This document shows positions 1 to 64,000 of a stretch of DNA of 64,000 nt, piece by piece. Source of the stretch: Calliopsis andreniformis (taxonomy: Eukaryota; Arthropoda; Insecta; Hymenoptera; Andrenidae). Position numbers and translations under genes: made by a program. The stretch lies in the NCBI RefSeq assembly GCF_051401765.1, contig NW_027480422.1, positions 19,052,001 to 19,116,000 of the forward strand, written 5' to 3'. The first letter of the stretch is position 1. Each line of letters begins with the position of its first letter. Under the pieces are notes generated by a model, which had not been told where the DNA came from, did not search any database, and was given only the letters and a program-made list of their open reading frames with translations.

Positions 1-3000
1 TGGAGCAACGCCCTGGAGTTAAGCCAAGGTTGCCCGGAACGTAGAAATGACCACAACTTTTCACTGGTTGTAATTATTCGTTCTATACAATGGAAAAACT
101 GTTCTATTTATTTTGTATTTTATGCTTCGGGCATTGACTCGTAAGTCCCTGACTATTCGGTCTGGTGGAGCAACGCCCTAGAGTGTAGCCTAGGCTGCCC
201 GGAACGTAGAAATGACCATTACCTTCACACTGTTTGCGGATATTCATTTGATACGATGGAAAAACTGTTGTATTTAACTTGTATTTCATGCTACGGGCGT
301 TGACTTCTAAGGCCCTAACTATTCGATCTGGTGGAGCAGCGCCCTACAGTTAAGCCTAGGTTGCCCGGAACGTAGAAGTGACCTTTACTTTCATACTGTT
401 TGCAAATATACATTAAATACGATGGTAAAGCTGTTGTATTTATATTGTATTTTATGCTTCTGGCGTAGACTTCGTAGGCCCTAGCTATCAGATCTGGTGG
501 AAGGACGCCCTAGAGTGAAGCCTAGGTTGCCCGGAAAATAGAAAAGACCATTACCTTCACACTGGTTGCAATTATTCCTGTTACACGATGGAAAAACTGT
601 TGCATCTTTATTGTATTTTATGATTCTGGCGTTAAATTCTATGTCCCTAACTATGCGATCTGGTGGAGCAACGCCCTACAGTTAAGCCTAGGTTGCCCAG
701 AGCGTAGAAATGGCCTTTACTTTCACACTGATTGCAAATATACATTATATACGATGAAAAAACTGTTGTATCTATTTTGCATTTTATGCTTCTGGCGCCG
801 ACTTCTTAGGTCCTAACTGTTGGATCTGGTGGAGCAACGCCCTGGGGTGAAGCCCAGGTTGCGCGGAACGTAGAAAAGATCATAACTTTCACACTGGTTT
901 CAATTATTCGTTTTATACAATGGAAAAACTGTTGTACTTAGGTTGTATTTTATTCTTCTGGCGTTGAATTCTAACTCCCTAGCTGTTCGATCTGGTGGAG
1001 CAACGCCCTAGAGTGAAGCCAAGGTTACCCGGAACGTAGAAATGACCAGTACTTTCTCACTCGTTGCAGTTATTCCTGTTATACGATTGAAAGGCTGTTG
1101 CATTTTTATTGTATTTTATGCTTCTGGCGTTGAATTCAAAGTCCCTAACTACTCAATCTGGTGGAACATGCCCTAGAGTTAAGCCTAGGATGCCCGGAAA
1201 GTAGAAATGACCATAACTTTCACACTGTTTGCAATCAATCATTTTATACGATGGAAATGCTGTTGTATTTATATTGTATTTTATGCTTCTGGAGTTAACT
1301 TCTAAGGCCGTAACTATTCGATGTGATGGAGCAACGCCCAAGAGTGAAGCCTAGGTGGACCGGAACGTAGAAATGACCAGTACTTTCACACTGGTTGCAG
1401 TTATTCCTGTTATTCGACGGAAAAAATTTTGCATTTTTATTGTATATTATGTTTTTTGCGTTGAATTCGAAGTCCCTAACTATGCGATCTGGTGCAGCAA
1501 CGCCCTACAGTTAAGCCTATGCTGCCCGGAACGTGGAAGTGACCATTACCTTCAAACTGTTTGCGATTATTCATTTAATACGATGGAAAAGCTGTTGCAT
1601 TTTTATTGTATTTTATGCTTCTGGCGTTGTATTCAAAGTCCCTAACTATTCGATCTGGTGGAGCAACGCCCTGGAGTTAAGCCAAGGTTGCCCGGAACGT
1701 AGAAATTGCCATAACTTTTACACTGGTTGCAATTATTCGTTCTATGCAATGGAAAAACTGTTCTATTTATTTTGTATTTCATGCTTCGGGCGTTAACTTC
1801 TAAGGCCCTAACTATTCGATGTGGTGGAGCAACGCCCAAGAGTGAAGCCTAGGTGGACCGGAACGTAGAAATGCCCATAACTTTCACACCGGTTGCAATT
1901 ATTCGTTTTATATGAAGGAAAAACTGTTGTATTTGTTTTGTATTTTATGCCTCTGGCGTTGACTTCTTAGGCCCTAACAATTCGATCTGGTGGGACGACG
2001 CCCTAGAGTGAAGCCTAGGTTGCCCGGAATGTAGAAATGACTATCACTTTCACACTGGTTGCAGTTATTCGTGTTATACGATGGAAAAACAGTTGTATTT
2101 TTATTTTATTTTATGCTCCGCGCGTTGACTTCTAAGGCCCTAACTATTCGATCTGGTGCAGCAACGCCCCAGAGTGAAGCCTATGTTGCCCGGAACGTAG
2201 AAATGACTATCAGTTTCACACTGGTTGCAGTTATTCGTGTCATACGATGGAAAAACTGTTGCATTCTCATTGTATTTTAAGCTTCGGGCGTTGACTTCTT
2301 GGGACCTAACTATTCGATCTGGTGTAGCAGCGCCCCAGAGTGAAGTCTAGGTTGCCCGGAACGTAGAAATAAGCATAACCTTCACACCGGTTGCAATTAT
2401 TCGTATAAGACGATGGAAAAACTGTTGCATATGTTTTGTATTTTACGCTTCTGGCGTTGACTTCTAAGGCCCTAACAATTCGATCTGGTGGAACGACGCC
2501 CTAGTGTGAAGCCTAGGTTGCCCGGAACGTAGAAATGACAATCACTTTCTCACCGGCTGCAATTATTCGTTTTATACGATGGAAAATCTGTTGCATTTTC
2601 ATTGTATTTTATGCTTCGGGCGATGACCTCTAAGACCCTAACTATTCGATCTGGAGGAGCAACGCCCTACAGTGAAGCCTAGGTTGCACGGAACGTAGAA
2701 ATGACCATAACTTTCAACCGGTTGCGATTATTCGTTTTATACGATGGAAAAGCTGTTGTATTTATATTGTGTATTATGCTTCTGGCGTTGACTTCTTAGG
2801 CCCTAACTATTCGATCTGGTGGAGCAGCGCTCTAGAGTGATGCCTAGGTTGACCGGAACGTAGAAATGGTCATTACTTTCACACTGTTTGCAATTATTCA
2901 TTTGATACGATGGAAAAACTGTTGTATTTATATTGTATTTTATGCTTCGGGCATTGACTTCTAAGCCCCTAACTATTCGATCTGGTGGAGCAACGCCCTA

Positions 3001-3488
3001 GAGCGAAGCCCAGGTTGCCCGGAAAGTAGAAATGGCCCTTACTTTCACTCTGGATGCAATTATTCGTGTTATACGGTGGAAAAACTGTTGCATTCTTATT
3101 GTATTTTATGCTTCGGTCGTTGACTTCTAAGGCCCTAGCTATTTGATCTGGTGGATCAACGCCCTAGAGTGAAGGATAGGTTGCCCGGAATGTAGAAATG
3201 GCCATTACTATCACACTGGATGCAATTATTCGCTTTATAAGATGGAAAAACTGTTGTATTTACATTGCATTTTATGCTTCGGGCGTTGACTTCTAAGGCC
3301 CTAACTATTCGATCTGCTGGAGCGACGCCCTAGGGCGGAGCCTAGGTTGCCCGGAACGTAGAAATGACCATTACCTTCACACTGATTGCAATTATTCATT
3401 TTATGCGATGGACAAACAGTTGTATTATTATTGTATTTTATGCTCCGGGCGTAGACTTCTAAGGCCCTAGCTATTAGATCTGGTGGAT
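1..3488 (+). repeat. Diverged monomers without a clear HOR
   Basis: About 21 monomers that keep the 166 bp register but differ at many positions. Weak long-period similarity exists. The monomer at 1-140 resembles 1,659-1,800, ten monomers later; both carry GGAGTTAAGCCAAGG and CTGTTCTATTTATTTTG. The variant CAAGAGTGAAGCCTAGGTGG occurs at about 1,338 and 1,835, three monomers apart. Neither extends into a block that repeats cleanly. No gene is seen. Confidence 0.75.
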
Positions 3489-5478
3489 CAACGCCCTAGA
3501 GTGAAGTCTAGGTTGCCCGGAACGTAGAAATGGCCATTACTTTCACTCTGGATGCAATTATTCGTGTTATACGATGGAAAAACTGTTGCATTCTTATTGT
3601 ATTTTATGCTTCGGTCGTTGACTTCTAAGGCCCTAGCTATTTGATCTGGTGGATCAAAGCCCTAGAGTGAAGGATAGGTTGCCCGGAATGTAGAAATGGC
3701 CATTACTATCACACTGGATGCAATTGTTCCTGTTATATGATGGAAAAACTGTTGTATTTTTATTGTATTTTATGCTTCTGGCGTTGAATTCTAAGTCCCT
3801 AGCTATTCGATCTGGTGGAGCAACGCCCTAGGGTGAAGCCTAGGTTGCCCGTAGCGTAGAAATGAACATTACTTTCACACTGCTTGCAATTATTCCTGTT
3901 ATACGATGGAAAAGCTGTTGTATTTTTATTGTATTTTATGCTTCTGGCGTTGACTTCTAAGACGCTAGCTATTCGATCTGGTGGAGCAACGCCCTAGAGT
4001 GAAGCTTAGGTTGCCCGGAACGTAGAAATGATCATTACTTTCACACTGGATGCAATTTCCTTGTTATACGATGGAATAACTGTTGTATTTATATTGTATT
4101 TTATGCTTCCGGCGTTGTCTTCTATGGCCCTAACTATTCCATCTGGTCGAACAACGCCCTAGAGTGAAGTCTAGGTTGCCCGGAACGTAGAAATAAGCAT
4201 AACCTTCACACCGGTTGCAATTATTCGCATAAGACGATGGAAAAACTGTTGCATTTGTTTTGTATTTTACGCTTCTGGCGTTGACTTCTAAGGCCCTAAC
4301 AATTCGGTCTGGTGGAACGACGCCCTACAGTGAAGCCTAGGTTGCCCGGAACGTAGAAATGACCATAACTTTCACACCGGCTGCAATTATTCGTTCTATA
4401 CGATGGAAAAACTGTTGCATTTTCATTGTATTTTATGCTTCGGGCGATGACCTCTAAGACCCTAACTATTCGATCTGGTGGAGCAACGCTCTACAGTGAA
4501 GCCTAGGTTGCCCGGAACGTAGAAATGGTCATTACTATCACACTGTTTGCAATTATTCATTTGATACGATGGAAATGCTGTTGTATTTATATTGTATATT
4601 ATGCTTCGTGCGTTGACTTCTAAGGCCCTAACTATTCGATCTGGTGGTGCAACGCCCTAGAGTGAAGCCTAGGTTGCCCGGAAAGTGGAAATGACCATAA
4701 CTTTCACACTGGTTGCAATTATTCGTTTTATACGATGGAAAAGCTGTTGTATTTATATTGTGTATTACGCTCCTGGCGTTGACTTCTTAGGCCCTAACTA
4801 TTCGATCTGGTGGAGCAACGCCCTAGAGTGAAGCCTAGGTTACCCGGAACCTAGAAATGGCCATTACTTTCACACTGGATGCAATTATTCCTGTTATACG
4901 ATGGAATAGCTGTTGCATTTTCATTGTATTTTATGCTTCGGGCGTTGACTTCTAGGGCCCTAACTATTCCATCTGGTGGAGCAACGCCCTAGTGTAAAGC
5001 CTAGGTTGCCCGGAACTTAGAAATAACCATAACTTTCACACCGGTTTCAATTATTCGTTTTATACGATGGAAAAACTGTTGTATTTATATCGTATTTTAT
5101 GATTCTGGCGTCGACTTCTGAGGCCATAACAATTCGATCTGGTGGAACAACGCCCTAGATTGAATCCTAGATTGCCCGGAACGTAGAAATGACTATCACT
5201 TTCATATTGGTTGCAATTATTCGTTTTATACGATGTAACATCTGTTGCATTTATATTCTGTTTTATGCTTCGGGCGATGACCTCTAAGACCCTAACTATT
5301 CGATCTGGTGGAGCAACGCTCTACAGTGAAGCCTACGTTGCCCGGAACGTCGAAATGACCATAACTTTCAACCGGTTGCGATTATTCGTTGTATACGATG
5401 GTAAATCTGTTGTATTTATATTGTGTATTATGCTTCTGGCGTTGACTTCTTAGACCCTAACTATTCGATCTGGTGGAG
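3489..5478 (+). repeat. 12-monomer block, copy a (1,990 bp)
   Basis: This stretch is repeated directly after itself. Bases 3,489-4,520 match 5,479-6,510 at an offset of 1,990 bp (12 monomers). Bases from about 4,520 match 6,841 onward at an offset of 2,321 bp (14 monomers). Diagnostic variants are TATTTGATCTGGTGGATCAA, GTGAAGGATAGG and the shortened GGATGCAATTTCC. Confidence 0.85.
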
Positions 5479-7799
5479 CAACGCCCTAGAGTGAAGCCTA
5501 GGTTGCCCGGAACGTAGAAATGGCCATTACTTTCACTCTGTATGCAATTATTCGTGTTATACGATGGAAAAACTGTTGCATTCTTATTGTATTTTATGCT
5601 TCGGTCGTTGACTTCTAAGGCCCTAGCTATTTGATCTGGTGGATCAAAGCCCTAGAGTGAAGGATAGGTTGCCCGGAATGTAGAAATGGCCATTACTATC
5701 ACACTGGATGCAATTGTTCCTGTTATATGATGGAAAAACTGTTGTATTTTTATTGTATTTTATGCTTCTGGCGTTGAATTCTAAGTCCCTAGCTATTCGA
5801 TCTGGTGGAGCAACGCCCTAGGGTGAAGCCTAGGTTGCCCGTAGCGTAGAAATGAACATTACTTTCACACTGCTTGCAATTATTCCTGTTATACGATGGA
5901 AAAGCTGTTGTATTTTTATTGTATTTTATGCTTCTGGCGTTGACTTCTAAGACGCTAGCTATTCGATCTGGTGGAGCAACGCCCTAGAGTGAAGCTTAGG
6001 TTGCCCGGAACGTAGAAATGATCATTACTTTCACACTGGATGCAATTTCCTTGTTATACGATGGAATAACTGTTGTATTTATATTGTATTTTATGCTTCC
6101 GGCGTTGACTTCTATGGCCCTAACTATTCCATCTGGTCGAACAACGCCCTAGAGTGAAGTCTAGGTTGCCCGGAACGTAGAAATAAGCATAACCTTCACA
6201 CCGGTTGCAATTATTCGTATAAGACGATGGAAAAACTGTTGCATTTGTTTTGTATTTTACGCTTCTGGCGTTGACTTCTAAGGCCCTAACAATTCGATCT
6301 GGTGGAACGACGCCCTACAGTGAAGCCTAGGTTGCCCGGAACGTAGAAATGACCATAACTTTCACACCGGCTGCAATTATTCGTTCTATACGATGGAAAA
6401 ACTGTTGCATTTTCATTGTATTTTATGCTTCGGGCGATGACCTCTAAGACCCTAACTATTCGATCTGGTGGAGCAACGCTCTACAGTGAAGCCTAGGTTG
6501 CCCGGAACGTAGAAATGACCATAACTTTCAACCGGTTGCGATTATTCGTTTTATACGATGGTAAAGCTGTTGTATTTATATTGTGTATTATGCTTCTGGC
6601 GTTGACTTCTTAGACCCTAACTATTCGATCTGGTGGAGCAACGCCCTAGAGTGAAGCCTAGGTTGCCCGGAACGTAGAAATGACCATTACCTTCACACTG
6701 GTTGCAATTATTCGTTTTATACGATGGAAAAGCTGTTGTATTTATATTGTGTATTATGCTTCTGGCGTTGACTTCTTAGGCCCTAACTATTCGATCTGGT
6801 GGAGCAGCGCTCTAGAGTAATGCCTAGGTTGCCCGGAACGTAGAAATGGTCATTACTATCACACTGTTTGCAATTATTCATTTGATACGATGGAAATGCT
6901 GTTGTATTTATATTGTATATTATGCTTCGTGCGTTGACTTCTAAGGCCCTAACTATTCGATCTGGTGGTGCAACGCCCTAGAGTGAAGCCTAGGTTGCCC
7001 GGAAAGTGGAAATGACCATAACTTTCACACTGGTTGCAATTATTCGTTTTATACGATGGAAAAGCTGTTGTATTTATATTGTGTATTATGCTCCTGGCGT
7101 TGACTTCTTAGGCCCTAACTATTCGATCTGGTGGAGCAACGCCCTAGAGTGAAGCCTAGGTTACCCGGAACCTAGAAATGGCCATTACTTTCACACTGGA
7201 TGCAATTATTCCTGTTATACGATGGAATAGCTGTTGCATTTTCATTGTATTTTATGCTTCGGGCGTTGACTTCTAGGGCCCTAACTATTCCATCTGGTGG
7301 AGCAACGCCCTAGTGTCAAGCCTAGGTTGCCCGGAACTTAGAAATAACCATAACTTTCACACCGGTTTCAATTATTCGTTTTATACGATGGAAAAACTGT
7401 TGTATTTATATCGTATTTTATGATTCTGGCGTCGACTTCTGAGGCCCTAACAATTCGATCTGGTGGAACAACGCCCTAGATTGAATCCTAGATTGCCCGG
7501 AACGTAGAAATGACTATCACTTTCATATTGGTTGCAATTATTCGTTTTATACGATGTAACATCTGTTGCATTTATATTCTGTTTTATGCTTCGGGCGATG
7601 ACCTCTAAGACCCTAACTATTCGATCTGGTGGAGCAACGCTCTACAGTGAAGCCTACGTTGCCCGGAACGTCGAAATGACCATAACTTTCAACCGGTTGC
7701 GATTATTCGTTGTATACGATGGTAAATCTGTTGTATTTATATTGTGTATTATGCTTCTGGCGTTGACTTCTTAGACCCTAACTATTCGATCTGGTGGAG
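5479..7799 (+). repeat. Expanded copy b of the 12-monomer block (14 monomers, 2,321 bp)
   Basis: Copy of 3,489-5,478 with about two extra monomers at about 6,510-6,841, where the offset to copy a changes from 1,990 to 2,321 bp. The end of the copy, for example 7,532-7,774, matches 5,211-5,453 with no difference I could see over 240 bp. Confidence 0.85.
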
Positions 7800-9003
7800 C
7801 AACGCCCTAGAGTGAAGCCTAGGTTGCCCGGAACGTAGAAATGACCATTACCTTCACACTGGTTGCAATTATTCGCGATATACGATGGAAAAACTGTTGT
7901 ATCTTTATTGTATTTTATGCTTCGGGCGTTGACTTCTATGGACCTAACTATTCGATCTGGTGGAGCAACGCCCTAGAGTGAAGCCTAGGTTGCCCGGAAC
8001 CTAGAAATGGCCATTACTTTCACACTGTTTGCAATTATTCGTTTGATACGGTGGAAATGCAGTTGTATTTATATTGTATATTATGCTTCGTGCGTTGACT
8101 TCTAAGGCCCTAACTATTCGATCTGGTGGTGCAACGCCCTAGAGTGAAGCCTAGGTTGCCCGGAAAGTGGAAATGACCATAACTTTCACACTGGTTGCAA
8201 TTATTCGTTTTATACGATGGAAAAGCTGTTGCATTTATATTGTGTATTATGCTTCTGGCGTTGACTTCTTAGGCCCTAACTATTCGATCTGGTGGAGCAG
8301 CGCTCTAGAGTAATGCCTAGGTTGCCCGGAACGTAGAAATGGTCATTACTATCACACTGTTTGCAATTATTCATTTGATACGATGGAAATGCTGTTGTAT
8401 TTATATTGTATATTATGCTTCGTGCGTTGACTTCTAAGGCCCTAACTATTCGATCTGGTGGTGCAACGCCCTAGAGTGAAGCCTAGGTTGCCCGGAAAGT
8501 GGAAATGACCATAACTTTCACACTGGTTGCAATTATTCGTTTTATACGATGGAAAAGCTGTTGTATTTATATTGTGTATTATGCTCCTGGCGTTGACTTC
8601 TTAGGCCCTAACTATTCGATCTGGTGGAGCAACGCCCTAGAGTGAAGCCTAGGTTGCCCGGAACCTAGAAATGGAAATTACTTTCACACTGGATGCAATT
8701 ATTCCTGTTATACGATGGAACAGCTGTTGCATTTTCATTGTATTTTATGCTTCGGGCGTTGACTTCTAGGGCCCTAACTATTCCATCTGGTGGAGCAACG
8801 CCCTAGTGTAAAGCCTAGGTTGCCCGGAACTTAGAAGTAACCATAACTTTCACACCGGTTTCAATTATTCGTTTTATACGATGGAAAAACTGTTGTATTT
8901 ATATCGTATTTTATGATTCTGGCGTCGACTTCTGAGGCCCTAACAATTCGATCTGGTGGAACAACGCCCTAGATTGAATCCTAGATTGCCCGGAACGTAG
9001 AAA
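7800..9003 (+). repeat. Partial 9-monomer-offset copy of the preceding block
   Basis: Bases about 8,190-9,003 repeat 6,697-7,510 at an offset of 1,493 bp (9 monomers). They share GCAGCGCTCTAGAGTAATGC, TTTGATACGATGGAAATGC and GATTGAATCCTAGATTGCCC. Bases 7,800-8,190 are related monomers of mixed type. Confidence 0.75.
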
Positions 9004-10399
9004 TGACCGTCACTTTCATACTGGTTGCCATTATTCGTGTTATACGATGGAAAGACTGTTGCATTTTTATTGCATTTTATGCCTCGGGCGATGACTTCTA
9101 AGGCCCTAACAATTCGATCTGGTGAAACAACGCCCTAGAGTGAAGCCTGGGTCGCCCAGAACGTAGAAATGACCATCACTTTCACACTGGTTGCAATTAC
9201 TCCTGTTATACGATGGAAAAACTGTTGTATCTTTATTGTATTTTATGCTTCGGGCGTTGACTTCTAAGGCCCTAACTATACGACCTGGTGGAGCAACGCC
9301 CCAGAGTGAAGCCTAGGTTGCCCGGAACGTAAAAATGGCCATTACATCCACACTGTTTGCAATTGTTCATTTTATACGATGGAAAAACTGTTGTATTTAT
9401 ATTGTATTTTATGCTTCTGGCGTTGACTCCTAAGGCCGTAGCTATTCGATGTGGTGGAACAACGCCCTAGATTGAGTCCTAGGTTGCCCGGAACGTAGAA
9501 ATGACAATTACCTTCACACTGATTGCAATTATTCATTTTATACGATGGAAGAACTGTTGTATTTTTATTGTATTTCATGCTCCGGGCGTAGACTTCTAAG
9601 GCCCTAACTATTCGATCTGGTGGAGCAACGCCCTAGAGTGAAGCCTAGGTTGCCCGGAACGTAAAAATGGCCATTACTTCCACACTGTTTGCAATTATTC
9701 ATTTTATACGAGGGAAAAACTGTTGTATTTATATTGTATTTTATGCTTCGGGCGTTGACTTCTAAGGCCCTAACTCTTCAATCTGGTGGAGCAACGCCCT
9801 AGGGCGGAGCCTAGGTTGCCCGGAACGTAGAAATGACCATAAATTTCACACCGGTTGCAATTATTCGCTTTAGACGATGGGAAATCTGTTGTATTTATAT
9901 TGTATTTTATGCTTCGGGCGTCGACTTCTAAGGCCCTAACTCTTCGATCTGGTGGAGCAACGCCCTAGGGCGGAGCCTAGGTTGCCCGGAACGTAGAAAT
10001 GACCATTACCTTCACACTGATTGCAATTTTTCATTTTATACCATGGAAATACTGTCGCATTTTCATTGTATTTTGTACTTAGGGCGTTGACTTCTGTGGA
10101 CCTAACTAATCGATCTGGTGGAGCAACGCCCTAGAGTGAAGTCTAGGTTGCCCGGAACCTAGAAATGGCCATTACTTTCACACTGGATGCAATTATTCCT
10201 GTTACACGATGGAATAATTGTTGTATTTATATTGTATGTTATGCTTCTGGCGTTGACTTCTTAGGCCCTTACTATTCGATCTCGTGGAACAACGCCCTAG
10301 ATTGAATCCTAGGTTGCCCGGAACGTAGAAATGACTATCACTTTCACATTGGTTGCAATTATTCGCTTTATACGATGGAAAATCTGTTGTATTTATATT
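9004..10399 (+). repeat. Mosaic monomers, left arm
   Basis: About eight monomers in register with no extended duplication seen. Several carry CTAGGGCGGAGCCTAGG (near 9,800 and 9,965), a variant also at about 3,335, 10,630 and 12,610. No gene is seen. Confidence 0.7.
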
Positions 10400-13200
10400 G
10401 TATTTTATGCTTCGGGCGTTGACTTCTAAGGCCCTACCTATTCGATCTGGTGGAGCAACGCCCTAGATCGAAGCATAGGTTGCCCGGAACGTAGAAATGA
10501 CCATTACTTTCACACTGTTTGCAATTATTCATAATATACGATGCAAAATCTGATGTATTTATATTGTATTTTATGCTTCGGGCGTTGACTTCTAAGGCCC
10601 TAACTATTCGATCTGGTGGAGCAACGCCCTAGGGCGGAGCCTAGGTTGCCCGGAACGTAGACATGACCATTACCTTCACACTGATTGCAATTATTCAGTT
10701 TGTGGGGTGGAAGAACTGTTGTATTTTTATTGTGTTTTATGCTCCGGGCGTTGACTTCTGAGGCCCTAACTATTCGATCTGGTGGAACGGCGCCCTAGAG
10801 TGAAGCCTAGGTTGCCCGGAACGTAGAAATGACTATCAGTTTCATACTGGTTGCAGTTATTCGTGTTATACCATGGAAAAACTGTTGCATTCTCACTGTA
10901 TTTTATGCTTCTGGCGTTGACTTCTTGGGCCCTAACTATTCGCTCTGATGTAGCAGCGCCCCAGAGTGTATCCTAGGTTGCCGAAACGTAGAAATGACCA
11001 TTACCTTCACACTGATTGCAATTATTCATTTTATACGATTGAAAAACTGTTGCATTCTTATTGTATTTTATGCTTCGGTCGTTGACTTCTAAGGCCCTAG
11101 CTATTTGATCTGGTGGATCAACGGCCTAGAGTGAAGGATAGGATGCCCGGAATGTAGAAATGGCCATTACTATCACACTGGATGCAATTATTCCTGTTAT
11201 ACGATGGAAAAACTGTTGTATTTTTATTGTATTTTATGCTTCTGGCGTTGAATTCTAAGTCCCTAGCTATACGATCTGGTGGAGCAACGCCCTAGGGTGA
11301 AGCCTAGGTTGCCCGGAGCGTAGAAATGAACATTACTTTCACACTGCTTGCAATTATTCCTGTTATACGATGGAAAAGCTGTTGTATTTTTATTGTATTT
11401 TATGCTTCTGGCGTTGACTTCTAAGTCGCTAGCTATTCGATCTGGTGGAGCAACGCCCTAGAGTGAAGCTTAGGTTGCCCGGAACGTAGAAATGATCATT
11501 ACTTTCACACTGGATGCAATTTTCCTGTTGTACGATGGAAAAACTGTTGCATTTATATTGTATTTTACGCTTCGGGCGTTGACTTCTATGGCCCTAACTA
11601 TTCCATCTGGTCGAACAACGCCCTAGAGTGAAGTCTAACTTGCCCGGAACGTAGAAATAAGCATAACCTTCACACCGGTTGCAATTATTCGTATAAGACA
11701 ATGGAAAAACTGTTGCATTTGTTTTGTATTTTACGCTTCTGGCGTTGACTTCTAAGGCCCTAACAATTCGATCTGGTGGAACGACGCCCTACAGTGAAGC
11801 CTAGGTTGCCCGGAAAGTGGAAATGACCATAACTTTCACACTGGTTGCAATTATTCGTTTTATACGATGGAAAAGCTGTTGTATTTATATTGTGTATTAT
11901 GCTTCTGGCGTTGACTTCTTAGGCCCTAACTATTCGATCTGGTGGAGCAGCGCTCTAGAGTAATGCCTATGTTGCCCGGAACGTAGAAATGTTCATTACT
12001 ATCACACTGTTTGCAATTATTCATTTGATACGATGGAAATGCTGTTGTATTTATATTGTATATTATGCTTCGTGCGTTGACTTCTAAGGCCCTAACTATT
12101 CGATCTGGTGGTGCAACGCCCTAGAGTGAAGCCTAGGTTGCCCGGAAAGTGGAAATGACCATAACTTTCACACTGGTTGCAATTATTCGTTTTATACGAT
12201 GGAAAAGCTGTTGTATTTATATTGTGTATTATGCTCCTGACGTTGACTTCTTAGGCCCTAACTATTCGATCTGGTGGAGCAACGACCTAGAGTGAAGCCT
12301 AGGTTGCCCGGAACCTAGAAATGGCCATTACTTTCACACTGGATGCAATTATTCATTTTATACGAGGGAAAAACTGTTGTATTTATATTGTATTTTATGC
12401 TTCGGGCGTTGACTTCTAAGGCCCTACCTATTCGATCTGGTGGAGCAACGCCCTAGAGCGAAGCATAGGTTGCCCGGAACGTAGAAATGACCATTACTTT
12501 CACACTGTTTGCAATTATTCATAATATACGATGCAAAATCTGATGTATTTATATTGTATTTTATGCTTCGGGCGTTGACTTCTAAGGCCCTAACTATTCG
12601 ATCTGGTGGAGCAACGCCCTAGGGCGGAGCCTAGGTTGCCCGGAACGTAGAAATGACCATTACCTTCACACTGATTGCAATTATTCAGTTTATGGGGTGG
12701 AAGAACTGTTGTATTTTTATTGTGTTTTATGCTCCGGGCGTTGACTTCTAAGGCCCTAACTATTCGATCTGGTGGAGCAACGCCCTAGAGCGAAGCCTAG
12801 GTTGCCCGGAACGTAGAAATGGCCATAACTTTCACACTGGTTGCAATTATTCGTTTTATACGATGGAAAAACTGTTGTATTTGTTTTGTATTTTATGCCT
12901 CTGTCGTTGACGTCTTAGGCCCTAACAATTCGATCTGGTGGAACGACGCCCTAGAGTGAAGCCTAGGTTGCCCGGAACGTAGAAATGACTATCACTTTCA
13001 TACTGGTTGCAGTTATTCGTGTTATACCATGGAAAAACTGTTGCATTCTCACTGTATTTTATGCTTCTGGCGTTGACTTCTTGGGCCCTAACTATTCGCT
13101 CTGATGTAGCAGCGCCCCAGAGTGTATCCTAGGTTGCCGAAACGTAGAAATGACCATTACCTTCACACTGATTGCAATTATTCATTTTATACGATTGAAA
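10400..13200 (+). repeat. Mosaic of duplicated blocks, left arm
   Basis: Bases 10,400-11,043 reappear at 12,390-13,200, first at offset 1,990 bp and then at 2,156 bp, so the second copy has gained one monomer near 12,800. Both contain TTCATAATATACGATGC, GGGGTGGAAGAACTG and GTTATACCATGG. Between them, 11,044-11,810 copies 5,570-6,336 (offset 5,474 bp, 33 monomers), and 11,811 to about 12,345 copies 8,161-8,695 (offset 3,650 bp, 22 monomers). Confidence 0.75.
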
Positions 13201-13623
13201 AACAGTTGTATTTTTATTGTATTTTATGCTCCGGGCGTAGACTTCTAGGGCCCTAGCTATTCGATCTGGTGGAGCAACGCCCTAGAATGAAGCTTAGGTT
13301 GCCCGGAACGTAGAAATGATCATTACTTTCACACTGGATGCAATTTTCCTGTTATACGATGGAAAAACTGTTGTATTTATATTGTATTTTATGCTTCCGG
13401 CGTTGACTTCTATGGGCCTAACTATTCCATCTGGTCGAACAACGCCCTAGAGTGAAGTCTAGGTTGCCCGGAACGTTGAAATAAGCATAACCTTCACACC
13501 GGTTGCAATTATTCGTATAAGACGATGGAAAAACTGTTGCATTTGTTTTGTATTTTACGCTTCTGGCGTTGACTTCTAAGGCCCTAACAATTCGATCTGG
13601 TGGAACGACGCCCAACAGTGAAG

Positions 13624-15282
13624 CCTAGGTTGCCCGGAACGTAGGAATGACCATCATCTTCACACTGGTTGCAACTATTCCTGTTATACGATGGAAAAAA
13701 TGTTGTATTTATATTGTATTTTACGCTTCTGGAGTTGACTTCTAAGTCCGTAGCTAATCGATCTGGTGGAGCAATGCCCTAGAGTGAAGCCTAGCTTGCA
13801 CGGAACGTAGAAGTGACCATAACTTTCACACCGGTTGCAATTATTCGTTTTATACGATGGAAAAACTGTTGTATTTATTTTGCTTTTTATGCTCCGGGCG
13901 TAGACTTCTAAGGCCCTAGATATTCGATCTGGTGGAGCAACGCCCTAGAGTCAAGCCTAGGTTGCCCGGAATGTAGAAATGACAATAACTTTCACACTGG
14001 TTGCAATTATTCGTTTTATACGATGGAAAAGCTGTTGTATTTATATAGTATTTTATGCTTCTGGCGTTGAATTCTATGCCCCTAGCTATTCGATCTGGTG
14101 GAGCAACGCCCTAGACTGAAGCCTAGGCTGCCCGGAGCGTAGAAATGACTATCACTTTCACTCTGGATGCAATTATTCGTTTTATACGATGGAATAACTG
14201 TTGTATTTATATTGTGTGCTATGCTTCTGGCGTTGACTTCTTAGGCCCTAGCTATACGATCTGGTTGAGCAACGCCCTATAGTGAAGCCTAGGTAGCCCG
14301 GAACGTAGAAATAACTATCACTTTCACATTGGTTGCAATTATTCGTTTTGTACGATGTAACATCTGTTGTATTTATATTCTGTTTTATGCTTCTGGCGTT
14401 GACTTCTTAAACCCTAACTATTCGATCTGGTGGAGCAACGTCCTAGAGCGAAGCCTAGGTTGCCCAGAACGTAGAAGTGACTACCACTTTCATACTGGTT
14501 GCCATTATTCGTGTTATACGATGGAAGGGCTGTAGCTTTTTATTGTATTTTATGCTTCTGGCGTTGACTTCTAAGGCCCTAGCTATTCGATCTGGTGGAG
14601 CAACGTCCTAGAGTGAAGCCTGGGTTGCCCGGAACGTAGAAATGACTATCACTCTCACACGGGTTGCAACTATTCGTGTTATACGATGGAAAAACCGTTG
14701 CATTTTCATTGTATTTTATGCTTCGGGCGTTGACTTCTAAGGCCCTAACTATTCTATATGGTGGAGCAACGCCCGAGACTGGAGCCTAAGTTGCCCGGAA
14801 CGTAGAAATGACCATAACTTTCACACGGGTTGCAATTATTCGTTTTATACGATGGAAGAACTGTTGCATTTGTTTTGTATTTTACGATTCTGGCGTTGAC
14901 TTCCAAGGCCCTAACAATTCGATGTGGTGGAACAACGACCTAGAGTGAAGCCTAGGTTGCCCGGAACGTAGAAATGAGCACCACTTTCACACTGGTTGCA
15001 ATTACTCCTCTTATACGATGGAAAAACTGTTGTATCTTTATTGTATTTTATGCTTCGGGCGTTGACTTCTAAATTCCCAGCTACTCGATCTGGTGGTGCA
15101 ACGCCCTAGAGTGAACCCTAGGTTGCCCGGAACGTAGAAATGTCCATTACTTTCACGCTGGATGCAATTATTCGTTTTATACGATGGAAAAACTGTTGCA
15201 TTTGTATTGTGTTTTATGCTTCTGGCGTTGACTTCTTAGGATCTAACAATTCGATCTGGTGGAGCAACGCCGTAGAGTGAAG
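13624..15282 (+). repeat. 10-monomer HOR, first copy (1,659 bp)
   Basis: First unit of a tandem HOR series. It starts with CCTAGGTTGCCCGGAACGTAGG followed by a CATCATCTTCACACTGG variant. It differs from the next two units mainly by one extra monomer at 14,977-15,142, recognisable by GAGCACCACTTTCACACTGG and AAATTCCCAGCTACTCG. Diagnostic internal variants include GATGTAACATCTGTTG and GGAAGGGCTGTAGC. Confidence 0.92.
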
Positions 15283-16775
15283 CCTAGGTTGCCCGGAACG
15301 TAGGAATGACCATCATCTTCACACTGGTTGCAATTATTCCTGTTATACGATGGAAAAAATGTTGTATTTATATTGTATTTTATGCTTCTGGAGTTGACTT
15401 CTAAGTCCGTAGCTAACCGATCTGGTGGAGCAACGCCCTAGAGTGAAGCCTAGCTTGCACGGAACGTAGAAGTGACCATAACTTTCACACCGGTTGCAAT
15501 TATTCGTTTTATACAATGGAAAAACTGTTGTATTTATTTTGCTTTTTATGCTCCGGGCGTAGACTTCTAAGGCCCAAGATATTCGATCTGGAGGAGCAAC
15601 GCCCTAGAGTCAAGCCTAGGTTGCCCAGAATGTAGAAATGACAATAACTTTCACACTGGTTGCAATTATTCGTTTTATACGATGGAAAAGCTGTTGTATT
15701 TATATAGTATTTTATGCTTCTGGCGTTGAATTCTATGCCCCTAGCTATTCGATCTGGTGGAGCAACGCCCTAGACTGAAGCCTAGGCTGCCCGGAGCGTA
15801 GAAATGACTATCACTTTCACTCTGGATGCAATTATTCGTTTTATACGATGGAATAACTGTTGTATTTATATTGTGTGCTATGCTTCTGGCGTTGACTTCT
15901 TAGGCCCTAGCTATACGATCTGGTGGAGCAACGCCCTATAGTGAAGCCTAGGTAGCCCGGAACGTAGAAATAACTATCACTTTCACATTGGTTGCAATCA
16001 CTCGTTTTGTACGATGTAACATCTGTTGTATTTATATTCTGTTTTATGCTTCTGGCGTTGACTTCTTAAACCCTAACTATTCGATCTGGTGGAGCAACGT
16101 CCTAGAGCGAAGCCTAGGTTGCCCAGAACGTAGAAGTGACTACCACTTTCATACTGGTTGCCATTATTCGTGTTATACGATGGAAGGGCTGTAGCTTTTT
16201 ATTGTATTTTATGCTTCTGGCGTTGACTTCTAAGGCCCTAGCTATTCGATCTGGTGGAGCAACGTCCTAGAGTGAAGCCTGGGTTGCCCGGAACGTAGAA
16301 ATGACTATCACTTTCACACGGATTGCAACTATTCGTGTTATACGATGGAAAAACCGTTGCATTTTCATTGTATTTTATGCTTCGGGCGTTGACTTCTAAG
16401 GCCCTAACTATTCTATATGGTGGAGCAACGCCCGAGACTGGAGCCTAAGTTGCCCGGAACGTAGAAATGACCATAACTTTCACACGGGTTGCAATTATTC
16501 GTTTTATACGATGGAAGAACTGTTGCATTTGTTTTGTATTTTATGATTCTGGCGTTGACTTCCAAGGCCCTAACAATTCGATGTGGTGGAACAACGACCT
16601 AGAGTGAAGCCTAGGTTGCCCGGAACGTAGAAATGTCCATTACTTTCACGCTGGATGCAATTATTCGTTTTATACGATGGAAAAACTGTTGCATTTATAT
16701 TGTGTTTTATGCTTCTGGCGTTGACTTCTTAGGATCTAACAATTGGATCTGGTGGAGCAACGCCCTAGAGTGAAG
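15283..16775 (+). repeat. 9-monomer HOR, second copy (1,493 bp)
   Basis: Near-identical to the first copy except that the single monomer equivalent to 14,977-15,142 is absent, leaving nine monomers. Differences I could see elsewhere are scattered single bases, for example CAATCACTCG for CAATTATTCG near 15,997. Confidence 0.93.
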
Positions 16776-18268
16776 CCTAGGTTGCCCGGAACGTAGGAAT
16801 GACCATCATCTTCACACTGGTTGCAATTATTCCTGTTATACGATGGAAAAAATGTTGTATTTATATTGTATTTTATGCTTCTGGAGTTGACTTCTAAGTC
16901 CGTAGCTAATCGATCTGGTGGAGCAACGCCCTAGAGTGAAGCCTAGCTTGCACGGAACGTAGAAGTGACCATAACTTTCACACCGGTTGCAATTATTCGT
17001 TTTATACAATGGAAAAACTGTTGTATTTATTTTGCTTTTTATGCTCCGGGCGTAGACTTCTAAGGCCCAAGATATTCGATCTGGAGGAGCAACGCCCTAG
17101 AGTCAAGCCTAGGTTGCCCAGAATGTAGAAATGACAATAACTTTCACACTGGTTGCAATTATTCGTTTTATACGATGGAAAAGCTGTTGTATTTATATAG
17201 TATTTTATGCTTCTGGCGTTGAATTCTATGCCCCTAGCTATTCGATCTGGTGGAGCAACGCCCTAGACTGAAGCCTAGGCTGCCCGGAGCGTAGAAATGA
17301 CTATCACTTTCACTCTGGATGCAATTATTCGTTTTATACGATGGAATAACTGTTGTATTTATATTGTGTGCTATGCTTCTGGCGTTGACTTCTTAGGCCC
17401 TAGCTATACGATCTGGTGGAGCAACGCCCTATAGTGAAGCCTAGGTAGCCCGGAACGTAGAAATAACTATCACTTTCACATTGGTTGCAATCACTCGTTT
17501 TGTACGATGTAACATCTGTTGTATTTATATTCTGTTTTATGCTTCTGGCGTTGACTTCTTAAACCCTAACTATTCGATCTGGTGGAGCAACGTCCTAGAG
17601 CGAAGCCTAGGTTGCCCAGAACGTAGAAGTGACTACCACTTTCATACTGGTTGCCATTATTCGTGTTATACGATGGAAGGGCTGTAGCTTTTTATTGTAT
17701 TTTATGCTTCTGGCGTTGACTTCTAAGGCCCTAGCTATTCGATCTGGTGGAGCAACGTCCTAGAGTGAAGCCTGGGTTGCCCGGAACGTAGAAATGACTA
17801 TCACTTTCACACGGATTGCAACTATTCGTGTTATACGATGGAAAAACCGTTGCATTTTCATTGTATTTTATGCTTCGGGCGTTGACTTCTAAGGCCCTAA
17901 CTATTCTATATGGTGGAGCAACGCCCGAGACTGGAGCCTAAGTTGCCCGGAACGTAGAAATGACCATAACTTTCACACGGGTTGCAATTATTCGTTTTAT
18001 ACGATGGAAGAACTGTTGCATTTGTTTTGTATTTTATGATTCTGGCGTTGACTTCCAAGGCCCTAACAATTCGATGTGGTGGAACAACGACCTAGAGTGA
18101 AGCCTAGGTTGCCCGGAACGTAGAAATGTCCATTACTTTCACGCTGGATGCAATTATTCGTTTTATACGATGGAAAAACTGTTGCATTTATATTGTGTTT
18201 TATGCTTCTGGCGTTGACTTCTTAGGATCTAACAATTCGATCTGGTGGAGCAACGCACTAGAGTGAAG
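16776..18268 (+). repeat. 9-monomer HOR, third copy (1,493 bp)
   Basis: Exact 1,493 bp offset from the second copy with very few substitutions. One falls in AATTGGATCTGG (about 16,741), which is AATTCGATCTGG at about 18,234. It also lacks the extra monomer of the first copy. Confidence 0.93.
18103..18268 (+). repeat. Representative 166 bp monomer
   Basis: An exact 166 bp monomer counted from CCTAGG to the next CCTAGG, used here to define positions. In the hand-built consensus, 1-6 is CCTAGG; 12-13 and 17-18 are CpGs in CCGGAACGT; 31-50 is the TTACTTTCACACTGGTTGCA block; 51-100 is the AT-rich core, ending in two near-identical 10-11 bp units TTGTATTTTTA and TTGTATTTTA; 101-120 is the TGCTTCTGGCGTTGACTTCT block; 123-128 is GGCCCT; 135-153 covers TTCGATCTGGTGGAGCAAC; and 154-166 leads back into CCTAGG. 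The consensus was made by eye, so minor positions may differ from a computed one. Confidence 0.9.
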
Positions 18269-18540
18269 CCTAGGTTGCCCGGAACGTAGGAATGACCATC
18301 ATCTTCACACTGGTTGCAATTATTCCTGTTATACGATGGAAAAAATGTTGTATTTATATTGTATTTTATGCTTCTGGAGTTGACTTCTAAGTCCGTAGCT
18401 AATCGATCTGGTGGAGCAACGCCCTAGAGTGAAGCCTAGCTTGTACGGAACGTAGAAGTGACCATAACTTTCACACCGGTTGCAATTATTCGTTTTATAC
18501 AATGGAAAAACTGTTGTATTTATTTTGCTTTTTATGCTCC
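18269..18540 (+). repeat. Truncated fourth copy of the 9-monomer HOR
   Basis: About 270 bp continue the series at offset 1,493 bp. The match stops at GCTCCGGGCGT, after which earlier copies read AGACTTCTAAGGCCCAAG and this one reads TGACTTCTAAGGCCCTAG. Confidence 0.85.
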
Positions 18541-18980
18541 GGGCGTTGACTTCTAAGGCCCTAGCTATTCGATTTGGTGGAGCAACGCCCTAGAGCAAAA
18601 CCTAGGTTGCCCGGAACGTAGAAATGGCCATAACTTTCAAACTGGTTGCAATTATACCTTTTATACGATGGAAAAACTGGTGCATTTATTTTGTAGTTTA
18701 TGTTTCTGGCGTTAATTTCTAATGCTCATACTCATCCATTTGGCGAAGCAACGCCCTAGAGTGAAGCCTAGGCTGCCCGGAACGTAGAAATGTCTGTTAC
18801 TTTCACTCTGGTTGCAATTATTCCTTTTATAGGAAGTAAAAACTGTTGTATTTTTATTGTATTTTAAGCTTCTGGCGTTGACATCTAAGGCCCTAGAAAC
18901 TCGATCTGGTGGACTAACGGCCTAGAGTGAAGTCTAGGTTGCCCGGAACGTAGAAATGACCATAACTTTCACACTGGTTG
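18541..18980 (+). repeat. Strongly diverged monomers left of the orientation switch
   Basis: Roughly three monomers that keep the register but carry many private changes, such as GTTAATTTCTAATGCTCATA, CATCCATTTGGCGAAGC, TTATAGGAAGTAAAAACTG and GGACTAACGGCC. No close copy of them was found elsewhere in the window. No gene is seen. Confidence 0.8.
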
Positions 18981-19068
18981 CAATTATTCCAGTCATACGA
19001 TGGAAAATACAATATGTAAAATACAAGAAAAATACAACAGTTATTCCATCGTATAAAAGCAATAATTG
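18981..19068. repeat. Orientation-switch palindrome between the two arms
   Basis: Imperfect inverted repeat: left arm 18,981-19,005, right arm 19,044-19,068. The inner 11 bp, ATACGATGGAA at 18,995-19,005, is perfectly complementary to TTCCATCGTAT at 19,044-19,054. The outer parts, CAATTATTCC and GCAATAATTG, also pair with mismatches. The 38 bp between them holds two direct copies of AAAATACAA, at about 19,004-19,012 and 19,018-19,026. Both arms fall at monomer positions 63-73 measured from CCTAGG, so the switch joins the same phase in opposite orientations. The right-hand sequence becomes recognisable inverted monomer at about 19,015. Confidence 0.93.
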
Positions 19069-19276
19069 CAATCATTGTGAAAGTTATTGTCTTTTCTCCG
19101 TTCCGGGCAACCTATACATCACTCTAGGGCGTCGGTCCACCAGATCGAATAGCTAGGGCCTAAGAAGTCAACGCCAGAAGCATAAAGTACAATAAAAATA
19201 CAACAGCTTATCCATCGTATATAGTGAATAATTTCAACCAGTGTGAAAGTAAAGGTCATTTCTACGATCCGGGCAA
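19069..19276 (-). repeat. Diverged monomers right of the orientation switch
   Basis: The first inverted monomers also carry private changes, for example CTTTTCTCCGTTCCGGG and CCTATACATCACTCTAGGGC in place of the usual CCTAGGCTTCACTCTAGGGC. Confidence 0.75.
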
Positions 19277-22260
19277 CCTAGGTTTCGCTCTAGGGAGTTG
19301 CTCCACCACATCCAATAGCTAGGGGCTCAGAAGTCAACGCCAGAAGCATAAAATACAATATAAATACAACAGTTTTTCCATTGTATGAAATGAATAATTG
19401 CAAACAGCGTGAAAGCAATTGTCATTTCCACCTTCCGGGAAACTAGGCTTTACTCTAGGGCGTTGCCCAACTACATCGAATAGCTACGGCCTTAGAAGTC
19501 AACGCCTGAAGCATAAAATACAATATAAATACGACAGCTTTTCAATCGTATAACAGGAATAATTGCAGCCAGTGTGAACGTAATGACCATTTCTACGTTC
19601 CGGTAATCCTAGACTTAACTCTGAGGCATTGCTCCACCAGATCGATGAGTTAGGTCCTTAGAAGTCAAAGCCAGAAGCATAAAATACAAAATAAATACAA
19701 CAGCCTTTCCATCGTATAAAACGAACAATTGCAACCTGTGTGAAAGTTATGGTCATTTCTACGTTCCGGGCAACCTAGGCCTGACTCTAGGGCGTTGCTC
19801 CACCAGATCGAATAGGTAGGGCCATAGAGGTCAACGCCCGAAGCATAAAATACGATAAAGATACAACAGTTTTTCCATCGCACAACACGAATAAATGCAA
19901 CTAGTGTGAAAGTGATGGTCATTTCTACGTTCCGTGCAACATAGGCTTCACTCTAGGGCGTTGTTCCACCAGATCGAATAGTTAGGGCCTAAGAAGTCAA
20001 CGCCAGAAGCATCAAGTACAAAATAAATAGAACAGTTTTTCCATAGTATAAAACGAATAATTGCAACCAGTGTGAAAGTAATGGCCATTTCAACGCTCCG
20101 GGTATCCTAGACTTAACTCGGAGGCATTGCTCCACCAGATCGAATACATAGGTCCTTAGAGGTCGACGACGGAAGCGTAAAGTACAATAAAAATCCAACA
20201 GTTTGTACATCGTATAACAGGAATAATTGCAATCAGTGTGAAAGTAAAGGTCACTTCTACGTTCCGGGCAACCTAGGTTTCGCTGTAGGGCGTTGCTCCA
20301 CCACATCCAATAGCTAGGGGCTTAGAAGTCAACGCCAGAAGCATAAAATACAATATAAATACAACAGTTTTTCCATTGTATAAAATGAATAATTGCAAAC
20401 AGTGTGAAAGTAATTGTCAGTTGCACCTTTCGGGAAACTAGGCTTCCCTCTAGGGCGTTGCTCCACTACATCGAATAGCTACGGCCTTAGAAGTCAACGC
20501 CTGAAGCATAAAATACAGTATAAATACGACAGCTTTTCAATCGTATAACAGGAGTAATTGCAGCCAGTGTGAACCTAACGGCCATTTCTACGTTCCGGTA
20601 ATCCTAGACTTAACTCTGAGGCATTGCTCCACCAGATCGATCAGTTAGGTCCTTAGAAGTCAAAGCCAGAAGCATAAAATACAAAATAAATACAACAGCC
20701 TTTCCATCGTATAAAACGGACAATTGCAACCTGTGTGAAAGTTATGGTCATTTCTACGTTCCGGGCAACCTAGGCTTCTCTCTAGGGCGTTGCTCTACAA
20801 CGTCGAATAGCTCGGGCCTTAGAAGTCAACGCCCGAAGCATAAAACACAAATTAAATAGAACAGTTTTTCCATAGTATAAAACGAATAATTGCAACCAGT
20901 GTGAAAGTAATGGCCATTTCAACGCTCCGGGTATCCTAGACTTAACTCGGAGGCATTGCTCCACCAGATCGAATACATAGGTCCTTAGAGGTCGACGACG
21001 GAAGCGTAAAGTACAATAAAAATCCAACAGTTTGTACATCGTATAACAGGAATAATTGCAATCAGTGTGAAAGTAAAGGTCATTTCTACGTTCTGGGCAA
21101 CCTAGGTTTCGCTCTAGGGTGTTGCTCCACCACATCCAATAGCTAGGGGCTTAGAAGTCAACGCCAGAAGCATAAAATACAATATAAATACAACAGTTTT
21201 TCCATTGTATAAAATGAATAATTGCAAACAGTGTGAAAGTAATTGTCAGTTGCACCTTTCGGGAAACTAGGCTTCCCTCTAGGGCGTTGCTCCACCAGAT
21301 CGAATAGGTAGGGCCATAGAGGTCAACGCCCGAAGCATAAAATACAATAAAGATACAACAGTTTTTCCATCGCACAACAGGAATAAATGCAACCAGTGTG
21401 AAAGTGATGGTCATTTCTACGTTCCGTGCAACCTAGGCTTCACGCTAGGGCGTTGTTCCTCCAGATCGAATAGTTAGGGCCTAAGAAGTCAACGCCAGAA
21501 GCATCAAGTACAAAATAAATACAACAGTTTTTCCATCGTATAAAACGTATAACAGCAACCAGTGTGAAAGCAATGGTCATTTCTACGTTCCGGGTAACCT
21601 AGGCTTCACCCTAGGGCATTGCTCCTCCAGATCGAATAGCTAGGGCATTAGAAGTCAACGCCAGAAGCATAAAATAAAATAAAATTACAACAGTTTTTCC
21701 ATCGTGCAACAGGAATAACTGGAACCAGTGTGAAGGTGATGGTCATTTCTACGTTCCGGGCAACCTAGGCTTAACTCTAGGGCGCTTCTCAACCAGATCG
21801 TATAGATAGGGACTTTGAATACAACGCCAGAAGCATAAAATACAAAAAAATGCGACAGTTTTTCCATCGTACGACAGGTGTAACTGCAACCAGTGTGAGA
21901 GTGGTGGTCGTTTCTACGATCCGGGAAACCTAGCCTTAACTCTAGGGTGTTGCTAAACCAGATCGAATAGGTACGGCCTTAGAAGTCAACGCTAGAAGCA
22001 TAAAATACAATATAAATACAACCGTTTTTCCTTCGTACAACAGGAATGATTGCAACCAATGTGAAAGTAATGGTTATTTCTGCGTTCCGGGCAACCTAGG
22101 CTTCACTCTAGGGCGTTGCTCCACCACATCGAATAGTTAGGGCCTAAAAAGTCAACGCCAGAAGCATAATGTATAATAAGATTACAACATTTTTTCCATC
22201 GCACAACAGGAATAAATGCAACCAGTCTGAAAGTGATGGTCATTTCTACGTTCCGGGCAA
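19277..22260 (-). repeat. Recurring five-monomer module and 829 bp duplication
   Basis: A module starting CCTAGGTTTCGCTCTAGG and containing CATCCAATAGCTAGGGGCT, CATTGTATAAAATGAATAAT and TACGACAGCTTTTCAATCG begins at 19,277 and 20,272 (offset 995 bp, six monomers). It begins in part at 21,101 (offset 829 bp, five monomers). About 430 bp at 20,035-20,462 repeat at 20,864-21,291, including GTCGACGACGGAAGCG. Bases 21,292-22,260 are mixed monomers. The same module opens both 14-mers to the right. Confidence 0.8.
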
Positions 22261-24581
22261 CCTAGGTTTCGCTCTAGGGCGTTGCTCCACCACATCCAAT
22301 AGCTAGGGGCTCAGAAGTCAACGCCAGAAGCATAAAATACAATATAAATACAACAGTTTTTCCATTGTATAAAATGAATAATTGCAAACAGTGTGAAAGT
22401 AATTGTCATTTCCACCTTCCGGGAAACTAGGCTTCACTCTAGGGCGTTGCTCCACTACATCGAATAGCTACGGCCTTAGAAGTCAACGCCTGAAGCATAA
22501 AATACAATATAAATACGACAGCTTTTCAATCGTATAACAGGAATAGTTGCAGTCAGTGTGAACGTAATGGCCATTTCTACGTTCCGGTAATCCTAGACTT
22601 AACTCTGAGGCATTGCTCCACCAGATCGATGAGTCAGGGCCTTAGAAGTCAAAGCCAGAAGCATAAAATACAAAACAAATACAACAGCCTTTCCATTGTA
22701 TAAAACGAACAATTGCAACCAGTGTGAAAGTTATGGTCATTTCTACGTTCCGGGCAACCTAGGCTTGACTCTAGGGCGTTGCTCCACCAGATCCAATAGT
22801 TAGGGCCTAAGAAGTCAACGCCAGAAGCACCAAATACAAAATAAATACAACAGTTTTTCCATCGTATAAAACGAATATTTGCAACCAGTGTGAAAGTAAT
22901 GGTCATTTCTACGTTCCGGGCAATATAGGCTTCACACTAGGGCGTTGCTCCACAAGATCGAGTAGTTAGAGCCTTAGTAGTCAGCGGCCGAAGCGTAAAA
23001 TACAATATAAATACAACAGTTTTTCCATCGTATAACAGGAATAATTGCAACCAGAGTGAAGGTAATGGCCATTTCTACGTTCCGGGCAACCTAGGTTTCA
23101 CTCTAGGGCGTTGGTCCACCAGATCGAATAGTTAGGGCCTAACAAGTCCTCGCCAGAAGCATAAAATTCAATAAAAATGCAACAGTCTTTCCATCGTATA
23201 ACAGGAATAATTGCAACCAGAGTGAAGGTAATGGCCATTTCTACGTTCCGGACAACCTAGGTTTCACTCTAGGGCGTTGGTCCACCAGATCGAATAGTTA
23301 GGGCCTAACAAGTCAACGCCAGAAGCATAAAATTCAATAAAAATGCAACAGTCTTTCCATCGTATAACAGGAATAATTGCAACCATTTTGAAGGTAATTG
23401 CGATTTCTACGTTCCGTGCAACCTAGGCTTCACTCTACGGCGTTGGTCCACCAGATCGAATAGTTAGGGCCTAAGAAGTCAACGCCAGAAGCAGAAATAC
23501 AGTAAAAATGCAACAGCCTTTCCATCGTATAGCATGAATAATTGCAACCAGTGTGAACGTAATGATCATTTCGACGTTCCGGGCAACCTAGGCTTCATTC
23601 TAGGTCGTTGTACCACCAGATCGAACAGTTAGGGCCTCAGAAGGCAACGCCCGAAACATAAAATACAGTGAAAATAAAACAGTTTTTCCATCGTATAGAA
23701 CGAATAATTGCAACCAGTGTGAAGGTAATGGTCATTTCTACGTTCCGGGCAACCTCGGCTTCATCCTTGGGCGTTGCTCTACCAGATCCAATAGTTGGGA
23801 GCTTAGAAGTCTACGCCCGAAGCATAAAATACAATATAAATACAGCAGTTTTTCCATCGTATAAAACGAATAATAGCAACCAGTGTGAAGGTGATGGTTA
23901 TTTCCACGTTCCGGGAAAGATAGGCTTCACTCTAGGGTGTGGGTACACCAGATCCAATAGTTAGGGCCTAAGAAGTCAACGCCAGAAGCACCAAATACAA
24001 AATAAATGCAACAGTTTTTCCATCGTATAAAACGAATAATTGCAACCAGTATAAAAGTTATGATCATTTCTACGTTCCGGCCAACCTAGGCTTCATTCTA
24101 GGGCGATGTTCCACCAGATCGAACAGTTAGGGCCTCAGAAGACAACGCCAGAAGCATAAAATACAATATAAATACAACAGCTTTTCCATTGTATAAAACG
24201 AGTAATTGCAACCAGTGTGAAAGTTATGGTCACTTCTACATTCCGTGCAACCTGGGCTTCACTCTAGGTCGTCGCACCACCAGCTCGAATAGCTAGGACC
24301 TAAGAAGTCAACGCCCGAAACATAAAATACAATAAAAATACAACAGTTTTTCCATCGTATAACGGGAATAATTGCATCCAGTGTGAAAGTGATGGTCATT
24401 TCCTCATTCCGGGAAACCTAGGCTTCACTTCAGGGCGTTGGTACACCAGATCCAATAGTTAGGGCCTAAGAAGTCAACGCCAGCATCACCAGATACAAAA
24501 TAAATACAACAGCTTTTCCATCTATAATACGAATAATTGCAACCAGTGTGAAAGTTATGGTTATTTCTACGTTCCGGGCAA
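22261..24581 (-). repeat. 14-monomer HOR, copy 1 (2,321 bp)
   Basis: Starts at CCTAGGTTTCGCTCTAGGGC and repeats in full immediately to the right at offset 2,321 bp. It contains the five-monomer module seen at 19.3 and 20.3 kb, then monomers with AACCAGAGTGAAGGTAATGG, AGTGAAAATAAAACAG and CATCTATAATACG. Confidence 0.94.
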
Positions 24582-26902
24582 CCTAGGTTTCGCTCTAGGG
24601 CGTTGCTCCACCACATCCAATAGCTAGGGGCTCAGAAGTCAACGCCAGAAGCATAAAATACAATATAAATACAACAGTTTTTCCATTGTATAAAATGAAT
24701 AATTGCAAACAGTGTGAAAGTAATTGTCATTTCCACCTTCCGGGAAACTAGGCTTCACTCTAAGGCGTTGCTCCACTACATCGAATAGCTACGGCCTTAG
24801 AAGTCAACGCCTGAAGCATAAAATACAATATAAATACGACAGCTTTTCAATCGTATAACAGGAATAGTTGCAGTCAGTGTGAACGTAATGGCCATTTCTA
24901 CGTTCCGGTAATCGTAGACTTAACTCTGAGGCATTGCTCCACCAGATCGATGAGTCAGGGCCTTAGAAGTCAAAGCCAGAAGCATAAAATACAAAACAAA
25001 TACAACAGCCTTTCCATTGTATAAAACGAACAATTGCAACCAGTGTGAAAGTTATGGTCATTTCTACGTTCCGGGCAACCTAGGCTTGACTCTAGGGCGT
25101 TGCTCCACCAGATCCAATAGTTAGGGCCTAAGAAGTCAACGCCAGAAGCACCAAATACAAAATAAATACAACAGTTTTTCCATCGTATAAAACGAATATT
25201 TGCAACCAGTGTGAAAGTAATGGTCATTTCTACGTTCCGGGCAATATAGGCTTCACACTAGGCCGTTGCTCCACAAGATCGAGTAGTTAGAGCCTTAGTA
25301 GTCAGCGGCCGAAGCGTAAAATACAATATAAATACAACAGTTTTTCCATCGTATAACAGGAATAATTGCAACCAGAGTGAAGGTAATGGCCATTTCTACG
25401 TTCCGGGCAACCTAGGTTTCACTCTAGGGCGTTGGTCCACCAGATCGAATAGTTAGGGCCTAACAAGTCCTCGCCAGAAGCATAAAATTCAATAAAAATG
25501 CAACAGTCTTTCCATCGTATAACAGGAATAATTGCAACCAGAGTGAAGGTAATGGCCATCTCTACGTTCCGGACAACCTAGGTTTCACTCTAGGGCGTTG
25601 GTCCACCAGATCGAATAGTTAGGGCCTAACAAGTCAACGCCAGAAGCATAAAATTCAATAAAAATGCAACAGTCTTTCCATCGTATAACAGGAATAATTG
25701 CAACCATTTTGAAGGTAATTGCGATTTCTACGTTCCGTGCAACCTAGGCTTCACTCTACGGCGTTGGTCCACCAGATCGAATAGTTAGGGCCTAAGAAGT
25801 CAACGCCAGAAGCAGAAATACAGTAAAAATGCAACAGCCTTTCCATCGTATAGCATGAATAATTGCAACCAGTGTGAACGTAATGATCATTTCGACGTTC
25901 CGGGCAACCTAGGCTTCATTCTAGGTCGTTGTACCACCAGATCGAACAGTTAGGGCCTCAGAAGGCAACGCCCGAAACATAAAATACAGTGAAAATAAAA
26001 CAGTTTTTCCATCGTATAGAACGAATAATTGCAACCAGTGTGAAGGTAATGGTCATTTCTACGTTCCGGGCAACCTCGGCTTCATCCTTGGGCGTTGCTC
26101 TACCAGATCCAATAGTTGGGAGCTTAGAAGTCTACGCCCGAAGCATAAAATACAATATAAATACAGCAGTTTTTCCATCGTATAAAACGAATAATAGCAA
26201 CCAGTGTGAAGGTGATGGTTATTTCCACGTTCCGGGAAAGATAGGCTTCACTCTAGGGTGTGGGTACACCAGATCCAATAGTTAGGGCCTAAGAAGTCAA
26301 CGCCAGAAGCACCAAATACAAAATAAATGCAACAGTTTTTCCATCGTATAAAACGAATAATTGCAACCAGTATAAAAGTTATGATCATTTCTACGTTCCG
26401 GCCAACCTTGGCTTCATTCTAGGGCGATGTTCCACCAGATCGAACAGTTAGGGCCTCAGAAGACAACGCCAGAAGCATAAAATACAATATAAATACAACA
26501 GCTTTTCCATTGTATAAAACGAGTAATTGCAACCAGTGTGAAAGTTATGGTCACTTCTACATTCCGTGCAACCTGGGCTTCACTCTAGGTCGTCGCACCA
26601 CCAGCTCGAATAGCTAGGACCTAAGAAGTCAACGCCCGAAACATAAAATACAATAAAAATACAACAGTTTTTTCATCGTATAACGGGAATAATTGCATCC
26701 AGTGTGAAAGTGATGGTCATTTCCTCATTCCGGGAAACCTAGGCTTCACTTCAGGGCGTTGGTACACCAGATCCAATAGTTAGGGCCTAAGAAGTCAACG
26801 CCAGCATCACCAGATACAAAATAAATACAACAGCTTTTCCATCTATAATACGAATAATTGCAACCAGTGTGAAAGTTATGGTTATTTCTACGTTCCGGGC
26901 AA
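24582..26902 (-). repeat. 14-monomer HOR, copy 2 (2,321 bp)
   Basis: Tandem copy of 22,261-24,581. I saw only a handful of single-base differences, such as AATCCTAGAC (about 22,592) versus AATCGTAGAC (about 24,913) and CCAACCTAGG (about 24,086) versus CCAACCTTGG. The match stops at 26,903, where CCGTGGCTTC replaces CCTAGGTTTC. Confidence 0.94.
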
Positions 26903-28894
26903 CCGTGGCTTCACCCTGGGGAGTTGCTCCACCAGATCCAATAGTTAGGGCCTTAGAAGTCAACGCCAGAAGCATAAAACACAATATAAATGCAACAGTT
27001 TTTCCATCGTATAAAACCAATAATTGCAACCAGTATAAAGGTTATGGTCATTTCTACGTTCCGGCCGACCTCGGCTTCACCCTAGGGCGTTGCTCCACCA
27101 GATCCAATAGTTAGGGCCTTAGAAGTCAACGCCCGAAGCATAAAATACAATACAAATACATCAGTTTTTCCATCGTATAACAGGAATAATTGCAACCAGA
27201 GTGAAGCTGGTGGTCATTTCTACGTTCCGGGATACCTAGGCCTCACTCTAGGGTGTTGCTCCACCAGATCGAATAGCTAGGGCCTTAGAAGTCAGCGCCC
27301 GAAACGTAAAATACAGTAAAAATAAAACTGTTTTTCCAATGTATAACGGGAATAATTGCAACCAGTGTGAAGGTGATAGAAATTTCTACGTTCCGGGAAA
27401 CAAAGGCTTCTCTCTTGGATGTTGCCCCACCAGATCGAATAGCTAAGACCTTAGAAGTCAAAGCCAGAAGAAGAAAGTACAATAAAAATGCAACAGTTTT
27501 TCCATCGTATAGCATGAATAACTGCAACCTGTGTGAAAGTAATTGTCATTTCTACGTTCCGGGCAACCTAGGCTTCATTCTAGGGCGTTGTCCCACCAGA
27601 TCGAACAGTTAGGGCCTCAGAAGACAACGCCAGAAGCATAAAATACAATATAAATACAACAGATTTTCCATCGTATAAAACGAATAATAGCAACCAGTGT
27701 GAAAGTTATGGTCATTTCTACGTTCCGGGCAACCTAGACTTCACTCTAGGGCGTTGCTCCACCAGATCGAATAGTTAGGGCCTAAGAAGTCAACGCCCGA
27801 AACATAAAATACAAAATTAATACAACAGTTTTTCCATTGTATAAATCGAGTAATTGCAACCAGTGTGAAAGTTATGGTCAATTCTACATTCCGTGCAACC
27901 TAGGCTTCACTCTAGGTCGTTGCACCACCAGATCGAATAGCTAAGACCTTAGAAGTCAAAGCCAGAAGAAGAAAGTACAATAAAAATGCAACAGTTTTTC
28001 CATCGTATAGCATGAATAACTGGAACCAGTGTGAAAGTAATGGTCATTTCTACGTTCCGGGCAACCTTGGCTTCACCCTGGGTAGTTGCTCCACCAGATC
28101 CAATAGTTAGGGCCTTAGAAGTCAACGCCCGAAGCATAAAATACAATACAAATACATCAGTTTTTCCATCGTAAAACAGGAATAATTGCAACCAGAGTGA
28201 AGCTGGTGGTCGTTTCTACGTTCCGTGATACCTAGGCCTCACTCTAGGGCGTTGCTCCACCAGATCGAATAGCTAGGGCCTTAGAAGTCAGCGCCCGAAA
28301 CGTAAAATACAGAAAAAATAAAACAGTTTTTCCATCGTATAACGGGAATAATTGCAACCAGTGTGAAGGTGATAGACATTTCTACGTTCCGGGAAACAAA
28401 GGCTTCTCTCTTGGATGTTGCCCCACCAGATCGAATAGCTAAGACCTTAGAAGTCAAAGCCAGAAGAAGAAAGTACAATAAAAATGCAACAGTTTTTCCA
28501 TCGTATAGCATGAATAACTGCAACCTGTGTGAAAGTAATTGTCATTTCTACGTTCCGGACAACCTAGGCTTCATTCTAGGGCGTTGCTCCAACAGATCGA
28601 ATAGCTAGTGCCTCAGAAGTCAACGCCAGAAGCACCGAATACAAAATAAATACAACAGTTTTTCCATCGTATAGCATGAATAACTGCAACCAGTGTGAAA
28701 GTAATGGTCATTTCTACGTTCCCGGCAACCTTGGCTTCACCCTGGGTAGTTGCTCCACCAGATCCAATTGTTAGGGCCTTAGAAGTCGAGGCCCGAAGCA
28801 TAACATACAATATAAATACAACAGTTTTTCCATCGTATAAAACGAATAATAGCAACCAGTGTGAAAGTTATGGTCATTTCTACGTTCCGGGCAA
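26903..28894 (-). repeat. 6-monomer-offset duplication, right arm
   Basis: Bases about 27,230-27,590 repeat at 28,226-28,586 (offset 996 bp, six monomers). Both carry CCGAAACGTAAAATACAG, CTCTTGGATGTTGCCCC and AAGCCAGAAGAAGAAAGTAC. Bases 27,260-27,960 also repeat at 31,575-32,275 (offset 4,315 bp, 26 monomers). Confidence 0.8.
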
Positions 28895-29950
28895 CCTAGG
28901 CTTCTCTCTAGGGCGTTGCTCCACCAGATCGAATAGTCAGGGCCTTACAAGACAACGCCGGAAGCATAAAATACAAAATTAATACAACAGTTTTCCATTG
29001 TATAAAACGAGCAATTGCAAGCAGTGTGAAGGTTATGGTCACTTCTACATTCCGTGCAGCCTAGGCTTCAGTCTAGGGCGTTGATCCACGAGATCGAATA
29101 GCTAGGGCCTTATAAGTCAACGCCCGAAACATAAAATACAATCAAAATACAACAGTTTTTCCATCGTATAACGGGAATAATTGCAACCAGTATGAAAGTT
29201 ATGGCCATTTCTACGTTCTGGCGAACCTCGGCTTCACCCTAGGGCGTTGCTCCACCAGATACAATAGTTAGGGCCTAAGAAGTCAACGCAAGGAGCACCA
29301 AATACAAAATAAATACAACAGTTTTTCCATCGTATAAAACGAATAATTGCAACCAGTATGAAAGCTATGGTCATTTCTACGTTCCGGGCAACCTAGGCTT
29401 CACTCTGGGGCGTTGCTCAACCACATCGAGTAGCTAGGGCCCTAAAAGACAACGCCATAACTATTAAATACAATATAAATACAACAGTCTTTCCATCCTA
29501 TAAAACGAATAATTGCAACCAGTCTGATAGTTATAGTCATTTCTACGTTCCGGGCAACCTAGGCTTTACTCTAGAGCATTGCTCCACCAGATCGAATAGG
29601 TAGAGCCTAAGAAGACAACGCCAGAAGCATAAAATACAATATAAATACAACAGCTTTTCCACCGTAAATAATGTATACTTGCAAACAGTGTGAAATTAAA
29701 GGTCATTTCTACGTTCCCGGCAACCTAGGCTTCACTCTAGGGAGTTGATCCACCAGGTCGAATAGTTAGGGCCTAAGAAGTCAACGCCAGAAACATAAAA
29801 CACAATATAAATACAACAGCTTTTCCATCGTATATAATGTATATTTGCAAACAGTGTGAAAGTAAAGGTCATTTCTACGTTCCGGGCAACCTAGGCTTAA
29901 ATGTAGGGCGTCTCTCCACCAGATCGAATAGTTAGGGCCTAAGAAGTCAG
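28895..29950 (-). repeat. Partial early copy of the 17-monomer HOR
   Basis: Matches 32,546-33,601 at offset 3,651 bp (22 monomers). It starts at CCTAGGCTTCTCTCTAGG and includes CAAGGAGCACCAAATAC and CGCCATAACTATTAAA. The similarity also extends left to about 28,613, matching 32,264. Confidence 0.82.
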
Positions 29951-32545
29951 CGCCAGAAGCATAAAATACAATGTAAATACAACAGTTTTTCGCTTGTATA
30001 ACAGGAATAATTGCAACCAGTGTGAAAGCTATGGTCATTTCTACGTTCCGGGCAACCTAGGCTTCACTCTAGGGCGTTGCTCCACCACATCGAATTGTTA
30101 GGGCCTTAGAAGTCAATGCCAGAAGCATAAAGTATAATATATATACAACAGCTTTTCCATCGTATAACAGGAATGATTGCAACCAGAATGAAGGTGATGG
30201 TCATTTCTACGTTCCGGGCAACCTAGGCTTCACTCTAGGGCGTTGCTCCACCAGATCGAATAGCTAGGGACTTAGAAGTCAACGCCAGAAGCATAAAATA
30301 AAGTAAAAGTACAGCAGTTTTTCAATCGTATAGCATGAATGATTGCAACCAGAGTGAAGCTGGTGGTCATTTCTACGTTCCGGGATACCTAGGCCTCACT
30401 CTAGGGCGTTGCTCCACCAGATCGAATAGCTAGGGCCTTAGAAGTCAGCGTCCGAAACGTAAAATACAGTAAAAATAAAACAGTTTTTCCATCGTATAGC
30501 ATGAATAACTGCAACCAGTGTGAAAGTAATGGTCATTTCCACGTTCCGGGCAACCTTGGCTTCACCCTGGGTAGTTGCTCCACCAGATCGAATAGCTAGG
30601 GCCTTAGAAGTCAACGCCCGAAACATAAAATACACAAAAAATACAACAGTTTTTCCATCGTATAACAGGAATAATTGCAACCAGAGTTAAGGTGATGGTC
30701 ATTTCTACGATCCGGGCTACCTAGGCTTCACTCTAGGGCGTTGCTCCACCAGATCGAATAGCAATTGCCTTAGAAGTCAACGCCAGAAGCATAAAATACA
30801 ATATAAATACAACAGTTTTTCCATTGTACAAAACAAATAATTGCAACCAGTGTGATAGTTATGGTCTATTCTACGTTCCGGGAAACATAGGCTTCACTCT
30901 TGGATGTTGATCCGCCAGATCGAATAGCTAAGACCTTAGAAGTCAAAGCCAGAAGAAGAAAGTACAATAAAAATACAACAGTTTTTCCATCGTATAGCAT
31001 GAATAACTGCGACCAGTGTGAAAGTAATGGTCATTTCTACGTTCCGGGCAACCTAGGCTTCATTCTAGGTCGTTGTACCACCACATCGAACAGCTAGGGA
31101 CTCAGAAGGCAACGCCCGAAACATAAAATACAGTGAAAATAAAACAGTTTTTCCATCGTATAGAACGAATAATTGCAACCAGTGTGAAGGTAATGGTCAT
31201 TCCTACGTTCCGGGCAACCTCGGCTTCATCCTAGGGCGTTGCTCCACCAGATCCAATAGTTGGGAGCTTAGAAGTCTACGCCCGAAGCATAAAATACAAT
31301 ATAAATACAGCAGTTTTTCCATCTTATAAAACGAATAATAGCAACCAGTGTGAAGGTGATGGTCATTTCCACGTTCCGGGAAAGATAGGCTTCACTCTAG
31401 GGTGTTGGTACACCAGATCCAATAGTTAGGGCCTAAGAAGTCAACGCCAGAAGCACCAAATACAAAATAAATGCAACAGTTTTTCCATCGTATAAAACGA
31501 ATAATTGCAACCAGTATAAAGGTTATGGTCATTTCTACGTTCCGGCCAACCTCGGCTTCACCCTAGGGCGTTGCTCCACCAGATCGAATAGCTAGGGCCT
31601 TAGAAGTCAGCGCCCGAAACGTAAAATACAGTAAAAATAAAACAGTTTTTCCATCGTATAACGGGAATAATTGCAACCAGTGTGAAGGTGATAGACATTT
31701 CTACGTTCCGGGAAACAAAGGCTTCTCTCTTGGATGTTGCCCCACCAGATCGAATAGCTAAGACCTTAGAAGTCAAAGACAGAAGAAGAAAGTACAATAA
31801 AAATGCAACAGTTTTTCCATCGTATAGCATGAATAACTGCAACCTGTGTGAAAGTAATTGTCATTTCTACGTTCCGGGCAACCTAGGCTTCATTCTAGGG
31901 CGTTGTCCCACCAGATCGAACAGTTAGGGCCTCAGAAGACAACGCCAGAAGCATAAAATACAATATAAACACAACAGATTTTCCAACGTATAAAACGAAT
32001 AATAGCAACCAGTGTGAAAGTTATGGTCATTTCTACGTTCCGGGCAACCTAGGCTTCACTCTAGGGCGTTGCTCCACCAGATCGAATAGTTAGGGCCTAA
32101 GAAGTCAACGCCCGAAACATAAAATACAAAATTAATACAACAGTTTTTCCATTGTATAAATCGAGTAATTGCAACCAGTGTGAAAGTTATGGTCACTTCT
32201 ACAGTCCGTGCAACCTAGGCTTCACTCTAGGTCGTTGCACCACCAGATCGAATAGCTAAGACCTTAGAAGTCAAAGCCAGAAGAAGAAAGTACAATAAAA
32301 ATGCAACAGTTTTTCCATCGTATAGCATGAATAACTGCAACCAGTGTGAAAGTAATGGTCATTTCTACGTTCCCGGCAACCTTGGCTTCACCCTGGGTAG
32401 TTGCTCCACCAGATCCAATTGTTAGGGCCTTAGAAGTCGAGGCCCGAAGCATAACATACAATATAAATACAACAGTTTTTCCATCGTATAAAACGAATAA
32501 TAGCAACCAGTGTGAAAGTTATGGTCATTTCTACGTTCCGGGCAA
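29951..32545 (-). repeat. Mosaic region built from neighbouring blocks
   Basis: Contains a fragment of the 14-mer at about 31,020-31,560 (offset 5,144 bp from 25,88x-26,4xx, about 31 monomers; shared GAAGGCAACGCCCGAAACAT). It also holds a copy of 27,260-27,960 at 31,575-32,275 and a copy of 28,613-28,894 at 32,264-32,545. Bases 29,951-31,020 are mixed monomers. No gene is seen. Confidence 0.75.
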
Positions 32546-35366
32546 CCTAGGCTTCTCTCTAGGGCGTTGCTCCACCAGATCGAATAGTCAGGGCCTTACA
32601 AGACAACGCCGGAAGCATAAAATACAAAATTAATACAACAGTTTTCCATTGTATAAAACGAGTAATTGCAAGCAGTGTGAAGGTTGTGGTCACTTCTACA
32701 TTCCGTGCAGCCTAGGCTTCAGTCTAGGGCGTTGATCCACGAGATCGAATAGCTAGGGCCTTATAAGTCAACGCCCGAAACATAAAATACAATCAAAATA
32801 CAACAGTTTTTCCATCGTATAACGGGAATAATTGCAACCAGTATGAAAGTTATGGCCATTTCTACGTTCTGGCGAACCTCGGCTTCACGCTAGGGCGTTG
32901 CTCCACCAGATACAATAGTTAGGGCCTAAGAAGTCAACGCAAGGAGCACCAAATACAAAATAAATACAACAGTTTTTCCATCGTATAAAACGAATAATTG
33001 CAACCAGTATGAAAGCTATGGTCATTTTTACGTTCCGGGCAACCTAGGCTTCACTCTGGGGCGTTGCTCAACCACATCGAGTAGCTAGGGCCCTAGAAGA
33101 CAACGCCATAACTATTAAAAACAATATAAATACAACAGTCTTTCCATTCTATAAAACGAATAATTGCAACCAGTCTGATAGTTATAGTCATTCCTACGTT
33201 CCGGGCAACCTAGGCTTTACTCCAGAGCATTGCTCCACCAGATCGAATAGGTAGAGCCTAAGAAGACAACGCCAGAAGCATAAAATACAATATAAATACA
33301 ACAGCTTTTCCACCGTATATAATGTATACTTGCAAACAGTGTGAAATTAAAGGTCATTTCTACGTTCCGGGCAACCTAGGCTTCACTCTAGGGAGTTGTT
33401 CCACCAGGTCGAATAGTTAGGGCCTAAGAAGTCAACGCCAGAAACATAAAACACAATATAAATGCAACGGCTTTTCCATTGTATATAATGTATATTTGCA
33501 AACAGTGTGAAAGTAAAGGTCATTTCTACGTTCCGGGCAACCTAGGCTTAACTGTAGAGCGTCGCTCCACCAGATCGAATAGTTAGGGCCTTAGAAGTCA
33601 GCGCCCGAAACGTAAAATACAGTAAAAATAAAACAGTTTTTCCATCGTATAACAGGAATGATTGCAACCAGAGTGAAGGTGATGGTCATTTCTACGTTCC
33701 GGGCAACCTAGGCTTCACTCTAGGGCGTTGCTCCACCACGTCGAATAGCTACGGCCTTAGAAGTCAACGCCTGAAGCATAAAATACAGTAAAAATAAAAC
33801 AGTTTTTCCATCGAATAAAACGAATAATTGCAACAAGTGTTAAAGGTATGGTCACTTCAACGTCACGCGCAAGCTAGGCTTCACTCTACGGCGTTGCTCC
33901 ATCAGATCGAATAGCTAGGACCTTAGAAGTCAAAGCCAGAAGATGAAAATACAATAAAAATGCAACAGTTTTTCCATCGTATAGCATGAATAACTGCAAA
34001 CAGTGTGAAAGTAATGGTCATTTCTACGTTCCGGGCAACCTTGGCTTCACCCTGGGTAGTTGCTCCACCAGATCCAATAGTTAGGGCCTTAGAAGTCAAC
34101 GCCCGAAGCATAAAATACAATACAAATACATCAGTTTTTCCATCGTATAACAGGAATAATTGCAACCAGAGTGAAGCTGGTGGTCATTTCTACGTTCCGG
34201 GATACCTAGGCCTCACTCTAGAGCATTGCTCCACCAGATCGAATAGGTAGTGCCTAAGAAGACAACGCCAGAAGCATAAAATACAATATAAATACAACAG
34301 CTTTTCCACCGTAAATAATGTATACTTGCAAACAGTGTGAAATTAAAGGTCACTTCTACGTTCCGGGCAACCTAGGCTTCACTCTAGGGAGTTGATCCAC
34401 CAGGTCGAATAGTTAGGGCCTAAGAAGACAACGCCAGAAGCATAAAATACAATATAAATACAACAGCTTTTCCATCGTATATAATGTATATTTGCAAACA
34501 GTGTGAAAGTAAAGGTCATTTCTACGTTCCGGGCAACCTAGGCATCTCTCTAGGGCGTTGCTCCACCACATCGAATAGCTACGGCCTGAGAAGTCAACGC
34601 CTGAAGCATTAAATACAATAAAAATACAACAGTTTTTTCATCGTATAACAGGAATAATTGCAATAAGCCTGAAGGTAATGGTCATTTCTACGTTCCGAGC
34701 AACCTAGGTTTCTCTCTATGGCGTTGCTCCACCAGATCGAATAGTTAGGGCCTAAGAAGTCAACGCCAGAAGAATAAAATAAAATGAAAATACAACAGTT
34801 TTTCCATCGTATAAAACGAATAATTGCAACCAGTATGAATGTTATGGTCATTTCTACGTTCCGAGCAGCCTAGGTTTCGCTCTATGGCGTTGCTCCACCA
34901 CATCGAATAGTTAGGGCCTTAGAAGTCAATGCCAGAAGCATAAAATACAATATAAACACAACAGTTTTTCCATGTATAAAATGAATAATTGCAAACAGTG
35001 AGGAAGTAATGGTCATTTCTATCGTTCCGGGCAACCTAGGCTTCACTCTAGGGCGTTGCTCCACCACATCGAATAGCTACGGCCTGAGAATTCAACGCCT
35101 GAAGCATTAAATACAATAAAAATACAACAGTTTTTTCATCGTATAACAGGAATAATTGCAACAAGCCTGAAGGTAATGGTCATTTCTACATTTCGGGTAA
35201 CCTAGGCTTCACTCTAGGGCGTTGCTCCACCAGATCGAATGGCTAGGGACTTAGAATTCAACGCCAGAAGAATAAAATACAACATAAGTATAACAGTTTT
35301 TCCATCGTATAAAACGAATAATTGCAACCAGTATGAAAGCTATGGTCATTTCTACGTTCCGGGCAA
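32546..35366 (-). repeat. 17-monomer HOR, copy 1 (2,821 bp)
   Basis: Starts at CCTAGGCTTCTCTCTAGGGC and is followed at once by a full second copy. It contains an unusually diverged monomer near 33,830-33,900, with AACGTCACGCGCAAGCTAGG, that is reproduced in the second copy. This shows the block was copied as a unit. Confidence 0.95.
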
Positions 35367-38187
35367 CCTAGGCTTCTCTCTAGGGCGTTGCTCCACCAGA
35401 TCGAATAGTCAGGGCCTTACAAGACAACGCCGGAAGCATAAAATACAAAATTAATACAACAGTTTTCCATTGTATAAAACGAGTAATTGCAAGCAGTGTG
35501 AAGGTTGTGGTCACTTCTACATTCCGTGCAGCCTAGGCTTCAGTCTAGGGCGTTGATCCACGAGATCGAATAGCTAGGGCCTTATAAGTCAACGCCCGAA
35601 ACATAAAATACAATCAAAATACAACAGTTTTTCCATCGTATAACGGGAATAATTGCAACCAGTATGAAAGTTATGGCCATTTCTACGTTCTGGCGAACCT
35701 CGGCTTCACGCTAGGGCGTTGCTCCACCAGATACAATAGTTAGGGCCTAAGAAGTCAACGCAAGGAGCACCAAATACAAAATAAATACAACAGTTTTTCC
35801 ATCGTATAAAACGAATAATTGCAACCAGTATGAAAGCTATGGTCATTTTTACGTTCCGGGCAACCTAGGCTTCACTCTGGGGCGTTGCTCAACCACATCG
35901 AGTAGCTAGGGCCCTAGAAGACAACGCCATAACTATTAAAAACAATATAAATACAACAGTCTTTCCATTCTATAAAACGAATAATTGCAACCAGTCTGAT
36001 AGTTATAGTCATTCCTACGTTCCGGGCAACCTAGGCTTTACTCCAGAGCATTGCTCCACCAGATCGAATAGGTAGAGCCTAAGAAGACAACGCCAGAAGC
36101 ATAAAATACAATATAAATACAACAGCTTTTCCACCGTATATAATGTATACTTGCAAACAGTGTGAAATTAAAGGTCATTTCTACGTTCCGGGCAACCTAG
36201 GCTTCACTCTAGGGAGTTGTTCCACCAGGTCGAATAGTTAGGGCCTAAGAAGTCAACGCCAGAAACATAAAACACAATATAAATGCAACGGCTTTTCCAT
36301 TGTATATAATGTATATTTGCAAACAGTGTGAAAGTAAAGGTCATTTCTACGTTCCGGGCAACCTAGGCTTAACTGTAGAGCGTCGCTCCACCAGATCGAA
36401 TAGTTAGGGCCTTAGAAGTCAGCGCCCGAAACGTAAAATACAGTAAAAATAAAACAGTTTTTCCATCGTATAACAGGAATGATTGCAACCAGAGTGAAGG
36501 TGATGGTCATTTCTACGTTCCGGGCAACCTAGGCTTCACTCTAGGGCGTTGCTCCACCACGTCGAATAGCTACGGCCTTAGAAGTCAACGCCTGAAGCAT
36601 AAAATACAGTAAAAATAAAACAGTTTTTCCATCGAATAAAACGAATAATTGCAACAAGTGTTAAAGGTATGGTCACTTCAACGTCACGCGCAAGCTAGGC
36701 TTCACTCTACGGCGGTGCTCCATCAGATCGAATAGCTAGGACCTTAGAAGTCAAAGCCAGAAGATGAAAATACAATAAAAATGCAACAGTTTTTCCATCG
36801 TATAGCATGAATAACTGCAAACAGTGTGAAAGTAATGGTCATTTCTACGTTCCGGGCAACCTTGGCTTCACCCTGGGTAGTTGCTCCACCAGATCCAATA
36901 GTTAGGGCCTTAGAAGTCAACGCCCGAAGCATAAAATACAATACAAATACATCAGTTTTTCCATCGTATAACAGGAATAATTGCAACCAGAGTGAAGCTG
37001 GTGGTCATTTCTACGTTCCGGGATACCTAGGCCTCACTCTAGAGCATTGCTCCACCAGATCGAATAGGTAGTGCCTAAGAAGACAACGCCAGAAGCATAA
37101 AATACAATATAAATACAACAGCTTTTCCACCGTAAATAATGTATACTTGCAAACAGTGTGAAATTAAAGGTCACTTCTACGTTCCGGGCAACCTAGGCTT
37201 CACTCTAGGGAGTTGATCCACCAGGTCGAATAGTTAGGGCCTAAGAAGACAACGCCAGAAGCATAAAATACAATATAAATACAACAGCTTTTCCATCGTA
37301 TATAATGTATATTTGCAAACAGTGTGAAAGTAAAGGTCATTTCTACGTTCCGGGCAACCTAGGCATCTCTCTAGGGCGTTGCTCCACCACATCGAATAGC
37401 TACGGCCTGAGAAGTCAACGCCTGAAGCATTAAATACAATAAAAATACAACAGTTTTTTCATCGTATAACAGGAATAATTGCAATAAGCCTGAAGGTAAT
37501 GGTCATTTCTACGTTCCGAGCAACCTAGGTTTCTCTCTATGGCGTTGCTCCACCAGATCGAATAGTTAGGGCCTAAGAAGTCAACGCCAGAAGAATAAAA
37601 TAAAATGAAAATACAACAGTTTTTCCATCGTATAAAACGAATAATTGCAACCAGTATGAATGTTATGGTCATTTCTACGTTCCGAGCAGCCTAGGTTTCG
37701 CTCTATGGCGTTGCTCCACCACATCGAATAGTTAGGGCCTTAGAAGTCAATGCCAGAAGCATAAAATACAATATAAACACAACAGTTTTTCCATGTATAA
37801 AATGAATAATTGCAAACAGTGAGGAAGTAATGGTCATTTCTATCGTTCCGGGCAACCTAGGCTTCACTCTAGGGCGTTGCTCCACCACATCGAATAGCTA
37901 CGGCCTGAGAATTCAACGCCTGAAGCATTAAATACAATAAAAATACAACAGTTTTTTCATCGTATAACAGGAATAATTGCAACAAGCCTGAAGGTAATGG
38001 TCATTTCTACATTTCGGGTAACCTAGGCTTCACTCTAGGGCGTTGCTCCACCAGATCGAATGGCTAGGGACTTAGAATTCAACGCCAGAAGAATAAAATA
38101 CAACATAAGTATAACAGTTTTTCCATCGTATAAAACGAATAATTGCAACCAGTATGAAAGCTATGGTCATTTCTACGTTCCGGGCAA
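35367..38187 (-). repeat. 17-monomer HOR, copy 2 (2,821 bp)
   Basis: Tandem copy at an exact 2,821 bp offset. By eye the only clear difference was T at 33,894 versus G at 36,715. The match ends at 38,188, where CCTAGGCTTCACACCAGG replaces CCTAGGCTTCTCTCTAGG. Confidence 0.95.
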
Positions 38188-39513
38188 CCTAGGCTTCACA
38201 CCAGGGCGTTGCTCCACCAGATCGAATAGTTAGGGCCTAAGAAGTCAACGCCAGAAGCATAAAGTACGATATATGTACAACAGTTTTTCCATCGTATAAA
38301 ATGAATAATTGCAACCAGTGTGAAAGTAATGGTCATTTCTATGTTCCGAGCAACCTAGGTTTCGCTCCATGGCGTTGCTCCACCATATCGAATAATTTGG
38401 GCCCTAGAAGTCAGTGCCAGAAGCATAAAATACAATATAAATACAACAGTTTTTCCACGTATAAAATGAATAATTGCAAACAGTGAGGAAGTAATGGTCA
38501 TTTCTACGTTCCGGGCAACCTAGGCTTCACTCTAGGGCGTTGCTCCACCAGATCGAATAGCTAGGGACTTAGAAGTCAACGACAGAAGCCAAAAATAAAA
38601 TAAAAATACAACAGTTTTTCCATCGTATAAAACGAATAATTGCAACGAGTATGAATGTTATGGTCATTTCTACGTTCCGGGCAACCTAGGCTTCACTCTA
38701 GGGCGTTTCTCAACCACATCGAACAGCTGCGGCCCTAGAAGACAACGCCATAACTATAAAATACAATACAAATACAACAGTCTTTCCATCGTATAAAACG
38801 AATAATTGCAACCAGTCTGATAGTTATGGTCATTTCTACGTTCAGGGCAACCTAGGCTTTACTCTAGAGCATTGCTCCACCAGATCGAATAGTTAGTGCC
38901 TAAGAAGACAACGCCAGAAGCATAAAATACAATATAAATGCAACAGCTTTTCCATCGTATATAATGTATACTTGCAAACAGTGTGGAAGTAATGGTCATT
39001 TCTACGTTCCGGGCAACCTAGGCTTCACTCTAGGGCGTTGCTCCAGCACGTCGAATAGCTACGGCCTTAGAAGTCAACGCCTGAAGCATAAAGTATAATA
39101 TAAATACAACAGTTTTTCCATCGTATAACAGGAATGATTGGAACCAGAGTGAAGGTGATGGTCATTTCTACGTTCCGGGCAACCTAGCTTCACTCTAGGG
39201 TGTTGCTCCACTAGATCGAATAGCTAGGGACTTAGAAGTCAACACCAGAAGCATAAAATAAAATAAAAATACAACAGTTTTTCCATCGTATAAAACGAGT
39301 AATTGCTACCAGTATGAATGTTTTGGTCATTTCTACGTTCCGAGCAGCCTAGGTTTCGCTCTATGGCGTTGCTCCACCACATCGAATAGTTAGGGCCTTA
39401 GAACTCAATGCCAGAAGCATAAAATACAATATAAATACAACAGTTTTTCCTCCGTAAATAATGTATATTTGCAAACAGTGTGAAGGTAATGGTCATTTCT
39501 ACGTTCCGGGCAA
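38188..39513 (-). repeat. 8-monomer HOR, copy 1 (1,326 bp)
   Basis: Starts at CCTAGGCTTCACACCAGGGC and is followed by a partial copy at offset 1,326 bp. Diagnostic variants are AGTACGATATATGTACAAC, GCTCCATGGCGTTGC and GACAGAAGCCAAAAATAAAA. Confidence 0.9.
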
Positions 39514-40160
39514 CCTAGGCTTCACACCAGGGCGTTGCTCCACCAGATCGAATAGTTAGGGCCTAAGAAGTCAACGCCAGAAGCATAAAGTACGATATAT
39601 GTACAACAGTTTTTCCATCGTATAAAATGAATAATTGCAACCAGTGTGAAAGTAATGGTCATTTCTATGTTCCGAGCAACCTAGGTTTCGCTCCATGGCG
39701 TTGCTCCACCATATCGAATAATTTGGGCCCTAGAAGTCAGTGCCAGAAGCATAAAATACAATATAAATACAACAGTTTTTCCACGTATAAAATGAATAAT
39801 TGCAAACAGTGAGGAAGTAATGGTCATTTCTACGTTCCGGGCAACCTAGGCTTCACTCTAGGGCGTTGCTCCACCAGATCGAATAGCTAGGGACTTAGAA
39901 GTCAACGACAGAAGCCAAAAATAAAATAAAAATACAACAGTTTTTCCATCGTATAAAACGAATAATTGCAACGAGTATGAATGTTATGGTCATTTCTACG
40001 TTCCGGGCAACCTAGGCTTCACTCTAGGGCGTTTCTCAACCACATCGAACAGCTGCGGCCCTAGAAGACAACGCCATAACTATAAAATACAATACAAATA
40101 CAACAGTCTTTCCATCGTATAAAACAAATAATTGCAACCAGTCTTATAGTTATGGTCATT
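39514..40160 (-). repeat. 8-monomer HOR, truncated copy 2
   Basis: About four monomers repeat 38,188-38,834 nearly exactly. The match then fades: CAGTCTGATAG becomes CAGTCTTATAG, and the following GTGCAACCTAGGTTTCG is not the expected continuation. Bases 40,161-40,410 are ordinary monomers leading to the next block. Confidence 0.85.
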
Positions 40161-40410
40161 TCTACGTTCCGTGCAACCTAGGTTTCGCTCTATGGCGTTG
40201 TTCCGCCACATCGAATAGCTAGGGCCTTAGAAGTCAATGCCAGAAGCATAAAATACAATATAAATACAACAGTTTTTCCATGTATATAATGAATAATTGC
40301 AAACAGTGAGGAAGTAATGGTCATTTCTACGTTCCGGGCAACCTAGGCTTCACTCTAGGGCGTTGCTCCACAACATAGAATAGTTACGGCCTTAGAAGTC
40401 AACGCCAGAA

Positions 40411-42349
40411 GCATAAAACACAATATAAATACAACAGGTTTTCCATCGTATAAAACCAATAATTGCAACCAGTATAAAAGTTATGGTCATTTCGACGTTC
40501 CGGCCAACCTCGGCTTCACCCTAGGGCGTTGCTCCAGCAGATCCAATAGTTAGGGCCTAAGAAGTCAACGCCAGAAGCATAAAATACAATATAAATACAA
40601 CAGTTTTTCCATCGTATAACTGGAATAATTGCAACCAGTGTGAAAGTTATGGTCATTTCTACGTTCCGGCCAACCTCGGCTTCACTCTAGGGCGATGCTA
40701 CACCAGATCGAATAGCTAGCGCCTTAGAAGACAACGCCAGAAGCATAAAATACAATATAAATACATCAGTTTTTCCATCGTATAAAAAGAATTATTGCAA
40801 CCAGTGTGAAAGTAATGGTCTTTTCTACGTTTCGGGCAACATAGGCTTCACTCTTGGACGTGGCCCCACGAGATCGGATAGCTAGGACCTTAGAAGTCAA
40901 CGCCAGAAGAATAAAATACAATAAAAATACAACAGTTTTTCCATTGTACAAAATGAATAATTGCAACCAGTGTGAAAGTGATGGTCATTTCCACGTTCCG
41001 GGCAACTTAGGCTTCACTCTAGGGCGTTGCCCCACCACATCGAATAAGTACGGCCTTAAATGTCAACGCCAGAAGCATAAAACACAATATAAATACAACA
41101 GGTTTTCCATCGTATAAAACCAATAATTGCAACCAGTATAAAAGTTATGGTCATTTCGACGTTCCGGCCAACCTCGGCTTCACCCTAGGGCGTTGCTCCA
41201 GCAGATCCAATAGTTAGAGCCTAAGAAGTCAACGCCAGAAGCATAAATTACAATATAAATACAACAGTTTTTCCATCGTATAACTGGAATAATTGCAACC
41301 AGTGTGAAAGTTATGGTCATTTCTACGTTCCGGCCAACCTCAGCTTCACTCTAGGGCGATGCTACACCAGATCGAATAGCTAGCGCCTTAGAAGACAACG
41401 CCAGACGCATAAAATACAATATAAATACATCAGTTTTTCCATCGTATAAAAAGAATTATTGCAACCAGTGTGAAAGTAATGGTCTTTTCTACGTTTCGGG
41501 CAACATAGGCTTCACTCTTGGACGTTGCCCCACGAGATCGGATAGCTAGGACCTTAGAAGTCAACGCCAGAAGAATAAAATACAATAAAAATACAACAGT
41601 TTTTCCATTGTACAAAATGAATAATTGCAACCAGTGTGAAAGTGATGGTCATTTCCACGTTCCGGGCAACTTAGGCTTCACTCTAGGGCGTTGCCCCACC
41701 ACATCGAATAAGTACGGCCTTAAAAGTCAACGCCAGAAGCATAAAACACAATATAAATACAACAGGTTTTCCATCGTATAAAACCAATAATTGCAACCAG
41801 TATAAAAGTTATGGTCATTTCGACGTTCCGGCCAACCTCGGCTTCACCCTAGGGCGTTGCTCCAGCAGATCCAATAGTTAGGGCCTAAGAAGTCAACGCC
41901 AGAAGCATAAAATACAATATAAATACAACAGTTTTTCCATCGTATAACTGGAATAATTGCAACCAGTGTGAAAGTTATGGTCATTTCTACGTTCCGGCCA
42001 ACCTCAGCTTCACTCTAGGGCGATGCTACACCAGATCGAATAGCTAGCGCCTTAGAAGACAACGCCAGACGCATAAAATACAATATAAATACATCAGTTT
42101 TTCCATCGTATAAAAAGAATTATTGCAACCAGTGTGAAAGTAATGGTCTTTTCTACGTTTCGGGCAACATAGGCTTCACTCTTGGACGTTGCCCCACGAG
42201 ATCGGATAGCTAGGACCTTAGAAGTCAACGCCAGAAGAATAAAATACAATAAAAATACAACAGTTTTTCCATTGTACAAAATGAATAATTGCAACCAGTG
42301 TGAAAGTGATGGTCATTTCCACGTTCCGGGCAACTTAGGCTTCACTCTA
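40411..42349 (-). repeat. Three tandem copies of a 664 bp 4-monomer HOR
   Basis: Copies start at 40,411, 41,075 and 41,739 (exact 664 bp steps), each with GCATAAAACACAATATAAAT and CAACAGGTTTTCC. Shared internal variants include CGATGCTACACCAGATCG, ATACATCAGTTTTTCC and CTTGGACGTTGCCCCACGAG. The third copy stops short near 42,349, where GACGTTGGTCCACC replaces GGCGTTGCCCCACC. Confidence 0.95.
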
Positions 42350-43825
42350 GGACGTTGGTCCACCAGATCCAATAGTTAGGGCCTAAGAAGTCAACGCCCG
42401 AAGCAGAAAATACAAAATAAATACAACAGTTTTTCCGCTGTACAAAACGAATAATTGCAACCAGTGTGAAAGTTATGGTCATTTCTACGTTCCGGGCAAC
42501 ATAGGCTTCACTCTTGGACGTTGCCCCACCAGATGGAATAGCTAAGACATTAGAAGTCAAAGCCAGAAGAAGAAAGTACAATAAAAATGCAACAGTTTTT
42601 CCATCCTATAGCATGAGTAACTGCAACCAGTGTGAAAGTAATGGTCATTTCTACGTTACGGGCAACCTAGGCTTCATTCTAGGGCGTTCTTCCACCAGAT
42701 GGAACAGTTGGGACCTATGAAGTCAACGCCAGAAGCATAAAATACAATATAAATACAACAGTTTTTTAATCGTATAAAACAAATAATTGCAACCAGTGTG
42801 AAAGTAATGATCATTTCTACGTTCCGTGCAACCTAGGTTTCGCTCTATGGCGTTGCTCCGCCACATCGAATACTTAGGGCCTTAGAAGTCAATGCCCGAT
42901 ACATATAATACTAAAAATACAACAGTTTTTCGATCGTATAATGGGAATAATTGCAACCAGTGTGAAAGCGATGGTCATTTCTACGTTCCGGGCAACATAG
43001 GCTTCACTCTAGGGCGTTGTTCCAACAGTTCGAATAGTTAGGGCCTAAGAAGTCAACGCCAGAAGCATAAAATACAATATAAATACAACAGTTTTTCCAT
43101 CGTATAACAGGTATAATTGCAACCAGTGTGAAAGGTATGGTCATTTCTACGTTCCAGGCGACCTAGGCATCACTCTAGGGCGTTGCTCCACCACATCGAA
43201 TAGCTGCGGCCTTAGAAGACAACGCCAGAAGCATAAAATACAATAAAAATACAACAGTTTTTCCAACTTATAAAAGGAATAATTGCAACCAGTAAGAAAG
43301 TTATGGTCATTTCTACGTTCCGGGCTACATAGGCTTCACTCTTAGACGTTGCCCCACAAGATCGAATAGCTATGACCTTAGAAGTCAACGCCCGAAGCAT
43401 AAAATACAATAAAAATACAACAGTTTTTCCATCGTATAGCGGGAATAATTGCAACCAGTGTGAAAGTGATGGTCATTTCCACGTTCCGGGCAACCTAGGC
43501 TTCATTCTAGGGCGTTGTTCCACCAGATCGAATAGCTAGGGCCTTAGAAGTCAACGCCAGAAGCATAAAATTCAATGAAAATACAACAATTTTTCCATCG
43601 TATAAGACGAATAATTGCAACCAGTAAGAAAGTTATGGTCATTTCTACGTTCCGGGCTACATAGGCTTCACTCTTAGACGTTGCCCCACAAGATCGAATA
43701 GCTAGGACCTTAGAAGTCAAAGCCAGAAGGAGAAAATACAATAAAAATGCAACAGTTTTTTCATCGTATAGCATGAATAATTGCAACCAGTGTGAAAGTA
43801 ATGGTCATTTCTACGTTCCGGGCAA
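42350..43825 (-). repeat. Mixed monomers including a 332 bp dimer
   Basis: Bases about 43,210-43,540 and 43,542-43,872 form a two-monomer repeat (offset 332 bp). Both have AGTAAGAAAGTTATGG, GGGCTACATAGGCTTC and CTTAGACGTTGCCCCACAAG. Bases about 43,010-43,800 also match 51,309-52,099 at offset 8,299 bp (50 monomers). Confidence 0.8.
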
Positions 43826-44987
43826 CCTAGGCTTCATTCTAGGGCGTTGTTCCACCAGATTGAATAGCTAGGGCCTTAGAAGTCAACGCCAGAAGCATAA
43901 AATTCAATGAAAATACAACAATTTTTCCATCGTATAAAACGAATAATTGCAACCAGTGTGAAAGTAATGGGCATTTCTACGTTCCGTGCAACCTAGGCTT
44001 CACTCTAGGGCGTTGCTCCACCAGGTCGAATAGTTAGGGCATTAGAAAACAACTCCGGGCGCATAAAATACAATACAAATACAACAGTTTTTCCATAGTA
44101 TAAAAAGAGTAATTGCCACCAGTGTGAAAGTAATGGTCTTTTCTACGTTTCGGCCAGCATAGGCTTCAATCTTGGACGTTGCCCCACGAGATCGAATAGC
44201 TAGGACATTAAAATTCAACGCCAGAAGCACAAAATACAATAAAAATACAACAGCTTTTCCATCGTATAAAACGAATAATTGCAACCACTATGAAAGTTAT
44301 GGTCATTTCTACGTTCCGGCTAACATCAGCTTCACCCTAGGGCGTTGACCCACCAGATCCAATAGTTAAGGCCTTAGAAGTCAACGCCAGTAGCATAAAA
44401 TACAATAAAAATACAACAGTTTTTCCATCGTATACCATGAATAATTGCAACCAGTGTGAAAGTAATGGTCATTTCTACGTCTCGGGCAACCTAGGCTTCA
44501 CCCTAGGGCGTTGCTCCACCAGATCCAATAGTTAGGGCCTGAGAAGTCAACGCCAGAAGCACCAAATACAAAATAAATACAAGAGTTTTTCCATCGTATA
44601 AAACGAATAATTGCAACCAGTGTGAAAGTAATGGTAATTTATACGTTCCGGGGAACCTAGGCTTCACTCTAGGGCGTTGCCGCTCCACATCGAATAGCTA
44701 CGGCCTTAGAAGTCAACGCCAGAAGCATAAAATACAATAAAAGTACAACAGTTTTTCCATCGTATAAAACGAATAATTGCAACCACTATGAAAGTTATGG
44801 TCATTTCTACGTTCCGGGCTACATAGGCTTCACTCTTAGACGTTGCCCCACAAGATCGAATAGCTAGGACCTTAGAAGTCAAAGCCAGAAGGAGAAAATA
44901 CAATAAAAATGCAACAGTTTTTTCATCGTATAGCATGAATAATTGCAACCAGTGTGAAAGTAATGGTCATTTCTACGTTCCGGGCAA
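43826..44987 (-). repeat. 7-monomer block (1,162 bp)
   Basis: Starts at CCTAGGCTTCATTCTAGGGC and repeats at 44,988 (offset 1,162 bp). Shared variants include AAAACAACTCC, GGCCAGCATAGGCTTC and GTACGTCTCGGG-like CTCGGGCAACC monomers. The copy from 44,988 continues into the longer 12-monomer unit. Confidence 0.88.
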
Positions 44988-46979
44988 CCTAGGCTTCATT
45001 CTAGGGCGTTGTTCCACCAGATTGAATAGCTAGGGCCTTAGAAGTCAACGCCAGAAGCATAAAATTCAATGAAAATACAACAATTTTTCCATCGTATAAA
45101 ACGAATAATTGCAACCAGTGTGAAAGTAATGGGCATTTCTACGTTCCGTGCAACCTAGGCTTCACTCTAGGGCGTTGCTCCACCAGGTCGAATAGTTAGG
45201 GCATTAGAAAACAACTCCAGGCGCATAAAATACAATACAAATACAACAGTTTTTCCATAGTATAAAAAGAGTAATTGCCACCAGTGTGAAAGTAATGGTC
45301 TTTTCTACGTTTCGGCCAGCATAGGCTTCAATCTTGGACGTTGCCCCACGAGATCGAATAGCTAGGACATTAAAATTCAACGCCAGAAGCACAAAATACA
45401 ATAAAAATACAACAGCTTTTCCATCGTATAAAACGAATAATTGCAACCACTATGAAAGTTATGGTCATTTCTACGTTCCGGCTAACATCAGCTTCACCCT
45501 AGGGCGTTGACCCACCAGATCCAATAGTTAAGGCCTTAGAAGTCAACGCCAGTAGCATAAAATACAATAAAAATACAACAATTTTTCCATCGTATACCAT
45601 GAATAATTGCAACCAGTGTGAAAGTAATGGTCATTTCTACGTCTCGGGCAACCTAGGCTTCACCCTAGGGCGTTGCTCCACCAGATCCAATAGTTAGGGC
45701 CTGAGAAGTCAACGCCAGAAGCACCAAATACAAAATAAATACAAGAGTTTTTCCATCGTATAAAACGAATAATTGCAACCAGTGTGAAAGTAATGGTAAT
45801 TTATACGTTCCGGGGAACCTAGGCTTCACTCTAGGGCGTTGCCGCTCCACATCGAATAGCTACGGCCTTAGAAGTCAACGCCAGAAGCATAAAATACAAT
45901 AAAAGTACAACAGTTTTTCCATTGTATAAAACGAATAATTGCAACCAGTGAGGAAGTAATGGTCATTTCTATGTTCCGGGCAACCTAGGCTTCACTCTAG
46001 GGCGATGCTACACCAGATCGAATAGCTAGCGCCTTAGAAGTCAACGCCCGATACATAAAATACAATAAAAATACAACAGTTTTTACATCGTATAGCATGA
46101 ATAATTGCAACCAGTGTGAAAGTAATGGTCATTTCTACGTCTCGGGCAACCTGGGCTTCACCATATGGCGTTGCTCCACCAGATCCAATAGCTAGGGCCT
46201 GAGAAGTCAACGCCAGAAGCACCAAATAGAAAATAAATACAACAGTTTTTCCATCGTATAAAACGAATAATTGCAACCAGTGTGAAAGTAATGGTCATTT
46301 ATACGTTCCGGGCAATCTAGGCTCCACTCTAGTGCGTTGCCCCACCACATCGAATAGCTACGGCCTTAGAAGTCAACGCCAGTAGCATAAAATACAATAA
46401 AATTACAACAGTTTTTCCATCGTATAGCATGTATAATTGCAACCAGTGTGAAAGTAATAGTCATTTCTACGTCTCGGGCAACCTAGGCTTCACCCTAGGG
46501 CGTTGCTCCACCAGATCCAATAGTTCGGGCCTAAGGAGTCAACGCCAGAAGCACCAAATACAAAATAAATACAACAGTTTTTCCATCGAATAGAACGAAT
46601 AATTGCAACAAGTGTGAAAGTAATGGTCATTTCTACGTTCCGGGCAACCTAGGCTTCACTCTAGGGCGTTGTTCCAACAGTTCGAATAGTTAGGGCCTAA
46701 GAAGTCAACGCCAGAAGAAGAAAATACAATAAAAATGCAACAGTTTTTCCATCGTATAGGATGAATAACTGCAACCAGTGTGAAAGTAATGGTCATTTCT
46801 ACGTTCCGGTAAACCTAGGCTTCATTCTAGGGCGTTGTTCCACCAGATCGAACAGTTACGGTCTAAGATGTCAACGCCAGAAGCATAAAATACAATATAA
46901 ATACAACAGTTTTTCCATCGTATAAAACGACTAATAGCAACCAGTGTGAAAGTTATGGTCATTTCTACGTTCCGGGCAA
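44988..46979 (-). repeat. 12-monomer HOR, copy 1 (1,992 bp)
   Basis: Full copy follows immediately at an exact 1,992 bp offset. The first seven monomers are also related to 43,826-44,987. It includes ACATCGTATAGCATG, CACCATATGGCG and CGAATAGAACG variants. Confidence 0.95.
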
Positions 46980-48971
46980 CCTAGGCTTCATTCTAGGGCG
47001 TTGTTCCACCAGATTGAATAGCTAGGGCCTTAGAAGTCAACGCCAGAAGCATAAAATTCAATGAAAATACAACAATTTTTCCATCGTATAAAACGAATAA
47101 TTGCAACCAGTGTGAAAGTAATGGGCATTTCTACGTTCCGTGCAACCTAGGCTTCACTCTAGGGCGTTGCTCCACCAGGTCGAATAGTTAGGGCATTAGA
47201 AAACAACTCCAGGCGCATAAAATACAATACAAATACAACAGTTTTTCCATAGTATAAAAAGAGTAATTGCCACCAGTGTGAAAGTAATGGTCTTTTCTAC
47301 GTTTCGGCCAGCATAGGCTTCAATCTTGGACGTTGCCCCACGAGATCGAATAGCTAGGACATTAAAATTCAACGCCAGAAGCACAAAATACAATAAAAAT
47401 ACAACAGCTTTTCCATCGTATAAAACGAATAATTGCAACCACTATGAAAGTTATGGTCATTTCTACGTTCCGGCTAACATCAGCTTCACCCTAGGGCGTT
47501 GACCCACCAGATCCAATAGTTAAGGCCTTAGAAGTCAACGCCAGTAGCATAAAATACAATAAAAATACAACAATTTTTCCATCGTATACCATGAATAATT
47601 GCAACCAGTGTGAAAGTAATGGTCATTTCTACGTCTCGGGCAACCTAGGCTTCACCCTAGGGCGTTGCTCCACCAGATCCAATAGTTAGGGCCTGAGAAG
47701 TCAACGCCAGAAGCACCAAATACAAAATAAATACAAGAGTTTTTCCATCGTATAAAACGAATAATTGCAACCAGTGTGAAAGTAATGGTAATTTATACGT
47801 TCCGGGGAACCTAGGCTTCACTCTAGGGCGTTGCCGCTCCACATCGAATAGCTACGGCCTTAGAAGTCAACGCCAGAAGCATAAAATACAATAAAAGTAC
47901 AACAGTTTTTCCATTGTATAAAACGAATAATTGCAACCAGTGAGGAAGTAATGGTCATTTCTATGTTCCGGGCAACCTAGGCTTCACTCTAGGGCGATGC
48001 TACACCAGATCGAATAGCTAGCGCCTTAGAAGTCAACGCCCGATACATAAAATACAATAAAAATACAACAGTTTTTACATCGTATAGCATGAATAATTGC
48101 AACCAGTGTGAAAGTAATGGTCATTTCTACGTCTCGGGCAACCTGGGCTCCACCATATGGCGTTGCTCCACCAGATCCAATAGCTAGGGCCTGAGAAGTC
48201 AACGCCAGAAGCACCAAATAGAAAATAAATACAACAGTTTTTCCATCGTATAAAACGAATAATTGCAACCAGTGTGAAAGTAATGGTCATTTATACGTTC
48301 CGGGCAATCTAGGCTCCACTCTAGTGCGTTGCCCCACCACATCGAATAGCTACGGCCTTAGAAGTCAACGCCAGTAGCATAAAATACAATAAAATTACAA
48401 CAGTTTTTCCATCGTATAGCATGTATAATTGCAACCAGTGTGAAAGTAATAGTCATTTCTACGTCTCGGGCAACCTAGGCTTCACCCTAGGGCGTTGCTC
48501 CACCAGATCCAATAGTTCGGGCCTAAGGAGTCAACGCCAGAAGCACCAAATACAAAATAAATACAACAGTTTTTCCATCGAATAGAACGAATAATTGCAA
48601 CAAGTGTGAAAGTAATGGTCATTTCTACGTTCCGGGCAACCTAGGCTTCACTCTAGGGCGTTGTTCCAACAGTTCGAATAGTTAGGGCCTAAGAAGTCAA
48701 CGCCAGAAGAAGAAAATACAATAAAAATGCAACAGTTTTTCCATCGTATAGGATGAATAACTGCAACCAGTGTGAAAGTAATGGTCATTTCTACGTTCCG
48801 GTAAACCTAGGCTTCATTCTAGGGCGTTGTTCCACCAGATCGAACAGTTACGGTCTAAGATGTCAACGCCAGAAGCATAAAATACAATATAAATACAACA
48901 GTTTTTCCATCGTATAAAACGACTAATAGCAACCAGTGTGAAAGTTATGGTCATTTCTACGTTCCGGGCAA
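46980..48971 (-). repeat. 12-monomer HOR, copy 2 (1,992 bp)
   Basis: Near-identical to 44,988-46,979; one clear substitution is T at 46,158 versus C at 48,150. The match ends at 48,972, where CCTAGGCTTCACTC replaces CCTAGGCTTCATTC. A further copy of this unit begins at 57,603. Confidence 0.95.
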
Positions 48972-51900
48972 CCTAGGCTTCACTCTAGGGCGTTGCTGCA
49001 CCAGATCGAATAGCTAGGACCTTAGAAGTCAACGCCAGAAGCATAAAATACAATAAAAATACAACAGTTTTTCCACGTATAGCATGAATAATTGCAACCA
49101 GTGTGAAAGTAAGGGTCATTTCTACGTCTCGGGCAACCTAGGCTTCACCCTAGGGCGTTGCCCCACAAGATCGAATAGCTAGGACCTTAGAAGTCAAAGC
49201 CAGAAGAAGAAAATACAATAAAAATGCAACAGTTTTTCCATCGTATAGCATGAATAACTGCAACCAGTGTGAAAGTAATGGTCATTTCTACGTTCCGGTA
49301 AGCCTAGGCTTCATTCCAGGGCGTTGTTCCACCAGATCGAACGGTTACCGCCTAAGACGTCAACGCCAGAAGCATAAAATACAATATAAATACAACAGTT
49401 TTTCCATCGTGTAAACCGAATAATAGCAACCAGTGTGAAAGTTATGGTCATTTCTACGTTCCGGGCAACCAAGGATTCACTCTAGGGCGTTGCTCCACCA
49501 GATCGAATAGCTAGGACCGTAGAAGTCAAAGCCAGAAGCATAAAATACAATAAAAATACAACAGTTCTTCCATCGTATAGCATGAATAATTGCAACCAGT
49601 GTGAAAGTAATGGTCATTTCTACGTTCCGGGCAACCTAGGCTTCACTCTAGGGCGTTGTTCCAACAGTTCGAATAGTTAGGGCCTAAGAAGTCAACGCCA
49701 GGAGCATAAGATACAGTATAAATACAACAGTTTTTCCATCGTGTAAAACGAATAATAGCAACCAGTGTGAAAGTAATGGTCATTTCTACGTCTCGGGCAA
49801 CCTAGGCTTCACCCTAGGGCGTTGGTCCACCAGATCCAATAGTTAGGGCCTAAGAAGTCAACGCCAGAAGCACCAAATACAAAATAAATACAACAGTTTT
49901 TCCATCGTATAAAACGAATAATTGCAACCAGTGTGAAAGTAATGGTCATTTATACGTTCCGGGGAACCTAGGCTTCACTCTAGGGCGTTGCCCCACCACA
50001 TCGAATAGCTACGGCCTTAGAAGTCAACGCCAGAAGCAGAAAATACAATAAAAGTACAACAGTTTTTCCATTGTATAAAACGAATAATTGCAACCAGTGT
50101 GGAAGTGATGGTCATTTCTATGTTCCGGGCAACCTAGGCTTCACTCTAGGGCGATGCTACACCAGATCGAATAGCTAGCGCCTTAGAAGTCAACGCGCGA
50201 TACATAAAATACAATAAAAATACAACAGTTTTTCCATCGTGTAGCATGAACAATTGCAACCAGTGTGAAAGTAATGGTCATTTCTACGTCTCGGGCAACC
50301 TGGGCTTCACCCTAGGGCGTTGCTCCACCAGATCCAATAGTTAGGGCCTAAGAAGTCAACGCCAGAAGCACCAAATAGAAAATAAATACAACAGTTTTTC
50401 CGTCGCATAAAACGAATAATTGCAACCAGTGTGAAAGTAATGGTCATTTATACGTTCCGGGCAACCTAGGCTCCACTCTAGGGCGATGTTCCACCAGATC
50501 GAACAGTTACCGCCTAAGATGTCAACGCCAGAAGCATAAAATACAATATAAATACAACAGTTTCTCCATCGTATAAAACGAATAATAGCAACCAGTGTGA
50601 AAGTTATGGTCATTTCTACGTTCCGGGCAACCTAGGCTTCACTCTAGGGTGTTGCTCCACCAGATCGAATACCTAGGACCTTAGACGTCAACGCCAGAAG
50701 CATAAAATACAATAAAAATACAACAGTTTTTCCATCGTATAGCATGAATAATTGCAACCAGTGTGAAAGTAATGGTCATTTATACGCCTCGGGCAACCTA
50801 GGCTTCACCCTAGGGCGTTGCTCTACCAGATCAAATAGTTAGGGCCTAAGAAGTCAACGCCAGAAGCACCAAATAGAAAATAAATACAACAGTTTTTCCA
50901 TCGTATAGAACGAATAATTGCAACCAGTGTGAAAGTAATGGTCATTTATACGTTCCGGCCAACCTCGGCTTCACGCTAGGGCGTTGCTCCACCAGATCCA
51001 ATAGTTAGGGCCTCAGAAGTCAACGGCCGAAGCATAAAATACAATACAAATACATCAGTTTTTCCATCGTATAACAGGAATAATTGCAACCAGAGTGAAG
51101 GTGATGGTCATTTCTACGGTCCGGGCAACCTAGGCTCCACTCTAGGGCGTTGCTGCACCAGATCGAATAGCTAGGGCCTTAGAAGTCAACGACAGAAGCA
51201 CCAAATACAAAATAAATACAACAGTTTTTCCATCGAATAAAACGAATAATTGCAACAATAGTGAAAGTAATGGTCATTTCTACGTACCGGGCAACCCAGG
51301 CTTCACTCTAGGGCGTTGTTCCAACAGTTCGAATAGTTAGGGCCTAAGAAGTCAACGCCAGAAGCATAAAACACAATATAAATACAACAGTTTTTGCATC
51401 GTATAACAGGTATAATTGCAACCAGTGTGAAAGGTATGGTCATTTCTACGTTCCAGGCGACCTAGGCATCACTCTAGGGCGTTGCTCCACCACATCGAAT
51501 AGCTGCGGCCTTAGAAGACAACGCCAGAAGCATAAAATACAATAAAAATACAACAGTTTTTCCATCTTATAAAAGGAGTAATTGCAACCAGTAAGAAAGT
51601 TATGGTCATTTCTACGTTCCGGGCTACATAGGCTTCACTCTTAGACGTTGCCCCACAAGATCGAATAGCTAGGACCTTAGAAGTCAAAGCCAGAAGAAGA
51701 AAATACAATAAAAATGCAACAGTTTTTTCATCGTATAGCATGAATAATTGCAACCAGTGTGAAAGTAATGGTCATTTCTACGTTCCGGGCAACCTAGGCT
51801 TCATTCTAGGGCGTTGTTCCACCAGATCGAATAGCTAGGGCCTTAGAAGTCAACGCCAGAAGCATAAAATTCAATGAAAATACAACAATTTTTCCATCGT

Positions 51901-52079
51901 ATAAAACGAATAATTGCAACCAGTAAGAAAGTTATGGTCATTTCTACGTTCCGGGCTACATAGGCTTCACTCTTAGACGTTGCCCCACAAGATCGAATAG
52001 CTAGGACCTTAGAAGTCAAAGCCAGAAGAAGAAAATACAATAAAAATGCAACAGTTTTTTCATCGTATAGCATGAATAA
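48972..52079 (-). repeat. Homogenised block with a distant copy
   Basis: Bases about 49,100-51,500 recur at 59,392-61,792 at offset 10,292 bp (62 monomers), sharing TCGAACGGTTACCGCCTAAG, GCGCGATACATAAAATAC and TTTTTCCGTCGCATAAAACG. Bases 51,309-52,099 recur from 43,010-43,800. Confidence 0.88.
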
Positions 52080-53365
52080 TTGCAACCAGTGTGAAAGTAA
52101 TGGTCATTTCTACGTTCCGGGGAACCTAGGCTTCACTCTAGGGCGTTGCCGCAACACATCGAATAACTACGGCCTTAGAAGTCAACGCCAGAAGCATAAA
52201 ATACAATAAAAGTACAACAGTTTTTCCATTGTATAAAACGAATAATTGCAACCAGTGAGGAAGTAATGGTCATTTCTATGTTCCGGGCAACCTAGGCTTC
52301 ACTCTAGGGCGATGCTACACCAGATCGAATAGCTAGCGCCTTAGAAGTCAACGCCCGATACATAAAATACAATAAAAATACAACAGTTTTTACATCGTAT
52401 AGCATGAATAATTGCAACCAGTGTGAAAGTAATGGTCATTTCTACGTCTCGGGCAACCTGGGCTTCACCATAGGGCGTTGCTCCACCAGATCCAATAGCT
52501 AGGGCCTGAGAAGTCAACGCCAGAAGCACCAAATAGAAAATAAATACAACAGTTTTTCCATCGTATAAAACGAATAATTGCAACCAGTGTGAAAGTAATG
52601 GTCATTTATACGTTCCGGGAAATCTAGGCTCCACTCTAGTGCGTTGCCCCACCACATCGAATAGCTACGGCCTTAGAAGTCAACGCCAGTAGCATAAAAT
52701 ACAATAAAAATACAACAGTTTTTCCATCGTATAGCATGTATAATTGCAACCAGTGTGAAAGTAATGGTCATTTCTACGTCTCGGGCAACCTAGGCTTCAC
52801 CCTAGGGCGTTGCTCCACCAGATCCAATAGTTCGGGCCTAAGGAGTCAACGCCAGAAGCACCAAATACAAAATAAATACAACAGTTTTTCCATCGAATAA
52901 AACGAATAATTGCAACAAGTGTGAAAGTAATGGTCATTTCTACGTTCCGGGCAACCTAGGCTTCACTCTAGGGCGTTGTTCCAACAGTTCGAATAGTTAG
53001 GGCCTAAGAAGTCAACGCTAGAAGCATAAAATACAGTATAAATACAACAGTTTTTCCATCGTATAACAGGTATAATTGCAACCAGTGTGAAGGATATGGT
53101 CATTTCTACGTTCCAGGCGACCTAGGCATCACTCTTGGGCGTTGCTCCACCACATCGAATAGCTACGGCCTTAGAAGACAACGCCAGAAGCATAAAATAC
53201 AATTTAAATACAACAGTTCTTCCATCGTATAAAATGAATAATTGCAACCAGTAAGAAAGTTATGGCCATTTCTACGTTCCCGGCAACATAGGCTTCACTC
53301 TTAGACGTTGCCCCACAAGATCGAATAGCTGGGACCTTAGAAGTCAAAGCCAGAAGAAGAAAATA
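52080..53365 (-). repeat. ~1.29 kb block, copy 1
   Basis: Recurs at 55,566-56,851 at exact offset 3,486 bp (21 monomers). Shared variants include GTTGCCGCAACACATCG, TTTTTACATCGTATAGC and AACGCTAGAAGC. Confidence 0.9.
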
Positions 53366-55565
53366 CAATAAAAATGCAACAGTTTTTCCATCGTATAGCA
53401 TGAATAACTGCAACCAGTGTGAAAGTAATGGTCATTTCTACGTTCCGGTAAGCCTAGGCTTCATTCTAGGGCGTTGTTCCACCAGATCGAATAGCTAGGA
53501 CCTTAGAAGTCAACGCCAGAAGCATAAAATGCAATAAAAATACAACAGTTTTTCCATCGTATAGCATGAATAATTGCAACCAGTGTGAAAGTAATGGTCA
53601 TTTCTACGCCTCGGGCAACCTAGGCTTCACCCTAGGGCGTTGCTCCACCAGATCCAATGGTTAGGGCCTGAGAAGACAACGCCAGAAGCACCAAATACAA
53701 AATAAATACAAAAGTTTTTCCATCGTATAAAACGAATAATTGCAACCAGTGTGAAAGTTATGGTCATTTCTACGTTCCGGTAAACCTAGGCTTCATTCTA
53801 GGGCGTTGTTCCACCAGATCGAACAGTTACGGCCTAAGATGTCAACGCCAGAAGCATAAAATACAATATAAATACAACAGTTTTTCCATCGTAAAAAACG
53901 AATAATAGCAACCAGTGTGAAAGTTATGGTCATTTCTACGTTCCGGGCAACCTAGGCTTCACTCTAGGGCGTTGCTGCACCAGATCGAATAGCTAGGACC
54001 TTAGAAGTCAACGCCAGAAGCATAAAATACAATAAAAATACAACAGTTTTTCCATCGTATAGCATGAATAATTGCAACCAGTGTGAAAGTAATGGTCATT
54101 TCTACGTCTCGGGCAACCTAGGCTTCACCCTAGGGCGTTGCCCCACAAGATCGAATAGCTAGGACCTTAGAAGTCAAAGCCAGAAGAAGAAAATCGAATA
54201 AAAATGCAGCAGTTTTTCCATCGTATAGCATGAATAACTGCAACCAGAGTGAAAGTAATGGTCATTTCTACGTTCCGGGCAACCTAGGCTTCATTCCAGG
54301 GCGTTGTTCCACCAGATCGTACGGTTACCGCCTAAGACGTCAACGCCAGAAGCATAAAATACAATATAAATACAACAGTTTTTCCATCGTGTAAAACGAA
54401 TAATAGCAACCAGTGTGAAAGTTATGGTCATTTCTACGTTCCGGGCAACCTAGGCTTCACTCTAGGGCGTTGCTCCACCAGATCGAATAGCTAGGACCGT
54501 AGAAGTCAAAGCCAGAAGCATAAAATACAATAAAAATACAACAGTTCTTCCATCGTATAGCATGAATAATTGCAACCAGTGTGAAAGTAATGGTCATTTC
54601 TACGTTCCGGGCAACCTAGGCTTCACTCTAGGGCGTTGCCCCACCACATCGAATAGCTACGGCCTTAGAAGTCAACGCCAGAAGCATAAAATACAATAAA
54701 AGTACAACAGTTTTTCCATTGTATAAAACGAATAATTGCAACCAGTAAGAAAGTTATGGCCATTTCTACGTTCCCGGCAACATGGGCTTCACTCTTAGAC
54801 GTTGCCCCACAAGATCGAATAGCTAGGACCTTAGAAGTCAAAGCCAGAAGAAGAAAATACAATAAAAATGCAACAGTTTTTCCATCGTATAGCATGAATA
54901 ACTGCAACCAGTGTGAAAGTAATGGTCATTTCTACGCCTCGGGCAACCTAGGCTTCACCCTAGGGCGTTGGTCCACCAGATCCAATAGTTAGGGCCTAAG
55001 AAGTCAACGCCAGAAGCACCAAATACAAAATAAATACAACAGTTTTTCCATCGTATAAAACGAATAATTGCAACCAGTGTGAAAGTAATGGTCATTTATA
55101 TGTTCCGGGGAACCTAGGCTTCACTCTAGGGCGTTGTCCCACCACATCGAATAGCTACGGCCTTAGAAGTCAACGCCAGAAGCATAAAATACAATAAAAG
55201 TACAACAGTTTTTCCATTGTATAAAACGAATAATTGCAACCAGTGTGGAAGTAATGGTCATTTCAATGTTCCGGGCAACCTAGGCTTCACTCTAGGGCGT
55301 TGTTCCACCAGATCGAACAGTTACCGCCTAAGATGTCAACGCCAGAAGCATAAAATACAATATAAATACAACAGTTTTTCCATCGTATAGCATGAATAAT
55401 TGCAACCAGTGTGAAAGTAATGGTCATTTCTACGTCTCGGGCAACCTGGGCATCACCCTAGGGCGTTGCTCCACCAGATCCAATAGTTAGGTCCTGAGAA
55501 GTCAACGCCAGAAGCACCAAATACAAAATAAATACAAGAGTTTTTCCATCGTATAAAACGAATAA
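53366..55565 (-). repeat. Mixed homogenised monomers with a 16-monomer-offset copy
   Basis: Bases about 54,140-54,890 recur at 56,796-57,546 (offset 2,656 bp, 16 monomers). Both carry AAATCGAATAAAAATGCAGC and CCAGATCGTACGGTTACC. The rest is monomers of the three right-arm classes. Confidence 0.82.
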
Positions 55566-57602
55566 TTGCAACCAGTGTGAAAGTAATGGTCATTTATACG
55601 TTCCGGGGAACCTAGGCTTCACTCTAGGGCGTTGCCGCAACACATCGAATAGCTACGGCCTTAGAAGTCAACGCCAGAAGCATAAAATACAATAAAAGTA
55701 CAACAGTTTTTCCATTGTATAAAACGAATAATTGCAACCAGTGAGGAAGTAATGGTCATTTCTATGTTCCGGGCAACCTAGGCTTCACTCTAGGGCGATG
55801 CTACACCAGATCGAATAGCTAGCGCCTTAGAAGTCAACGCCCGATACATAAAATACAATAAAAATACAACAGTTTTTACATCGTATAGCATGAATAATTG
55901 CAACCAGTGTGAAAGTAATGGTCATTTCTACGTCTCGGGCAACCTGGGCTTCACCATAGGGCGTTGCTCCACCAGATCCAATAGCTAGGGCCTGAGAAGT
56001 CAACGCCAGAAGCACCAAATAGAAAATAAATACAACAGTTTTTCCATCGTATAAAACGAATAATTGCAACCAGTGTGAAAGTAATGGTCATTTATACGTT
56101 CCGGGAAATCTAGGCTCCACTCTAGTGCGTTTCCCCACCACATCGAATAGCTACGGCCTTAGAAGTCAACGCCAGTAGCATAAAATACAATAAAAATACA
56201 ACAGTTTTTCCATCGTATAGCATGTATAATTGCAACCAGTGTGAAAGTAATGGTCATTTCTACGTCTCGGGCAACCTAGGCTTCACCCTAGGGCGTTGCT
56301 CCACCAGATCCAATAGTTCGGGCCTAAGGAGTCAACGCCAGAAGCACCAAATACAAAATAAATACAACAGTTTTTCCATCGAATAAAACGAATAATTGCA
56401 ACAAGTGTGAAAGTAATGGTCATTTCTACGTTCCGGGCAACCTAGGCTTCACTCTAGGGCGTTGTTCCAACAGTTCGAATAGTTAGGGCCTAAGAAGTCA
56501 ACGCTAGAAGCATAAAATACAGTATAAATACAACAGTTTTTCCATCGTATAACAGGTATAATTGCAACCAGTGTGAAGGATATGGTCATTTCTACGTTCC
56601 AGGCGACCTAGGCATCACTCTTGGGCGTTGCTCCACCACATCGAATAGCTACGGCCTTAGAAGACAACGCCAGAAGCATAAAATACAATTTAAATACAAC
56701 AGTTCTTCCATCGTATAAAATGAATAATTGCAACCAGTAAGAAAGTTATGGCCATTTCTACGTTCCCGGCAACATAGGCTTCACTCTTAGACGTTGCCCC
56801 ACAAGATCGAATAGCTAGGACCTTAGAAGTCAAAGCCAGAAGAAGAAAATCGAATAAAAATGCAGCAGTTTTTCCATCGTATAGCATGAATAACTGCAAC
56901 CAGAGTGAAAGTAATGGTCATTTCTACGTTCCGGGCAACCTAGGCTTCATTCCAGGGCGTTGTTCCACCAGATCGTACGGTTACCGCCTAAGACGTCAAC
57001 GCCAGAAGCATAAAATACAATATAAATACAACAGTTTTTCCATCGTGTAAAACGAATAATAGCAACCAGTGTGAAAGTTATGGTCATTTCTACGTTCCGG
57101 GCAACCTAGGCTTCACTCTAGGGCGTTGCTCCACCAGATCGAATAGCTAGGACCGTAGAAGTCAAAGCCAGAAGCATAAAATACAATAAAAATACAACAG
57201 TTCTTCCATCGTATAGCATGAATAATTGCAACCAGTGTGAAAGTAATGGTCATTTCTACGTTCCGGGCAACCTAGGCTTCACTCTAGGGCGTTGCCCCAC
57301 CACATCGAATAGCTACGGCCTTAGAAGTCAACGCCAGAAGCATAAAATACAATAAAAGTACAACAGTTTTTCCATTGTATAAAACGAATAATTGCAACCA
57401 GTAAGAAAGTTATGGCCATTTCTACGTTCCCGGCAACATGGGCTTCACTCTTAGACGTTGCCCCACAAGATCGAATAGCTAGGACCTTAGAAGTCAAAGC
57501 CAGAAGAAGAAAATACAATAAAAATGCAACAGTTTTTCCATCGTATAAAACGAATAATTGCAACCAGTGTGAAAGTAATGGTCATTTCTACGTTCCGGGC
57601 AA
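55566..57602 (-). repeat. Fused copies of two nearby blocks
   Basis: Bases 55,566-56,851 copy 52,080-53,365 (offset 3,486 bp). From about 56,800 the sequence instead copies 54,140 onward (offset 2,656 bp). The offset change near 56,800-56,850 marks a recombination join inside the monomer family that carries GAAGAAGAAAAT. Confidence 0.85.
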
Positions 57603-59334
57603 CCTAGGCTTCATTCTAGGGCGTTGTTCCACCAGATTGAATAGCTAGGGCCTTAGAAGTCAACGCCAGAAGCATAAAATTCAATGAAAATACAACAATT
57701 TTTCCATCGTATAAAACGAATAATTGCAACCAGTGTGAAAGTAATGGGCATTTCTACGTTCCGTGCAACCTAGGCTTCACTCTAGGGCGTTGCTCCACCA
57801 GGTCGAATAGTTAGGGCATTAGAAAACAACTCCAGGCGCATAAAATACAATACAAATACAACAGTTTTTCCATAGTATAAAAAGAGTAATTGCCACCAGT
57901 GTGAAAGTAATGGTCTTTTCTACGTTTCGGCCAGCATAGGCTTCAATCTTGGACGTTGCCCCACGAGATCGAATAGCTAGGACATTAAAATTCAACGCCA
58001 GAAGCACAAAATACAATAAAAATACAACAGCTTTTCCATCGTATAAAACGAATAATTGCAACCACTATGAAAGTTATGATCATTTCTACGTTCCGGCCAA
58101 CCTCAGCTTCACCCTAGGGCGTTGACCCACCAGATCCAATAGTTAAGGCCTTAGAAGTCAACGCCAGTAGCATAAAATACAATAAAAATACAACAGTTTT
58201 TCCATCGTATACCATGAATAATTGCAACCAGTGTGAAAGTAATGGTCATTTCCACGTCTCGGGCAACCTAGGCTTCACCCTAGGGCGTTGCTCCACCAGA
58301 TCCAATAGTTAGGGCCTGTGAAGTCAACGCCAGAAGCATAAAATACAAAATAAATACAACAGTTTTTCCATCGTATAAAACGAATAATTGCAACCAGTGT
58401 GAAAGTAATGGTCATTTATACGTTCCGGGGAACCTAGGCTTCACTCTAGGGCGTTGCCGCACCACATCGAATAGCTACGGCCTTAGAAGTCAACGCCAGA
58501 AGCATAAAATACAATAAAAGTACAACAGTTTTTCCATTGTATAAAACGAATAATTGCAACCAGTGAGGAAGTAATGGTCATTTCTATGTTCCGGGCAACC
58601 TAGGCTTCACTCTAGGGCGATGCTACACCAGATCAAATAGCTAGCGCCTTAGAAGTCAACGCCCGATACATAAAATACAATAAAAATACAACAGTTTTTA
58701 CATCGTATAGCATGAATTATTGCAACCAGTGTGAAAGTAATGGTCATTTCTACGTCTCGGGCAACCTGGGCTTCACCATATGGCGTTGCTCCACCAGATC
58801 CAGTAGCTAGGGCCTGAGAAGTCAACGCCAGAAGCACCAAATAGAAAATAAATACAACAGTTTTTCCATCGTGTAAAACGAATAATTGCAACCAGTGTGA
58901 AAGTAATGGTCATTTATACGTTCCGGGCAATCTAGGCTCCACTCTAGTGCGTTGCCCCACCACATCGAATAGCTACGGCCTTAGAAGTCAACGCCAGTAG
59001 CATAAAATACAATAAAATTACAACAGTTTTTCCATCGTATAGCATGTATAATTGCAACCAGTGTGAAAGTAATGGTCATTTCTACGTCTCGGGCAACCTA
59101 GGCTTCACCCTAGGGCGTTGCTCCACCAGATCCAATAGTTCGGGCCTAAGGAGTCAACGCCAGAAGCACCAAATACAAAATAAAGACAACAGTTTTTCCA
59201 TCGAATAAAACGAATAATTGCAACAAGTGTGAAAGTAATGGTCATTTCTACGTTCCGGGCAACCTAGGCTTCACTCTAGGGCGTTGTTCCAACAGTTCGA
59301 ATAGTTAGGGCCTAAGAAGTCAACGCTAGAAGCA
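57603..59334 (-). repeat. Third, partial copy of the 12-monomer HOR
   Basis: Matches 46,980-48,711 at offset 10,623 bp (64 monomers), from CCTAGGCTTCATTCTAGGGC onward. It leaves the match near 59,330, where AACGCTAGAAGCATAAAATAC replaces AACGCCAGAAGAAGAAAATAC. Confidence 0.9.
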
Positions 59335-62300
59335 TAAAATACAGTATAAATACAACAGTTTTTCCATCGTATAACAGGTATAATTGCAGCCAGTGTGAAA
59401 GTAATGGTCATTTCTACGTCTCGGGCAACCTAGGCTTCACCCTAGGGCGTTGCCCCACAAGATCGAATAGCTAGGACCTTAGAAGTCAAAGCCAGAAGAA
59501 GAAAATACAATAAAAATGCAACAGTTTTTCCATCGTATAGCATGAATAACTGCAACCAGTGTGAAAGTAATGGTCATTTCTACGTTCCGGTAAGCCTAGG
59601 CTTCATTCCAGGGCGTTGTTCCACCAGATCGAACGGTTACCGCCTAAGACGTCAACGCCAGAAGCATAAAATACAATATAAATACAACAGTTTTTCCATC
59701 GTGTAAAACGAATAATAGCAACCAGTGTGAAAGTTATGGTCATTTCTACGTTCCGGGCAACCTAGGCTTCACTCTAGGGCGTTGCTCCACCAGATCGAAT
59801 AGCTAGGACCGTAGAAGTCAAAGCCAGAAGCATAAAATACAATAAAAATACAACAGTTCTTCCATCGTATAGCATGAATAATTGCAACCAGTGTGAAAGT
59901 AATGGTCATTTCTACGTTCCGGGCAACCTAGGCTTCACTCTAGGGCGTTGTTCCAACAGTTCGAATAGTTAGGGCCTAAGAAGTCATCGCCAGGAGCATA
60001 AGATACAGTATAAATACAACAGTTTTTCCATCGTGTAAAACGAATAATAGCAACCAGTGTGAAAGTAATGGTCATTTCTACGTCTCGGGCAACCTAGGCT
60101 TCACCCTAGGGCGTTGGTCCACCAGATCCAATAGTTAGGGCCTAAGAAGTCAACGCCAGAAGCACCACATACAAAATAAATACAACAGTTTTTCCATCGT
60201 ATAAAACGAATAATTGCAACCAGTGTGAAAGTAATGGTCATTTATACGTTCCGGGGAACCTAGGCTTCACTCTAGGGCGTTGCCCCACCACATCGAATAG
60301 CTACGGCCTTAGAAGTCAACGCCAGAAGCAGAAAATACAATAAGAGTACAACAGTTTTTCCATTGTATAAAACGAATAATTGCAACCAGTGTGGAAGTAA
60401 TGGTCATTTCTATGTTCCGGGCAACCTAGGCTTCACTCTAGGGCGATGCTACACCAGATCGAATAGCTAGCGCCTTAGAAGTCAGCGCGCGATACATAAA
60501 ATACAATAAAAATACAACAGTTTTTCCATCGTATAGCATGAACAATTGCAACCAGTGTGAAAGTAATGGTCATTTCTACGTCTCGGGCAACCTGGGCTTC
60601 ACCCTAGGGCGTTGCTCCACCAGATCCAATAGTTAGGGCCTAAGAAGTCAACGCCAGAAGCACCAAATAGAAAATAAATACAACAGTTTTTCCGTCGCAT
60701 AAAACGAATAATTGCAACCAGTGTGAAAGTAATGGTCATTTATACGTTCCGGGCAACCTAGGCTCCACTCTAGGGCGATGTTCCACCAGATCGAACAGTT
60801 ACCGCCTAAGATGTCAACGCCAGAAGCATAAAATACAATATAAATACAACAGTTTCTCCATCGGATAAAACGAATAATAGCAACCAGTGTGAAAGTTATG
60901 GTCATTTCTACGTTCCGGGCAACCTAGGCTTCACTCTAGGGTGTTGCTCCACCAGATCGAATAGCTAGGACCTTAGACGTCAACGCCAGAAGCATAAAAT
61001 ACAATAAAAATACAACAGTTTTTCCATCGTATAGCATGAATAATTGCAACCAGTGTGAAAGTAATGGTCATTTCTACGCCTCGGGCAACCTAGGCTTCAC
61101 CCTAGGGCGTTGCTCTACCAGATCCAATAGTTAGGGCCTAAGAAGTCAACGCCAGAAGCACCAAATAGAAAATAAATACAACAGTTTTTCCATCGTATAG
61201 AACGAATAATTGCAACCAGTGTGAAAGTAATGGTCATTTATACGTTCCGGCCAACCTCGGCTTCACGCTAGGGCGTTGCTCCACCAGATCCAATAGTTAG
61301 GGCCTCAGAAGTCAACGGCCGAAGCATAAAATACAATACAAATACATCAGTTTTTCCATCGTATAACAGGAATAATTGCAACCAGAGTGAAGGTGATGGT
61401 CATTTCTACGGTCCGGGCAACCTAGGCTTCACTCTAGGGCGTTGCTGCACCAGATCGAATAGCTAGGGCCTTAGAAGTCAACGACAGAAGCACCAAATAC
61501 AAAATAAATACAACTGTTTTTCCATCGAATAAAACGAATAATTGCAACAATAGTGAAAGTAATGGTCATTTCTACGTACCGGGCAACCTAGGCTTCACTC
61601 TAGGGCGTTGTTCCAACAGTTCGAATAGTTAGGTCCTAAGAAGTCAACCCCAGAAGCATAAAATACAATATAAATACAACAGTTTTTCCATCGTATAACA
61701 GGTATAATTGCAACCAGTGTGAAAGATATGGTCATTTCTACGTTCCAGGCGACCTAGGCATCACTCTAGGGCGTTGCTCCACCACATCGAATAGCTACGG
61801 CCTTAGAAGACAACGCCAGAAGCATAAAATACAATTTAAATACAACAGTTCTTCCATCGTATAAAATGAATAATTGCAACCAGTAAGAAAGTTATGGCCA
61901 TTTGTACGTTCCCGGCATCATAGGCTTCACTCTTAGACGTTGCCCCACAAGATCGAATAGCTAGGACCTTAGAAGTCAAAGCCAGAAGAAGAAAATACAA
62001 TAAAAATGCAACAGTTTTTCCATCGTATAGCATGAATAACTGCAACCAGTGTGAAAGTTATGGTCATTTCTACGTTCCGGTAAACCTAGGCTTCATTCTA
62101 GGGCGTTGTTCCACCAGATCGAACAGTTACGGTCTAAGATGTCAACGCCAGAAGCATAAAATACAATATAAATACAACAGTTTTTCCATCGTATAAAACG
62201 AATAATAGCAACCAGTGTGAAAGTTATGGTCATTTCTACGTTCCGGGCAACCTAGGCTTCACTCTAGGGCGTTGCTGCACCAGATCGAATAGCTAGGACC

Positions 62301-62500
62301 TTAGAAGTCAACGCCAGAAGCATAAAATACAATAAAAATACAACAGTTTTTCCATCGTATAGCATGAATAATTGCAACCAGTGTGAAAGTAATGGTCATT
62401 TCTACGTCTCGGGCAACCTAGGCTTCACCCTAGGGCGTTGCCCCACAAGATCGAATAGCTAGGACCTTAGAAGTCAAAGCCAGAAGAAGAAAATACAATA
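59335..62500 (-). repeat. Collinear continuation of the ~10.6 kb super-repeat
   Basis: About 59,392-61,792 copies 49,100-51,500 (62-monomer offset). About 61,790-62,065 copies 53,160-53,430 (offset 8,632 bp, 52 monomers). About 62,065-62,500 copies 53,765-54,200 (offset 8,300 bp, 50 monomers). Order is preserved while the offset shrinks stepwise, so this stretch is a shortened copy of 49.1-54.2 kb. Confidence 0.85.
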
Positions 62501-64000
62501 AAAATGCAACAGTTTTTTCATCGTATAGCATGAATAATTGCATCCAGTGTGAAAGTAATGGTCATTTCTACGTTCCGGGCAACCTAGGCTTCACTCTAGG
62601 GCGTTGCTCCACCAGGTCGAATAGTTAGGGCCTTAGAAAACAACACCAGACGCATAAAATACAATACAAATACAACAGTTTTTCTATAGTATAAAAAGAA
62701 TAATTGCAACCAGTGTGAAAGTAATGGTCTTTTCTACGTTTCGGGCAGCATAGGCTTCACTCTTGGACGTTGCCCCACGAGATCGAATAGCTAGGACCTT
62801 AGAAGTCAACGCCAGAAGCATAAAATACAATAAAAATACAACAGTTTTTCCATTGTATAGAATGAATAATTGCAACCAGTGTGAAAGCGATGGTCATTTC
62901 CCCGTTCCGGGCAACTTAGGCTTCACTCTAGGGCGTTGGTCCACCAGATCCAATAGTTAGGGCCTAAGAAGTCAACGCCAGAAGCACCAAAAACAAAATA
63001 AACAGAACAGTTTTTCCATAGTATAAAAAGAATTATTGCAACCAGTGTGAAAGTAATGGTCTTTTCTACGTTTCGGGCAACATAGGCTTCACTCTTGGAC
63101 GTTCCCCCACGAAATCGGATAGCTAGGACCTTAGAAGTCAACGCCAGAAGAATAAAATACAATAAAAGTGCAACTGTTTTTCCATTGTATAAAATGAATA
63201 ATTGCAACCAGTGTGAAAGTGGTGGTCATTTCTACGTTCCGGGCATCCTAGGCTTCACTCTAGGGCGTTGCTCCACCAGATCGAATAGCTTGGACCTTAG
63301 AAGTCAACGCCAGAAGCATAAAATACTATATAAACACAACAGTCTTTCCATCGTATAAAACGAATAATTGCAACCAGTTTGAAAGTAATGGTCATTTCTA
63401 CGTTCCGTGCAACCTAGGCTTAACTTTAGGGCGTTGCTGCACCAGATCGAATAGTTAGGGCCTAAGAAGTCAACGCCAGAAGCGCCAAATACAAAATAAA
63501 TACCTCAGTTTTTCCATCGTATAAAACGAATAATTGCAACCAGTGTGAAAGTAATGGTTATTTATACGTTCCGGGCAACCTAGGCTTCACTCTAGGGCGT
63601 TGCCCCAACACATCGAATAGCTACGGCCTTAGAAGTCAACGCCAGTAGCATAAAATACAATAAAATTACAACAGTTTTTCCATCGTATAGCATGTATAAT
63701 TGCAACCAGTGTGAAAGTAATGGTCATTTCTACGTCTCGGGCAACCTAGGCTTCACCCTAGGGCGTTGCTTCACCAGATCCAATAGTTCGGGCCTAAGGA
63801 GTCAACGCCAGAAGCACCAAATACAAAATAAATACAACAGTTTTTCCATCGAATAAAACGAATAATTGCAACCAGTGTGAAAGTGGTGGTCATTTCTACG
63901 TTCCGGGCATCCTAGGCTTCACTCTAGGGCGTTGCTCCACCAGATCGAATAGCTTGGACCTTAGAAGTCAACGCCAGAAGCATAAAATACTATATAAACA
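62501..64000 (-). repeat. Terminal monomers, start of a further 4-monomer repeat
   Basis: Bases about 62,600-63,200 resemble the 4-mer monomers at 40.4-42.3 kb (CTTGGACGTTGCCCCACGAG). The segment 63,208-63,337, with GTGGTGGTCATTTCTACG, GCATCCTAGGCTTC and AAATACTATATAAACA, recurs at 63,872-64,000 (offset 664 bp), so a four-monomer repeat is cut by the window end. Confidence 0.8.

What the first reader, a model, noticed from the sequence alone, without database searches (positions are those of the whole stretch)
18981..19068. Head-to-head orientation switch of a satellite array at an in-phase palindrome
The whole array reverses strand once, at about 19,006-19,043. The flanks share an 11 bp perfect inverted repeat (ATACGATGGAA / TTCCATCGTAT) at the same monomer position (63-73), with longer imperfect pairing outside. 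A join in identical phase suggests a template switch or break repair between oppositely oriented monomers, or fold-back at this short dyad, rather than random ligation. Orientation switches are known in centromeric satellites of other eukaryotes; that it happened by this route here is inference.
Basis: partly seen in the sequence, partly recalled or inferred. Interest (0 to 1): 0.75.

Follow-up and report, generated by a model that had tools for sequence, protein, structure and literature searches.

The report
Strand switch in satellite DNA array
A long run of one 166-letter repeat flips direction at a single point; the flip looks real and old, but the hairpin at the flip is what any such flip would produce, and similar flips are known in plant, beetle and primate centromeres.

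Summary
The window is one 166-bp satellite with a single orientation change: + up to about 19007, - from about 19017. The 11-bp inverted repeat is there (18995-19005 / 19044-19054, 38-bp spacer). The inference from it does not hold. Joining a + to a - stretch of one tandem repeat makes such a palindrome anyway: in 16.4% of 3000 random joins the innermost 11-bp repeat has a spacer of 37 bp or less, and 40.3% of 300 random joins fold at least as stably.

The arms show no mirror identity, against a recent fold-back duplication or a chimeric read; the two innermost partial monomers share rare variants, a hint of older fold-back. The joint has a 6-bp overlap (3.9% of 2999 random joins reach it) and a 14-bp partial duplication, so I favour an old microhomology-mediated inversion or join. 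No monomer pair above 94% identity crosses it (0 of 30780), yet a boundary inside the + arm is equally uncrossed, so a special barrier is not shown. Species and genome context were not obtained. Known kind; modest interest.

The parts
1..19007 (+). Satellite arm in + orientation, 166-bp unit, about 114.6 copies
   Evidence: TRF; 115 rows
19017..63998 (-). Same satellite in - orientation, about 271.1 copies
   Evidence: TRF; 272 rows
18995..19005 (+). Left arm of the 11-bp inverted repeat (ATACGATGGAA)
19044..19054 (-). Right arm of the 11-bp inverted repeat (TTCCATCGTAT)
19003..19008 (.). 6-bp overlap of the last + matching 12-mer and the first - matching 12-mer: candidate microhomology at the joint
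19004..19031 (-). 14-bp partial tandem duplication (10 of 14 equal) of - monomer sequence just inside the - arm; words spanning it occur once in the window
18578..19305 (.). Run of 5 monomer rows (112-116) around the joint with no close copy in the window (best matches 0.849 to 0.904)

Best explanation
A real, fairly old rearrangement joint inside one satellite array. A break in a + monomer (after column about 97) was joined to a - monomer (at column about 124) at a few bases of shared A-rich sequence, with a 14-bp slipped copy made then or later. The cause would be microhomology-mediated end joining or replication template switching, either as one breakpoint of an inversion of part of the array or as a join of two oppositely oriented tracts. 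Later, local block duplications expanded each arm separately and left a few unduplicated, drifting monomers at the joint. The palindrome is a by-product of the flip. Shown: the switch, the joint anatomy, the absence of mirror identity, the absence of close cross-arm pairs. Inferred: the repair pathway, the inversion, the age.
For: Single switch. 6-bp overlap at the joint against a median of 1 in random joins, 3.9% of 2999 at 6 or more. 14-bp partial duplication, with joint-spanning words found once in the window. No mirror identity between arms: the mirror offset ranks 37 to 112 of 121 at six depths. Within-arm pairs above 95% identity: 106 of 6441 (+) and 495 of 36315 (-); across: 0 of 30780, maximum 0.940. 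Rows 112-116 have no close copy. Rows 112 and 115 are among the most diverged from the consensus (2.3 and 3.9 percentile); rows 113, 114 and 116 are not. Precedent: a review's account of the maize chromosome 10 centromere, with a hemicentric inversion splitting the CentC array and microhomology-mediated events (PMC8997354, passages).
Against: The overlap measure was chosen after seeing the joint and its 3.9% is weak; A-rich sequence inflates overlaps. The second inversion breakpoint is not in the window. Hints of old fold-back: rare-variant sharing in mirror order at depth 60 has z 2.34, rank 4 of 121; for the innermost partial row 114, none of the other 385 rows shares rare variants as strongly as its mirror partner 115, and for 115 only 2 of 385 do as well as or better than 114.
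Confidence: 0.52

Rival explanations
1. Fold-back inverted duplication: a broken end folded on a short dyad and copied its own array back, so that the - arm began as a mirror copy of the + arm; turnover later erased the likeness.
For: Short inverted repeats at a spacer fit the fold-back pattern described for human inverted duplications (PMC3907307, abstract). The innermost partial monomers share rare variants: for row 114 none of 385 other rows scores as high as 115; for 115 two of 385 do. Weak rare-variant sharing in mirror order at depth 60 (z 2.34, rank 4 of 121).
Against: No mirror excess in identity at any of six depths. Identity next to the joint is at or below background: 114/115 0.838, 113/116 0.837, 112/117 0.776. 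The next five mirror pairs share no unusual amount of rare variants. A dyad is expected at any switch.
Confidence: 0.23
2. Assembly or read artefact: a misjoin or chimeric fold-back read.
For: Satellite arrays are prone to misassembly (general knowledge); no reads were available here.
Against: A fold-back read chimera should give near-identical mirror arms, which are absent. Words across the joint occur once in the window, so no repeat overlap inside the window explains a misjoin; the rest of the genome was not searched. No N in the window.
Confidence: 0.13
3. The inverted halves are a functional macro-dyad, kept because the flip site helps organise centromeric chromatin, as proposed for Tribolium beetles.
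For: Long inverted subarrays of one satellite with a diverged monomer at the flip resemble T. madens (PMC13081366, passages).
Against: Only one switch is seen and its sequence is not repeated in the window, so no conserved flip element can be shown. The fold energy is ordinary for a +/- join. Both arms run off the window, so their symmetry cannot be judged.
Confidence: 0.06

Closest known systems
Strand-orientation switches in Arabidopsis thaliana centromeric satellite arrays (PMC9757041, passages)
   Same: Satellite tracts of both orientations in one centromere; CEN5 of Ey15-2 has fewer switches than that of Col-0
   Different: The passages seen do not describe joints at base level; satellite sequences were not compared
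Maize CentC array split by a hemicentric inversion, with microhomology-mediated events (reviewed in PMC8997354, passages)
   Same: Satellite array reorganised by inversion; microhomology proposed as the route
   Different: Placed in a nearly complete centromere assembly; here only one joint is seen and the second breakpoint is unknown
Alpha-satellite inversions in primate centromeres (PMC11062924, passages)
   Same: Orientation change inside a centromeric satellite array, including a 3.2-Mb orangutan inversion
Tribolium madens macro-dyad satellite arrays (PMC13081366, passages)
   Same: Multi-kilobase inverted subarrays of one satellite with diverged subunits at the flip
   Different: There a few flip elements recur thousands of times; here the flip sequence occurs once in the window

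Membership tests
Satellite array with an orientation switch or inversion (as in plant and primate centromeres) | One tandem repeat family on both sides, in opposite orientations, without other DNA between | tested here: met
Satellite array with an orientation switch or inversion (as in plant and primate centromeres) | Switch present in raw long reads | not testable with these tools
   no reads available
Satellite array with an orientation switch or inversion (as in plant and primate centromeres) | Array is centromeric (CENP-A/CENH3 chromatin) | not testable with these tools
   no chromatin data; the minimal CENP-B box (motif recalled) has 0 exact matches on either strand of the window, best consensus match 7 of 9 positions
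Fold-back inverted duplication | Short inverted repeats bounding a spacer at the turning point | tested here: inconclusive
   present, but 16.4% of 3000 random +/- joins of this satellite have a spacer of 37 bp or less
Fold-back inverted duplication | Arms are mirror copies of each other | tested here: not met
   identity at the mirror offset ranks 37 to 112 of 121; rare-variant sharing of the innermost pair and at depths 40 and 60 is the only hint
Tribolium-type macro-dyad | Recurrent, conserved inversion-site sequence | tested here: inconclusive
   joint-spanning words occur once in 64 kb; the rest of the genome was not searchable
Prunus 166-bp centromeric satellite | Sequence match to the published Prunus FISH probe | tested here: not met
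   local score 14 against mean 15.1 for 300 shuffled probes (probe from PMC9028240 section 2.5). The probe covers only part of a monomer

The most novel reading that the evidence does not exclude
The orientation switch is a lasting barrier to homogenisation: block duplication by unequal exchange or break-induced replication cannot use partners in the opposite orientation, so each side evolves on its own and a fossil strip of unduplicated monomers marks the joint.
Probability: 0.2. Interest if true: 0.5.

Novelty: new member of a known kind. Interest (0 to 1): 0.27.

Why it matters
If the joint is real it is a base-level example of how a satellite array changes direction. It also offers a test of whether opposite orientation stops the local duplication that keeps such arrays uniform. 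It further shows that a palindrome at such a joint should not be read as its cause without a random-join control.

Tried and rejected
In-phase palindrome as evidence of mechanism: rejected by random joins. In a second form of that control the longest inverted repeat within 100 bp was both 11 bp or more and at a spacer of 37 bp or less in 5.5% of 400 joins; the observed joint's own longest repeat there is 16 bp at a spacer of 148, so it is not of that class. Mirror-copy arms: not found on identity.

Special barrier at the switch: without a lag limit, 7 of 347 boundaries have no cross pair above 95%; six are those before rows 112 to 117 around the joint, but the seventh, before row 82 (13601), lies inside the + arm with no change of orientation. 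With lags up to 85 monomers, 13 of 347 boundaries have none, six of them inside the - arm away from the joint (before rows 244 and 256 to 260). Older differentiation: representative monomers of the two arms differ more than in any of 1000 label shuffles, but as a contiguous split of the 134 representatives the joint is only 20th of 104, and mean cross-boundary similarity without recent copies puts it 65th of 327 from the lowest, so the arm difference can be put down to distance.

Species: an exact 20-mer had 0 hits in genome contigs and viral contigs. A 15-mer in viral contigs gave 18 loci with one match each, judged chance and not read. Satellite words in the paper library gave 2 and 4 papers whose titles and abstract openings do not concern satellites (listings only). 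Prunus was tested and not matched. A 166-bp switchgrass variant is mentioned in PMC4053949 (passages) but was not compared. The genome search on the own assembly did not complete.

CENP-B box: no exact match; 7 of 9 in the consensus, which I estimate by hand to be near chance over 332 positions.

Recounted without it: 0 and 2 of 385. Fold-back was raised from 0.20 to 0.23 and the best explanation lowered from 0.55 to 0.52 for that reason.

Full report
What is there. The 64-kb window holds a single 166-bp satellite from end to end. TRF reports 1-19007 (114.6 copies, 85% matches) and 19017-63998 (271.1 copies, 84%), with consensus units that are near-exact reverse complements of each other. I aligned every base to a cyclic consensus on both strands. 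The result is 387 monomer rows, 115 in + and 272 in - orientation, with one orientation change, placed at 19016|19017. AT skew changes sign there too. There is no N.

The joint. The last + sequence runs through ATACGATGGAA (18995-19005). Its mirror TTCCATCGTAT is at 19044-19054, leaving a 38-bp spacer. Twelve-base words found in the + arm reach 19008 and those found in the - arm begin at 19003, so 6 bp are shared. Inside the - arm, 19004-19017 and 19018-19031 are a partial 14-bp duplication, 10 of 14 equal. Words across this stretch occur once in the window. By hand placement + column about 97 meets - column about 124; the automatic alignment put the two sides 18 columns apart.

Is the palindrome more than chance? 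No. When two opposite runs of one tandem repeat are joined, equal phases face each other at some distance below half a unit. In 3000 random joins of + and - stretches of this window, the innermost perfect 11-bp inverted repeat had a spacer of 37 bp or less in 16.4%, with a median of 78; the observed spacer is 38. A 150-nt fold over the joint gives -34.2; 40.3% of 300 random joins reach that, and 0 of 300 windows placed in the uninterrupted arms do. The hairpin is a consequence of the switch. A gap of 27 columns or less has probability 0.33 under uniform phases.

How it arose. If the - arm had been copied from the + arm by fold-back, monomers at equal distance from the joint should be alike. 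They are not: at depths of 5, 10, 20, 40, 60 and 100 monomers, identity at the mirror offset ranks 88, 112, 91, 55, 37 and 41 of 121 offsets. The closest full pairs are at 0.837 and 0.776, and the two partial innermost monomers at 0.838, about the median for that row. Results on the other side: shared rare variants in mirror order reach z 1.97 (rank 6 of 121) and 2.34 (rank 4 of 121) at depths 40 and 60, but rank 75, 74, 18 and 18 at depths 5, 10, 20 and 100. The innermost pair, rows 114 and 115, shares four non-consensus letters, two of them below 5% frequency; for row 114 none of the other 385 rows scores as high, for row 115 two of 385 do, while the next five mirror pairs are unremarkable. 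This is a hint that the two joined monomers are related, as fold-back would give, and I put fold-back at 0.23. For end joining or template switching: the overlap of 6 bp is matched by 3.9% of 2999 random joins (one of 3000 gave no word), and the small duplication looks like a slipped copy, though it could be later. These are usual marks of microhomology-mediated repair (general knowledge), and a review reports microhomology-mediated events, among them a hemicentric inversion splitting the CentC array, in the maize chromosome 10 centromere (PMC8997354, passages). The evidence for this pathway is modest and the measure was chosen after seeing the joint.

Is it an artefact? A chimeric fold-back read would give near-identical mirror arms; mirror pairs differ by about 16%. 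A misjoin through a repeat would need an overlap that exists elsewhere; the joint words occur once in the window, but the rest of the genome was not searched. Without reads this stays open.

What happened afterwards. Inside each arm there are recent block duplications: the best partner of a full monomer has a median identity of 99.4%, and pairs above 95% number 106 of 6441 in + and 495 of 36315 in -. Across the joint there are 0 of 30780, the highest being 0.940. At lags up to 60 monomers, 763 of 19380 same-arm pairs exceed 0.93, against 0 of 1711 across. Five rows around the joint, 18578-19305, have no close copy. Three partial rows were left out of the pair counts (384 of 387 used). This looks like a barrier, but controls weaken it. 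The boundary before row 82, within the + arm, is equally uncrossed; at lags up to 85, six boundaries inside the - arm away from the joint are uncrossed too. Runs of four or more unmatched rows make up 29 of 387, so a random point falls in one about 7.5% of the time. The representatives of the two arms do differ beyond 1000 label shuffles, but the joint is only the 20th of 104 contiguous splits and, once recent copies are removed, 65th of 327 boundaries.

Known kinds. Orientation switches or inversions within satellite arrays are documented in A. thaliana accessions (PMC9757041, passages), in primate alpha satellite (PMC11062924, passages) and in Tribolium beetles, where flip sites are recurrent elements diverged from the standard subunit (PMC13081366, passages). 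In Populus alba var. pyramidalis the Palv156 repeats lie predominantly on one strand within each centromere, and inversions within and around centromeres are reported among Salicaceae (PMC12046899, passages). The present case is another member of that kind. Species, chromosome and centromeric status are unknown: the genome search did not answer in ten tries, and the published probe of the Prunus satellite of the same length does not match.

Noticed in passing
window 13601-18577: A block of 9 to 10 monomers is present in about three near-identical copies (lags 9, 10 and 19), ending where the unmatched strip at the joint begins; its left edge (row 82) is crossed by no close pair.
   Followed up: partly
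window, starting at 32575, 44685, 45017 and 49166: Recent block duplications in the - arm, given by the start of the first copy: 17 monomers at lag 17, 12 at lag 76, 12 at lag 12, 14 at lag 62 (about 10.3 kb), like local higher-order repeats.
   Followed up: no
consensus columns 77-93, throughout the window: ATTCGTTTTATACGATG fits 7 of 9 fixed positions of the minimal CENP-B box (motif recalled); no exact match on either strand. By a hand estimate this is near chance.
   Followed up: partly
window 1-1824, 9787-10450, 21461-22289, 29919-30582: Other runs of 4 to 11 monomers without a close copy in the window; the first touches the window's edge.
   Followed up: no
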